Shown: positions 1 through 40,586 of the stretch, one piece after another
Layout: each line of letters opens with the position of its first letter
How positions within the stretch are numbered: the stretch's first letter is position 1
The notes under the pieces: model-generated
The model's input: only the letters and a program-made list of their open reading frames with translations
Told to the model about the DNA's origin: nothing
The model's database searches: none
DNA from: Bacteroidales bacterium
GTDB lineage: Bacteria > Bacteroidota > Bacteroidia > Bacteroidales > UBA932
Assembly: GCA_017482565.1 (NCBI GenBank)
Contig: JAFUMO010000019.1
Coordinates: forward strand, 1 to 40,586
Reading direction: 5' to 3'
DNA: 40,586 nt
Position numbers and translations under genes: made by a program

Positions 1-2
1 AA

Positions 3-647
3 CGTAACGAGTTATTGGCCCGTTTGTGTTTTGCATTGCATCTTATGGAAGGAGAAGGCTCGGGTTATGACTTAATGTACGAAACTTTACTTACGACAGG
101 GAAATCCAAACCTATGCCATTTGAGGGAGATGATTATGTAAAGGTTACTGTATATAGAAAAATAGGTAATAAAGAATCTGTCCAATTGTGTGATTATATT
201 ATATCAAACTATCAGACAACCCAAAAAGGACGTATTACACTAGGCATGATTTTGGAGGCTGGAAAATTATCCGCTGCAGATTTGTCAAAGATGTTGCAAT
301 TAAATGCGGGAGATAAGTTGAGTAGTTATGTGGGACGTTTAGTAGATGATGGAATTTTGGACTTTGTGGGAAGAGGCAAAGGTACTCGTTATTTTATATC
401 TCCTAAGATAGTGGCAAATTCTAAAAGTAATGTAAAAACCTCTCTTAAAACTATAGAACCCTATAGATTAAGAGCTCTGATATTGGAAGACTTACGGTTT
501 CATCCTGACAGTTTATGGTCGGAAATTGCGGAAAGACTTCCTGATGTTAACGTTGATGAACTGCAGCATTTAATACGAAAGATGGCTCTTGACGGGGATG
601 TGTTATTTTCAGGTGGAAGAAAATACAGGAGATATCGGTTATCTTGA
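3..647 (+). CDS. C-terminal part of a probable AlbA_2/Schlafen-type ATP-binding, HTH-containing protein (5' partial)
   Basis: The frame is open to the window edge, so the gene begins outside; the TTG at 15 is internal. The first visible residues, RNELLARL followed by EGEGSGYDLMYE, resemble the segment ending the ATP-binding module of 'putative DNA-binding domain' proteins (AlbA_2 plus RecG-like HATPase_c_4). The remaining ~180 residues contain two winged-helix-like stretches (about residues 75-130 and 155-205), one including LSSYVGRLVDDGILDFVGRG, as expected for the C-terminal HTH tail of this family. The family is linked with regulation, stress or mobile elements, but no exact function is established. 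The DNA is AT-rich, unlike the next gene, so it may be accessory. Family assignment rests on motif recall, not a search. Confidence 0.6.
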   Translation, partial: RNELLARLCFALHLMEGEGSGYDLMYETLLTTGKSKPMPFEGDDYVKVTVYRKIGNKESVQLCDYIISNYQTTQKGRITLGMILEAGKLSAADLSKMLQLNAGDKLSSYVGRLVDDGILDFVGRGKGTRYFISPKIVANSKSNVKTSLKTIEPYRLRALILEDLRFHPDSLWSEIAERLPDVNVDELQHLIRKMALDGDVLFSGGRKYRRYRLS

Positions 648-650
648 TTC

Positions 651-695
651 CTTTTCTTTTTTAATAAGCTTCTTTTTTTTAATAAAAAAGAAAAG
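651..695 (+). terminator. AT-rich hairpin after the first gene, possible terminator
   Basis: Thirteen bases CTTTTCTTTTTTA (651-663) are perfectly complementary to 683-695, with a 19-nt loop. It starts just after the stop codon at 647. There is no GC core and no clean T tract beyond it, so termination is only a guess; it could also be random A/T-rich sequence. Confidence 0.3.
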
Positions 696-1067
696 ATACA
701 ATGTAACATGCTGTTTATAAGTGAGTTTTTTTATTTTTAAAGAAGGTTATCCTTATAATGGCTATGAGGCATTTTGTATCAGAGTCAGGATTTCATGGCT
801 TCGTTTTACAATGAGCTAATATGTAGCTATACCGTTGCTAGTCATAGCAAATAAGTGAACAATTAAAGAATTTGCAATTCTGTTTTCTGTTCAAATAATT
901 ACTATTTATTAGGCAGACCCTGCAGCTTCGGGATGAGGCTGTGAGGTAAAAGCAATCCCAACAACAGCAATTTTTGGGGGCTGTAAGGTCCGTTTTTCTT
1001 TTTCAGGTGTGTTTTTCCTGCATTTGTCCATAGGTTTGCCGCCATAAACCTGTAAAATTACGAGTGC
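696..1067. other. Intergenic region of about 370 bp without a supported gene
   Basis: The left part (to about 900) is AT-rich with no convincing ORF; the right part shifts toward GC. A small inverted repeat (AGGTTT 1032-1037 and AAACCT 1046-1051) sits 17 bp before the next start codon. I see no complete TTTG/TAnnTTTG promoter. Reverse-strand frames crossing 909-1489 are low-complexity shadows of the following G-rich gene. Confidence 0.5.
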
Positions 1068-2288
1068 ATGAGAGGTAAATCGTTTTGGGAATTTGTGCTG
1101 TGGGGGATGCCGGGAACCGTGGTAGTCCGGAGTATGGCAGCGGCGGTCCTGCTGCTGGCGGCAGCATGCAGCAAGGGTGAGGGGCCGCAAGGGGAGGATA
1201 CCCCAGGCGGGCCGGGGAAGGGGGCCCAGGAGGAGCAGGCAGTCCCGGTGGAGAAGTTGTATATTGAGCTGAACGGGCAGACATATTGTGCGTTTGCCGG
1301 TGGGGGAGGGGTGCTTCTGGAGCCACAGGGGCAGGATGAGCCGCAGGGGCAGGGTGCCACTGCTCCTGCCGGTACACAGGACACCATCCGCCTGCAGGAG
1401 GAGGGGCTGAGGAGGCTGAAGGTTACCGGGCATGAGCCGGCGGATGCCCCTTCTCCCGTCATTGATTCCATTGAGTTCCACCATGACATCTACACTTACA
1501 GTCCAAACACAGATTCCATATCAATTCTGGGGGGAAACTATGCTCTTCCCGATAACTGGTATCTTTTACCCGTGGGGGAGGGGCTCCTGGCCCTGAAGGG
1601 GAGGAGCATTACAGAGGCAGGTGAGGCAAGATTCTACAATTACTCCAACAGGAGTTATGATTATGCCACTATTGAGGTGGATGGGAAGCCCGTATCCATT
1701 CCGTGGCTGGAGCTGGGCAGGCCCCGGAGGTTCAGGATAGTGTTCACCCTGGGGCAGGAGGGGGAGAACAGGTTTGAGCTTCCGTTTTATGAGCTTCCAA
1801 ACAAGGTTGATATTCTTGCGGGGGAGGGACAGGAGGTGCCGCAAAGAAAACTCCTGAAGGTATCCCCGGGTGATACCCTGCAGCTGCAGTATATGGCCCG
1901 GGCTCCGGAGGAGTTCAATGTTTTTGAGTGGTGTTTGGGTACGGCAACCCCAAGGTACAGCCCCCTGAATGCTGTGGCGGTGGAGGGGGATTTCCTCAGG
2001 GAAACAGCAGATCCGCTCCTTACTGAGGAGGGGATGCGCTATACCCTCTCCAAGGTGCATCTTTCAAGGGAGGGGCTGCTGGTGGTGGATGCAGGGTGGG
2101 TTCCTGAAAAGGCAAGATCGTCGGGAGGAGGGACATTCAATGAGGTGCCGGTATGTGTGATTGGAATGCCTGCGGGCAACCCCCAGGTTGAGGCGATGGC
2201 CCGCAGCTTTACATTCCCTGCCGGGGAGAGCAGGAGTTTCCTCCCAACCCCGTTTTATTGCAACGCAACCGTGCAGATTGTGGAGTGA
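1068..2288 (+). CDS. Unrecognised large lipoprotein
   Basis: A 406-residue product with a hydrophobic N-terminus ending in the lipobox LAAAC (Cys34), so it is probably exported, cut by signal peptidase II and lipidated. An alternative start at 1107 (Met14) gives a shorter signal peptide and cannot be excluded. After the lipobox comes a Gly/Glu/Pro/Gln-rich linker (about 35-110), then a mixed beta-type region without a motif I recognise. Several Cys, Pro and Gly residues near the C-terminus suggest a folded extracytoplasmic domain. The coding strand is extraordinarily G-rich, with many GGGG runs, unlike its neighbours. It is convergent with the DoxX gene, 35 bp between stops. Function unknown; surface lipoprotein is the safest label. 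Confidence 0.75.
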   Translation: MRGKSFWEFVLWGMPGTVVVRSMAAAVLLLAAACSKGEGPQGEDTPGGPGKGAQEEQAVPVEKLYIELNGQTYCAFAGGGGVLLEPQGQDEPQGQGATAPAGTQDTIRLQEEGLRRLKVTGHEPADAPSPVIDSIEFHHDIYTYSPNTDSISILGGNYALPDNWYLLPVGEGLLALKGRSITEAGEARFYNYSNRSYDYATIEVDGKPVSIPWLELGRPRRFRIVFTLGQEGENRFELPFYELPNKVDILAGEGQEVPQRKLLKVSPGDTLQLQYMARAPEEFNVFEWCLGTATPRYSPLNAVAVEGDFLRETADPLLTEEGMRYTLSKVHLSREGLLVVDAGWVPEKARSSGGGTFNEVPVCVIGMPAGNPQVEAMARSFTFPAGESRSFLPTPFYCNATVQIVE

Positions 2289-2323
2289 TTGCCATTTGCA
2301 GAAAATAGTCATCTGCAGGATGA

Positions 2324-2740
2324 TTACCATCTGCGTGCGAAGAACCAGTCTGCGGCGAATGAGCCCGGGCCCAGGATATACATCACTATGAATATGAACA
2401 GATAGAGCAGGGCAAGCTCCTTTGTGGAGAACGGGTCGTTGGCATGTGCCACAAATGCTGCAATGACCATTGTGAAGATCATGGGTATCATTGAGAGCCT
2501 GTAGAGGAATCCCGTGATGAACCCTAATGTGCAGAATACCTCAGCAAAGATTGCCAGGCAGAGTGAGAGAGTGCTGCCCAGCCCCATGATAGAGGGGAAT
2601 GAGCTTCTCATTGCCCCAAAATTCATCATTTTCTGGAGACCGTGGGTAAGGAACATGGAGCCGAATGCTATCCTGGCAAGCAGGAGCATTACTGAAAGCC
2701 CAAAGCTGTGGTAAGCCGGAAAAAGAAAATCTCGTAACAT
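2324..2740 (-). CDS. DoxX family membrane protein
   Basis: About 138 residues if started at Met 2740; the frame stays open upstream to 2851, but that extension is hydrophilic and unlike the family. Four hydrophobic segments and the signature LLARIAFGSMFLTHGLQK near the N-terminus, with LAEVFCTLGFITGF-type residues in the middle, match DoxX/DoxD-type proteins (usually 130-150 residues). Members are small inner-membrane proteins often tied to redox or thiol stress; a reaction is not established here. The C-terminus ends ADWFFARRW. It is monocistronic, convergent with the lipoprotein gene on its left. The start is preceded by an A/G-rich stretch but no strong ribosome site. Confidence 0.85.
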   Translation of the reverse strand: MLRDFLFPAYHSFGLSVMLLLARIAFGSMFLTHGLQKMMNFGAMRSSFPSIMGLGSTLSLCLAIFAEVFCTLGFITGFLYRLSMIPMIFTMVIAAFVAHANDPFSTKELALLYLFIFIVMYILGPGSFAADWFFARRW

Positions 2741-2953
2741 ACTGCGGGTTTTCCTTCCCAAACAAACGGATTGAGGGGTTTGTTCAGCAAGAATACCCCA
2801 TGTGCGGAACTCCGTATAGTTTGCTGTCCTCATAGAAAATATTTTATGCAAAAAAAAGTACTTATTCAGGTACTTGCGACAAAAACTATTAATTTAAGTT
2901 CAAATTATCTTTTAGGGAAGCACTGTGTCCTTAAATTCTCCTTCGTCAAAGGC

Positions 2954-3119
2954 CCAAGAGGTTAAGCGAGCCCATAATCCGGTATGATGCCCTGGAGATA
3001 TCTGTAGGCGCGGTTTGTCTAAAAGGTGTAGGCTTAATCTCAACCTGCAACTTGAGGTTAGAGTACGCAGTATGCGTTGGATGCGCCTGTGAGAGGGATT
3101 GGGTCGCGCAACCTCTTGG
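2954..3119 (+). ncRNA. Candidate structured RNA, long interrupted hairpin, 6S-RNA-like
   Basis: Terminal stem 2954-2963 with 3110-3119 (10 bp, core AAGAGGTT/AACCTCTT), continued by GCG/CGC, CCC/GGG and AATCC/GGATT pairs. Then comes an asymmetric open region: about 25 nt on the 5' side (2981-3005) against about 7 nt on the 3' side. A second stem AGGCGC (3006-3011) with GCGCCT (3083-3088) follows, and an apical region with small hairpins such as ACGCA-gta-TGCGT (3065-3077). A rod with a large central bubble is the architecture of 6S RNA, the regulator of housekeeping RNA polymerase. The strand is inferred from the larger 5' bubble strand; the repeat is symmetric, so minus is possible. A weak TATCTTTT box lies at 2906-2913. 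No ORF explains the pairing. Confidence 0.5.
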
Positions 3120-3184
3120 AATGTAATATTGGTAGTGTTAAAGTTTAAAATAATCCCTATCTTCATGCCCAAAATCAACTATGC

Positions 3185-3991
3185 ATGAAAAAACTGTTTG
3201 AAACAGTAAAATATATTGCATTTGATGCCGATGATACCCTCTGGGTAAATGAGCCTTATTTCCGTAAGGCAGAAGAGGAGTATTGTGCGGTGCTGGAGCG
3301 TTTTGCCGGAAGGGAAGAGATAATTGACACCCTGTACGGGATTGAGATGAAGAACCTGGCCCCATACGGCTACGGAGCCAAGGCATTCACCCTCTCCCTG
3401 ATGGAAACTGCCATAATTTTCAGTAACAGGAGGGCTTCCAATGAGACTTCCCCTTCCTGCCTGCATTCGGAGCAGCATGCTCCATACGGCAGCAAGGTTC
3501 CCGGTACGGAGGCGGTTGCTCCCCTCACCCCATCTGAAATGCAGCGGATAATTGAGATTGGAACCTCCCTGATAAATGTCCCTATAGAAATCCTTCCGGG
3601 GGTGGAAGAGGTTTTGAAAGAGTTGTCGGGAAGCGGGAAATATACCCTTATTGTGGCTACAAAAGGGGATCTGCTGGACCAGCAGAGGAAACTGGACCGC
3701 TCCGGCCTGGGAAAATACTTCCACCATATTGAGGTGATGAGCAACAAGGATGAGGCTGCCTTCAGCAGGCTCCTTGGTCACCTGGGCTGCCGCAATGATG
3801 AATTCCTCATGATAGGGAACTCAATGAAATCAGACATCCTACCCGTCCTGAACATCGGGGGCAAGGCAATCTACATCCCGTTCCACTCCACCTGGGAACA
3901 CGAAAAGGTTGAAGGGAAAGTTGTCCACCCTAACCTGTATGAATGCAAATCATGTATAGAGCTTAGAACTTCAGCTCAATCCCAAAGTTGA
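3185..3991 (+). CDS. HAD superfamily hydrolase, phosphatase type
   Basis: The 268-residue protein has the HAD motifs in order: motif I DADDTLW with nucleophile Asp14 and acid/base Asp16, motif II around IVATKG (Thr), a motif III lysine in the QQRKL/SNKDE region, and motif IV IGNSMKSD with paired acidic and Asn residues. These proteins hydrolyse small phosphorylated metabolites; the substrate is not predictable. The cap region (about 78-115) contains a roughly 35-residue Ser/Pro/Ala-rich segment that related enzymes seem to lack. The last 29 bp overlap the 3' end of the convergent DUF5686 gene. The start follows the candidate structured RNA by 65 bp. The class is firm, the role is not. Confidence 0.9.
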   Translation: MKKLFETVKYIAFDADDTLWVNEPYFRKAEEEYCAVLERFAGREEIIDTLYGIEMKNLAPYGYGAKAFTLSLMETAIIFSNRRASNETSPSCLHSEQHAPYGSKVPGTEAVAPLTPSEMQRIIEIGTSLINVPIEILPGVEEVLKELSGSGKYTLIVATKGDLLDQQRKLDRSGLGKYFHHIEVMSNKDEAAFSRLLGHLGCRNDEFLMIGNSMKSDILPVLNIGGKAIYIPFHSTWEHEKVEGKVVHPNLYECKSCIELRTSAQSQS

Positions 3992-6488
3992 TGACCCACT
4001 TGGTGGTCTCTTCCCCAAGGTAGTTGTGCTTGTGGTTGAGGCGCCAGTAGCTGTCAACCCTGAATACCCTGAAGATGTTGGTTATTCCCACTCCGGCCTC
4101 AAAGTAAGGTTTGTGCACACCGCTCATCCCGGCAGGGAAGAGGAGGTAAGGCACGGGTGCCCCGCCTGTGTCACCGGTGTGTGCGGAGATGTATTCCGCA
4201 CTTCCGTTGTTCTTGTCCTGGAGGGTTCCTACCACACCCCTGAATGATACAACCTCCCTCCATTTCAATTTTTTCAGCAGGGGAATCTTTCCCAGGAAGA
4301 ATCCTTTGAAGTTGTGCTCGTAGAACCACTGTACCCAGGTGTCCGAGGCGAATTCATAGAAGTCCATGCAGGCAAATGCCCCGGGGGAGTTGAAGTAAGT
4401 GCCGTTACCCTCGTGAAGCTTCAGGAGGGGATATGGCACCTTGCCCCAAATCTTGCCTGCGCGCACCCTGAAATAGGAGGTTCCCAGAGGAGGGAGGGCA
4501 AGGTCGTAGTTCACCCCTATCTCTCCCCTGTAATATTCATAATCGCTTCCCAGAACCCCTTTGAACCCTGCCTTGAAGTCCATTATGATTATAGGGTAGT
4601 CGCTTCCCAGATAGTATTTGTCAAAGTCATACCTGTTCACCATCTCATTCCAGCTCAGGCGGGCCCCAATCCCTATGGTGGCTGTGCGGATGGCCCCAAC
4701 TGCACAGCTGTCGGGAGTAAACATCTGTACATATTCCCCTTGGGCTATGCGGTTGTATTCTGTTCCAAAGGTTGTGGTGACCCCGTCCCTCCACTCATGC
4801 TCATACGAGACTCCTCCCCGGTTTACCATTCCAAGGCGCTGGCTGTCCCCCTTGGAGAGGATTGAGCCCAGGATGTTCCCTTCAGTGAAGGCATCCTCCC
4901 CGGCCCCCAGCTGCAGGGCATCCCTACGGTATGTGGCGGTAATCTTGCGGGTAGGCTGCTTGCCCAACATATATTCCACTGTGCCGCCCCCCTTGAAGGC
5001 TTCATCCCTGGTGCCGTAGGCAGCATATCCGGTAAGGCGCACCTTCTTGCTGAACTCGGAGGTGGTCCTGGCCCCAAACTGGAACCTTGCCCCTTCCAGA
5101 TTATTGAAGCTGAAGAGCTTGTAGTATGGCCCTATCTCAATTTTCCCAAGTTCATAATAGCCGTCCACAAATGCGGAAACTATATTGAAGAGGGTGTTGT
5201 ACAGCGGCACATTTTGGATGGAATCCACCATGTTGTAGATGTTCTGCTCCTTCCGGGTGAGGGCGTAAGGGCGTTCCTTTTCCCAGTAGGCGGGGTCGTT
5301 CTGCAGCACATCCTCATCAATCACCACATTGGTGTTGTATTTGAGGATTTCAGGCGGGGTAGGCTCCCCAATCACAACATCCGAGTAGTTCACCTCCCTG
5401 TGCCCCAGGAATGAGACAATCTTGGAGGAATCGTTCATGGTAACCGAGAAATCCACATAGAGGCGGTCCCTTTTCTTGAACCAGGTGGAATCATCCAGCA
5501 TGGTGTTCTCCACATCAATGGCCATATCCCTAACCCAGTTCACGTTAAGCCCCTTCACCATCTTCAAGTGGGCATCCCTCAGGGCCATGGTGGTGGAGTC
5601 AATTGAGAACTCCCCGTCAAGCACCGGTGCAGATTTCATCTTGGGATGGAACCTCAGCTTGTAGGTCTTCCTCCCATCCATCTTCAGGCTGTCCACAAGG
5701 TAATAGTCATAATACATGAAGCCGTGCTCATTGAGCGGTGAGGCAAACTTTATGTAGAAGATGTCAATGAAATTGTCATAGAGGTTTATGTTGGCATGCA
5801 GATGCCCGGTAAACTGCGCCAGAGAGTAATCTTCCTTTATTCCCGATATCCTGCTGGCATCAATCACCTCCCTGGAGAGGGGCGGCTCCTTCTGCATGTA
5901 GTACCTGGCATTGGACTCGGTAATCATTACAGGAAGATATGGTATTCCCGATATTGCAGAAGTGTCCATATAGTCCTCCACAAACCCGAAGTTCTTCTTC
6001 AGCATCTTTATCTTCAGCAGAGGGTCCACATTGGCTATGTCCAGCTCCATCTTGCTGTACACCTTGCACCTGTAGCTCTCCTTTGCCTCCGGGTCATTGT
6101 AGGGCTTCCTCTCATTCACCCTCTTCATGAAGGCCCTTATTTTCTTGTCATCCGCCTTTACGGTAATCCCCTGCAGCATTATGGAGAGAGGCTTCAGCTT
6201 GAAGTCCAGCTGCGTGAAGCTGCCCGGGGCCACTTTCCCCTCCTGAGGCTCATATCCCATCATTTCAGCCTTTATTGTGGCAGGGACGCTCTGGCGTGTC
6301 TCCAGGGTGTAGAACCCGTCAAAATCGGTTGTAACACCAATTGTGGTGCCGGGGAAATATATGTTTGCAAACGGCACAGGCTCCCCTGTGGTGGCATCCA
6401 CAACGGAACCCTTTACCTTTGTGGTCTGGGCAAAGGCGGAGCTGCAGGCAGCCAGCAAGAGCAATATGTAAAAAAAATACTTCTGCAT
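3963..6488 (-). CDS. DUF5686 / carboxypeptidase-regulatory-like outer-membrane protein
   Basis: About 841 residues from Met 6488 (the frame continues to 6530, but the hydrophobic signal starts at this Met). The N-terminus is a signal sequence that could be cut after AFA or lipidated at LLAAC. Residues ~25-110 form a carboxypeptidase-D-regulatory-like beta domain (VKGSVVDATTGEPVPFANI, then DFDGFYTL), the usual front of Bacteroidota outer-membrane proteins. The rest matches DUF5686: a soluble middle region and an aromatic-rich beta-barrel ending in INFGIELKF, a typical barrel C-terminus. The barrel function is unknown. It is the last gene of the acyl/polyene operon, 62 bp after the thioesterase, and could serve as the outer-membrane acceptor or porin for that product; this is inference. 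Confidence 0.85.
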   Translation of the reverse strand: MQKYFFYILLLLAACSSAFAQTTKVKGSVVDATTGEPVPFANIYFPGTTIGVTTDFDGFYTLETRQSVPATIKAEMMGYEPQEGKVAPGSFTQLDFKLKPLSIMLQGITVKADDKKIRAFMKRVNERKPYNDPEAKESYRCKVYSKMELDIANVDPLLKIKMLKKNFGFVEDYMDTSAISGIPYLPVMITESNARYYMQKEPPLSREVIDASRISGIKEDYSLAQFTGHLHANINLYDNFIDIFYIKFASPLNEHGFMYYDYYLVDSLKMDGRKTYKLRFHPKMKSAPVLDGEFSIDSTTMALRDAHLKMVKGLNVNWVRDMAIDVENTMLDDSTWFKKRDRLYVDFSVTMNDSSKIVSFLGHREVNYSDVVIGEPTPPEILKYNTNVVIDEDVLQNDPAYWEKERPYALTRKEQNIYNMVDSIQNVPLYNTLFNIVSAFVDGYYELGKIEIGPYYKLFSFNNLEGARFQFGARTTSEFSKKVRLTGYAAYGTRDEAFKGGGTVEYMLGKQPTRKITATYRRDALQLGAGEDAFTEGNILGSILSKGDSQRLGMVNRGGVSYEHEWRDGVTTTFGTEYNRIAQGEYVQMFTPDSCAVGAIRTATIGIGARLSWNEMVNRYDFDKYYLGSDYPIIIMDFKAGFKGVLGSDYEYYRGEIGVNYDLALPPLGTSYFRVRAGKIWGKVPYPLLKLHEGNGTYFNSPGAFACMDFYEFASDTWVQWFYEHNFKGFFLGKIPLLKKLKWREVVSFRGVVGTLQDKNNGSAEYISAHTGDTGGAPVPYLLFPAGMSGVHKPYFEAGVGITNIFRVFRVDSYWRLNHKHNYLGEETTKWVINFGIELKF

Positions 6489-6550
6489 CCCAATCTGAAA
6501 CGAGTTGCAAAAGTATCTTATTTTATCCAAATGCGGATGGTCTTAAATGA

Positions 6551-7006
6551 CTATTTTATATTCCACTTTTCCTTCCACTTCACAAAGAACTCAGGGACAT
6601 TTATTTCCAACTGGTTATCCTCAACACGGGTAAACATCTGGAGGCTCCTCCCCATTGCCGTCACAACCATATCCTCTTCCCTGTAGATAACATATTCCAT
6701 CAGGATCTTGGCCCCCTTGGTATTCACAAAACGGGTCTCCACAATGGCTGTATCCCCGTGTTTGAGCGGCATTATATAGTCCAGTTCCAGCTTTACGATT
6801 GGGATATAGTACCCCTCATCCGTAATGGTGGTGTAGCTGAGCCCCCCGAACTCCCGTCCGAAGGCTTCACGCCCATCTTCAAAGTAGCGGACATACTCAC
6901 CGTGCCACACTACCCTCATTGCATCCACCTCGCTGAAGCGGACCCTTATCTTCATCCTGTTTACAAGGGAAGGTTCCCCCAATTCCAGTCTCTGGACTCT
7001 TGCCAT
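6551..7006 (-). CDS. Hot-dog acyl thioesterase (4HBT/YbgC-like)
   Basis: A 151-residue single hot-dog domain. The signature DAMRVVWHGEYVRYFEDG matches the D-x6-H-xx-Y-xxx-F-E pattern of 4-hydroxybenzoyl-CoA/YbgC thioesterases, where the Asp activates water to cleave an acyl thioester. An alternative start at Met18 (6955) would still keep the whole domain. It lies 47 bp after the LolA-like gene and upstream of the DUF5686 gene in the same orientation. Thioesterases of this class occur in aryl-polyene clusters, where they release or edit ACP-bound chains. The likely role here is release or proofreading of the operon's acyl product. Family certain; substrate inferred. Confidence 0.88.
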   Translation of the reverse strand: MARVQRLELGEPSLVNRMKIRVRFSEVDAMRVVWHGEYVRYFEDGREAFGREFGGLSYTTITDEGYYIPIVKLELDYIMPLKHGDTAIVETRFVNTKGAKILMEYVIYREEDMVVTAMGRSLQMFTRVEDNQLEINVPEFFVKWKEKWNIK

Positions 7007-7053
7007 AATTCTCAGTTTTTAACGGAAACAATTCCAAGGGGCGGAAAGTTCAA

Positions 7054-7650
7054 TCATTTGAACTCCTTTACCGGTGTGTCATAAACGGTGTAGTTGCCGT
7101 TAGGCTCCACCATCTTCATCACGCACAGGGAGAAATCCTTCTTGCTGTAGCTGAGTACAAGCTCAACATACTGGCTCTTTGCCCCTTTGCCTTTGGCTAG
7201 GGTGAAGGTATAGTATTTTGTGGTCTCCTCAAATTTTATTGTGGCATTGTTCTCTGCAGCAACTGCTGCAACATCCCCGCCCACGCTGTAAAGGAGGGTG
7301 TTCTTAAGTACAGCCATGCGGCCGTCACCCTTTGCATTGGAGCTCCTCTTCTGCTTCCCGCTCACCATTGTGAAGGAATCCCCGTTGATGTCCAGCAGGT
7401 CCCCAGCAGGGGTGGTATACTCCATCTTCAATTTGTCCGGGCGCACATAAGTGAGGTTCCCCTCTGAAACCAGCTCCTTCTCCATCATTGCCATGTGGGC
7501 AGTCTTGGTGAACTTGCAGGTTATTGTGCCGTATTTTGCATTCTCCGAGGCAACCTTTGCCATTGCGGCGTCACACTCGGGGGTGTTCTGTGCATTTGCA
7601 GCAAATACAGCTGCAAAAAGCACTATCATACATGTTATTAATCTTTTCAT
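7054..7650 (-). CDS. LolA-like outer-membrane lipoprotein carrier protein
   Basis: The 198-residue product starts with a classical signal peptide ending FAANAQ. The mature part resembles LolA-like proteins: an amphipathic start, GTITCKFTKTAHM, then SEGNLTYVRPDKLKMEY and DSFTMVSGKQKRSS, the beta-strand pattern of the half-barrel that shields an acyl group in the periplasm. It is shorter and more divergent than housekeeping LolA, as in aryl-polyene and flexirubin clusters, where a dedicated copy accompanies an MMPL exporter. It sits 32 bp after the FabG-type gene. The proposed job is to take the exported lipid-like product across the periplasm. That partner assignment is inference from gene order. 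Confidence 0.82.
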   Translation of the reverse strand: MKRLITCMIVLFAAVFAANAQNTPECDAAMAKVASENAKYGTITCKFTKTAHMAMMEKELVSEGNLTYVRPDKLKMEYTTPAGDLLDINGDSFTMVSGKQKRSSNAKGDGRMAVLKNTLLYSVGGDVAAVAAENNATIKFEETTKYYTFTLAKGKGAKSQYVELVLSYSKKDFSLCVMKMVEPNGNYTVYDTPVKEFK

Positions 7651-7682
7651 CTGAAATCTGTTACTTTATTGCACACATCATG

Positions 7683-8411
7683 TTATGAATACAATCCTCC
7701 GTTGATTGAAATCACCTCACCGGTGATATAAGAGGCATCTTTTGAGCAGAGGAAACCTACAAGTGCGGCAACCTCCTCAGGGTTGCCGAAGCGGCCTGCA
7801 GGAATCTGAGCCACAAGCTCCTCCTCATTCAGCCCCTCAACCATATCTGTCTTTATGAAGCCCGGAGCAATTGCATTAACTGTAACGCCCCTCTTTCCAA
7901 CCTCCTGTGCAAGTGCCTTTGTAGCAGCAATGATGCCACCCTTGGCAGCAGAGTAGTTGGTCTGCCCCGGCAATCCCTTTAATCCCGAGAGTGAAGCCAT
8001 ATTGATCACCCTGCCGAACTTCTTCCTCAACATTGGCTGGATCAGCGGCTGGGTAACGTTGTAGAATGCGTTGAGTCCTATACCCATCACCTTGTACCAG
8101 TCCTCTGCCGGCATCAGCGGAAGGATATTGTCTTTCCTTATTCCGGCATTGTTCACAACAACCTCAATATACTCACCCTTGTGGGCAGCCTGCCATCCTG
8201 TGATTGCAGCTGCAGACTCCTCAAGGTTTGAAACGTCAAACTTCAGGAGCTCGCCGGTGCTGCCGGCCTCCTCAATGAGCTTCAGTGTCTCCTGGGCCTG
8301 GGCCTCATTTGAGACATAGTTTACAATTACATGGTATCCCATTGTGGCCAGCTTTACACTTACTGCCCTTCCTATTCCGCGGCTTCCGCCTGTTACAAGT
8401 GCATATTTCAT
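7683..8411 (-). CDS. 3-oxoacyl-ACP reductase, FabG-type short-chain dehydrogenase
   Basis: A 242-residue classical SDR. The NAD(P) motif GGSRGIG is at 8-14, NNAG at 87-90, and the catalytic tetrad is Asn114, Ser140, Tyr153 and Lys157 (YSAAK). The C-terminus has the FabG-like APGFIKTDM and GEVISINGG stretches. It reduces a 3-ketoacyl-ACP to the 3-hydroxy form. Its position between the oxidoreductase (13 bp after that gene's stop) and the LolA-like gene indicates a pathway-specific reductase paired with the ketosynthase and the two dehydratases, rather than the housekeeping FabG, though it could serve both. The usual family length is 240-250. Confidence 0.93.
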   Translation of the reverse strand: MKYALVTGGSRGIGRAVSVKLATMGYHVIVNYVSNEAQAQETLKLIEEAGSTGELLKFDVSNLEESAAAITGWQAAHKGEYIEVVVNNAGIRKDNILPLMPAEDWYKVMGIGLNAFYNVTQPLIQPMLRKKFGRVINMASLSGLKGLPGQTNYSAAKGGIIAATKALAQEVGKRGVTVNAIAPGFIKTDMVEGLNEEELVAQIPAGRFGNPEEVAALVGFLCSKDASYITGEVISINGGLYS

Positions 8412-8424
8412 ATCTGTATCAATT

Positions 8425-9999
8425 TTAAAATTCCAAATCTCTTGTTGCAGCCTCCATCCCTATTATCTGTGCGCAGGTAAAGAATGAGGTCATGCTCACA
8501 CCCAGCACACCGTGCAGGTTCAGTGACTGTCCTGTGAGGAAAAGGTTCTCCACAGGTGTCTTTGGGGTGAGGAGGGTAAGCATCACATTGTTGCAGTCCT
8601 TCCTTATTCCGTAGGCCGAGCCCTGTGCTGTGGCTGTGTAGTCCCTGTAGGTGAGCGGTGTGCTGGTATATGCCCTTTCAACGGCACTCTCCAGCCCCGG
8701 AATCACCCTTCCGGCCAGTCCCAGGCACTCCTTCAGCTTCCTCTCCTTAAGCCCGGCATACTCCTGGGGTCTCTGCCCCACGCGGGAATTCTCAAAAGCG
8801 GCAACCTCCTCCCAATCCATTGGGGCCAGAAGGTCAAGCGCCAGGGCACAGTCCCTCCCCTGCAGGGGGGTGCCAATACCGCATCCGGCAATACCTGTGC
8901 CAAACTTTTCCACAGACCCGCTCCCTGCGCCCTTACGGCTCCTGTTGTAATAGCTTACCAGCAGCTTACCTTTTCCTGCTCCGTAGCCGCTCCAGAGGCT
9001 CTCCCCGTCATCCAGGTTGTAGACATACTGGTTGCGGTTCAGGTAAGGGACCATTCCCGGCTTGAGGGCCAGGTTTGCGGTAAACATGCCAAAGGTGTTC
9101 TCAAGCCTGTTAATCCTGTTGCGGTAAACCTTGCGCAGCCCTGCACTATCACCTACAAGGTTTATGGTTGTGGCCGGGTGCATGTCTGATATTATATATT
9201 TTGCCCCTAAGAACTCCTCCCCGCAGAATACCCCGCTTGGGAGAATCTCAGTAACCTCTTTTCCTGTAAGTACGGTGCCGCCCATCTTCCTGATGCTTTC
9301 CGCAAGGGAATCCGCTATCAGGCTTCCCCCTCCGCACAGCCTCCAGGCACTTTCAATGAAGGAGTTGTTTATCTGGGCGAATGTATACAGCGGCAGGTTG
9401 GGCCCAAGCTCCATCTTCAGCGATGTGCCCGCCAGTACCTCCCTCAGCAGCGGATCTGTTATGGTTTCACAAAGGAACTCATACGCGCTGCGGGCAAAAA
9501 GGGAGCCGGTGAGTACATCTTCCGCGGCTTTTGGGGAGAGGCTCATGGGAAGGCGTTCCCCAACCTCCTTCAGGATGGAGACGTACTTCTTCAGGTTCCC
9601 CCTCTGTGCAGGGAAATATTCGCACATTTTCTCCACAAAGGAATCATGCCCGTTGGCAAACATATAGCTGCGGCCGTTTATGTTCACCTCATCAAATGCC
9701 CCTCCATCCATCCTGGCCCACGGAAGCTCCAGCAGACCAAAATAATTGAAGATGGCATGAAGGGGCTGCCCTGCGTCAAGCCCCCCTACATAATGCATCC
9801 CCGCATCAAACTCCTGTATACCTTCTGCCCCGCGTCTGCGGTAGCTCTGCAGGCAGCCACCCAATACGGGGTTCTTCTCCAGAACACATACATTCAGACC
9901 GTTCTTGGCCAGGATGTATCCGCATTGAAGCCCCCCAAGGCCTCCGCCGGCAATTACGGCGTCATAATGTGCAATAGGCTGGTTTCCAGGTGTCATCAT
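8425..9999 (-). CDS. FAD-dependent oxidoreductase, CrtI / retinol-saturase / carotenoid-isomerase type
   Basis: About 524 residues from the ATGATG at 9999; this start overlaps the exporter stop, suggesting translational coupling. The N-terminal Rossmann motif AGGGLGGLQ with a downstream LEKNPVLGG binds FAD. The C-terminal block (STPLTYRDYT, LFLTGQSLN, GVLGVSMTS) is the phytoene-desaturase/retinol-saturase signature. These enzymes desaturate, saturate or isomerise polyene chains. A Gly-rich insertion lies near residues 345-375. Its presence in an ACP-dependent pathway suggests redox modification of conjugated double bonds before or after export. An amine-oxidase-like role on another substrate cannot be excluded. 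The fold assignment is strong; the reaction is inferred. Confidence 0.85.
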   Translation of the reverse strand: MMTPGNQPIAHYDAVIAGGGLGGLQCGYILAKNGLNVCVLEKNPVLGGCLQSYRRRGAEGIQEFDAGMHYVGGLDAGQPLHAIFNYFGLLELPWARMDGGAFDEVNINGRSYMFANGHDSFVEKMCEYFPAQRGNLKKYVSILKEVGERLPMSLSPKAAEDVLTGSLFARSAYEFLCETITDPLLREVLAGTSLKMELGPNLPLYTFAQINNSFIESAWRLCGGGSLIADSLAESIRKMGGTVLTGKEVTEILPSGVFCGEEFLGAKYIISDMHPATTINLVGDSAGLRKVYRNRINRLENTFGMFTANLALKPGMVPYLNRNQYVYNLDDGESLWSGYGAGKGKLLVSYYNRSRKGAGSGSVEKFGTGIAGCGIGTPLQGRDCALALDLLAPMDWEEVAAFENSRVGQRPQEYAGLKERKLKECLGLAGRVIPGLESAVERAYTSTPLTYRDYTATAQGSAYGIRKDCNNVMLTLLTPKTPVENLFLTGQSLNLHGVLGVSMTSFFTCAQIIGMEAATRDLEF

Positions 10000-12482
10000 T
10001 TGACCTTTTTTTCTTTCCACCTCTTGTAGATGTTGAACAGGAACGGCTCCAGGGTATAGGTGATGGCAATGGTTGATGCCATTCCTATGAGGGTGGAGAG
10101 CCCTATTGAACTTATGGCAGGGTGGGTGGCAAACATCAGCGATGCAATGCTCAGGATAAGCACCACGGCAGAGAAGAAGATTGCTGTCTTGTGGTATGTG
10201 AGCAGCGTAGGGTTGTCCTTGCCGCGGCCAAGGAGGCCGTCCATTACAAATATGCTGTAGTCCACACCTATTCCGAATATGAAGGTGGATATTACAATGT
10301 TTATCAGGTTGAACTGCATCCCGAACGCCCCCATCACGCCCAGTACAATGTACCAGCTCATGCCCATAGGGAGAAATGCAATCAGTGCCACCGGAATGTT
10401 GCGGAACGAGAGGAGCAGCACCACAAGTACAAAGAGTGATGAAATGTTCAATACTGTGTTGAAGTCATCATTCAGCAGCTCCACCATGTTCTGGGTGTAG
10501 AAGAAAGGATCTGCCACAATGATTGCGTTTGCAGGTATCCCCTCTGTCCCCTTCACAATGGCGTTGCTCACCTGGAGCATATCCTCAGGGAGGGCCTGGG
10601 CCGAGGTGAACACAAGGTATGTACTGTCTGTATATTCCACAAGGTTTGCCAGAAGACCGTCGGGAATAATGCCGGCATCCACAAGGGAGTTTGCCTCAAA
10701 TTCCCCCTCCACAAGGTCCATGAATGGCCCGAACATCCCCTCCTTGAACCCCTGGGCCTTGCCTGAGGCCAGGAGAAGCTTCCTCAACTCCTTCACCTTA
10801 CCTTCATTCCAGAACTCCTGCCACATCCCAATCCTCTCATTGGTTGTCTCAGTAGGGAGGAGGAGCATGGCCGAGTTTGTATATTTCTTTATAAGCCCTT
10901 CCTGTGCCAGTTCACGGCACTTCTTCTCAAGGGCAATGTTGTATGTAAGGGCGCTGTCGAGATCCCTGGAGAGTACAGCATAATATTTGCTCTCCATACC
11001 CGGCATGGTCTTTTCTGCCAGTATCTGCCCGGAGCGCACCACGTCAGGCTCATTATAGCCTATATTCTTCAGGTTTGAATCAAATCCCACATTCCTCCCG
11101 GTAAAGAGAGAGATTACAAAAACCACAACCACCAGCCCCACAAGCCATCTCTTCTTGTCGTAAGGGTAGTTGTTCAGCTTCTCTATAAAACCGAATGCCT
11201 TCCAGTTCACCCTGTTGCTCTCCGGCCTGAAGAAGTGCGGCAGGAACACCAGGCAGAAGAAAGTTGTACCTACCATTCCAAGGGAGGCAAAGAGACCGAA
11301 ATCTGAAAGGAGCTCTGATTCTGTGAATAGCAGCCCCATGAATGCCCCAATGGTGGTGACGCTTCCCATAAGGACAGGCTTCACCTGCTCACGGATAACC
11401 CTTTCCGGATCATTCACATATTTGTAGTGGGTAAGCACATGCAGGCAGTAGCTCAGGGCAACTCCCAGCACAATGGCTCCTATCCCCAAGGCCATCAGGG
11501 ACATGCTGCCCTTTATCAGGTATATTCCCGACAGTGCAAAGAATGCCCCGTACACCACAGGAACCAGCAGGAGCACAAGGGTGCTCTTGTTCCTGAAGCA
11601 GTACCAGATGATAAGGCATATCAGCACCAGCGAAAAGCTTAGGGTGATGGCCAGGTCGCTCTTTATCTGCCTTGAGTTGAATACGCTCTGTACGGGTGCT
11701 CCGTGAAAGAGCACTTCAATATCTGGGTTGGCGGCCTCAAATTTCTCTATTGTCCCCTCCAGCATCTCCACAAGGTATGTTCCCTGCCGGGAGTCAAATG
11801 CCTTGAAGTTGGGGGAGAGGAATGCAAGGGCTACAGTGCTGTCGGGAGTATAGAAATGCCCCTCCACAACCTTGTAGGTGCCACCCATCATGGAGGCCAT
11901 ATCCCCGTTCTGCTCCATGAAGATCTTGCGGATGGCGAGGGGGTCGTTCCTCACTATGTCATACCAGAACATTCCCTGGGCTGAGGAGAGGAGTTCCACA
12001 TTCTCCGCCATTGCTGCATCTGCATATTCCCTGTTGAGGCAGGAATCCATTGCCGGATAGAACCTCTCATCCAGGAATTGCGGCACATTCTCAAAGAGGT
12101 AGCCGAGGGCATCCTGCAGGATATACTCATCCAGCATCCAGGTGAGATCGGCAATGTAGTTTGTGGCAGTGTCCTGCAGCAGGAGGGAATCGGCAAAGGC
12201 ATCTGCGGCCTCAGCCAGCGCATAATGGCTCTCCTCATTGTACAAGGTGGAGTCCTTCAGGAGGAACTCAAGGAAAATCTTGTCCTTCACCTTGAGGTTG
12301 TTGAACGCAAATCCGGCCGATCTGCTCTCATCTGTAGAGGGGAGGAGCTTGGAAATGTCCTCCTCGTATGTAACCTTGCTCCCCAAGAAAACGAACAGCA
12401 GGGAACTGGCTGTGAGCAAAGTGTAAAATAGAGCCTTCCTGCGGCCCAATATCCTGTATAGTCTTATTGCAAGCTCTGTCAT
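9996..12482 (-). CDS. MMPL/RND-type lipid exporter
   Basis: About 828 residues from the ATG at 12482; a GTG at 12494 in frame is possible. The topology is the duplicated RND/MMPL plan: one N-terminal helix, a large periplasmic loop (about 40-265), a bundle of helices (about 270-430), a second helix and loop (about 445-660), then a second bundle (about 665-820). The second bundle contains FIFGIGVDYSIFVMDG, the sterol-sensing-like MMPL motif with an intramembrane Asp; the first half has GIGAIVLGVALSYCLH. Such proteins are proton-driven exporters of lipids and polyketides. It lies 15 bp after the second dehydratase. In aryl-polyene clusters a homologue is thought to move the finished lipid out of the inner membrane. 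Confidence 0.9.
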   Translation of the reverse strand: MTELAIRLYRILGRRKALFYTLLTASSLLFVFLGSKVTYEEDISKLLPSTDESRSAGFAFNNLKVKDKIFLEFLLKDSTLYNEESHYALAEAADAFADSLLLQDTATNYIADLTWMLDEYILQDALGYLFENVPQFLDERFYPAMDSCLNREYADAAMAENVELLSSAQGMFWYDIVRNDPLAIRKIFMEQNGDMASMMGGTYKVVEGHFYTPDSTVALAFLSPNFKAFDSRQGTYLVEMLEGTIEKFEAANPDIEVLFHGAPVQSVFNSRQIKSDLAITLSFSLVLICLIIWYCFRNKSTLVLLLVPVVYGAFFALSGIYLIKGSMSLMALGIGAIVLGVALSYCLHVLTHYKYVNDPERVIREQVKPVLMGSVTTIGAFMGLLFTESELLSDFGLFASLGMVGTTFFCLVFLPHFFRPESNRVNWKAFGFIEKLNNYPYDKKRWLVGLVVVVFVISLFTGRNVGFDSNLKNIGYNEPDVVRSGQILAEKTMPGMESKYYAVLSRDLDSALTYNIALEKKCRELAQEGLIKKYTNSAMLLLPTETTNERIGMWQEFWNEGKVKELRKLLLASGKAQGFKEGMFGPFMDLVEGEFEANSLVDAGIIPDGLLANLVEYTDSTYLVFTSAQALPEDMLQVSNAIVKGTEGIPANAIIVADPFFYTQNMVELLNDDFNTVLNISSLFVLVVLLLSFRNIPVALIAFLPMGMSWYIVLGVMGAFGMQFNLINIVISTFIFGIGVDYSIFVMDGLLGRGKDNPTLLTYHKTAIFFSAVVLILSIASLMFATHPAISSIGLSTLIGMASTIAITYTLEPFLFNIYKRWKEKKVK

Positions 12483-12497
12483 GATTCTTTCCACCCG

Positions 12498-12902
12498 CTA
12501 TCTTACGGGCGACAATTCTGCGGATATTTCAAAAAATTTCATCTCCGGCTTCCCAAGGGCACAGCCGGATGCCTTCATCTTGTAGATTATTCCTGTACCC
12601 TCCTTCTCTCCCTGCTCAAGATGGATTTCAACCATCAGTTCAGGGTTCTTCTGGGGTGCCATAACTTCAAGCAGCCTGTATTGCTTTATGTAGCTGATGA
12701 GGAACTTCTCATGCGCCATTATCTGGGCACACTCCTTCACCATTTGCAATGAGCATACTCCGGGGCATACGGGCTCTCCCGGGAAGTGCCCCTCGTATAC
12801 CGGATGGTCTGCCAGCAGGTTTATCTTGAACCTGCCGTGGCGGGTATCCGAGTTTGGGTAGGATATCTTCCTTATTGTAAAATAACTGTCCTGCAGCTTC
12901 AT
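12498..12902 (-). CDS. FabZ-like 3-hydroxyacyl-ACP dehydratase, ApeI-like, catalytic Glu replaced
   Basis: A 134-residue hot-dog protein carrying HPVYEGHFPGEPVCPGV (33-49). The catalytic His39 and the HFPG loop are intact, but the Glu that FabZ has four residues after PGV is Gln53 here (PGVCSLQMVKE). The start codon overlaps the stop of the upstream dehydratase gene as TAATG, so the two are probably translated together and may form a heterodimer. The expected reaction is dehydration of 3-hydroxyacyl-ACP to the trans-2-enoyl form; without an enoyl reductase in the operon the double bonds would be kept, giving a polyene. The fold is clear; activity of this subunit alone is uncertain. Confidence 0.85.
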   Translation of the reverse strand: MKLQDSYFTIRKISYPNSDTRHGRFKINLLADHPVYEGHFPGEPVCPGVCSLQMVKECAQIMAHEKFLISYIKQYRLLEVMAPQKNPELMVEIHLEQGEKEGTGIIYKMKASGCALGKPEMKFFEISAELSPVR

Positions 12903-13318
12903 TACTCTTCTCTGATAAAAATTTTCATCTGGCAGCTGGCGGCAACCTGGCCGTCAACGTGTGTGGTGGCATTGATGAGCGTGATGCCCATAGCCTCCGA
13001 GACAACCTTTATTGTTGTCTCCATTGTCTCCTCAATCTTGGGGAGGAAATTGAGTGTGAACTTCTTCACCTCTCCAATAAACCCTACAGGGACCGGCTTC
13101 CCTGCTTCCCTGCAGTTGTAGCCTGCCATGGCAGATGCACTCTGTGCCATGTGCTCTATGATTCCCGCCTCCGCTATATGGCCGTGGTGGCAGAACATGT
13201 TGTTGCCGCTTATAAACAAACATGTAGTGGCATCCTGAGCGGATGCACTACATAATTTGTCAACCATTACTATAGGATGGCGCTGGGGAATCAGGTCACT
13301 AATTCTCCATTCTTTCAT
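12902..13318 (-). CDS. Second hot-dog 3-hydroxyacyl-ACP dehydratase, ApeP-like
   Basis: 138 residues from the ATG at 13318; the frame reaches 13342 only through a TTG. The motif MFCHHGHIAEAGIIEHMAQS (41-60) corresponds to the FabZ/FabA active site, with a His (44 or 45) and Glu55 both present, and the start RHPIVMVDKL is typical of FabZ-like N-termini. It overlaps the ACP gene by 20 bp upstream and the next dehydratase by the TAATG junction. Since its partner lacks the Glu, this subunit probably supplies the acid in a mixed active site or carries full activity. In aryl-polyene systems the paired dehydratases ApeI and ApeP form a heterocomplex; the same is predicted here. Confidence 0.83.
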   Translation of the reverse strand: MKEWRISDLIPQRHPIVMVDKLCSASAQDATTCLFISGNNMFCHHGHIAEAGIIEHMAQSASAMAGYNCREAGKPVPVGFIGEVKKFTLNFLPKIEETMETTIKVVSEAMGITLINATTHVDGQVAASCQMKIFIREE

Positions 13319-13544
13319 AAACAAAATCGTATAGCTGGCCAAAGTTCTTGATAGAAGCTACCTCTGTACCTTTGATCTTTACACCAAAAGTCTCCTCAAT
13401 GAGGGCAACCATGTCCACAAGGCTGAGACTGTCCAGATCCAGGGTCTTCTTGATGTCAGCCTCAGGGGTAATAACTTCTGTCTCTACCTCAAATTCCTCT
13501 GCAAGCACCTCAATGGTCTTTGCAATCATTTCGTCTTTAGTCAT
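13299..13544 (-). CDS. Acyl carrier protein
   Basis: An 81-residue acidic helical protein with the phosphopantetheine attachment motif DLDSLSLVD, Ser39 being the modified residue. Length and charge fit a type II ACP. It is located 24 bp after the ketosynthase and overlaps the following dehydratase by 20 bp, so it is the pathway-dedicated carrier. No phosphopantetheinyl transferase is in the window, so a chromosomal AcpS/Sfp-type enzyme must activate it. The sequence is rich in Glu and has a short helix I, as for ACPs of fatty-acid-like polyene pathways. Only one ACP is present, whereas many aryl-polyene clusters have two. Confidence 0.95.
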   Translation of the reverse strand: MTKDEMIAKTIEVLAEEFEVETEVITPEADIKKTLDLDSLSLVDMVALIEETFGVKIKGTEVASIKNFGQLYDFVYERMEN

Positions 13545-13568
13545 GTCTTTAAAGTTTAATCAGGTTTA

Positions 13569-14789
13569 TTATAGATTTCTAATTATCAATGTTGAGTTGG
13601 TGCCTCCAAAACCGAATGAGTTTGAAAGGAAAGTGTCAAATTTCTTCTCAATCCTCTTGCCCGGGATGTTCAGCTTTGCAGAATCCTCATCAGGATTCTC
13701 AAAGTTGATGTTTGCACCAATGAAATCATTCTTCATCATAAGTGTAGAGTAGATGATTTCAGATGCACCTGCCATCCACATCTCGTGGCCTGTCTGCGAT
13801 TTGGTTGAGGTAACCTCAGGCATGTTGTCACCAAATACCTGGTAGATTGCCTTGGCCTCATTTGCATCACCCTTAGGGGTTGAGGTTGCGTGTGCGTTTA
13901 TGTAGCCTATCTCCCTCTTGTCTATGCCGGCAAGCCTCAATGCCATCTCAAGCGAGCGGGCAGGGCCGTCAACGTTAGGGACAGAAATGTGGTCTCCGTT
14001 TGATGAGAAGCCGTAGCTGAGCACCTCTGCAATGATAGGGGCACCTCTTCTTACTGCACTCTCATAGCTTTCAATGATTACAGTGGCTGCACCGCCGCCA
14101 GGTACAAGGCCGTCGCGGTCCCTGTCAAACGGGCGTGAAGCCTTCTCCGGGGCATCCTCCCTTATTGAGAATGCGCTTATGCCGTCAAAGCTTCCTATTG
14201 AGAACGGGTTCACCTCCTGTGCACCGCCGCAGATTACCATCTCCTGAAGCCCGTTCCTGATAAGCATGGCTCCAAGGCCTATGGCGTGTGAACCGCTGGC
14301 ACATGCGCCTGAAACTGTAAGGTTCATACCCTTGAGCTTGAAGATGCATGCAAGGTTCATGGTAACTGTTGAGTTCATGCTCTGGAAGATTGCACCTGAA
14401 CCTACAAGGGTGGTGTCCTTCTTCTCCCTCATAGTATCCACGCTCTTTACAACAGGATCAGCGCTGCTGTCATTTCCATAAAGGATGCCTACCTCATGGC
14501 TGTTGAGGTAATCCTGATCTATTCCTGCATGCCTCAATGCATCAGCGGTTGCGCAATATGCATATTTGGCCTGCTCAGGCATATATACCCTCTGGCTTCT
14601 GCTGAGCTCCTTCTTAAGGTCAGGAATCTCAAGATGTGCTGTAAGGGCAGACCTGAAACCCATCTCCTTGCGGAGGGGGTCAAAAATGATTCCACTCTTT
14701 CCGTGATACAGGGAATCCTTCACTTCCTCCAAAGTCTTTCCGAGGCAAGAATAAATTCCCATTCCGGTAATTACAACTCTTCTATCCAT
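13569..14789 (-). CDS. Beta-ketoacyl-ACP synthase (KAS II-like), pathway ketosynthase
   Basis: 406 residues from the ATG at 14789; the 14 residues before it in the open frame are not family-like. The catalytic triad is complete: Cys163 in SGACASGSH, His300 in NAHATSTPKGD and His335 in KSQTGHEMW, so it is an active condensing enzyme rather than a chain-length factor (which lacks the Cys). The C-terminal SNSFGFGGTNST is the usual glycine-rich loop. It catalyses decarboxylative condensation of malonyl-ACP with the growing chain. It is 17 bp downstream of the acyltransferase gene and followed by the ACP gene. No partner KS/CLF is nearby, so chain length control is not of the classical KS-CLF type. 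Confidence 0.93.
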   Translation of the reverse strand: MDRRVVITGMGIYSCLGKTLEEVKDSLYHGKSGIIFDPLRKEMGFRSALTAHLEIPDLKKELSRSQRVYMPEQAKYAYCATADALRHAGIDQDYLNSHEVGILYGNDSSADPVVKSVDTMREKKDTTLVGSGAIFQSMNSTVTMNLACIFKLKGMNLTVSGACASGSHAIGLGAMLIRNGLQEMVICGGAQEVNPFSIGSFDGISAFSIREDAPEKASRPFDRDRDGLVPGGGAATVIIESYESAVRRGAPIIAEVLSYGFSSNGDHISVPNVDGPARSLEMALRLAGIDKREIGYINAHATSTPKGDANEAKAIYQVFGDNMPEVTSTKSQTGHEMWMAGASEIIYSTLMMKNDFIGANINFENPDEDSAKLNIPGKRIEKKFDTFLSNSFGFGGTNSTLIIRNL

Positions 14790-14806
14790 TTGTATCAATA
14801 TCTTTT

Positions 14807-16159
14807 TTATAAATTTCTCAATTTGTTCCACAATTCATTGTGTCTGCGCTGCAGCTCCTGTCCCTTCCCGGTATCCTTATGCCTGAGCCACCTGAGGTCC
14901 CTCACCGCATTGCCCACACATTTTGTATAGTTCCATGCAAAGATACAAAGAAGTGGAATGAGTACCACATGTGCAAGCCCCATCCAAAAAGAATCTGTTC
15001 CAAAATATGTAACAAGGAACACTATAAGGGAGAACAGGGGTATCAGCAGCAGTGCGTTGAATGCATAGATGAATGTCCCCTGGAACATTATGTCCGTGCT
15101 TACTTTCTTGTGCACGAACTTTGGAATTGCGTACAGCAGCAGTGATGGCCACAATGAGAAGATGTAGAGCTCCACGAACATGAATGCCAGCACCAGTTTC
15201 AGGGCAGCCATTATTCCCTGCGGCTTTTTCTCCAGGGACTCACTTCTTGTCCCCAGCTCCTTCACACCTTTCTGTTCCTCCCTTGCAAGGGTATAAATCT
15301 CCTCTGCACTGGCAGGGTCACTCTCCTTCAGTTCCTCCAGCTTGGCGCATAGTTCCTTGTCCGAGACAAGCCTGCTTGGAAGATAATCTGCATCAATCCC
15401 TTTCTGTGTGGCATACTCCTTGCCGTAGGTTGTGCGGATATAGTCTATTGCATCATAGTTCTCCAGGTCTTCAATGTTGAGCATCAGGCTGTTTATCTGC
15501 TCCCTCACAAGGGTGTTCACCTGCCTCTTTGCGGTGCGCGGCTTGGTCTTGTACAGCTCATAGAACGGCTTCAGGGAGATAGGGGTGCCGAATTTTACCA
15601 TGAACTGCCCCTGTATCTCAAAATAGTTGCGGTAGTGGTTGCATGAGGGGAGTATGAAGATCTCTGTATTGAAGTTGTCCATTTCGGCAGCTTCAAATGC
15701 CAGCTTCAGATATCCCATTGAGAATGTTCCCAACCACCTCTTGTCCTGGTGCCCTGCCTCCGGATACATTACAATTGTACGGCCGTTTACGAGTTCGCGT
15801 TCTGTAATCTTGAAGGTCTCGTCATTCTTGCCAAGAGCTCCTTCGCCCTCGTAGTCAAGACGGAATGCCGGCAGCAGTCCTATTGCCCTGAGAAACTTGT
15901 TGGCAATGGGATGCAGTGCAAACACATCTGCGCGGGTGATGAAATTGGGTTTGCGGTCCCTGAATGTGAACAGCACGCCAAGAGGGTCATTCAGGCAGTT
16001 CTGGTGGTTTGAAACCACAAGGGTAGGGATACCGTCTGCCGGAATATTCTCCGGATTTATGCTGTATGTCTTCTTATAATATACTTTATCATGTATAAGA
16101 CGCAGGTATACCTTGAACATCCTGTAGATTATACCTGGCTTGCCTGAATTTTTCTCCAT
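14807..16159 (-). CDS. PlsC-type acyltransferase with C-terminal membrane segments; first gene of the operon
   Basis: About 450 residues. The start at 16159 is preceded by GGAGG five bases upstream; the ATG at 16180 in frame is the alternative. Residues ~45-210 form a lysophospholipid-acyltransferase-like domain: the His-Asp box reads SNHQNCLNDP, with five residues between His and Asp rather than the usual four, and the glycerophosphate-binding region reads YPEAGHQDKR instead of the common PEGTRS. About 100 residues of charged, helical linker follow, then two or three membrane helices near the C-terminus (about 315-415). It probably acylates a lipid or hydroxy acceptor with the pathway product at the inner membrane. 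The same type opens many aryl-polyene and flexirubin clusters. Acceptor unknown. Confidence 0.85.
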   Translation of the reverse strand: MEKNSGKPGIIYRMFKVYLRLIHDKVYYKKTYSINPENIPADGIPTLVVSNHQNCLNDPLGVLFTFRDRKPNFITRADVFALHPIANKFLRAIGLLPAFRLDYEGEGALGKNDETFKITERELVNGRTIVMYPEAGHQDKRWLGTFSMGYLKLAFEAAEMDNFNTEIFILPSCNHYRNYFEIQGQFMVKFGTPISLKPFYELYKTKPRTAKRQVNTLVREQINSLMLNIEDLENYDAIDYIRTTYGKEYATQKGIDADYLPSRLVSDKELCAKLEELKESDPASAEEIYTLAREEQKGVKELGTRSESLEKKPQGIMAALKLVLAFMFVELYIFSLWPSLLLYAIPKFVHKKVSTDIMFQGTFIYAFNALLLIPLFSLIVFLVTYFGTDSFWMGLAHVVLIPLLCIFAWNYTKCVGNAVRDLRWLRHKDTGKGQELQRRHNELWNKLRNL

Positions 16160-16197
16160 CTGCTCCTCCGTTTGTTTCATTCGCAAATTAGCGCATG

Positions 16198-16229
16198 CAA
16201 AAATATAAAATAATGGAGATTTGACCAAA
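16198..16229 (-). promoter_or_regulatory. Promoter of the acyl/polyene operon
   Basis: On the minus strand TTTG (16229-16226), 20 nt, then TATTTTTG (16205-16198), the Bacteroidota sigma-ABfr pattern TTTG-N19..21-TAnnTTTG. Transcription would start near 16194, giving a leader of about 35 nt to the ATG at 16159. No strong terminator separates the eleven genes downstream. Confidence 0.6.
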
Positions 16230-16300
16230 TTGGCAAGATAATGGTGAATTTTTATAGTATTGTGGAACAGGAGGCTATAGATTTGGACTGAGTGGATGTG

Positions 16301-16333
16301 AAAATAAAAAAGGCTCTCAAGAAGTTGAGAGCC
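16301..16333 (-). terminator. Intrinsic terminator of tRNA-Glu
   Basis: On the minus strand a 9-bp stem GGCTCTCAA/TTGAGAGCC (16333-16325 with 16320-16312, 4-nt loop) is followed by a T-rich run (16310-16301). It ends the tRNA transcript 5 nt after the tRNA, and separates it from the operon downstream. Confidence 0.9.
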
Positions 16334-16337
16334 TTTG

Positions 16338-16409
16338 TACGGGATAGGAGAATCGAACTCCTATTTGAAGAATGAGAATCTTCCGTCCTAACCGTTAGAC
16401 GAATCCCGC
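16338..16409 (-). tRNA. tRNA-Glu (anticodon CTC)
   Basis: Reading the minus strand, a full cloverleaf can be drawn: acceptor GCGGGAT with ATCCCGT (first pair G-U), D arm GTC...GAC, anticodon stem GAAGA/TCTTC with loop TTCTCAT giving anticodon CTC, variable loop AAAT, and T arm AGGAG-TTCGATT-CTCCT. The discriminator is A, and CCA is not encoded, so it must be added. It decodes GAG. A promoter and a terminator flank it exactly. Confidence 0.95.
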
Positions 16410-16428
16410 GTCTTGTCGTTTGGGATTG

Positions 16429-16459
16429 CAAAGGTACAAATTAAATTCAAACTTCCAAA
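16429..16459 (-). promoter_or_regulatory. Promoter of tRNA-Glu
   Basis: TTTG (16459-16456), a 19-nt spacer, then TACCTTTG (16436-16429) on the minus strand, a perfect match to the Bacteroidota consensus. Predicted start near 16425, 15 nt before the mature 5' end. It lies only about 25 bp after the stop codon of the DUF3857 gene. Confidence 0.75.
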
Positions 16460-16484
16460 TTTTTTTGCGAAAAATTTTAAAAAA

Positions 16485-18842
16485 TCATTCAATTTCTTCA
16501 GATTCAGTGAATGGTTTGTCTCCAATTTTCCTCAAAACAACCACCTCATCAAACAGAGAACACATCTCTTTCCAAAAATCCTTGAACAATGGATAATCTT
16601 TTACAGGGATGAAAATATCCTTGAGCATTATTGTAAGCCCGAACATTACAACATTTTTTTCTGAAGAGCACCTTATGGAAACTCTGCTTCCGTTTGTCCC
16701 CATAGTATATCCCCTGTTTTGAGGCAGATTGTCCACTTCATAGCCAGGGGGGATAATAATATTTGCGCTGTATTCAATGGTTTTGGGATATTTCAGCTCT
16801 ACAGGGTACTCTCTCTGCTCCTGTGGGAATTCATCCATATTGTGGTAAACCTCAACAAATGGGTTCACAAGAATCTTGTTGTCCACCAATACGGCAGAGC
16901 TGCGCCTGAATTCAAAATCCCTCTTGAATATATTGTTGGTTGTGTCTGCCTTGTATGTATAGCCGTTAATGAATTCTCCCTTTATCTTCTCCTTCAGCTT
17001 GTTGAAATACACTTCCTGTATAACGGCCTCCTTTACCTGTTCTGCCTGGTCATAGCAGCAGTGGTTGGTTGCAACAGTATATACTTTTCCCTCAACTACA
17101 CCTTTTTCGTCCACATTCAGCACAGCAGTATGGTGTTCCTTGTTCTCCACAATATTTGCCAAATCCACCCAAACAGGCCCTTTCTGGTATATGCGTCCTT
17201 TGTCTGTAAGGTGAAGATGGTTGAGTATGTTTACCCCTATATCCTTTATTGACGGATCAAAGTAAACATTCTCCCCGTTTTTGAGGGTTATTTGAACTAC
17301 TGAGGTATTCATTGTTCCTACAGTCGTTTCATTCTCAGTTAACTGCCCCCTGTCGCGGCTTTTCAGCAGGATAAGGTTTGTATGGAATCCTGTGTTCCTG
17401 AAAGCGGCCATCACCAGAGCGTTAATCTCCATGTCAGAACCCTTTTTGGTTTCAAAGGCCTCCTTTACCGGCCTTATTTTCTCAGCTTTTCCAAAAGACG
17501 TGCATTCAATGTCATTCTTTATCACGCTGCATATAGCTTCGGCCTTGTTGAAATCGGACATATTGGAATCCATTATATGCTTTACGCTATCTTTATACAA
17601 GTTTGGGGCAAACATGAATCTTCTTCCCAATTCTGCATCTTTATACAGGATATTGTCAACATGGTACCAATTGTAAGAGTATCTTCTCTCACCGGAGTTG
17701 GATTTGTTGCCTTTGAAATCCAGCTCTACAGCCATCCTGTATTTAGGGGCGTTTATGACAAAATTTTCCGGGCAATCTTCGGTTATGGCAGGGAGGTTTT
17801 CTGCAATGAAGACCCTGTTTACGAGCGGTTTCTCTTCGTATGGGTCCTGCCGCCACTGTTGGCTGGTTGGCTTTCTTTGAATAAGGTTGGGTTTGGAGAT
17901 TGAATATACCTGGTCAGAATACCCTAAACTCCTGTTCACTTTATACAGACGCCCTTCATTAAGAATGACTTCCGGTTTTTCGAGTCCTGTAACAACAGCC
18001 TCAAACATGAGTTCCTCAAAGTTTGTGAACTCCAAAACGCTCTTTACAACAGGAATATCTTCCTGGAAATACCATTTTGGGAACATGATATCATCCCCTG
18101 ATACCATACCATCCATAAAATCCACATCAATTGAAGTAAAGGATATCCCTGAGAAATCCCCAAATGAAAAATCCCACATGCTGTCCTCCCCGAATCCGGC
18201 CCCCTCTTGAACGTATTTGGTGGTACTATTATCATCCTCATTGATTCTGCCCCCACCTTCAAGGTCATGCCTGCTCTTGAAAAAGTAATCCATGTAGCTG
18301 GCCTTTATGTATTCGCTCTCCTCATAATACTGTGGCATGGTTCCTACAACGGTATATTTGTATTCAATTACGGTACCTGGCAGGGCGTCAGGTACTGTAA
18401 ATGTAACCTCCCGTTTCTTGAAATTGTACTTGGTCTCCCTTATTGAGTCTTTGTCCATCTTTCTTGATACAATTTCATTCCCTTCCAATCTGTAAACATA
18501 GGCCTCTATCCCATCAACCCTTTCAGTATATTTGCTCAATCTTTTGTATGGGACAGTTACTGTAGCATATTTCTTCCCTTCCGGCTTGAAGATTCTAATT
18601 CTTTTTGTGTAGGACTTCCTTACAGTGAATACAGAAGAGAGTTTGGCATCCATTGCAAATTCACCGCCACTGTACAGCACAATAGCTGCTGCAGAAGTGT
18701 CACGCTCATAAAACGGTATCTGCAGTTCCTCCATTGAAACCTCTCCAAATTTGTAATGTCCCCTCTCCTGGCATATGGCATTATTACAAATTGATGCAAA
18801 AAATATGGATCCTAGAACGGCATATAACAAGAAATGTTTCAT
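16485..18842 (-). CDS. DUF3857 protein with inactive transglutaminase-like domain
   Basis: 785 residues from the ATG at 18842 (two codons upstream is a TTG). A signal peptide ends near NNAICQ. Residues ~40-290 form the DUF3857 domain, a beta-rich region; ~400-540 contains a transglutaminase-like core with KKGSDMEINALVMAAFRNTG and later NGENVYFDPS. In active members the first block holds the catalytic Cys (GxC); here no Cys is present, so it should be a non-catalytic fold. The C-terminal ~200 residues are DUF3858-like beta domains. It is probably periplasmic. It follows two small lipoprotein genes in the same direction; a weak promoter precedes it. Function is unknown. Confidence 0.85.
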   Translation of the reverse strand: MKHFLLYAVLGSIFFASICNNAICQERGHYKFGEVSMEELQIPFYERDTSAAAIVLYSGGEFAMDAKLSSVFTVRKSYTKRIRIFKPEGKKYATVTVPYKRLSKYTERVDGIEAYVYRLEGNEIVSRKMDKDSIRETKYNFKKREVTFTVPDALPGTVIEYKYTVVGTMPQYYEESEYIKASYMDYFFKSRHDLEGGGRINEDDNSTTKYVQEGAGFGEDSMWDFSFGDFSGISFTSIDVDFMDGMVSGDDIMFPKWYFQEDIPVVKSVLEFTNFEELMFEAVVTGLEKPEVILNEGRLYKVNRSLGYSDQVYSISKPNLIQRKPTSQQWRQDPYEEKPLVNRVFIAENLPAITEDCPENFVINAPKYRMAVELDFKGNKSNSGERRYSYNWYHVDNILYKDAELGRRFMFAPNLYKDSVKHIMDSNMSDFNKAEAICSVIKNDIECTSFGKAEKIRPVKEAFETKKGSDMEINALVMAAFRNTGFHTNLILLKSRDRGQLTENETTVGTMNTSVVQITLKNGENVYFDPSIKDIGVNILNHLHLTDKGRIYQKGPVWVDLANIVENKEHHTAVLNVDEKGVVEGKVYTVATNHCCYDQAEQVKEAVIQEVYFNKLKEKIKGEFINGYTYKADTTNNIFKRDFEFRRSSAVLVDNKILVNPFVEVYHNMDEFPQEQREYPVELKYPKTIEYSANIIIPPGYEVDNLPQNRGYTMGTNGSRVSIRCSSEKNVVMFGLTIMLKDIFIPVKDYPLFKDFWKEMCSLFDEVVVLRKIGDKPFTESEEIE

Positions 18843-18870
18843 AATCAAGGAGCTTTAATGGTTTCATTTT

Positions 18871-18901
18871 GCAATTTAATGAAAATCCCATATAACACAA
18901 A
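18871..18901 (-). promoter_or_regulatory. Weak promoter candidate for the DUF3857 gene
   Basis: TTTG (18901-18898), 19 nt, then TAAATTGC (18878-18871) on the minus strand; the -7 box has two mismatches to TAnnTTTG. Spacing is right, so it may be a regulated or weak promoter. Confidence 0.35.
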
Positions 18902-18919
18902 ATGAATAATAGAAGTTTT

Positions 18920-19211
18920 TTAATTATTACGGCATTCACCTATGCAATCTATGCTTCCGCAATATCTGCAGCCGTCATCAGGACCTGGGCAGATGCATGG
19001 ATCTGAGTCACATTTCTGACAGCAAGTCAGAACTTTTTGTATTGCTGGATGACAAGAAGAGGCCTGGAATTGTCAATTCTGTTATATGGGCGTGATATAT
19101 CTCTTTTGCAGAATTGAGGGTAAATGATGTCTCAAATGAATTTTGAGGCATAGGCTCCTTGCTGCATGCAACAAGAAATGCCAAAGCTAAAATTGAAATA
19201 AGGCTTTTCAT
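18920..19211 (-). pseudogene. Small lipoprotein gene with an apparent frameshift before a cysteine-rich tail
   Basis: From ATG 19211 the frame gives a 67-residue lipoprotein (lipobox LVAC, Cys16) ending at a TGA at 19008. A +1 frame that opens just after a TGA near 19072 runs without start codon to TAA at 18920 and encodes about 50 residues with ten cysteines, including CCQKC, PCIC, CRYC and CIGEC. Coding looks biased in both parts and the second part has no start of its own, so the simplest reading is one gene of about 97 codons broken by a one-base indel, or decoded by frameshifting. The spaced CxxC pairs suggest a metal-binding or disulfide-rich domain. It lies between a 51-residue lipoprotein and the DUF3857 gene. 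If no frameshift exists, only 19008-19211 is a gene. Confidence 0.5.
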
Positions 19212-19237
19212 GTTACAGTAGTTTTTTAAGTTATTGA

Positions 19238-19393
19238 TTATTTTGTCAAGTTGGAATCCAATAGCGCAAGCGCATCTTTGGGGTGTTCTTGCATGAGGGA
19301 TTCTGCAGTATCCATTGTGCGGTTGCTGCTATTGTTGCAGCCAAGAACCATCAGGGTAACAATGGAAAGGATCAGGTTCTTGAGGAGTGTCAT
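19238..19393 (-). CDS. 51-residue lipoprotein, resembles the N-terminus of TPR-type regulator lipoproteins
   Basis: ATG at 19393 and stop TAA at 19238-19240. The signal sequence ends VLGC (Cys19), a lipobox. The mature part, DTAESLMQEHPKDALALLDS, is very like the start of Bacteroidota tetratricopeptide lipoproteins (first helix of 'AExLMxxxPDSALxLLxSI'), which normally continue for 400-600 residues. Here the frame ends 4 residues later. It could be a truncated remnant or a true short lipoprotein. It lies 23 bp after the PHP gene and 26 bp before the next small lipoprotein, same strand. Confidence 0.6.
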   Translation of the reverse strand: MTLLKNLILSIVTLMVLGCNNSSNRTMDTAESLMQEHPKDALALLDSNLTK

Positions 19394-19416
19394 TATTTGG
19401 TGAATTATGCTGTATT

Positions 19417-20250
19417 TTACAGTTCTATCCTATAGTATTGCGGTTTCCTCCCCTTGTAATATACAAGCCAGCGGAAGCCGCATTCTTTTGCAATGTGTGC
19501 GTACTTCTCAAACTCGTCCCCAAAGCGGAGGAGGTTGTGGGAATCGGAGCCCAGGCTCAGCGCTTCACCTCCAAGCTCCCTGAACCTGCGTAATATTGCA
19601 GTATCCAGCTGCGGGATATATCCCTTGTGGTTCTTGTATGTCTTGGTGTTTATTTCAAATGTTTTGCCCTCCTGTGCAAGGAATCTCAGGATAGGTTCAA
19701 TCCATTCCCCGAACTCCGCCATTGTAATGTCCCTGCACCCGTGGCCGTATGGTGAGTACCTTGCCACATAATCATAGTGCCCCAGAATGTCAAAATCCTT
19801 GTAGGCCAATGCTGTTTCATACATTATCTCCAGTGTGTGGCTGAAGGCATATTTGTAATCCTTGTCTCCGTAGTATGTCCCCATATACGGGTCTGTCCCA
19901 TCCACAAAGTGGATTGAGGCAATTACCGTGTCAAAGCTGTATTTTCCGGTAAACTCCTTTATCTTGGCCATGCTGCCGGGCTGGAGCCCTACTTCTATGC
20001 CCCTCATTATCTGGAAATCCTTTTCCCGAATCTCCTTCCACAGTTCCATCTCCACCTTTGCAATCTCCTGCTGCTGCTCAGCGGGGTTGAAGAGGAATTC
20101 CTGGTCCCTTGAAGGGGCATCAACATCATAATGGTCTGTTATGGCAATTCCCATGAGCCCTTTTCCCATGGCTGCGCAGATAGAATCCCTTACAGATGCT
20201 GTGCTGTCGGGAGAAAAGGTGCTGTGGGTATGGTTATCAAAAAATTTCAT
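19417..20250 (-). CDS. PHP-domain phosphoesterase, histidinol-phosphatase (HisJ/HisK) type
   Basis: 277 residues. Metal-binding PHP motifs are present in order: NHTHS (6-10), ITDH (37-40), GIEVG, ASIH, DILGHYD and GSDSH. The length matches monofunctional histidinol-phosphate phosphatases of the PHP class (about 260-280), which use three metal ions to hydrolyse L-histidinol phosphate. No his gene is nearby, so another phosphoester substrate is possible. It begins the minus-strand group of small lipoproteins. A TATCTTTG box ends four bases before its ATG, so the mRNA may be almost leaderless; the promoter region is shared with the divergent ferredoxin gene. Confidence 0.88.
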   Translation of the reverse strand: MKFFDNHTHSTFSPDSTASVRDSICAAMGKGLMGIAITDHYDVDAPSRDQEFLFNPAEQQQEIAKVEMELWKEIREKDFQIMRGIEVGLQPGSMAKIKEFTGKYSFDTVIASIHFVDGTDPYMGTYYGDKDYKYAFSHTLEIMYETALAYKDFDILGHYDYVARYSPYGHGCRDITMAEFGEWIEPILRFLAQEGKTFEINTKTYKNHKGYIPQLDTAILRRFRELGGEALSLGSDSHNLLRFGDEFEKYAHIAKECGFRWLVYYKGRKPQYYRIEL

Positions 20251-20254
20251 GGCG

Positions 20255-20281
20255 CAAAGATACTAAAATATTGTACCTTTG
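20255..20281. promoter_or_regulatory. Divergent pair of -7 boxes, near-leaderless
   Basis: TATCTTTG (minus, 20262-20255) lies four bases before the PHP ATG and TACCTTTG (plus, 20274-20281) five bases before the ferredoxin ATG. Each would start transcription one to three bases from the start codon. Neither has TTTG at the -33 position; both -33 sites would fall on the opposite gene's start codon. Confidence 0.5.
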
Positions 20282-20286
20282 TTCCG

Positions 20287-21156
20287 ATGAATCTTCCAAC
20301 AAAGACATCTGTCCTGGACAGGTTGAGGGATGCCATGCAGCTCTGTTCCTTATGTGCCGTAATCATTCTGGCATATAACGGGGGGGCGTTGCGCAATACC
20401 GAGGCAATTAAGGTAATCCTGATGGTTCTGGTTGGGGCGGGAAACATTTTCTTCGGGAAGCTCTTCTGCAGCAACCTCTGCCCCTTGGGGCTGGTCCAGG
20501 AGTGGATTTCCGTACGCAGGAGGAGGGAATATGCCATCTTTGCAAGGTGGGGCAGGTGGGACAAGCTCCTCAGGGCAATCAAGTATGTGCTGCTGGTGCT
20601 AATATTCATAGATTACCACATATTCCTGTTCAATGTTTCAATTGCAATACTCATCCTTTCAATGCTCATTGTGGGGAACATGTTCTTCTGCAAATATCTC
20701 TGCCCAATCAATGCGGCAAGCAATATCTTCAGGTTTACTGTAATGTTCATGGCGGTGCTCCTGTGCTATTGGGGGGCATATATGGCGGGGCTTGAAATTC
20801 CTTTATGGGTTGTTGTGGCAGTATTCTCCATTGCAGGGTATATCCTGGAGATTACTTCAAGAAAAGCTGAATACAACATTTCGCTGCTGCATATCCACAG
20901 GGATCCTGAAAAATGCAACAGATGCGGTGCCTGCACCAATCTCTGCCCTTTCCAGGTGGATGTAAAGAGTGTAAAGAGGGTGACTGATATAGACTGCAAC
21001 CTGTGCGGGGAGTGTGTGAGGGTATGCCGCCAGGATGCAGTAAAGGTGGGAATCTGCAACACCCGTCCGGGTCAGAACAGGATAAGGGGTGTATGGTTCG
21101 CCCCCCTCATTACCCTCCTTCTGCTTGCCACGGCAATATATCTCTTCTCTGTCTGA
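20287..21156 (+). CDS. NapH/NosR-like membrane 4Fe-4S ferredoxin
   Basis: 289 residues from the ATG at 20287; the open frame extends upstream to 20131 but overlaps the divergent gene. Five or six membrane helices. Two membrane-side motifs CxxxCP, FCSNLCPLG and FCKYLCPIN, and near the C-terminus two ferredoxin clusters, CNRCGACTNLCP and CNLCGECVRVC, followed by a last helix. This is the NapH/NosR/CcoG-type pattern: a quinol-side or cytoplasmic electron-transfer protein that passes electrons to a redox partner. The partner is not visible. The stop is two bases from the stop of the convergent hemerythrin-LuxR regulator, which may sense the same redox or nitric oxide conditions. Confidence 0.88.
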   Translation: MNLPTKTSVLDRLRDAMQLCSLCAVIILAYNGGALRNTEAIKVILMVLVGAGNIFFGKLFCSNLCPLGLVQEWISVRRRREYAIFARWGRWDKLLRAIKYVLLVLIFIDYHIFLFNVSIAILILSMLIVGNMFFCKYLCPINAASNIFRFTVMFMAVLLCYWGAYMAGLEIPLWVVVAVFSIAGYILEITSRKAEYNISLLHIHRDPEKCNRCGACTNLCPFQVDVKSVKRVTDIDCNLCGECVRVCRQDAVKVGICNTRPGQNRIRGVWFAPLITLLLLATAIYLFSV

Positions 21157-21158
21157 AG

Positions 21159-22103
21159 CTACTTGATGTCCAGGTCCTCTATTGAAACCAGCTTGTTTAC
21201 AATTGCATAGATTGTAAGGCCGGCGGGGCTGTGTATCTTCAGCTTGTTCATTATATTTTTCCTGTGGGTGTTCACTGTATGTACGGAGAGGAACATCCTT
21301 GCTGCAATCTCCTTGTTTGTAAGGCCGCGTACAATATGCACCAGCACCTCTGTCTCCCTCTCGCTCAGGCTCTCCTCGTCTCCCTTTCTGGAAACGCTCT
21401 CCTTGAGGGAATCCTCCATCTCCTTAACCTTGGGCACCAGCAGCACATCCTCAATCAGGTTATGGGTCTCCAGATCCTGCTGGCATACAAATATGTCATA
21501 CAGCACGGAGTTCAGGTCATTTGTAGCCCCTCCGGGATAATATTTCACAATGATATCAATAAGCTCCCCAAGCCTCACATCAATGGAGTTGTGCTGTTCA
21601 CTGAAAATATGCGGGTTTTTTCCTCCCGACAGCAAAGCTCCGTTATTATAGCTCTCAATCAGCCTCCTCAGGTAAGGGAAAACCTCTTCATCCTCCTGGG
21701 CCATATGGCGGGCCACCTCTGAGGCATAATCATCAAAATAGTTGAGGATAAGGTACTGCATCTCCTTCCCTCCCGAGGCAATTGCCTTCTCAAGGGAGTT
21801 CCTTATTGCAGGGAGACGATAATCTGTATAGTAGGTATGGGATTTCTGCAGGTAGAGGATAAGGTCTTCAACGGAAAAGGCTACATCCTCTTGCGGAGTA
21901 TCGGGATTATTGAAGAGGTTTGCAACTGCAAGGAATGTACTGCAGTCAACGCCATTGAGCCTGCATACCTCCTCTATGCTCTTGTCTCCAACTCCAAGTG
22001 AGATGCCAAAGCGGCTGAGCATATTCAGCAGCCTGTAGTTTGCAGTAATCAGGGACTCCATCTTGTCCCTTGCCGTAAAAATCTTGTAATCCCTGTGTTC
22101 CAT
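21159..22103 (-). CDS. Hemerythrin (RIC/YtfE-like) - LuxR HTH fusion regulator
   Basis: 314 residues from ATG 22103, which has a strong ribosome site GGAGGAGG six bases before. N-terminus (~1-65) resembles ScdA_N but lacks the usual adjacent Cys pair. Residues ~80-225 fit a hemerythrin of the RIC/YtfE type with the di-iron ligand spacing: His89, His133, Glu137, His171, His214 and Glu218. Residues ~245-310 are a LuxR-type HTH (LSERETEVLVHIVRGLTNKEI, split here as LSERETEVL then LTNKEI, with SVHTVNTHRKNI). A di-iron sensor joined to a DNA-binding domain suggests a one-component regulator of iron, oxygen or nitric oxide. It is convergent with the NapH-like gene and downstream of the CorC gene. 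Confidence 0.85.
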   Translation of the reverse strand: MEHRDYKIFTARDKMESLITANYRLLNMLSRFGISLGVGDKSIEEVCRLNGVDCSTFLAVANLFNNPDTPQEDVAFSVEDLILYLQKSHTYYTDYRLPAIRNSLEKAIASGGKEMQYLILNYFDDYASEVARHMAQEDEEVFPYLRRLIESYNNGALLSGGKNPHIFSEQHNSIDVRLGELIDIIVKYYPGGATNDLNSVLYDIFVCQQDLETHNLIEDVLLVPKVKEMEDSLKESVSRKGDEESLSERETEVLVHIVRGLTNKEIAARMFLSVHTVNTHRKNIMNKLKIHSPAGLTIYAIVNKLVSIEDLDIK

Positions 22104-22151
22104 ATATTGTCCTCCTCCTTTTTCAGATATCCGTGCCCACATAATGCAGTA

Positions 22152-22176
22152 CAGACCGCCTTGGCGTGGCGGTCTG
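22152..22176 (-). promoter_or_regulatory. Perfect 9-bp hairpin/palindrome in the leader of the LuxR-hemerythrin gene
   Basis: CAGACCGCC (22152-22160), a 7-base loop, GGCGGTCTG (22168-22176). No T tract follows on either strand, so it is not an intrinsic terminator. It lies between the -7 box at 22232-22225 and the ATG at 22103: an operator for autoregulation or an RNA leader structure are both possible. Confidence 0.5.
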
Positions 22177-22224
22177 CGCTAACAAACAATAATAAATGGC
22201 TTAAATTTCCTTATCTTCACATTG

Positions 22225-22232
22225 CAAAGGTA
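22225..22232 (-). promoter_or_regulatory. Possible -7 box for the LuxR-hemerythrin gene
   Basis: TACCTTTG on the minus strand, a perfect -7 box; no TTTG at the expected -33 distance. It would start transcription near 22221, giving a leader of about 118 nt that contains the 22152-22176 hairpin. Confidence 0.35.
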
Positions 22233-22264
22233 AGGGTTGGAAACCAAGTATGGAATACCTTATT

Positions 22265-23545
22265 TTAGGTATTCTGCTGTCCGTTGCGCACTACAAGCAC
22301 CTTGTCAATCCTGGCCCCGTCCATATCCATAATCTCCAGATCAAAACAGTTCCAGGAAACTTTTTCCCCAACATGGGGTATCTCGTTGCGCAGTGCTATG
22401 ATGAGTCCGCCAAGAGTGTTGTAGTCGTTCTCCTGGTAAAGGTCAGCCATATCAAAGCGCTCCAGAAATTCATAGAAGGGATACTGTCCGTCAACAAGGA
22501 TAGAGCCGTCCTCCCTCTCCAGCCAGTCATCGGAGTCATTTTCCTCAGGCATCACACCCACAAGTGCCTCCATGATATCCTTGAGGGTAACTATTCCCAT
22601 AACCCCTCCAAACTCATCGGTGACAATGGCAGACTTCATCCTTGCATCCTTGAACTTCTCAAGGGCGTCATACACGCTCATGTCTTCCGGAATATAAAAT
22701 GCCTCCTTAAGGATATCCGCAAGATTGAAGTTCCCGGAATCGGATACCTCAAAAATATTCTTCAGATTAACCACTCCAACTACATTGTCTATATCACCGT
22801 CCACCACCGGATATGTGTTATATACATTCTCCTTTATCTTTAGTCTCAGCTCCTCCTGAGGGTCATTTATATCCAGGCATACCAGCTCCTTACGGTGGGT
22901 CATTATAGAGCTTACATTCCTGTCTCCCAGGTTGAACACCCGTTCCACAATGTCATGCTCCACCTCCTCTATCTCCCCGTCATCCAGGCTCTCCCTCATC
23001 ACAGCCTTCACCTCCTCCTCTGTAACCTTGCTCTCCTCCGTATTTTCCAGCCCCAGAAGCCTTACAACCACATTGGTACTTTTTGCCAGCAGCCATACCA
23101 GCGGATATGCCATTCTGGAGAGCCATGCCATAGGCTGTGCCACTGCCTTTGCAATCCCTTCCGCCTTCACAAGTCCGAGCCTTTTTGGCACCAGTTCACC
23201 CAGGATAAGGGTAAGATACGTTACGGCAACCACAATTATTGTCTCTGCAATTCCCTCTGCATAGGCACCTGCACCGGGAACATTCTCAAACAGCCTGGCC
23301 AGGTCTGCTGCAAAGGCCTCTCCGGAGAAAAGGCCGGTGAGGATACCAATGAGGGTTATGCCTATCTGTATGGTAGAGAAGAAGTTGTCTGGATTGTTGG
23401 AGAGATCCAGCGCCTTCTGGGCAGCCTTGTCCCCCTTTTTTGCCTCCAGTTCAAGGCGGGACTTGCGGGATGATACCACAGACATCTCAGACATTGAGAG
23501 GATGCCGTTAAGAAGTATAAGTCCTATTATGATGAGTATTTCCAT
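22265..23545 (-). CDS. CorC/HlyC-type CNNM transporter with CBS domains
   Basis: 426 residues: an N-terminal CNNM membrane domain with three or four helices (about 1-185; motif SMSEMSVVSSRKSRLE, then GILTGLFSGEAFA and LTLILGELVPKRLGL), two CBS domains (about 200-325, with IMTHRKELVCLD and DEFGGVMGIVTLKDI) and a C-terminal CorC_HlyC domain. Members bind nucleotides through CBS and are associated with magnesium or cation efflux. It follows the EamA gene with a TAATG overlap, so the two are cotranscribed. The size is the usual 420-440. Confidence 0.9.
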   Translation of the reverse strand: MEILIIIGLILLNGILSMSEMSVVSSRKSRLELEAKKGDKAAQKALDLSNNPDNFFSTIQIGITLIGILTGLFSGEAFAADLARLFENVPGAGAYAEGIAETIIVVAVTYLTLILGELVPKRLGLVKAEGIAKAVAQPMAWLSRMAYPLVWLLAKSTNVVVRLLGLENTEESKVTEEEVKAVMRESLDDGEIEEVEHDIVERVFNLGDRNVSSIMTHRKELVCLDINDPQEELRLKIKENVYNTYPVVDGDIDNVVGVVNLKNIFEVSDSGNFNLADILKEAFYIPEDMSVYDALEKFKDARMKSAIVTDEFGGVMGIVTLKDIMEALVGVMPEENDSDDWLEREDGSILVDGQYPFYEFLERFDMADLYQENDYNTLGGLIIALRNEIPHVGEKVSWNCFDLEIMDMDGARIDKVLVVRNGQQNT

Positions 23546-24465
23546 TATTTTCTAAGTTTTGGGAACAGTTTCCTGAACCTGACAAGCGGAGCTGCAATAT
23601 TGCCTCCTGCCACAACAAAGGTAACTGAAACTATTATAAGCACAAGGCCTGCAATATCCCTGCCACCGAGCGCCTCGCCAAAGATTGTTATGCCAAAGAA
23701 AACTGCAGTAAGCGGCTCCAGGGCCCCAAGAATGGCGGTGGAGGTTGAGCCTATATATACAATTGCCTTAGTGGCGCAATACATTGAAATTACAGTGGGG
23801 AAGAGGGCAAAGGCAAAGATGTCCAGCCATAGATACCATCTGGTTGGGGTCTGCAGCCCGTCCCCACAGAATGCCATGGCCGCAAAGATGAAGAATCCCA
23901 GCAGGATCACGTAAAATGTAACCTTCACCGACGGAACATCCTTTAGGATTGTCTTGTTTATGGCAACTATGTATAAGGTATAGGCAAGGGCAGACCCAAG
24001 CACAAACAGAGTACCCGCAAGGCTGAGGGTTGCCCCGTCCGGAGCCTTGTACAGGAGCCCAACCCCACCCAATGCCAGGGCAATGCAGAGCCATGTCTGC
24101 AGGGATATCTTTTCCCTGAAGAAGATTGCCATGATGAGGGCAACCATAACCGGATACACAAACAGAATGGTTGAGGCAATTCCGGAATCCATGTAAAAAT
24201 AGCTGCGGAAAAGGGTGATTGAAGAGAGTACAAAAAACACTCCCACCATAAACAGGGGCCATATCTCCCTCTTCTCAACGGAAAAGCTCCTCCCCCTGCT
24301 CTTGAGCATGATAGCCACCATAGGCAATGCAAACAGGTATCTGAAGAACAGTACAGAATCTACACTCATCCCATCCGCATACAGCGGGAGGGAGAACAGC
24401 GGGTTCATCCCGTATGTGGCGGAAGAGACTGCCGCCAGCAGATATCCTTTGGCCTTATTGTTCAT
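23545..24465 (-). CDS. EamA/DMT-family permease
   Basis: 306 residues with about ten membrane helices in two five-helix repeats, as in drug/metabolite (DMT) transporters. The first half contains SSATYGMNPLFSLPLY and FRYLFALPMVA, the second ALAYTLYIVAINKT and TAILGALEPLTAVFFG, the typical EamA signature (conserved Glu-Pro near the end of the second repeat). Substrate not predictable; amino acids, nucleosides or drugs are common. It is the first gene of a two-gene minus operon with CorC, stop overlapping the next start. A minus-strand -7 box (TATTTTTG) lies 20 bp before its ATG. Confidence 0.88.
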   Translation of the reverse strand: MNNKAKGYLLAAVSSATYGMNPLFSLPLYADGMSVDSVLFFRYLFALPMVAIMLKSRGRSFSVEKREIWPLFMVGVFFVLSSITLFRSYFYMDSGIASTILFVYPVMVALIMAIFFREKISLQTWLCIALALGGVGLLYKAPDGATLSLAGTLFVLGSALAYTLYIVAINKTILKDVPSVKVTFYVILLGFFIFAAMAFCGDGLQTPTRWYLWLDIFAFALFPTVISMYCATKAIVYIGSTSTAILGALEPLTAVFFGITIFGEALGGRDIAGLVLIIVSVTFVVAGGNIAAPLVRFRKLFPKLRK

Positions 24466-24484
24466 AATCCTGATTTATTGCGTG

Positions 24485-24492
24485 CAAAAATA
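24485..24492 (-). promoter_or_regulatory. Possible -7 box for the EamA-CorC operon
   Basis: TATTTTTG on the minus strand, leading to a start near 24481 and a 16-nt leader. The -33 TTTG is not at a normal distance (CAAA on the plus strand is only 13 nt away), so support is partial. Confidence 0.35.
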
Positions 24493-24562
24493 ATAAATTC
24501 TCACTCAAAAGTCCGGCAATAATTGTTATCTTTAAAACCTTCACGTAAAAATATCCGATACT

Positions 24563-26290
24563 ATGAGTACAGACATTCAAATAGCAAGGGAGCACAAGAT
24601 GCTCCATATAGAGAAAATATCAGAAAAGCTTGGTATAGACAAGGAAGACCTTGAACTTTATGGGAAGTACAAGGCAAAGATACCTCTTTCATACAAGGGG
24701 AAGGATACCGGGAAGAAAGGTGCGCTTATACTGGTTTCCGCTATTTCGCCCACTCCGGCAGGAGAGGGGAAGACAACGGTTTCAATAGGGCTGGCACAGG
24801 CAATGAACAGAAACGGGCACCAGACAACAGTGGTGCTTAGGGAACCATCCCTGGGGCCGGTGTTTGGAATCAAGGGCGGTGCAACGGGAGGAGGCTATTC
24901 GCAGGTGGTCCCTATGGAGGACATCAACCTCCACTTTACAGGGGATTTCTCAGCTGTGGAGAAGGCCCATAACCTGCTGGCTGCGGTGATAGACAACAAT
25001 ATACAGAGCAAGAAACGCTCCCTGAACATAGATCCCCGTACCATCTCCTGGAAGAGGGTGATGGATATGAACGACCGCTCCCTCAGGCATGTGGTTGTGG
25101 GGTTGGGCGGCACCTCGTCGGGAATACCAAGGGAAACAGGGTTTGACATCACGGCTGCCTCGGAGATTATGGCAATCCTCTGCCTGAGTGAGGATCTGCA
25201 GGACCTGAAGCGGAGGCTGGGAAACATCTTTGTGGGATATACCTTTGACAAGAAGCCCATTTATGCCCGTGACCTTAAGGCCAACGGGGCAATGGCAGCC
25301 CTGCTGAAGGATGCCATAAAGCCAAATCTGGTGCAGACCCTGGAACATACCCCGGCCCTTATACATGGAGGGCCTTTTGCCAACATTGCTCAGGGAACCA
25401 ACACCGTGATTGCAACAAAAACTTCGCTGGCATTGAGCGATTATACAATCACTGAGGCAGGATTCGGCTTTGATCTTGGAGCAGAGAAGTTCCTGGATAT
25501 CAAATGCCGCAATGCAGGACTTAACCCTCAGGCTGTGGTGCTGGTGGCTACCGTAAGGGCGCTGAAATACCACGGAGGAATGGCCCTGAAGGAGCTGAAG
25601 GAGGAGACAACTGCCTGTGCGGAGGGTAATTGCCCTATAGAGGAGATAACCCATAGGGTGGATTCACTGAAGGCCGGCATAGGTAACCTGCAGAAACATA
25701 TAGAGAATATCAGGCAGTTCAACCTCACACCGGTGGTGGCAATAAACAGATTCACCACAGATGCCCAGGCGGAGATAGACTTCATAAAGGAGAGCTGTGA
25801 CCAGCTGGGTGTGGAATGTGCCGTAGCAGAGGTTTGGGCCAAAGGAGGGCAGGGGGCTCTGGAACTTGCGGAAAAAGTTGTGAAAGCTGTGGATGAAAGC
25901 ATAGCCCAAGGCAACCGCTTCACCCCAATGTATGAGCTGGGGGAGAGTGTGGAAGCAAAGATTGAGAAGATTGCCAAAAAGATTTACGGGGCGGAAGCTG
26001 TAGATTATACCGCCAAGGCCAAGGCAGACCTGAAGAAAATCTATGACCTCGGGCTGCAGGATCTGGCAATATGTATGGCCAAGACCCAGAAATCCCTCTC
26101 AGACAACCCTGCCCTGCTGGGCCGCCCTAAGGACTTCATTATAACCGTGAGGGAGATAGAAATTGCCGCAGGTGCAGGCTTCCTCATCCCGATAACCGGC
26201 GAGATAATGAGGATGCCGGGGCTTCCTGAAACCCCTGCCTCCGAAGCAATGGACATAGATGAGGCGGGAGAAATAAGCGGACTTTTCTAA
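24563..26290 (+). CDS. fhs: Formate-tetrahydrofolate ligase
   Basis: 575 residues. It catalyses the ATP-dependent joining of formate to tetrahydrofolate to give 10-formyl-THF in one-carbon metabolism. The nucleotide-binding loop SPTPAGEGKTT (62-72) and the motifs LREPSLGPVFGIKGGATGGG (92-111), with FTGDFSAVEKAHNLLAA, are unmistakable. Length is about 20 over the usual 555. The cytosolic enzyme acts alone here; no folD or glycine-cleavage genes are adjacent. It is transcribed divergently from the EamA gene and ends at a hairpin shared with a convergent gene. A TATCTTTA box (24527-24534) may be part of its promoter, without a -33 box. Confidence 0.97.
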   Translation: MSTDIQIAREHKMLHIEKISEKLGIDKEDLELYGKYKAKIPLSYKGKDTGKKGALILVSAISPTPAGEGKTTVSIGLAQAMNRNGHQTTVVLREPSLGPVFGIKGGATGGGYSQVVPMEDINLHFTGDFSAVEKAHNLLAAVIDNNIQSKKRSLNIDPRTISWKRVMDMNDRSLRHVVVGLGGTSSGIPRETGFDITAASEIMAILCLSEDLQDLKRRLGNIFVGYTFDKKPIYARDLKANGAMAALLKDAIKPNLVQTLEHTPALIHGGPFANIAQGTNTVIATKTSLALSDYTITEAGFGFDLGAEKFLDIKCRNAGLNPQAVVLVATVRALKYHGGMALKELKEETTACAEGNCPIEEITHRVDSLKAGIGNLQKHIENIRQFNLTPVVAINRFTTDAQAEIDFIKESCDQLGVECAVAEVWAKGGQGALELAEKVVKAVDESIAQGNRFTPMYELGESVEAKIEKIAKKIYGAEAVDYTAKAKADLKKIYDLGLQDLAICMAKTQKSLSDNPALLGRPKDFIITVREIEIAAGAGFLIPITGEIMRMPGLPETPASEAMDIDEAGEISGLF

Positions 26291-26308
26291 AACCGGTATA
26301 ATGTGAGT

Positions 26309-26343
26309 GAACCCCGGAAGGACTTGTCTGCCTTCCGGGGTTC
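26309..26343. terminator. Strong hairpin between convergent genes, probably bidirectional terminator
   Basis: A 13-bp stem, GAACCCCGGAAGG (26309-26321) with its complement (26331-26343), loop of 9. The T tract on either side is poor, but position between the stops of fhs (26290) and the minus-strand gene (26353) supports a terminator. Confidence 0.75.
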
Positions 26344-26352
26344 GCCTCATTT

Positions 26353-26778
26353 TCACTTCTTCTGTTTCTTCAGATCTTCCTTCAGGTAATACTTCCCGTC
26401 CTTGCCCTTCTTGTACTCCTTTCCCTTTCCAAGATACTTCAGGTATTTGATATATTGCTGGTCATCAAGTACAAGCTTGAAGGCATCAATGGTCTTCTGT
26501 ATCCATTTCTCGCGGGTGGTGGTATAGCTGTCAAGATCCTGGCTTCCCCTTCCCCTCAAGGCTTCCATGTCATCTGAAAGGCCGGTAAAGTTGGCTCTCA
26601 TTATTGAATCAACAAAAAACAGCTGTGAACCGGTAAGACCAAGTTCCTTCTCCAGCTTCTCAGCCTCAATGATGGCCATCTCTTCAGGACTCTTCTGTTC
26701 TTCCTGCTGCTGTGCAGCCAAAGGATTGGTAAAGAATAGTGCCGCAATGGCAAGAATACAAACAAATGCCTCTCTCAT
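26353..26778 (-). CDS. Small secreted helical protein, Spy/DUF4890-like
   Basis: 141 residues. A signal peptide (to about PLAAQ) is followed by a Gln/Glu-rich start, a charged helical region with LEKELGLTGSQLFFVDSI and EALRGRGSQD, and a Lys-rich C-terminus (KGKEYKKGKDGKYY). This pattern of 'eLgLt..Ql..v..i' heptads is shared by periplasmic chaperone-like Spy/CpxP-type and DUF4890 proteins of Bacteroidota. I cannot assign a substrate. It is divergent from the C69 dipeptidase gene and convergent with fhs. Confidence 0.75.
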   Translation of the reverse strand: MREAFVCILAIAALFFTNPLAAQQQEEQKSPEEMAIIEAEKLEKELGLTGSQLFFVDSIMRANFTGLSDDMEALRGRGSQDLDSYTTTREKWIQKTIDAFKLVLDDQQYIKYLKYLGKGKEYKKGKDGKYYLKEDLKKQKK

Positions 26779-26792
26779 CTGAATTTTTATTT

Positions 26793-26800
26793 TATATTTG
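26793..26800 (+). promoter_or_regulatory. Possible -7 box for the dipeptidase gene
   Basis: TATATTTG on the plus strand, 43 bp before the ATG at 26844, predicting a start near 26804. No TTTG lies at the -33 distance. Confidence 0.3.
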
Positions 26801-26843
26801 TAATTGTCCGCTAAGATAATAAAAACACATAAAATAAACAGAT

Positions 26844-28553
26844 ATGAAACTAATTTTTAGGACATTATTGGTTGCAGCGGCGCTTATGCTCTCTGTAAAT
26901 GCGTCAGAGGCATGCAGCAACCTCCTCATTACAAAAGGAGCCAGTAAGGATGGATCTGTAATGGTAACATATTCGGCAGATTCACATACCCTTTATGGAG
27001 AACTCTACTTTACCCCTGCAGGCATTTTCCCCAAGGGTAGCAGACTCAAGGTATTTGAGTGGGACAGCGGCAATTATATGGGGGAGATAGCCCAGGTTGC
27101 CCGCACCTATTCAACCATGGGAAACATGAACGAGCATCAGCTCATTATAACTGAAACAACTTTCGGGGGCCGCCACGAACTTGTGGATACCACAGGCATC
27201 ATTGATTACGGTTCACTTATCTACATTACCCTCCAGCGTGCCAAGACAGCCCGTGAGGCTATAAAGGTGATGACAGAGCTTGTAGCGGAGTACGGCTACA
27301 GTTCAGGCGGAGAGTCATTTTCCATTGCAGACAAGGATGAGGTATGGATTATGGAGATGATAGGAAAGGGGACAAAGCTCAATGCAAAAGGGAAAAATGA
27401 GAACAAGGGAGCTGTATGGGTGGCTATCCGTATTCCCGACGGTTATGTCTCAGCCCATGCCAACCAGTCCCGCATAGACAAGATTCCTTTCACAGATGCA
27501 GAGAACTGCCTATGGGCAGAGGATGTGGTATCCTTTGCAAGGGAGGCCGGCCTCTATGAGGGGACAGATGAGGATTTCAGTTTCTGTGATACATATGCCC
27601 CGGCAGATTTCAGCGCCCTCAGGGCTTGTGAAGCCCGGGTATGGGCTGCATTCAATATCCTTGGCGGTGGAATGATAGGTGACAAGCCTGCAATGGACTA
27701 CTTTGATTTTGCAAGCGGAGCAAATGCAACAAACAAGATGCCCCTATATATCAAGCCTGCCCATAAGTTGACAGTAAAGGAGGTGGCCGATGTAATGAGG
27801 GATCATTTTGAGGATACACCTCTTGATATGAGAAAAGATATTGGAGCCGGCGGATTTGAGTCACCTGTAAGGTGGAACCCCCTCTCATTTGAGGTTGACA
27901 GTGTAAAGTACGTGAACGAGCGTCCTATTGCTACAAAACAGACCGGATTCTGGCTGCTCGGTCAGGCCCGCAACTGGTTGCCTGATGAGATTGGCGGTAT
28001 CCTCTGGTTTGGTGTGGATGATGCTGCAACCTCTTGCCTTACCCCGGTCTACTCAAGCGGCCTCAGGGCCCCTAAATGTTTTGAGTCAGGCAACGGCCAC
28101 ATGACACAGTACTCACCTACATCAGCGTTCTGGCTCTTCAACAGGGTGGCCCAGTTTGCATACCTGAGATACAATGTAATTGCCCCTGAGGTGCAGCAGG
28201 CGGCTGCAGACCACGAGCTTGGTGCAATGCAGATAATCCCTACCGTAGATGAGGAGGCCCTCAGGCTCTACAAGAGCAATCCTGGAGAGGTTAAGGAGTA
28301 TCTGACAGTATGGAGCGAGAAATTTGCAGACCGCATGTTCAAGAAATGGAAGGAACTGGATGAGTATCTGCTGGTAAAACATCTGGATGGAAACATCAAG
28401 GTGCAGAATCCTGACGGCTCATTCAAGGATAATGGAGCCGGCAGGAATATCCCTGCCAGACCAATCCAGCCGGGCTACAGCGAGCATTGGAAACGCAAGG
28501 TTGTGGAAGATGCAGGCGGCAGGCTGAAAGTTGTACAGCCTAAGCAGAAATAA
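26844..28553 (+). CDS. C69-family dipeptidase (PepD-like, N-terminal nucleophile hydrolase)
   Basis: 569 residues with a signal peptide cut before Cys24 in EACSNLL; in C69 peptidases this Cys becomes the N-terminal nucleophile after processing. Other signatures are TYSADSHTLYGELYF, GGRHELVDTTGI and GYSSGGESFSIADKDEVWIMEM. It hydrolyses dipeptides, probably in the periplasm or at the surface. Length and order are typical for Bacteroidota homologues. A terminator follows. It is monocistronic and divergent from the small secreted protein gene. Confidence 0.93.
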   Translation: MKLIFRTLLVAAALMLSVNASEACSNLLITKGASKDGSVMVTYSADSHTLYGELYFTPAGIFPKGSRLKVFEWDSGNYMGEIAQVARTYSTMGNMNEHQLIITETTFGGRHELVDTTGIIDYGSLIYITLQRAKTAREAIKVMTELVAEYGYSSGGESFSIADKDEVWIMEMIGKGTKLNAKGKNENKGAVWVAIRIPDGYVSAHANQSRIDKIPFTDAENCLWAEDVVSFAREAGLYEGTDEDFSFCDTYAPADFSALRACEARVWAAFNILGGGMIGDKPAMDYFDFASGANATNKMPLYIKPAHKLTVKEVADVMRDHFEDTPLDMRKDIGAGGFESPVRWNPLSFEVDSVKYVNERPIATKQTGFWLLGQARNWLPDEIGGILWFGVDDAATSCLTPVYSSGLRAPKCFESGNGHMTQYSPTSAFWLFNRVAQFAYLRYNVIAPEVQQAAADHELGAMQIIPTVDEEALRLYKSNPGEVKEYLTVWSEKFADRMFKKWKELDEYLLVKHLDGNIKVQNPDGSFKDNGAGRNIPARPIQPGYSEHWKRKVVEDAGGRLKVVQPKQK

Positions 28554-28574
28554 CGGAACGCTGTTCCAGTATAG

Positions 28575-28617
28575 CCGGTCCTGGGGGAAACAACCTTTTC
28601 AGGGCCGGTTTTCTTTT
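28575..28617 (+). terminator. Intrinsic terminator of the dipeptidase gene
   Basis: CCGGTCCTG (28575-28583) pairs with CAGGGCCGG (28600-28608; one G-U), loop 16 nt, followed by TTTTCTTTT (28609-28617). It starts 22 bp after the stop codon. Confidence 0.8.
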
Positions 28618-28619
28618 GG

Positions 28620-28813
28620 GAACATCTTTATATTTTCCGGGACAAGCCCCTTTCTTAAACGGGCCAATTTTAAAGTATTTTGGACCTTTACGCCCTTTTT
28701 CCCTTTCATTTATTTTGCACCATATTTTTCCAAACAGGCCATGGGAGTGCGGCTCCGGCAGCTATTTCCTGTGGCTCTGTGTGGGATAAACCGTCATGAT
28801 ATGGGATTGTAAA
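28620..28813. other. Intergenic region between the dipeptidase and the sugar operon
   Basis: About 190 bp, mostly T- and C-rich on the plus strand. Imperfect -7-like boxes (TATTTTG, one T short) occur near 28676 and 28711; no full promoter is found. The operon promoter must lie here but is not of consensus form. Confidence 0.4.
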
Positions 28814-29827
28814 ATGGAGAAGGTTATCGTTACCGGAGCTGCCGGGTTTATCGGACATCATCTGTGCAAGGCACTTGTTGCCTGTGGCCATGATGTGCTC
28901 GGATGTGATTCCCTGAACACTTATTATGATATCAGGCTTAAAAGGGGAAGGCTTCAGGATCTTGGGATAGCTGGGGGAAAATATGGGGAAGTCTGCAGCA
29001 GTTCCCTCCATGGCAACATGAGATTTGTATGGCTCAATCTGGAGGATAGGGTGAAGCTGGAGCAGATTTTTGAAAAGGAGAGGTTTACATTGGCAATAAA
29101 CCTTGCAGCCCAGGCAGGGGTGAGATATTCCCTTGAGAACCCACAGGCGTATATAGACAGTAATGTAACGGGGTTCCTGAATGTGCTGGAGTGCTGCCGC
29201 AATTATCCCGTGGGACATCTGTTGTATGCCTCTTCAAGTTCCGTATATGGAGGAAACGAAAAGGTGCCGTTCAGTGAAAAGGATGCGGTGGAGCACCCTG
29301 TTTCCCTTTATGCGGCAACAAAGAGGAGCAATGAACTTATGGCGGAGGTATATGCCAGGCTGTTTGGAGTAGCTTCGTCGGGAATGAGATTCTTTACTGT
29401 ATATGGGCCCTGGGGAAGGCCGGATATGGCTCCCATGCTCTTTGCAGATGCAATAATGCACGGCAGGCCTATAAAGGTGTTCAATAATGGGGATATGGAG
29501 AGGGACTTCACTTTTGTGGGTGATATTGTAAAGAGCATAATGCTCCTTTTGGATAAGGTGCCTTGTGGGGCTGTCCCAACTACAGTGTATAATATAGGAT
29601 GCGGTTCCCCCGTGAGGCTGGTTGATTTTATACATACTTTGGAAGATGCACTGGAGAGGAGGGCGGAACTGGAGTATTGCCCTATGCAGAAGGGGGATGT
29701 GGTGAGGACCTGGGCAGACACTTCATATTTGAGGGAGAAGACAGGATATGCTCCGGTAACTTCCTTGAAGGAGGGAACCGCTCTTTTTGCCCGGTGGTAC
29801 AAGTCGGTAATGAATCCGTTAAGGTAG
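28814..29827 (+). CDS. UDP-glucuronate 4-epimerase (LpsL-like)
   Basis: 337 residues from ATG 28814 (an in-frame ATG at 28796 is possible). An NAD-dependent extended SDR: GAAGFIG near the N-terminus, catalytic SSSSVYG and YAATK, and the sequences RSNELMAEVYARLFG and RFFTVYGPWGRPDMA that mark UDP-glucuronate 4-epimerases rather than GalE. The reaction makes UDP-galacturonate from UDP-glucuronate. A loop of Gly/Ser-rich residues (about 45-65) interrupts the usual region. It is the first gene of a plus-strand operon with a lipid-linked glycosyltransferase and an ArnT-like protein, so the nucleotide sugar made here probably feeds that pathway. Confidence 0.92.
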   Translation: MEKVIVTGAAGFIGHHLCKALVACGHDVLGCDSLNTYYDIRLKRGRLQDLGIAGGKYGEVCSSSLHGNMRFVWLNLEDRVKLEQIFEKERFTLAINLAAQAGVRYSLENPQAYIDSNVTGFLNVLECCRNYPVGHLLYASSSSVYGGNEKVPFSEKDAVEHPVSLYAATKRSNELMAEVYARLFGVASSGMRFFTVYGPWGRPDMAPMLFADAIMHGRPIKVFNNGDMERDFTFVGDIVKSIMLLLDKVPCGAVPTTVYNIGCGSPVRLVDFIHTLEDALERRAELEYCPMQKGDVVRTWADTSYLREKTGYAPVTSLKEGTALFARWYKSVMNPLR

Positions 29828-29835
29828 GTATTGAT

Positions 29836-30570
29836 ATGAAAAACAAGACAAAGGAGTATTATTTTACGGTAATTGTGCCAGTCTATAATGAGATTGGGAA
29901 CATGATGAGACTGGAGGAGACTTTTTCCTCATGGCTGAAGGAGGCTCCGTGCAGTGCTTGTGTGCTTTTTGTGGATGACGGTTCCACAGATGGCAGCCGT
30001 GAGGCGATAGGCGGCATTTGCAGGAAGAATGAGGATATGTTCTATATCTCTTTAGGGAAGAACAGGGGGTTGAGCGCGGCCATAAAGGCAGGAATAGATT
30101 ATACCTGTTCTCCGTTGCTCGGATATATTGATGCGGATTTGCAGACTTCCCCGTCAGATTTCGGGCTGCTGCTGCAATACGCAGGAGAGTACCAGCTGGT
30201 GAACGGTATAAGGGTAAACAGAAAAGACTCAGCTTTCAAGCGCATGCAGAGCAGGATTGCAAACGGGTTCCGGAGAATGATGACAGGAGACAGCGCTACA
30301 GATACGGGTTGCCCGCTTAAGGTGATGCATACAAGCACTGCAAAGAGGATTCCCATGTTCAAGGGGATGCACAGGTTCTTCCCTGCCCTTGTGATGCTTC
30401 AGGAGGGGGCAAAATATAAGGAGGTTCCGGTAAACCATTATCCCAGGGTGGCCGGAAAATCCAAGTTCAGTATATGGAACCGGCTTGCAGGCCCCTTTGC
30501 AGATTGTTTCGCCTACAGATGGATGCGCAAGAGGGCAATCAATTATAATATAACGGGGCAAAATATATAG
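29836..30570 (+). CDS. GT2 glycosyltransferase, polyprenyl-phosphate type (ArnC/Dpm1-like)
   Basis: 244 residues from ATG 29836 (8 bp after the epimerase stop). A GT-A fold with IVPVYNEIGN near the N-terminus, VDDGSTDGS (nucleotide site) and DADLQTSP (metal-binding DxD-like). The motif set is that of dolichol-/undecaprenyl-phosphate sugar transferases, which move a sugar from a nucleotide to a lipid phosphate on the cytoplasmic side. Unlike ArnC it has no C-terminal membrane helices, so it must be peripheral. With the epimerase beside it, polyprenyl-phosphate-galacturonate is a plausible product, as with rhizobial RgtE; this is inference. Confidence 0.88.
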   Translation: MKNKTKEYYFTVIVPVYNEIGNMMRLEETFSSWLKEAPCSACVLFVDDGSTDGSREAIGGICRKNEDMFYISLGKNRGLSAAIKAGIDYTCSPLLGYIDADLQTSPSDFGLLLQYAGEYQLVNGIRVNRKDSAFKRMQSRIANGFRRMMTGDSATDTGCPLKVMHTSTAKRIPMFKGMHRFFPALVMLQEGAKYKEVPVNHYPRVAGKSKFSIWNRLAGPFADCFAYRWMRKRAINYNITGQNI

Positions 30571-30572
30571 CT

Positions 30573-31202
30573 ATGTGGATATATTATGTAGGGTTTCTGG
30601 CCCAGGGATTTTTCTCTGCAAGGGTGCTTATACAGTGGTTTCTCTCAGAAAAGGCCAATAAAGTTGTATCTCCTGCGGCATATTGGGTATGCAGTTTGAT
30701 GGGATCATATCTCCTTTATGTGTATGGATGTCTGAGAAATGACTTTACAATTATTCTGGGACAGCTCATTTCCTATTACATCTATCTGTGGAATCTTGAT
30801 GCAAAGGGGATATGGGGTTCGCTCCATAAGGGTATGAGGGTGCTGCTGGCAATAACCCCGGTAGTTGCGGTGATCTTCCTTGTCTCAGATTTTGATGCCT
30901 TTGTAGCCTCTTTTGTGTTGAGTGATGAAGTACCTTTGTGTCTGGTTATATTCGGTTCTACCGGGCAGCTTATATTTGCTTTGAGGTTTTTTTACCAGTG
31001 GCATTGTTCCCGCAAGGCAGGGGCTTCGGTTCTCCCTGCAGGATTTTGGATGATGAGCCTGCTTGGAGCTGTAATTATTCTTTCTTATGGAGTAATGAGG
31101 GGTGATCCTGTAATCATACTTGGGCAAAGTGTAGGGTTCATTTCATACGCCAGGAATCTCATTATAGGGTATAGGGAGGCCGGCAACAGGGAGGGAGCAT
31201 GA
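30573..31202 (+). CDS. Membrane protein with two LAB_N (LpxB N-terminal-like) domains
   Basis: 209 residues with six or more helices. Two copies of the LAB_N signature: copy one has SARVLIQWFLSEKANKVVSP and LYVYGCLRNDFTIILGQL; copy two has ALRFFYQWHCSRKAGASVLP and LSYGVMRGDPVIILGQSVG. Single-copy LAB_N proteins are small membrane proteins that go with lipid-A glycosyltransferases and are suspected to move or present lipid-linked sugars. The doubled form may work as an internal dimer. It begins 2 bp after the GT2 stop and overlaps the next gene by 4 bp. Confidence 0.88.
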   Translation: MWIYYVGFLAQGFFSARVLIQWFLSEKANKVVSPAAYWVCSLMGSYLLYVYGCLRNDFTIILGQLISYYIYLWNLDAKGIWGSLHKGMRVLLAITPVVAVIFLVSDFDAFVASFVLSDEVPLCLVIFGSTGQLIFALRFFYQWHCSRKAGASVLPAGFWMMSLLGAVIILSYGVMRGDPVIILGQSVGFISYARNLIIGYREAGNREGA

Positions 31203-32752
31203 AGAACAATGTATGGAGAGTTATAGCTTTTGTTTCGGCAGCCCTGCTTCCTGTTCTCCTTTTGAGGGATTTCACCCCCTCTCATGAGTTGCGTTATCTT
31301 GCCATAGCAGATGATGCATTGGAACAGGGGAACTGTTTTACATTTCACAATAATGGTGAGCTATATGCAGATAAGCCGCCTCTGTTCTTCTGGTTCATAA
31401 TGTTGGGGAAAACAATATTCGGGGAGCATAAAATGTGGTTCCTCTCACTTTTCTCCCTGATACCTGCATTCATTACAATACTTACAATGGACAAATGGTG
31501 CAGCAGGGCAATGGATTTAGGGCAGAGGAGGGTGGCTGCCCTCATGCTTGCAAGCTGCGGCCTTTTTGCAGGGCTGGCCGTTTTCCTGCGTATGGATATG
31601 CTTATGTGTATGTTCATCATCCTCTCCCTCCATACATTCTGGCAGATATACAGCGGAAATGTGGCTTTGAGGAACAGAATCCTCTTCCCCACATATATAT
31701 TCCTCGCCCTTTTCAGCAAAGGTCCGGTAGGGCTGCTGATGCCCCTTGTAGCCACCGTCTCTTTCCTGGTCATGGAAAGGAAGGCAAAGGAAATTTTCAG
31801 ATACTGGGGATGGCTCACATGGGGAGTGCTGGCCTTGTGCTGTGCACTCTGGTTCGGCAGTGTATGGCTTGAAGGAGGGGCAGAATATCTGAATAATCTC
31901 CTCTTTCACCAGACAGTTGACAGGGCCGTAAATGCATTTCACCATAAAGAGCCCCTCTGGTATTATCTGGTTTCAATATGGTGGTCAATGGCTCCGTGGT
32001 CATTGCTTGTTATTGGAATCATTGTTGTGGCATTAAGAAAGAAAGTGCCTTTCTTCCCCTTGGAAAAGTTCCTGCTTATAGCAGCTGCTTCAACTTTTGT
32101 AATGCTTTCTCTCTCCAGTTCAAAGGTAGCAGTATATCTTATGCCGGCCTTTCCTCTTATGATATATGTTGGAGTCATGTTGTTGCCACGCTGGAGCGCA
32201 GTTTGGAGCAGGATAGCTCTGGCAGTTCCGGCTTCATTATGCGCTTTGGGTGCTGCAGGTGCCTTCACAGTTGGCCTTGCAACCGATATGGTTCCTCTGC
32301 TGGGGAATCCTTTCTGCATAGGTGCCGCATGTGTATTGTTTATAGGGGGGCTTGTCTCATTATGGAAATTGTGGAAGTCAGATTCAGTTTACGGTTCCAT
32401 ACGGTCACTTGCCGCTACTCTTTTTGCAGCCCTTTTTACAGGAGGTTTTGCACTTCCGGAAATCAATGTCTCAATAGGGTATAGGGAACTGTGCCTTATT
32501 GCACATGAAAAGGCGCAGGCTACAGCCGGCAGGAAGATATACACCTGGAATGTAAGCAGGGCCGAGAATATGAGTGTCCACCTTGGATATGACATAGTGA
32601 AAGTTTCACAGGAGGAGATGCTTGGCGGCAAATGCAAGGATGGAGTAATCATTCTCAAGAGCAAGAAAATAAAAGGCAATGGGGAGGTAGAACATTATCT
32701 GCAGGGAAAAGAATCCGTTGTATCCGGAAGGCATCTCATTGTGCTTCCGTGA
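31199..32752 (+). CDS. ArnT-like GT39 membrane glycosyltransferase
   Basis: 517 residues with about a dozen helices. Position and motifs (RDFTPSHELRYLAIA in the first periplasmic loop, then DKPPLFFW, FSKGP and FHHKEPLWYYL) match ArnT/PMT-type GT-C enzymes, which transfer a sugar from a polyprenyl-phosphate carrier to lipid A or protein in the periplasm. At the usual catalytic-Asp place of the first loop (canonical DE-x-RY) this protein has Ser28-His29-Glu30. The ATG overlaps the LAB_N stop by 4 bp. The likely acceptor is lipid A or core LPS and the donor a galacturonate-type lipid, by analogy with RgtA-D. Confidence 0.85.
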   Translation: MKNNVWRVIAFVSAALLPVLLLRDFTPSHELRYLAIADDALEQGNCFTFHNNGELYADKPPLFFWFIMLGKTIFGEHKMWFLSLFSLIPAFITILTMDKWCSRAMDLGQRRVAALMLASCGLFAGLAVFLRMDMLMCMFIILSLHTFWQIYSGNVALRNRILFPTYIFLALFSKGPVGLLMPLVATVSFLVMERKAKEIFRYWGWLTWGVLALCCALWFGSVWLEGGAEYLNNLLFHQTVDRAVNAFHHKEPLWYYLVSIWWSMAPWSLLVIGIIVVALRKKVPFFPLEKFLLIAAASTFVMLSLSSSKVAVYLMPAFPLMIYVGVMLLPRWSAVWSRIALAVPASLCALGAAGAFTVGLATDMVPLLGNPFCIGAACVLFIGGLVSLWKLWKSDSVYGSIRSLAATLFAALFTGGFALPEINVSIGYRELCLIAHEKAQATAGRKIYTWNVSRAENMSVHLGYDIVKVSQEEMLGGKCKDGVIILKSKKIKGNGEVEHYLQGKESVVSGRHLIVLP

Positions 32753-32791
32753 AGTGCCTTTTGAAAACCAGATTAATGAAAAAACTTCCTC

Positions 32792-33679
32792 CTACACAGC
32801 CGTAATTATTTGTTTACGGTATTCTCTCGGGGAACAGCCGGTGTGTTGTTTAAAATACTTGCCGAAGAATGAGCAATTTGGGAAATTATAGTAATCAGAA
32901 ATTTCCTTGATGGATTTGTCAGAATCCATCAAGATATGTTTTATATCGTTGATTACATATTCATTTATCCATGAGAATGCCGTTTTCCCACTTATTTCTT
33001 TACATACTGTGGACAAATATTTTGGTGTAACAAAGAGCTTTTCAGAATACCATGAAATGTTCCTTGGTTTCACATCAATGCCAGACAGCAACTTTATGAA
33101 ATTCTTGAACAATATATTCTTCCTGTTAAACTCAACGCTTGCATGTTCAGCTTGATTGATGCGTTCTAATAATTCATACATACATGTTCTGATGATTGAA
33201 CAAAGTATATCCTTCTTCAGATCTGAATATGGAGTCTTGAGCTTAAGGTCCAACAGCTTCATATACATTTCAAATGAGAGGATTGAATCATTGTTTACAT
33301 GAATTATCGGATAGGCTGACAACATGTGTATCTTATTCCACAATTTGTTCTCCGGTATAAAATCAGTAACAATACGGGTGGACAGGCACATGATATTGCA
33401 GGCAAAATCAGGGGCAGCCAACACATTCCCGAGATATGAATTGGGATGGATTATCAGGACATCATTCCTGCATACTTGGAACTGTCGGGAATTGACATTC
33501 AATTGCATCTTCCCTTTCAGACAAGCGATAACAATTACCATATCAACCTTCAGTACCTCATCTTTAAAGGGCAATTCACACATGTCTGAATGCAGAATAA
33601 GATCATTGTCCATATAGTCCACATCAAGCCAATTGGGAATACAATTAAAGCTTATTTCCTTGATACTCTTACTGTTCAT
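32792..33679 (-). CDS. AraC-family transcriptional regulator
   Basis: 295 residues. The C-terminal ~100 residues hold two HTH motifs: SWYSEKLFVTPKYLSTVCK and KEISDYYNFPNCSFFGKYFK, followed by the family ending HTGCSPREYRK. The N-terminal ~180 residues are a cupin-like sensing domain with an AT-rich coding sequence. It is divergent from an RND efflux operon, 169 bp apart, and is the likely regulator of it. Inducer unknown. Confidence 0.92.
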   Translation of the reverse strand: MNSKSIKEISFNCIPNWLDVDYMDNDLILHSDMCELPFKDEVLKVDMVIVIACLKGKMQLNVNSRQFQVCRNDVLIIHPNSYLGNVLAAPDFACNIMCLSTRIVTDFIPENKLWNKIHMLSAYPIIHVNNDSILSFEMYMKLLDLKLKTPYSDLKKDILCSIIRTCMYELLERINQAEHASVEFNRKNILFKNFIKLLSGIDVKPRNISWYSEKLFVTPKYLSTVCKEISGKTAFSWINEYVINDIKHILMDSDKSIKEISDYYNFPNCSFFGKYFKQHTGCSPREYRKQIITAV

Positions 33680-33848
33680 TCTGGTAAACCATCTTTTGTC
33701 TTACAAAGGTAGCCAAATTGTGCAGTATCAGAAGGCCCAATGATCCTTTAAAAGAATAATAGGCAATAATGGTATCCTATCGGGACACAAGCAATCTGTA
33801 AATAGGCCATATTTTTGCAGCAATTTGAGTTTTAATAATTGTTCAATA
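33680..33848. promoter_or_regulatory. Divergent control region of the AraC gene and RND operon
   Basis: TACCTTTG (minus, 33711-33704) for the AraC gene and TATTTTTG (plus, 33810-33817) for the efflux operon; neither has a proper -33 TTTG, as expected for activator-dependent promoters. ATAGGC occurs twice as a direct repeat, at 33759-33764 and 33802-33807 (43 bp apart), and an inverted ATAGG/CCTAT lies at 33759-33780. These are candidate binding sites for the AraC protein. Confidence 0.4.
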
Positions 33849-34874
33849 ATGAAAGGCATTAATTATCGAGTACTACTTGCTGTTACGGCTGTCATTTGTC
33901 TGACAAGTTGTAACAGCGCGCAGCATGAGCAGAAAAAAAATGCTCCAATCAAGGTAATGAGTGAGGTTGTCCACACATTATCAGAGTCTGACACAAAGAG
34001 TTATGTTGGAATTGTAGAGGAGGAGTCCTCCATTTCTGCAAGTTTTAATGGGAGCGGCACTATTGCCAAAGTTTATGTGTGTGAAGGGCAATCTGTAAAA
34101 AGAGGCGATCCGATTGCGGAAATTGACAAGACCCAGGCACTGAATATGCTATCTTCAGCCCAGGCACAAATGACACAGGCAAACGACGCCTTCTCACGTC
34201 TAAAAAAATTACATGACAACAATTCACTTCCCGAAATGGAATGGATAGAGATACAGAGTAAGGTACAACAGGCGGGGGCTTCGCTTGATATGGCAAAGAA
34301 AGCTGTAGAAGATTGCAGCATATTTGCACCTGAGAGCGGTATAATAGGGAAAGGGGTAATGAATGTTGGAGAAGTTGTGTTGCCCGCTCTTCCTGTTGCA
34401 AAAATCCTTGTAATAGACAATGTTAAAATAAGGGCAAGTATTCCCGAAAAAGAAATAGGGACAATAACATCATCAACGACATCCAGAATTATCGTAGATG
34501 CCTTGTCCGCACAATCGTATAAGGGTGAAAGAATAGAGAAATGTATTGATGCGAATAATATCACACATACATACGACATTAAAGTTTCAGTCAGAAACAA
34601 TAACCATACCCTATTGCCAGGAATGGTTGCAAAGGTAGAGCTGGCCAACCCATCTGAAGAAGAAATTATAACAGTCCCCATATCTTCTGTAAGGAAAGGT
34701 TCCAAAGGGGAACACTATATCTGGACAAACGTTGACGGGAAAGCCAATAGGGCCATTATAACAGTAGGCAAGCCTTCGGGAAACAGAATCATTGTCAAGA
34801 GCGGATTAAAGCCGGGTGATGTGATTATTACAGAGGGATATCAGAAACTAAGTGAAGGAATGGAGATTATCTAA
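33849..34874 (+). CDS. RND efflux periplasmic adaptor (membrane fusion protein, lipoprotein)
   Basis: 341 residues from ATG 33849; the upstream frame uses a TTG. A lipobox LTSC (Cys21) anchors it in the inner membrane. It has a biotinyl-lipoyl half (GSGTIAKVYVCEGQSVKRGD), a coiled-coil hairpin (about 95-160) and a second lipoyl half with FAPESGIIG, then a beta-barrel and a C-terminal segment ITEGYQKLSEGM. It links the RND pump to the outer-membrane channel. Its stop and the pump start overlap (TAATG). First gene of the operon. Confidence 0.93.
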   Translation: MKGINYRVLLAVTAVICLTSCNSAQHEQKKNAPIKVMSEVVHTLSESDTKSYVGIVEEESSISASFNGSGTIAKVYVCEGQSVKRGDPIAEIDKTQALNMLSSAQAQMTQANDAFSRLKKLHDNNSLPEMEWIEIQSKVQQAGASLDMAKKAVEDCSIFAPESGIIGKGVMNVGEVVLPALPVAKILVIDNVKIRASIPEKEIGTITSSTTSRIIVDALSAQSYKGERIEKCIDANNITHTYDIKVSVRNNNHTLLPGMVAKVELANPSEEEIITVPISSVRKGSKGEHYIWTNVDGKANRAIITVGKPSGNRIIVKSGLKPGDVIITEGYQKLSEGMEII

Positions 34875-37800
34875 TGAAACAGAAACAGAATTGGGTAGCT
34901 TGGCTGATGCACAACTACCGACTGACCTTTTTACTGGTTGCTGCTGTATTTTTGCTTGGTATATTCGGGTTGGATAAGATGCCCAAAGCCGAATTCCCTG
35001 ATTTTACAATCCGCCAGGGTGTAGTTGTTGCCGTATATCCTGGTGCTACAGCAGAAGAAATAGAAATGCAGGTGGCCCGTCCACTGGAAAGATATCTGTT
35101 TACTTTTGAAGAGGTAAAACGCAAAAAGACAACTTCTACCTCTTCCAATGGGCTTTGTACCATAATGGTAGAACTGCATGATGAAGTTGATGACATGGAT
35201 GAAGTCTGGTCGAAAATTCGTCACGGACTAAATTCTTACAAAAGCCAATTGCCTCAAGGTGTAATTACAATTATCGTGAATGATGATTTTGATGCTACCA
35301 GTGCTACACTTGTTGCGATTTCCAGTGAACAACGCTCTTACCGTGAGCTGAAAGAATATGCAGATGACCTGGCTGATGAATTGCGGCGTATTGAGCTGGT
35401 TGATAATGTTACCATGTACGGTGAAACGGCAGAACAAATCAGCATTTATGTTGACAGGGAACGGCTTTCAGCATACGGGATTGGGCAGTTGCAGCTTATG
35501 CAGGCTCTTGGCAACGCAGGGCTGACCACCATGTCTGGCAGTATTACCAATTGGCAAAAAAATATTCCCATACATATCACACCTCTCACTAATTGTGAAC
35601 AGGAGGTAGAGAATATAGTCATATTCAGTGATAAGGACAACAATGTCATCCGTGTAAAGGATATTGCAGAAGTAAGGCGGGAGTATGATACATCTGATTC
35701 ATATATTGAATTCAACTCGCAACCTTGTGCCATCCTTTCATTAGAGATGCTCAAGGGGAATAATATCATTGAATATGGTGAAAAAGTCAAGCAGGTGATT
35801 GATGACTATACAGCTTCATCGCTGCCAGATGATGTCACCATCCAGTGTATTACAGACCAAAGCAAAGTAGTGGATGCTTCTGTAAAGGATTTCTTGAAAA
35901 ATCTTGTGGAAGCAATGGTCATTATCATTTTGGTAATGCTGATTCTATTTCCGTGGAGAACAGCATTGGTGGCTGGAGCTATAGTTCCCCTATCTACCTT
36001 CTGTTCGGTAGGAATAATGTATATGTGCAATATTCCTCTGAATATTATTACTTTGGCAGGCCTTATAGTTGTTCTGGGAATGGTGGTGGACAATGCAATT
36101 GTTGTCCTTGATGGATACCTTGAGTACCTGAACAAAGGGATGAGCCGTTGGATGGCAGCATGCCGTTCTGTAGAACAATACTTTATGCCAATGATGCTCG
36201 CAACCATCTGCTTGTGCGCCATATTCTTCCCAACTCTGATCACTACAACAGGAATGATAAGTGAAATGTGTTACTATATGCCATGGACTCTTACTATCAA
36301 TCTGGGAGTATCACTGGCATTGGCAGTAATTGTTTTGCCAATATGGGAAGTGGCATTTATAAGGAAACGCAAGATTACCAAAAATAAGCATGTTGACGTG
36401 CCTAAACCAACAAGCCGTGTAGGTGATGTCACTGAAGATGCAATTAAGAAGAATCCCGACAGAAAGTCAATTACTGACTTTGTACAGTTGTGGTATAACG
36501 CAATTCTGGCCTGGACTTTCCGCCATCCGTGGAAGACAATAGCAGGAGGAATCCTACTGGTAATTGTTTCTATTGTAGTCATTACACCTAATTTGAAGGT
36601 AAGGATGCTCCCTTTGGCCGACAGGAATCAGTTTGCAGTTGAGATTACCTTGCCTGAGGGTAAAGGACTTGCCGAGACCAAATCAATCGCTGATTCAGTT
36701 GCAGGTGCATTACGCCAGGATAAGCGTGTTGTAAGCGTAACCTCGTTTATAGGTTGCTCTTCTCCCCGTTTCCATACCTCATATGCACCTAAAGCTGGAG
36801 GGCGCCATTACGCCCAACTTATAGTCAATACCGTATCCACTAAGGCGACAGAAGAGGTGCTTGAAAAATTTGAGCCGATGAGCGACCATTTTCCCAATGG
36901 ATTTGTAAAATTCAAGCAGCTGGATTATCAAATTTTCACCCCGTTTGAATTCCGTTTCTATGGCGAAAATGCCGATTCCCTGCACCGTGTTGCTGATGAT
37001 GTGATGAGACTGGTGCGTCAGGATTCCCGGGTAATGAATGTAAGAACTGATTGGGATGATCCAAGGCCATATATTGAAGTTGATCTGGATCCGGTCACTT
37101 CTGCACAACTTGGTATAAACCGTACTCTGGCAGAACTGGAACTTGCATTAAATACAGGCGAAATGCAGGTTGGCCAAATTTGGGAAGGAGACTATAAGGT
37201 TCCTCTTATTCTGAAAGATTCTCATACTGAGGATTTGAACTACAATGATGTGAACGACATATATATGAGTGCCGGACCTAATTCGGTCCCATTGCGTCAC
37301 ATTGGCAATGCAGAACCATCCTGGGGTGAAACAAGAATATTGCACCGGAATGGAGTAAGATGCATTACTGTAGGTTTGGAGCCAAAATTCGGAGTTTATT
37401 CAAACGGGTTGCAAGATGATTTCCGACAACTCATTGAAACACAAATTGACATGCCGAATGGGGTACGCTTTGAGGTAGGTGGCGAACCTGAAGATGATGC
37501 AGAAGTTTCCGTTACAATTGTGGAGTCTTTGCTGATCTCACTCATTATCGTATTCTTCTTCTTATTGTTCAGCTTCCGTACATACAAATTGACTTTTGTC
37601 AGCATTGGAGCAATAGCATTTGCATTCCCAGGAATGTTGCTCGGATTATGGATTGCAGGCCGCCCGATTGGAGTTACTGCCATGTTTGGAGTGATTACAT
37701 TAATGGGTATGATTATGCGTAACGAGATATTGATTTTTGAGCATGCAGAAGGACTCCGCAAAGAGGGTTGGTCGGCACGTGATGCGGCATTTGATGCAGG

Positions 37801-38038
37801 CCGCCGACGTATGGTTCCAATATTCCTCACCACGGCAACAACTGCTGTTGGAGTAGTTCCTATGATTGTTGCAGCCACAAGTTTCTGGATGCCGGTAGGT
37901 GTAAGCATATTCGCCGGAGGAATAGGGGCACTTATCATGGTTGTTACCATGCTCCCTGTAATATATTGGAAATTATATGAGAAGAAAGAGGATTCAAGAA
38001 GACACAACTCTACTATCACACAAACCATTAAAGGATAA
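34874..38038 (+). CDS. RND efflux permease (AcrB/HAE-1 type)
   Basis: 1054 residues with twelve helices and two periplasmic loops in the usual order (first loop ~35-335, second ~560-880). Recognisable AcrB-type blocks are YPGATAEEIEMQVARPLE near residue 55 and the helix-4 motif GMVVDNAIVVLDG. The acid pair of AcrB (Asp407-Asp408) reads Asp406-Asn407 here, and the helix-10 lysine (AcrB Lys940) is Arg949 in MRNEIL, so the proton relay differs from AcrB, possibly as a family feature. Proton-driven export of drugs or lipids; substrate unknown. It is coupled to the adaptor gene and followed at 4 bp by the channel gene. GC content and CGT-rich arginine codons differ from neighbouring genes. Confidence 0.93.
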   Translation: MKQKQNWVAWLMHNYRLTFLLVAAVFLLGIFGLDKMPKAEFPDFTIRQGVVVAVYPGATAEEIEMQVARPLERYLFTFEEVKRKKTTSTSSNGLCTIMVELHDEVDDMDEVWSKIRHGLNSYKSQLPQGVITIIVNDDFDATSATLVAISSEQRSYRELKEYADDLADELRRIELVDNVTMYGETAEQISIYVDRERLSAYGIGQLQLMQALGNAGLTTMSGSITNWQKNIPIHITPLTNCEQEVENIVIFSDKDNNVIRVKDIAEVRREYDTSDSYIEFNSQPCAILSLEMLKGNNIIEYGEKVKQVIDDYTASSLPDDVTIQCITDQSKVVDASVKDFLKNLVEAMVIIILVMLILFPWRTALVAGAIVPLSTFCSVGIMYMCNIPLNIITLAGLIVVLGMVVDNAIVVLDGYLEYLNKGMSRWMAACRSVEQYFMPMMLATICLCAIFFPTLITTTGMISEMCYYMPWTLTINLGVSLALAVIVLPIWEVAFIRKRKITKNKHVDVPKPTSRVGDVTEDAIKKNPDRKSITDFVQLWYNAILAWTFRHPWKTIAGGILLVIVSIVVITPNLKVRMLPLADRNQFAVEITLPEGKGLAETKSIADSVAGALRQDKRVVSVTSFIGCSSPRFHTSYAPKAGGRHYAQLIVNTVSTKATEEVLEKFEPMSDHFPNGFVKFKQLDYQIFTPFEFRFYGENADSLHRVADDVMRLVRQDSRVMNVRTDWDDPRPYIEVDLDPVTSAQLGINRTLAELELALNTGEMQVGQIWEGDYKVPLILKDSHTEDLNYNDVNDIYMSAGPNSVPLRHIGNAEPSWGETRILHRNGVRCITVGLEPKFGVYSNGLQDDFRQLIETQIDMPNGVRFEVGGEPEDDAEVSVTIVESLLISLIIVFFFLLFSFRTYKLTFVSIGAIAFAFPGMLLGLWIAGRPIGVTAMFGVITLMGMIMRNEILIFEHAEGLRKEGWSARDAAFDAGRRRMVPIFLTTATTAVGVVPMIVAATSFWMPVGVSIFAGGIGALIMVVTMLPVIYWKLYEKKEDSRRHNSTITQTIKG

Positions 38039-38042
38039 GAAT

Positions 38043-39308
38043 ATGAGAAAATCAGTTTTTATATGTTTTTCAGTGTTGTTGTTTTTACATACCTCAATAC
38101 TGGCCCAGCAATCATATTCATTGGAGGAGTGTAAACAAATGGCACTGGCTCAAAATTCCCAAATGAGAATTGCTGCAAACAAGACGATTATTGCCAAACA
38201 GGAAAAGATGGAGGCTGCAACTAATTTCTTGCCGTCCTTGACACTTTCAGGTGCGGCAATGAGAGCTGATGATGGATTGGTTCGGATGCCTATGGGTGGG
38301 CAGACCATCAAGTTATTGGATGAGGGCCTTCTGGGAGGCGCAATGGCATCTCTTCCTGTTTATGCAGGCGGGCAGATTTACAACGGACATAAGCTGGCAA
38401 CTTTGGGACTGGAGGTTAGCGGACTCCAACTCCGCCAAACCACAAATGAAGTCACATTAACTGTTGAACAATATTACTGGAACATTCTGATTCTGAAAGA
38501 AAAGCTGTTGACTCTCCAACAAGTGAAAAATTTGCTGGACAAAATCAACAGTGATGTAAAGGTGGCAGTTGATGCAGGAATAAGGAACAGGAATGATTTG
38601 TTGCAGGTTGAATTGCGCCTCAATGAAACACAGAGTGCCATAGTTAACATTGAAAATAATATCAAGGTATGCAAAATGCTGTTGGCCCAATACATAGGTG
38701 TTGATTGGGATGGTTTTAACGTGCAGACTACCGGTACAACAGATTTGACGTCTCCAGAGTGCCTTTACGTAAATCATGACGATCATCTCTACTCTACCGT
38801 GGAATACCAGTTGTTGAGCAAAGCTGTGGATGCATCAAAATTGGAGATGAGATTGAACAAAGGGCAATATTTGCCAACGATAGCTCTTGGAGGCTGTTAT
38901 TTGTACAATGATTTTATGGGACCATCCCAAAATTCATTCATAGGAATGGTAAATGTCACAATCCCTATCTCCTGGAAAGCACCATATAGTGTGCGCAAAT
39001 ACAAATATCGTCACAAAAATGCAGTTGCAGAGTTGGACAACGGCAGCCAGAAACTGGTCATTAGGATGCAAAAGGCCCAAGTTGATCTGGAGAATGCATA
39101 TCAACAGGCAATAATTGCCCGTAACTCCATTGTACAATCAGAAGAGAATCTACGGTTGAACGAGGAGTATTATAAAGCGGGGACATCAGGTATGAGTGAT
39201 TTGCTGGAGGCCCAGCAACTCTTCCAACAAAGCAAAGACAGATATGCAGAAGCGTATTTCAAATACGAGATATGCAAGACTGAATACCTGCAGTCTACTG
39301 GCAGATAA
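38043..39308 (+). CDS. Outer-membrane efflux channel (TolC family)
   Basis: 421 residues from ATG 38043. A signal peptide (to about ILAQQ) is followed by the first OEP repeat SLEECKQMALAQN and, in the second half, further long helical repeats, ending with EEYYKAGTSGMSDLLEAQQL, a typical TolC-family C-terminal repeat motif. It forms the outer-membrane trimeric channel of the efflux complex. It follows the pump gene by 4 bp and so belongs to the same operon. Size is typical for Bacteroidota channels. Confidence 0.92.
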   Translation: MRKSVFICFSVLLFLHTSILAQQSYSLEECKQMALAQNSQMRIAANKTIIAKQEKMEAATNFLPSLTLSGAAMRADDGLVRMPMGGQTIKLLDEGLLGGAMASLPVYAGGQIYNGHKLATLGLEVSGLQLRQTTNEVTLTVEQYYWNILILKEKLLTLQQVKNLLDKINSDVKVAVDAGIRNRNDLLQVELRLNETQSAIVNIENNIKVCKMLLAQYIGVDWDGFNVQTTGTTDLTSPECLYVNHDDHLYSTVEYQLLSKAVDASKLEMRLNKGQYLPTIALGGCYLYNDFMGPSQNSFIGMVNVTIPISWKAPYSVRKYKYRHKNAVAELDNGSQKLVIRMQKAQVDLENAYQQAIIARNSIVQSEENLRLNEEYYKAGTSGMSDLLEAQQLFQQSKDRYAEAYFKYEICKTEYLQSTGR

Positions 39309-39334
39309 GCCTTAACCTATAATATCAGAATTAT

Positions 39335-39562
39335 ATGAAAACAAAACAAATACGTGCAGACGCGGACATAGTATGGCAACTTATTTTTGAATCAGAAAAC
39401 AAAAGTTGCACCTATCCAAGACTTAAAGACTCCTGTGGCATGTCTGAAATTGACTTGAACCGCGCTCTTGGCTGGCTGGCTCATGATGATAAGGTGGAGA
39501 TCAACAATAAGACGCAAGAAATAACTTTACATTATGAATGTTCATTCTTCTCATTCTTTTAA
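39335..39562 (+). CDS. DUF2582 / winged-helix small protein
   Basis: 75 residues with IVWQLIF near the start, then a helix-turn-helix-like KDSCGMSEIDLNRALGWLAH and KVEINN. This is the compact winged-helix (DUF2582-type) pattern 'IW..L...G...s...L.....l.......AlGWLARE'. Such proteins may bind DNA, but no target is established. It is 26 bp after the channel gene, same strand, and before the terminator at 39581, so it may be the last gene of the efflux operon. Confidence 0.8.
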   Translation: MKTKQIRADADIVWQLIFESENKSCTYPRLKDSCGMSEIDLNRALGWLAHDDKVEINNKTQEITLHYECSFFSFF

Positions 39563-39580
39563 CCCTTAACAGTCGGGAAG

Positions 39581-39611
39581 GCTGCCTCATAAGTTGGAGG
39601 CAGCTTTTTTT
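39581..39611 (+). terminator. Intrinsic terminator of the efflux operon
   Basis: GCTGCCTC (39581-39588), 8-nt loop, GAGGCAGC (39597-39604) and seven T's (39605-39611), located 19 bp after the stop of the small winged-helix gene. Confidence 0.9.
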
Positions 39612-39645
39612 ACCTCTTGCCGTAATGTGCTGAAGGCTCTGGATG

Positions 39646-40359
39646 CTATTCCACATACGCCAGCGTGGCAATGCTCACCCTATATCCGTAGTTTTCAATC
39701 AGTATTGAGGCGCAGGCTTCCAGGGTAGCCCCTGTTGTCAGAACATCATCGCAAAGTATAATGTGGCTTCCGGCAGACGGAACCTTCCTGCAGCGAGGAT
39801 TGGGTTCAAACGCATCCTTTACATTCCTCCACCTTTCTGTACGGTCCTTTGCTGTCTGGGTATTGGTGAATGACCTCCTGCGGAGCAGCTCCGGCAGCAC
39901 TTCAACTTTTCTGCTCCCATTTCCTGTGCAGCCGGCTTCCAGCCCATCCTTTATCCCTTGTGCAATAACCTCCGCCTGATTATATCCCCTCCTTACCCTT
40001 TTCCTCCAATGGAGGGGGATGGGAACAATGTAAATATGGCTGTCGGGAATAATGGAGAGCCTTTCCCCGAGCATCTTCCCAAGACATTTTCCTATTGGGA
40101 TGTTCCCTTCATATTTGAGCAGGTGCACCGGCTTGCGCCAGTTGTCTGTATAGTATAAGAGGGAATATACCCTCTCTACACGGCATCTTCCCCAGAAGAC
40201 CTTCTCTGCCGGATTGTCCTGTACATTCCAGAAGTGGGTAAGGGGCATGTCTGCATAGCATTCCAAACAAAAGTGCTGTTCGTGGTAGTTAAGCGTACAA
40301 CCACAAACAGTACATCTCTTTGGAAAGCATAAGTCAAACAGCAATCTCCACCACTTCAT
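39646..40359 (-). CDS. comF: ComF family protein (phosphoribosyltransferase-like)
   Basis: 237 residues from the ATG at 40359. An N-terminal four-cysteine zinc ribbon (CFPKRCTVCGC and FCLECYADMPL) and a PRTase fold with the PRPP-binding motif IILCDDVLTTGATLEAC. Two small insertions (around GCTGNGSRK and PNPRCRKVPS) are unusual. ComF proteins act in DNA uptake in competent species, but in Bacteroidota the exact role is unclear. It is 32 bp downstream of metK, same strand, probably cotranscribed. Confidence 0.92.
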   Translation of the reverse strand: MKWWRLLFDLCFPKRCTVCGCTLNYHEQHFCLECYADMPLTHFWNVQDNPAEKVFWGRCRVERVYSLLYYTDNWRKPVHLLKYEGNIPIGKCLGKMLGERLSIIPDSHIYIVPIPLHWRKRVRRGYNQAEVIAQGIKDGLEAGCTGNGSRKVEVLPELLRRRSFTNTQTAKDRTERWRNVKDAFEPNPRCRKVPSAGSHIILCDDVLTTGATLEACASILIENYGYRVSIATLAYVE

Positions 40360-40391
40360 CTCCAACCCCTCCTGCTTGAAACCAAGGTCTG

Positions 40392-40586
40392 CTACAGCCC
40401 GAATGCCTCCTTGACTTTATCTACAGCATCAAGCTTCTCCCAACCGAAGAACTGAACCTCTTTCTTCACCATCCGGCCGTTAACCCTTACATCAACCTCT
40501 TTTGTGTATGGGGCCCTTCCAAAGTGGCCGTAAGCGGCAGTCTCCTCAAAAATAGGGTTCTTGAGCTCAAATTTTTCAATAATCTT
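40392..40586 (-). CDS. metK: S-adenosylmethionine synthetase, C-terminal part (5' partial)
   Basis: The open frame reaches the window edge; 64 residues are visible plus the stop at 40392-40394. They contain [13 protein letters not shown] and the ending [15 protein letters not shown], matching the C-terminus of bacterial methionine adenosyltransferase (ATP plus methionine to SAM). The N-terminal two thirds lie outside the window. Confidence 0.93.

Follow-up and report, generated by a model that had tools for sequence, protein, structure and literature searches.

The closest described systems are the flexirubin cluster (flxA-flxY with darA/darB) of Chitinophaga pinensis and Flavobacterium johnsoniae, and the aryl-polyene (APE) clusters of E. 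coli CFT073, Xenorhabdus and Acinetobacter. Part of PMC12940132 describes, in Bacteroides xylanisolvens, an arylpolyene-type BGC similar to the C. pinensis flexirubin cluster, and a section of PMC11885536 locates LolA2 in flexirubin loci. Among the APE proteins, according to portions of PMC8358021, ApeR forms a FabB-like homodimer and yields mainly short products in vitro, with up to four double bonds, and ApeO-ApeC makes long chains; ApeI and ApeP have one active site common to both (PMC8041823, in part). According to excerpts of PMC8253772 the Xenorhabdus system requires ApeR to initiate, but those of PMC8358021 deny it a priming role, so that any function borrowed from ApeR is itself debated.

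The window analysed here, a whole stretch of 40,586 nucleotides from a Bacteroidales bacterium, carries eleven contiguous minus-strand genes at 3963-16228, all of them open reading frames spaced by -44 to +47 bp. In the order of transcription they encode a PlsC-type acyltransferase, a ketosynthase (KS), an acyl carrier protein (ACP), two FabZ/FabA-like dehydratases (DH1 and DH2), an MMPL protein, a CrtI/amino-oxidase-type FAD enzyme, a FabG-type SDR, LolA, a 4HBT thioesterase (TE) and a CarbopepD_reg+DUF5686 protein. A single promoter-like site for the operon, TTTG-N20-TATTTTTG (16198..16229, minus strand), was read from the sequence against a consensus that we take to apply here. The acyltransferase was listed with a TTG start at 16228, which falls within this site, so an ATG at 16180 or 16159 is the likelier start. 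Upstream of the operon lies a tRNA-Glu (16337-16409), followed by a terminator-like hairpin. The ORF listing and the Pfam and NCBIfam scans confirm the earlier note on the eleven minus-strand genes, their functions and the near-zero gaps (at most 47 bp), and the reading of the sequence confirms it on the one promoter-like site. The scans also bear out its statement that the operon is without KS:CLF and starter genes, as none of the eleven proteins matched the ammonia-lyase, AMP ligase, glycosyltransferase, CLF or halogenase families.

The first gene (14807..16228; all coordinates are on the minus strand) encodes a PlsC/LPLAT-type membrane acyltransferase (PF01553, 44.9 bits), whose NHxN-D motif was present in 39 of 48 scanned spans of relatives' matches. 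The KS (13569..14831, likely start 14789, as in relatives) is of the FlxC/ApeR/FabB type and has an intact active site, the catalytic Cys, two His and Lys being invariant across 11 aligned rows. Its best E. coli APE match was ApeR (34.9%, 226 bits; ApeO, 110 bits) and its best NCBIfam model was FabB (372.5 bits, under the cut-off of 630). Next come the ACP (13299..13544; PF00550, 43.3 bits) and the two dehydratases. DH1 (12902..13342, likely start 13318) gave zero Pfam matches and 40 bits with NCBIfam FabZ models, and DH2 (12498..12902) scored 24.4 bits as FabA-like and matched ApeI at E 3.7e-4. Their alignments show the pattern of a split active site, as in ApeI:ApeP, with the Glu in the ApeP-like DH1 (in all 69 aligned rows, where no His is conserved) and the His in the ApeI-like DH2 (54 of 54), where the Glu site is mostly Gln. 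Glu is kept in 11 of the 54 DH2 rows, so DH2 may be self-sufficient in some cases.

The MMPL-type exporter (9996..12494; PF03176, 74.4 bits) is 32.8% identical to the MMPL portion of a complete-cluster fusion protein. The CrtI/CrtD-type FAD oxidoreductase (8425..10020) shares its fold and FAD-binding motif with the carotenoid desaturases CrtI/CrtD (4rep, 4dgk), but is only ~16% identical to them, stands in an acyl-ACP operon, and comes from a genome in which no carotenoid precursor synthase was found; its fold matches are compatible with a desaturase, an isomerase and a reductase alike. The SDR (7683..8411) matches a Pfam family named enoyl-ACP reductase, but among curated models it scores best with FlxB, a ketoreductase (NF053542, 393.5 bits, cut-off 340; ApeQ, 47.7%). 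The LolA-like periplasmic carrier (7054..7650; PF03548, 33 bits) has LolA2_flexi as its top NCBIfam model (104 bits, under the cut-off of 125), and is followed by the 4HBT thioesterase (6551..7006; PF13279, 54.7 bits; TIGR00051, 74 bits, cut-off 68.7). The last gene (3963..6530) encodes the CarboxypepD_reg + DUF5686 protein (PF18939, 235.9 bits; PF13715, 65.9 bits), presumably located at the outer membrane; its structure model (pLDDT 36.7) was too poor for use.

With the flexirubin cluster the operon shares a FlxB-type SDR that scores over the cut-off, DH, ACP, TE, acyltransferase, a LolA2-like carrier and an exporter; unlike that cluster, it has no TAL, acyl ligase, KS:CLF, polysaccharide deacetylase or glycosyltransferase, and it has DUF5686. 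Its KS is also related to the KS beside flxA-flxB in complete clusters of the order, with which it was compared. With the APE cluster it shares an ApeR-type KS, an ApeQ-type ketoreductase (KR), the ApeI:ApeP-type split dehydratase pattern, LPLAT, TE, a LolA-like protein and MMPL, but it lacks ApeO:ApeC, ApeH, ApeJ, ApeN and the methyltransferase, and has the CrtI-type enzyme. The alterochromide polyene module presumably belongs to another kind of product. By its description in part of PMC8358021 it resembles the operon in giving a short polyene from FAS-like genes without KS:CLF.

The earlier note had set the operon outside the aryl-polyene/flexirubin systems and had treated its CrtI-like gene as a special sign, and neither view held up. 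The KS and FabG are homologues of the KS-FabG pair adjoining the FlxA TAL in relatives, and complete clusters regularly include a CrtI homologue. KS homologues of 75-92% identity were found in 80 named loci, of which 46 were compact by our own rule for separating compact from complete loci. Similarity search and tree both group the KS with FabB and ApeR, apart from ApeO and CLF. The compact KSs form one clade (35 of 54 rows, support 100/98), nested among the KSs of TAL-FabG-KS clusters (labelled FlxC by position only) in a tree whose rooting depends on long E. coli branches; the compact form therefore looks, from this nesting, to be derived from a flexirubin-type cluster that lost TAL, KS:CLF and further genes. 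Compact CrtIs fall within one supported clade (29 rows, SH-aLRT 100) in a tree that took in the window's CrtI and, of the 55 compact rows, the first 26, and the FabG tree (window and 26 of 29 compact rows) is weak and mixed, compact and complete-cluster rows being intermingled. Across 119 genomes of the order, 29 had both KS and CrtI, one KS alone, one CrtI alone and 88 neither (Fisher p 2e-25, with kinship ignored).

The gene order singled out in the earlier note recurs in relatives. It is fullest in the nearest named relative, L072 (KS 92%), which has AT-KS-ACP-DH1-DH2-MMPL-CrtI-FabG-LolA and at whose locus no TE or DUF5686 was found. Parts of this order recur at other loci and, as far as gene order can tell, the arrangement exceeds chance. 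FabG, DH1, DH2 and TE were not found at the loci of the compact operons L069, L093, L112 and L114, so those genes are not always in cis. The earlier note would have counted a complete aryl-polyene cluster beside this segment in relatives against its proposal, and such a neighbourhood was found in part: at five of the 80 loci (L127, L128, L132, L135, L139) a KS-CrtI-FabG block and a cluster containing ApeO KS and CLF point away from each other, the CrtI match being short (240-294 bases) in L128, L132, L135 and L139, and at L134 a CLF fragment, GT2, MMPL-acyltransferase and AMP ligase precede the block on the same strand. No published account of such compact operons was found at the level of titles and abstract openings, with supplements and most subscription papers outside the scope of the search.

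The window's own genome, 89% complete, has two KS genes only, that of the operon and a separate FabF-like one, and the KS-gene search found no ApeO-type KS in it. Its single PF00221 protein, which on first impression was taken for a TAL, is HutH (FlxA model 298-308 bits, cut-off 700), and no FlxA over the cut-off was found in the 89% of the genome available. FlxA over the cut-off was present in 21 of 31 KS- or CrtI-bearing genomes, and in G046 FlxA is cut by contig ends. No GT2-DUF2062 was found in the own genome at E <= 1e-30.

We put a probability of roughly 0.55 on the operon being a CLF-less, self-sufficient offshoot of the flexirubin/aryl-polyene clusters that makes a short polyenoyl glycerolipid, with export by MMPL/LolA and the CrtI-type enzyme acting on the chain. 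For an operon without KS:CLF and starter genes, the best guess at the product is still a polyene or unsaturated lipid, as the earlier note proposed, located in the outer membrane. A homodimeric FlxC/ApeR-type KS would condense malonyl units on the operon ACP, and the FlxB-type reductase with the split DH1:DH2 dehydratase, probably a heterodimer, would leave one double bond per round. As there is neither an enoyl reductase nor a chain-length partner, the chain would stay short, perhaps at ~3-5 conjugated double bonds. Isomerisation, reduction or further desaturation of the chain might then be the task of the CrtI-type FAD enzyme, and the membrane acyltransferase would transfer the chain to a glycerolipid; the thioesterase may assist or proofread, transport of the lipid would fall to MMPL and LolA, and DUF5686 may have a role at the outer membrane. 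The operon would then point to a lipid of gut Bacteroidales that awaits characterisation, and would suggest that a CrtI-type enzyme can have a polyene-related function apart from carotenoid metabolism. More tentatively, and with the odds against it, such operons could represent an unrecognised, widespread class in gut Bacteroidales, in which short non-aryl polyenoyl glycerolipids are made by a lone ApeR/FlxC-type KS and a split dehydratase, tuned in anaerobes by a CrtI-type flavoenzyme acting as isomerase or reductase and not as O2-dependent desaturase, with MMPL-LolA-DUF5686 bringing them to the outer membrane.

Alternatively, the operon could initiate or boost a flexirubin/aryl-polyene pathway that is split between loci, its KS and FabG supplying short aryl-polyenes to an ApeO:CLF cluster elsewhere and its transport genes being a second export route. 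The blocks divergent from ApeO/CLF clusters would suit this, as would the raising of ApeO-ApeC throughput by ApeR (PMC8358021, in part). An ApeO-type KS lies elsewhere in 11 of the 15 compact-bearing genomes, so independence of the operon is not general, and seven of the 15 (G003, G018 and G111, plus G121, G131, G143 and G158, whose low-identity rows were assigned by position) have an ApeO-type KS with no second FlxC-type KS seen. We consider this explanation unlikely. The window operon has its own ACP, DH, MMPL, LolA and AT, also present in complete clusters, and no ApeO-type KS was found in four of the 15 genomes, the window's own included (G000, G078, G105, G137; best match 31% identity), of which G105 is 99% complete. 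An ApeR-type KS working in genomes without a detected ApeO-type KS would be a natural case in which the debated aryl-polyene role of this KS type is testable.

Quite improbable, in our estimate, is a non-conjugated unsaturated or hydroxy acyl membrane lipid, for which the FabB-like KS would extend FAS acyl-ACP while primary FAS enzymes fill in the missing reduction and dehydration. FabB being the best NCBIfam model of the KS and the lack of FabG/DH in some compact operons agree with it, and part of PMC8253772 reports that apeR-less E. coli keeps the main APE lipid, along with late intermediates thought to be attachment-impaired, from which a role of this KS type in the lipid anchor is conceivable. 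The window operon, however, encodes a KR and a DH pair but no enoyl reductase, and the clusters closest to it are polyene clusters. A part in ordinary type II fatty-acid synthesis, which the earlier note had named as a result that would undo its proposal, is disfavoured, as is a housekeeping FabB, because the KS is an accessory gene, present at E <= 1e-100 in 30 of 119 genomes.

An aryl polyene might still be made if an aryl acid, e.g. plant-derived p-coumarate in herbivore guts, were activated by a ligase encoded elsewhere. Titles name ruminant or horse samples for 36 of the 80 named loci, and by the KS pocket residues examined the compact and TAL-linked KSs could not be told apart, so the sequences give no hint that the starter differs. 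At the ApeR Tyr135 column, located via the distance to the catalytic Cys, all 35 compact-clade KSs carry Ile and all 13 TAL-linked KSs carry Ile or Val. Phe occupies the FabG position of ApeQ Leu185 in 27 of 28 rows from compact loci, in 7 of 7 from other complete clusters and in 11 of 13 linked to TAL; both aryl-contact residues are missing from the operon proteins and the TAL-linked homologues alike. Three KS columns (FabB 232, 293, 367) split compact from TAL-linked sequences. We regard this route as very improbable, however, as the genome's five AMP-binding proteins all match generic fatty-acid CoA ligase models under the cut-off and none lies in the operon.

That the operon is a decaying flexirubin-cluster remnant, for which the many missing flexirubin genes would speak, or that its CrtI-like gene is a carotenoid enzyme, as the desaturase fold might suggest, is hardly credible, given the eleven open ORFs, the recurring arrangement, the close KS homologues at 80 loci, and the failure of the phytoene/squalene synthase family (PF00494) to match in 26 of the 31 KS- or CrtI-bearing genomes, the own genome included. 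PF00494 was matched in the other five (G020, G046, G078, G093, G102), where the CrtI matches, counted by E-value only, may include true carotenoid CrtIs.

The compact operon (acyltransferase (AT), ketosynthase (KS), ACP, dehydratases DH1 and DH2, MMPL, CrtI, FabG, LolA, thioesterase (TE), DUF5686) is a real, recurring variant of the flexirubin/aryl-polyene (APE) kind, not a new kind. The complete cluster of locus L174 runs TAL-FabG-KS-ACP-LipA-type acyltransferase-methyltransferase-DH1-TE-KS-ACP, continuing ApeO KS-CLF-polysaccharide deacetylase-LolA-DH2-GT2/DUF2062-MMPL/acyltransferase fusion-CrtI, where we assigned the CLF label to the Ketoacyl-synt_2 protein after the ApeO KS; L170 and L172 are ordered alike, with minor differences. 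These clusters hold a counterpart for every compact-operon gene or domain except DUF5686. Literature searches (titles and abstract listings) returned no published description of such compact operons.

The window (C6, 40,586 bases) is an entire contig of a 2.10 Mb genome in 70 contigs, 89.45% complete. ORF listing and family scans gave 11 ORFs on the minus strand, from 16228 down to 3963, and bore out the gene functions that the earlier note had named for all eleven. Neighbouring ORFs are spaced by -44 to +47 bp. The sequence reads TTTG-N20-TATTTTTG at 16229-16198 (minus strand), a site that we take to be promoter-like. Upstream lies a tRNA-Glu with a terminator-like hairpin after it; at the downstream end, the gene run is closed by a convergent HAD hydrolase gene (3185-3991). 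Upstream of the tRNA-Glu, a 787-aa ORF (16485-18848, minus strand) had no Pfam match at E ≤ 1e-10.

The operon FabG scored 393.5 against NCBIfam FlxB, the flexirubin SDR (cut-off 340), and the top NCBIfam model for LolA was LolA2_flexi (104, under the cut-off of 125). Against the APE cluster of E. coli CFT073, FabG matched ApeQ at 47.7%, TE matched ApeK, DH2 matched ApeI weakly and DH1 gave no BLAST match to ApeP; the KS scored higher against ApeR (34.9%, 226 bits) than against ApeO (110 bits). In a 35-row KS tree with long E. coli branches, the window KS clade grouped with E. coli FabB (100/95) and ApeR (96/89), and did not join ApeO, CLF or FabF. The KS Cys, two His and Lys were unchanged in all 11 aligned rows.

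Among 119 evenly drawn genomes of the order, the KS (E ≤ 1e-100) and the CrtI-like gene (E ≤ 1e-20) each occurred in 30: together in 29, each alone in one, neither in 88 (Fisher p 2e-25, kinship ignored). FlxA TAL exceeded its cut-off in 21 of the 31 KS- or CrtI-bearing genomes; TAL over cut-off and GT2-DUF2062 were both missing in three (the window's own, G078, G105). We searched 15 compact-bearing genomes (13 assigned by tree, G143 on a KS identity of 78% and G137 solely on CrtI identity) and three controls for an ApeO-type KS. It was absent in four of the 15 (the window's own, G078, G105 and G137; top match 31% identity), present with no second FlxC-type KS seen in seven (G003, G018, G111, G121, G131, G143, G158), and present alongside a second FlxC-type KS in the remaining four (assigned on identity in G034 and G055, on position in G125 and G144). 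With 4/15 lacking it and 11/15 having it, the compact operon can stand alone but in these genomes mostly does not.

A KS-alignment scan of genome contigs gave at least 593 pattern matches, at least 586 encoding relatives; because only the best-scoring 80 were retained, close relatives are over-represented in the list. The closest named KS relative among the matches listed was from a goat-cecum Bacteroidales MAG (92%). Among these best 80 of at least 586, ruminant or horse samples are named in 36 titles, and Bacteroides sp. 51 and Parabacteroides sp. PM6-13 are the two named isolates. Our own scoring rule classed 46 of the 80 as compact and 28 as partial, and placed six next to a complete-cluster set; L142 scored compact, yet has complete-cluster genes on the opposite strand. 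A second tally of 32 loci (46 left out for short flanks, two as adjoining a complete cluster; L134, with a CLF fragment, retained) gave KS 32, ACP 27, CrtI 25, AT 21, DH1 21, MMPL 18, DH2 17, TE 14, LolA 13, FabG 12 and DUF5686 4, with no operon gene but the KS seen in three. Fetched loci include duplicate or overlapping records (L053/L122, L061/L109, L064/L080, L056/L177, L060/L173).

In a 54-row tree (22 hand-chosen loci of the 80 named, unnamed loci and E. coli), compact KSs grouped in a single supported clade (35 rows, 100/98), which lay nested within a set of 13 TAL-linked KSs plus two further KSs. All six named-locus KSs adjoining complete-cluster genes (L127, L128, L132, L134, L135, L139) fell inside the compact clade, which suggests later re-joining. 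A quick CrtI tree (the window and 26 of 55 compact rows) brought compact CrtIs together in a single supported 29-row clade that also took in L127 and L134. The FabG tree was weak and mixed, and in it the Bacteroides sp. 51 FabG grouped with TAL-linked FabGs, which points to possible exchange of individual genes. Loci L146, L147 and L177 carry closely similar compact-clade KSs in another gene setting, with no adjacent ACP or CrtI detected; in genome G055 the ACP-DH1-TE-DH2-CrtI part (L056) is found some 18 kb off on the same contig.

Over BLAST-hit spans, duplicates included, DH1 had the catalytic Glu of FabZ in 69/69 aligned rows and no conserved His, while DH2 had the His in 54/54, its Glu site being Gln (35), Glu (11) or other (8). 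This split sequence pattern resembles the ApeI:ApeP heterodimer, reported to have a single active site (PMC8041823). ApeR is described as a FabB-like homodimer that makes mainly short polyenes (≤4 double bonds) in vitro, and alterochromide clusters as being without KS:CLF (PMC8358021); by analogy with both, the operon's KS-ACP-KR-DH:DH set would be expected to give short polyenes. The position of the aryl-stacking ApeR Tyr135 (PMC8358021) gives no starter readout, because it is Ile or Val in compact and TAL-linked KSs alike. In the window's own genome (89.45% complete) we found HutH only and no FlxA over cut-off, no phytoene/squalene synthase, and five generic acyl-CoA ligases, all on contigs other than the operon's. 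At L118 and L134 the nearest gene detected on the upstream side of the compact-type KS-CrtI pair codes for an AMP-binding protein (56-57% to a ligase from a complete cluster).

Flexirubin loci are reported to contain LolA2/LolB2, with a possible role in pigment transport (PMC11885536). DUF5686, the next gene detected after LolA in L069, L093, L112 and L114, could substitute for a LolB-like step. These four compact operons read AT-KS-ACP-MMPL-CrtI-LolA-DUF5686, with FabG, DH1, DH2 and TE not detected; in L069 MMPL and CrtI are each split over two ORFs. Elsewhere, MMPL and the CrtI-like enzyme are fused in a 1332-aa ORF (L061 427-4425; record identical to L109), and related ORFs of ~107-110 aa separate MMPL from CrtI (L067 6282-7233, L053 2405-3384). 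In complete clusters L060 (10130-13969) and L066 (5407-9012) MMPL is fused to a PlsC-type acyltransferase, followed in L060 by a methyltransferase domain.
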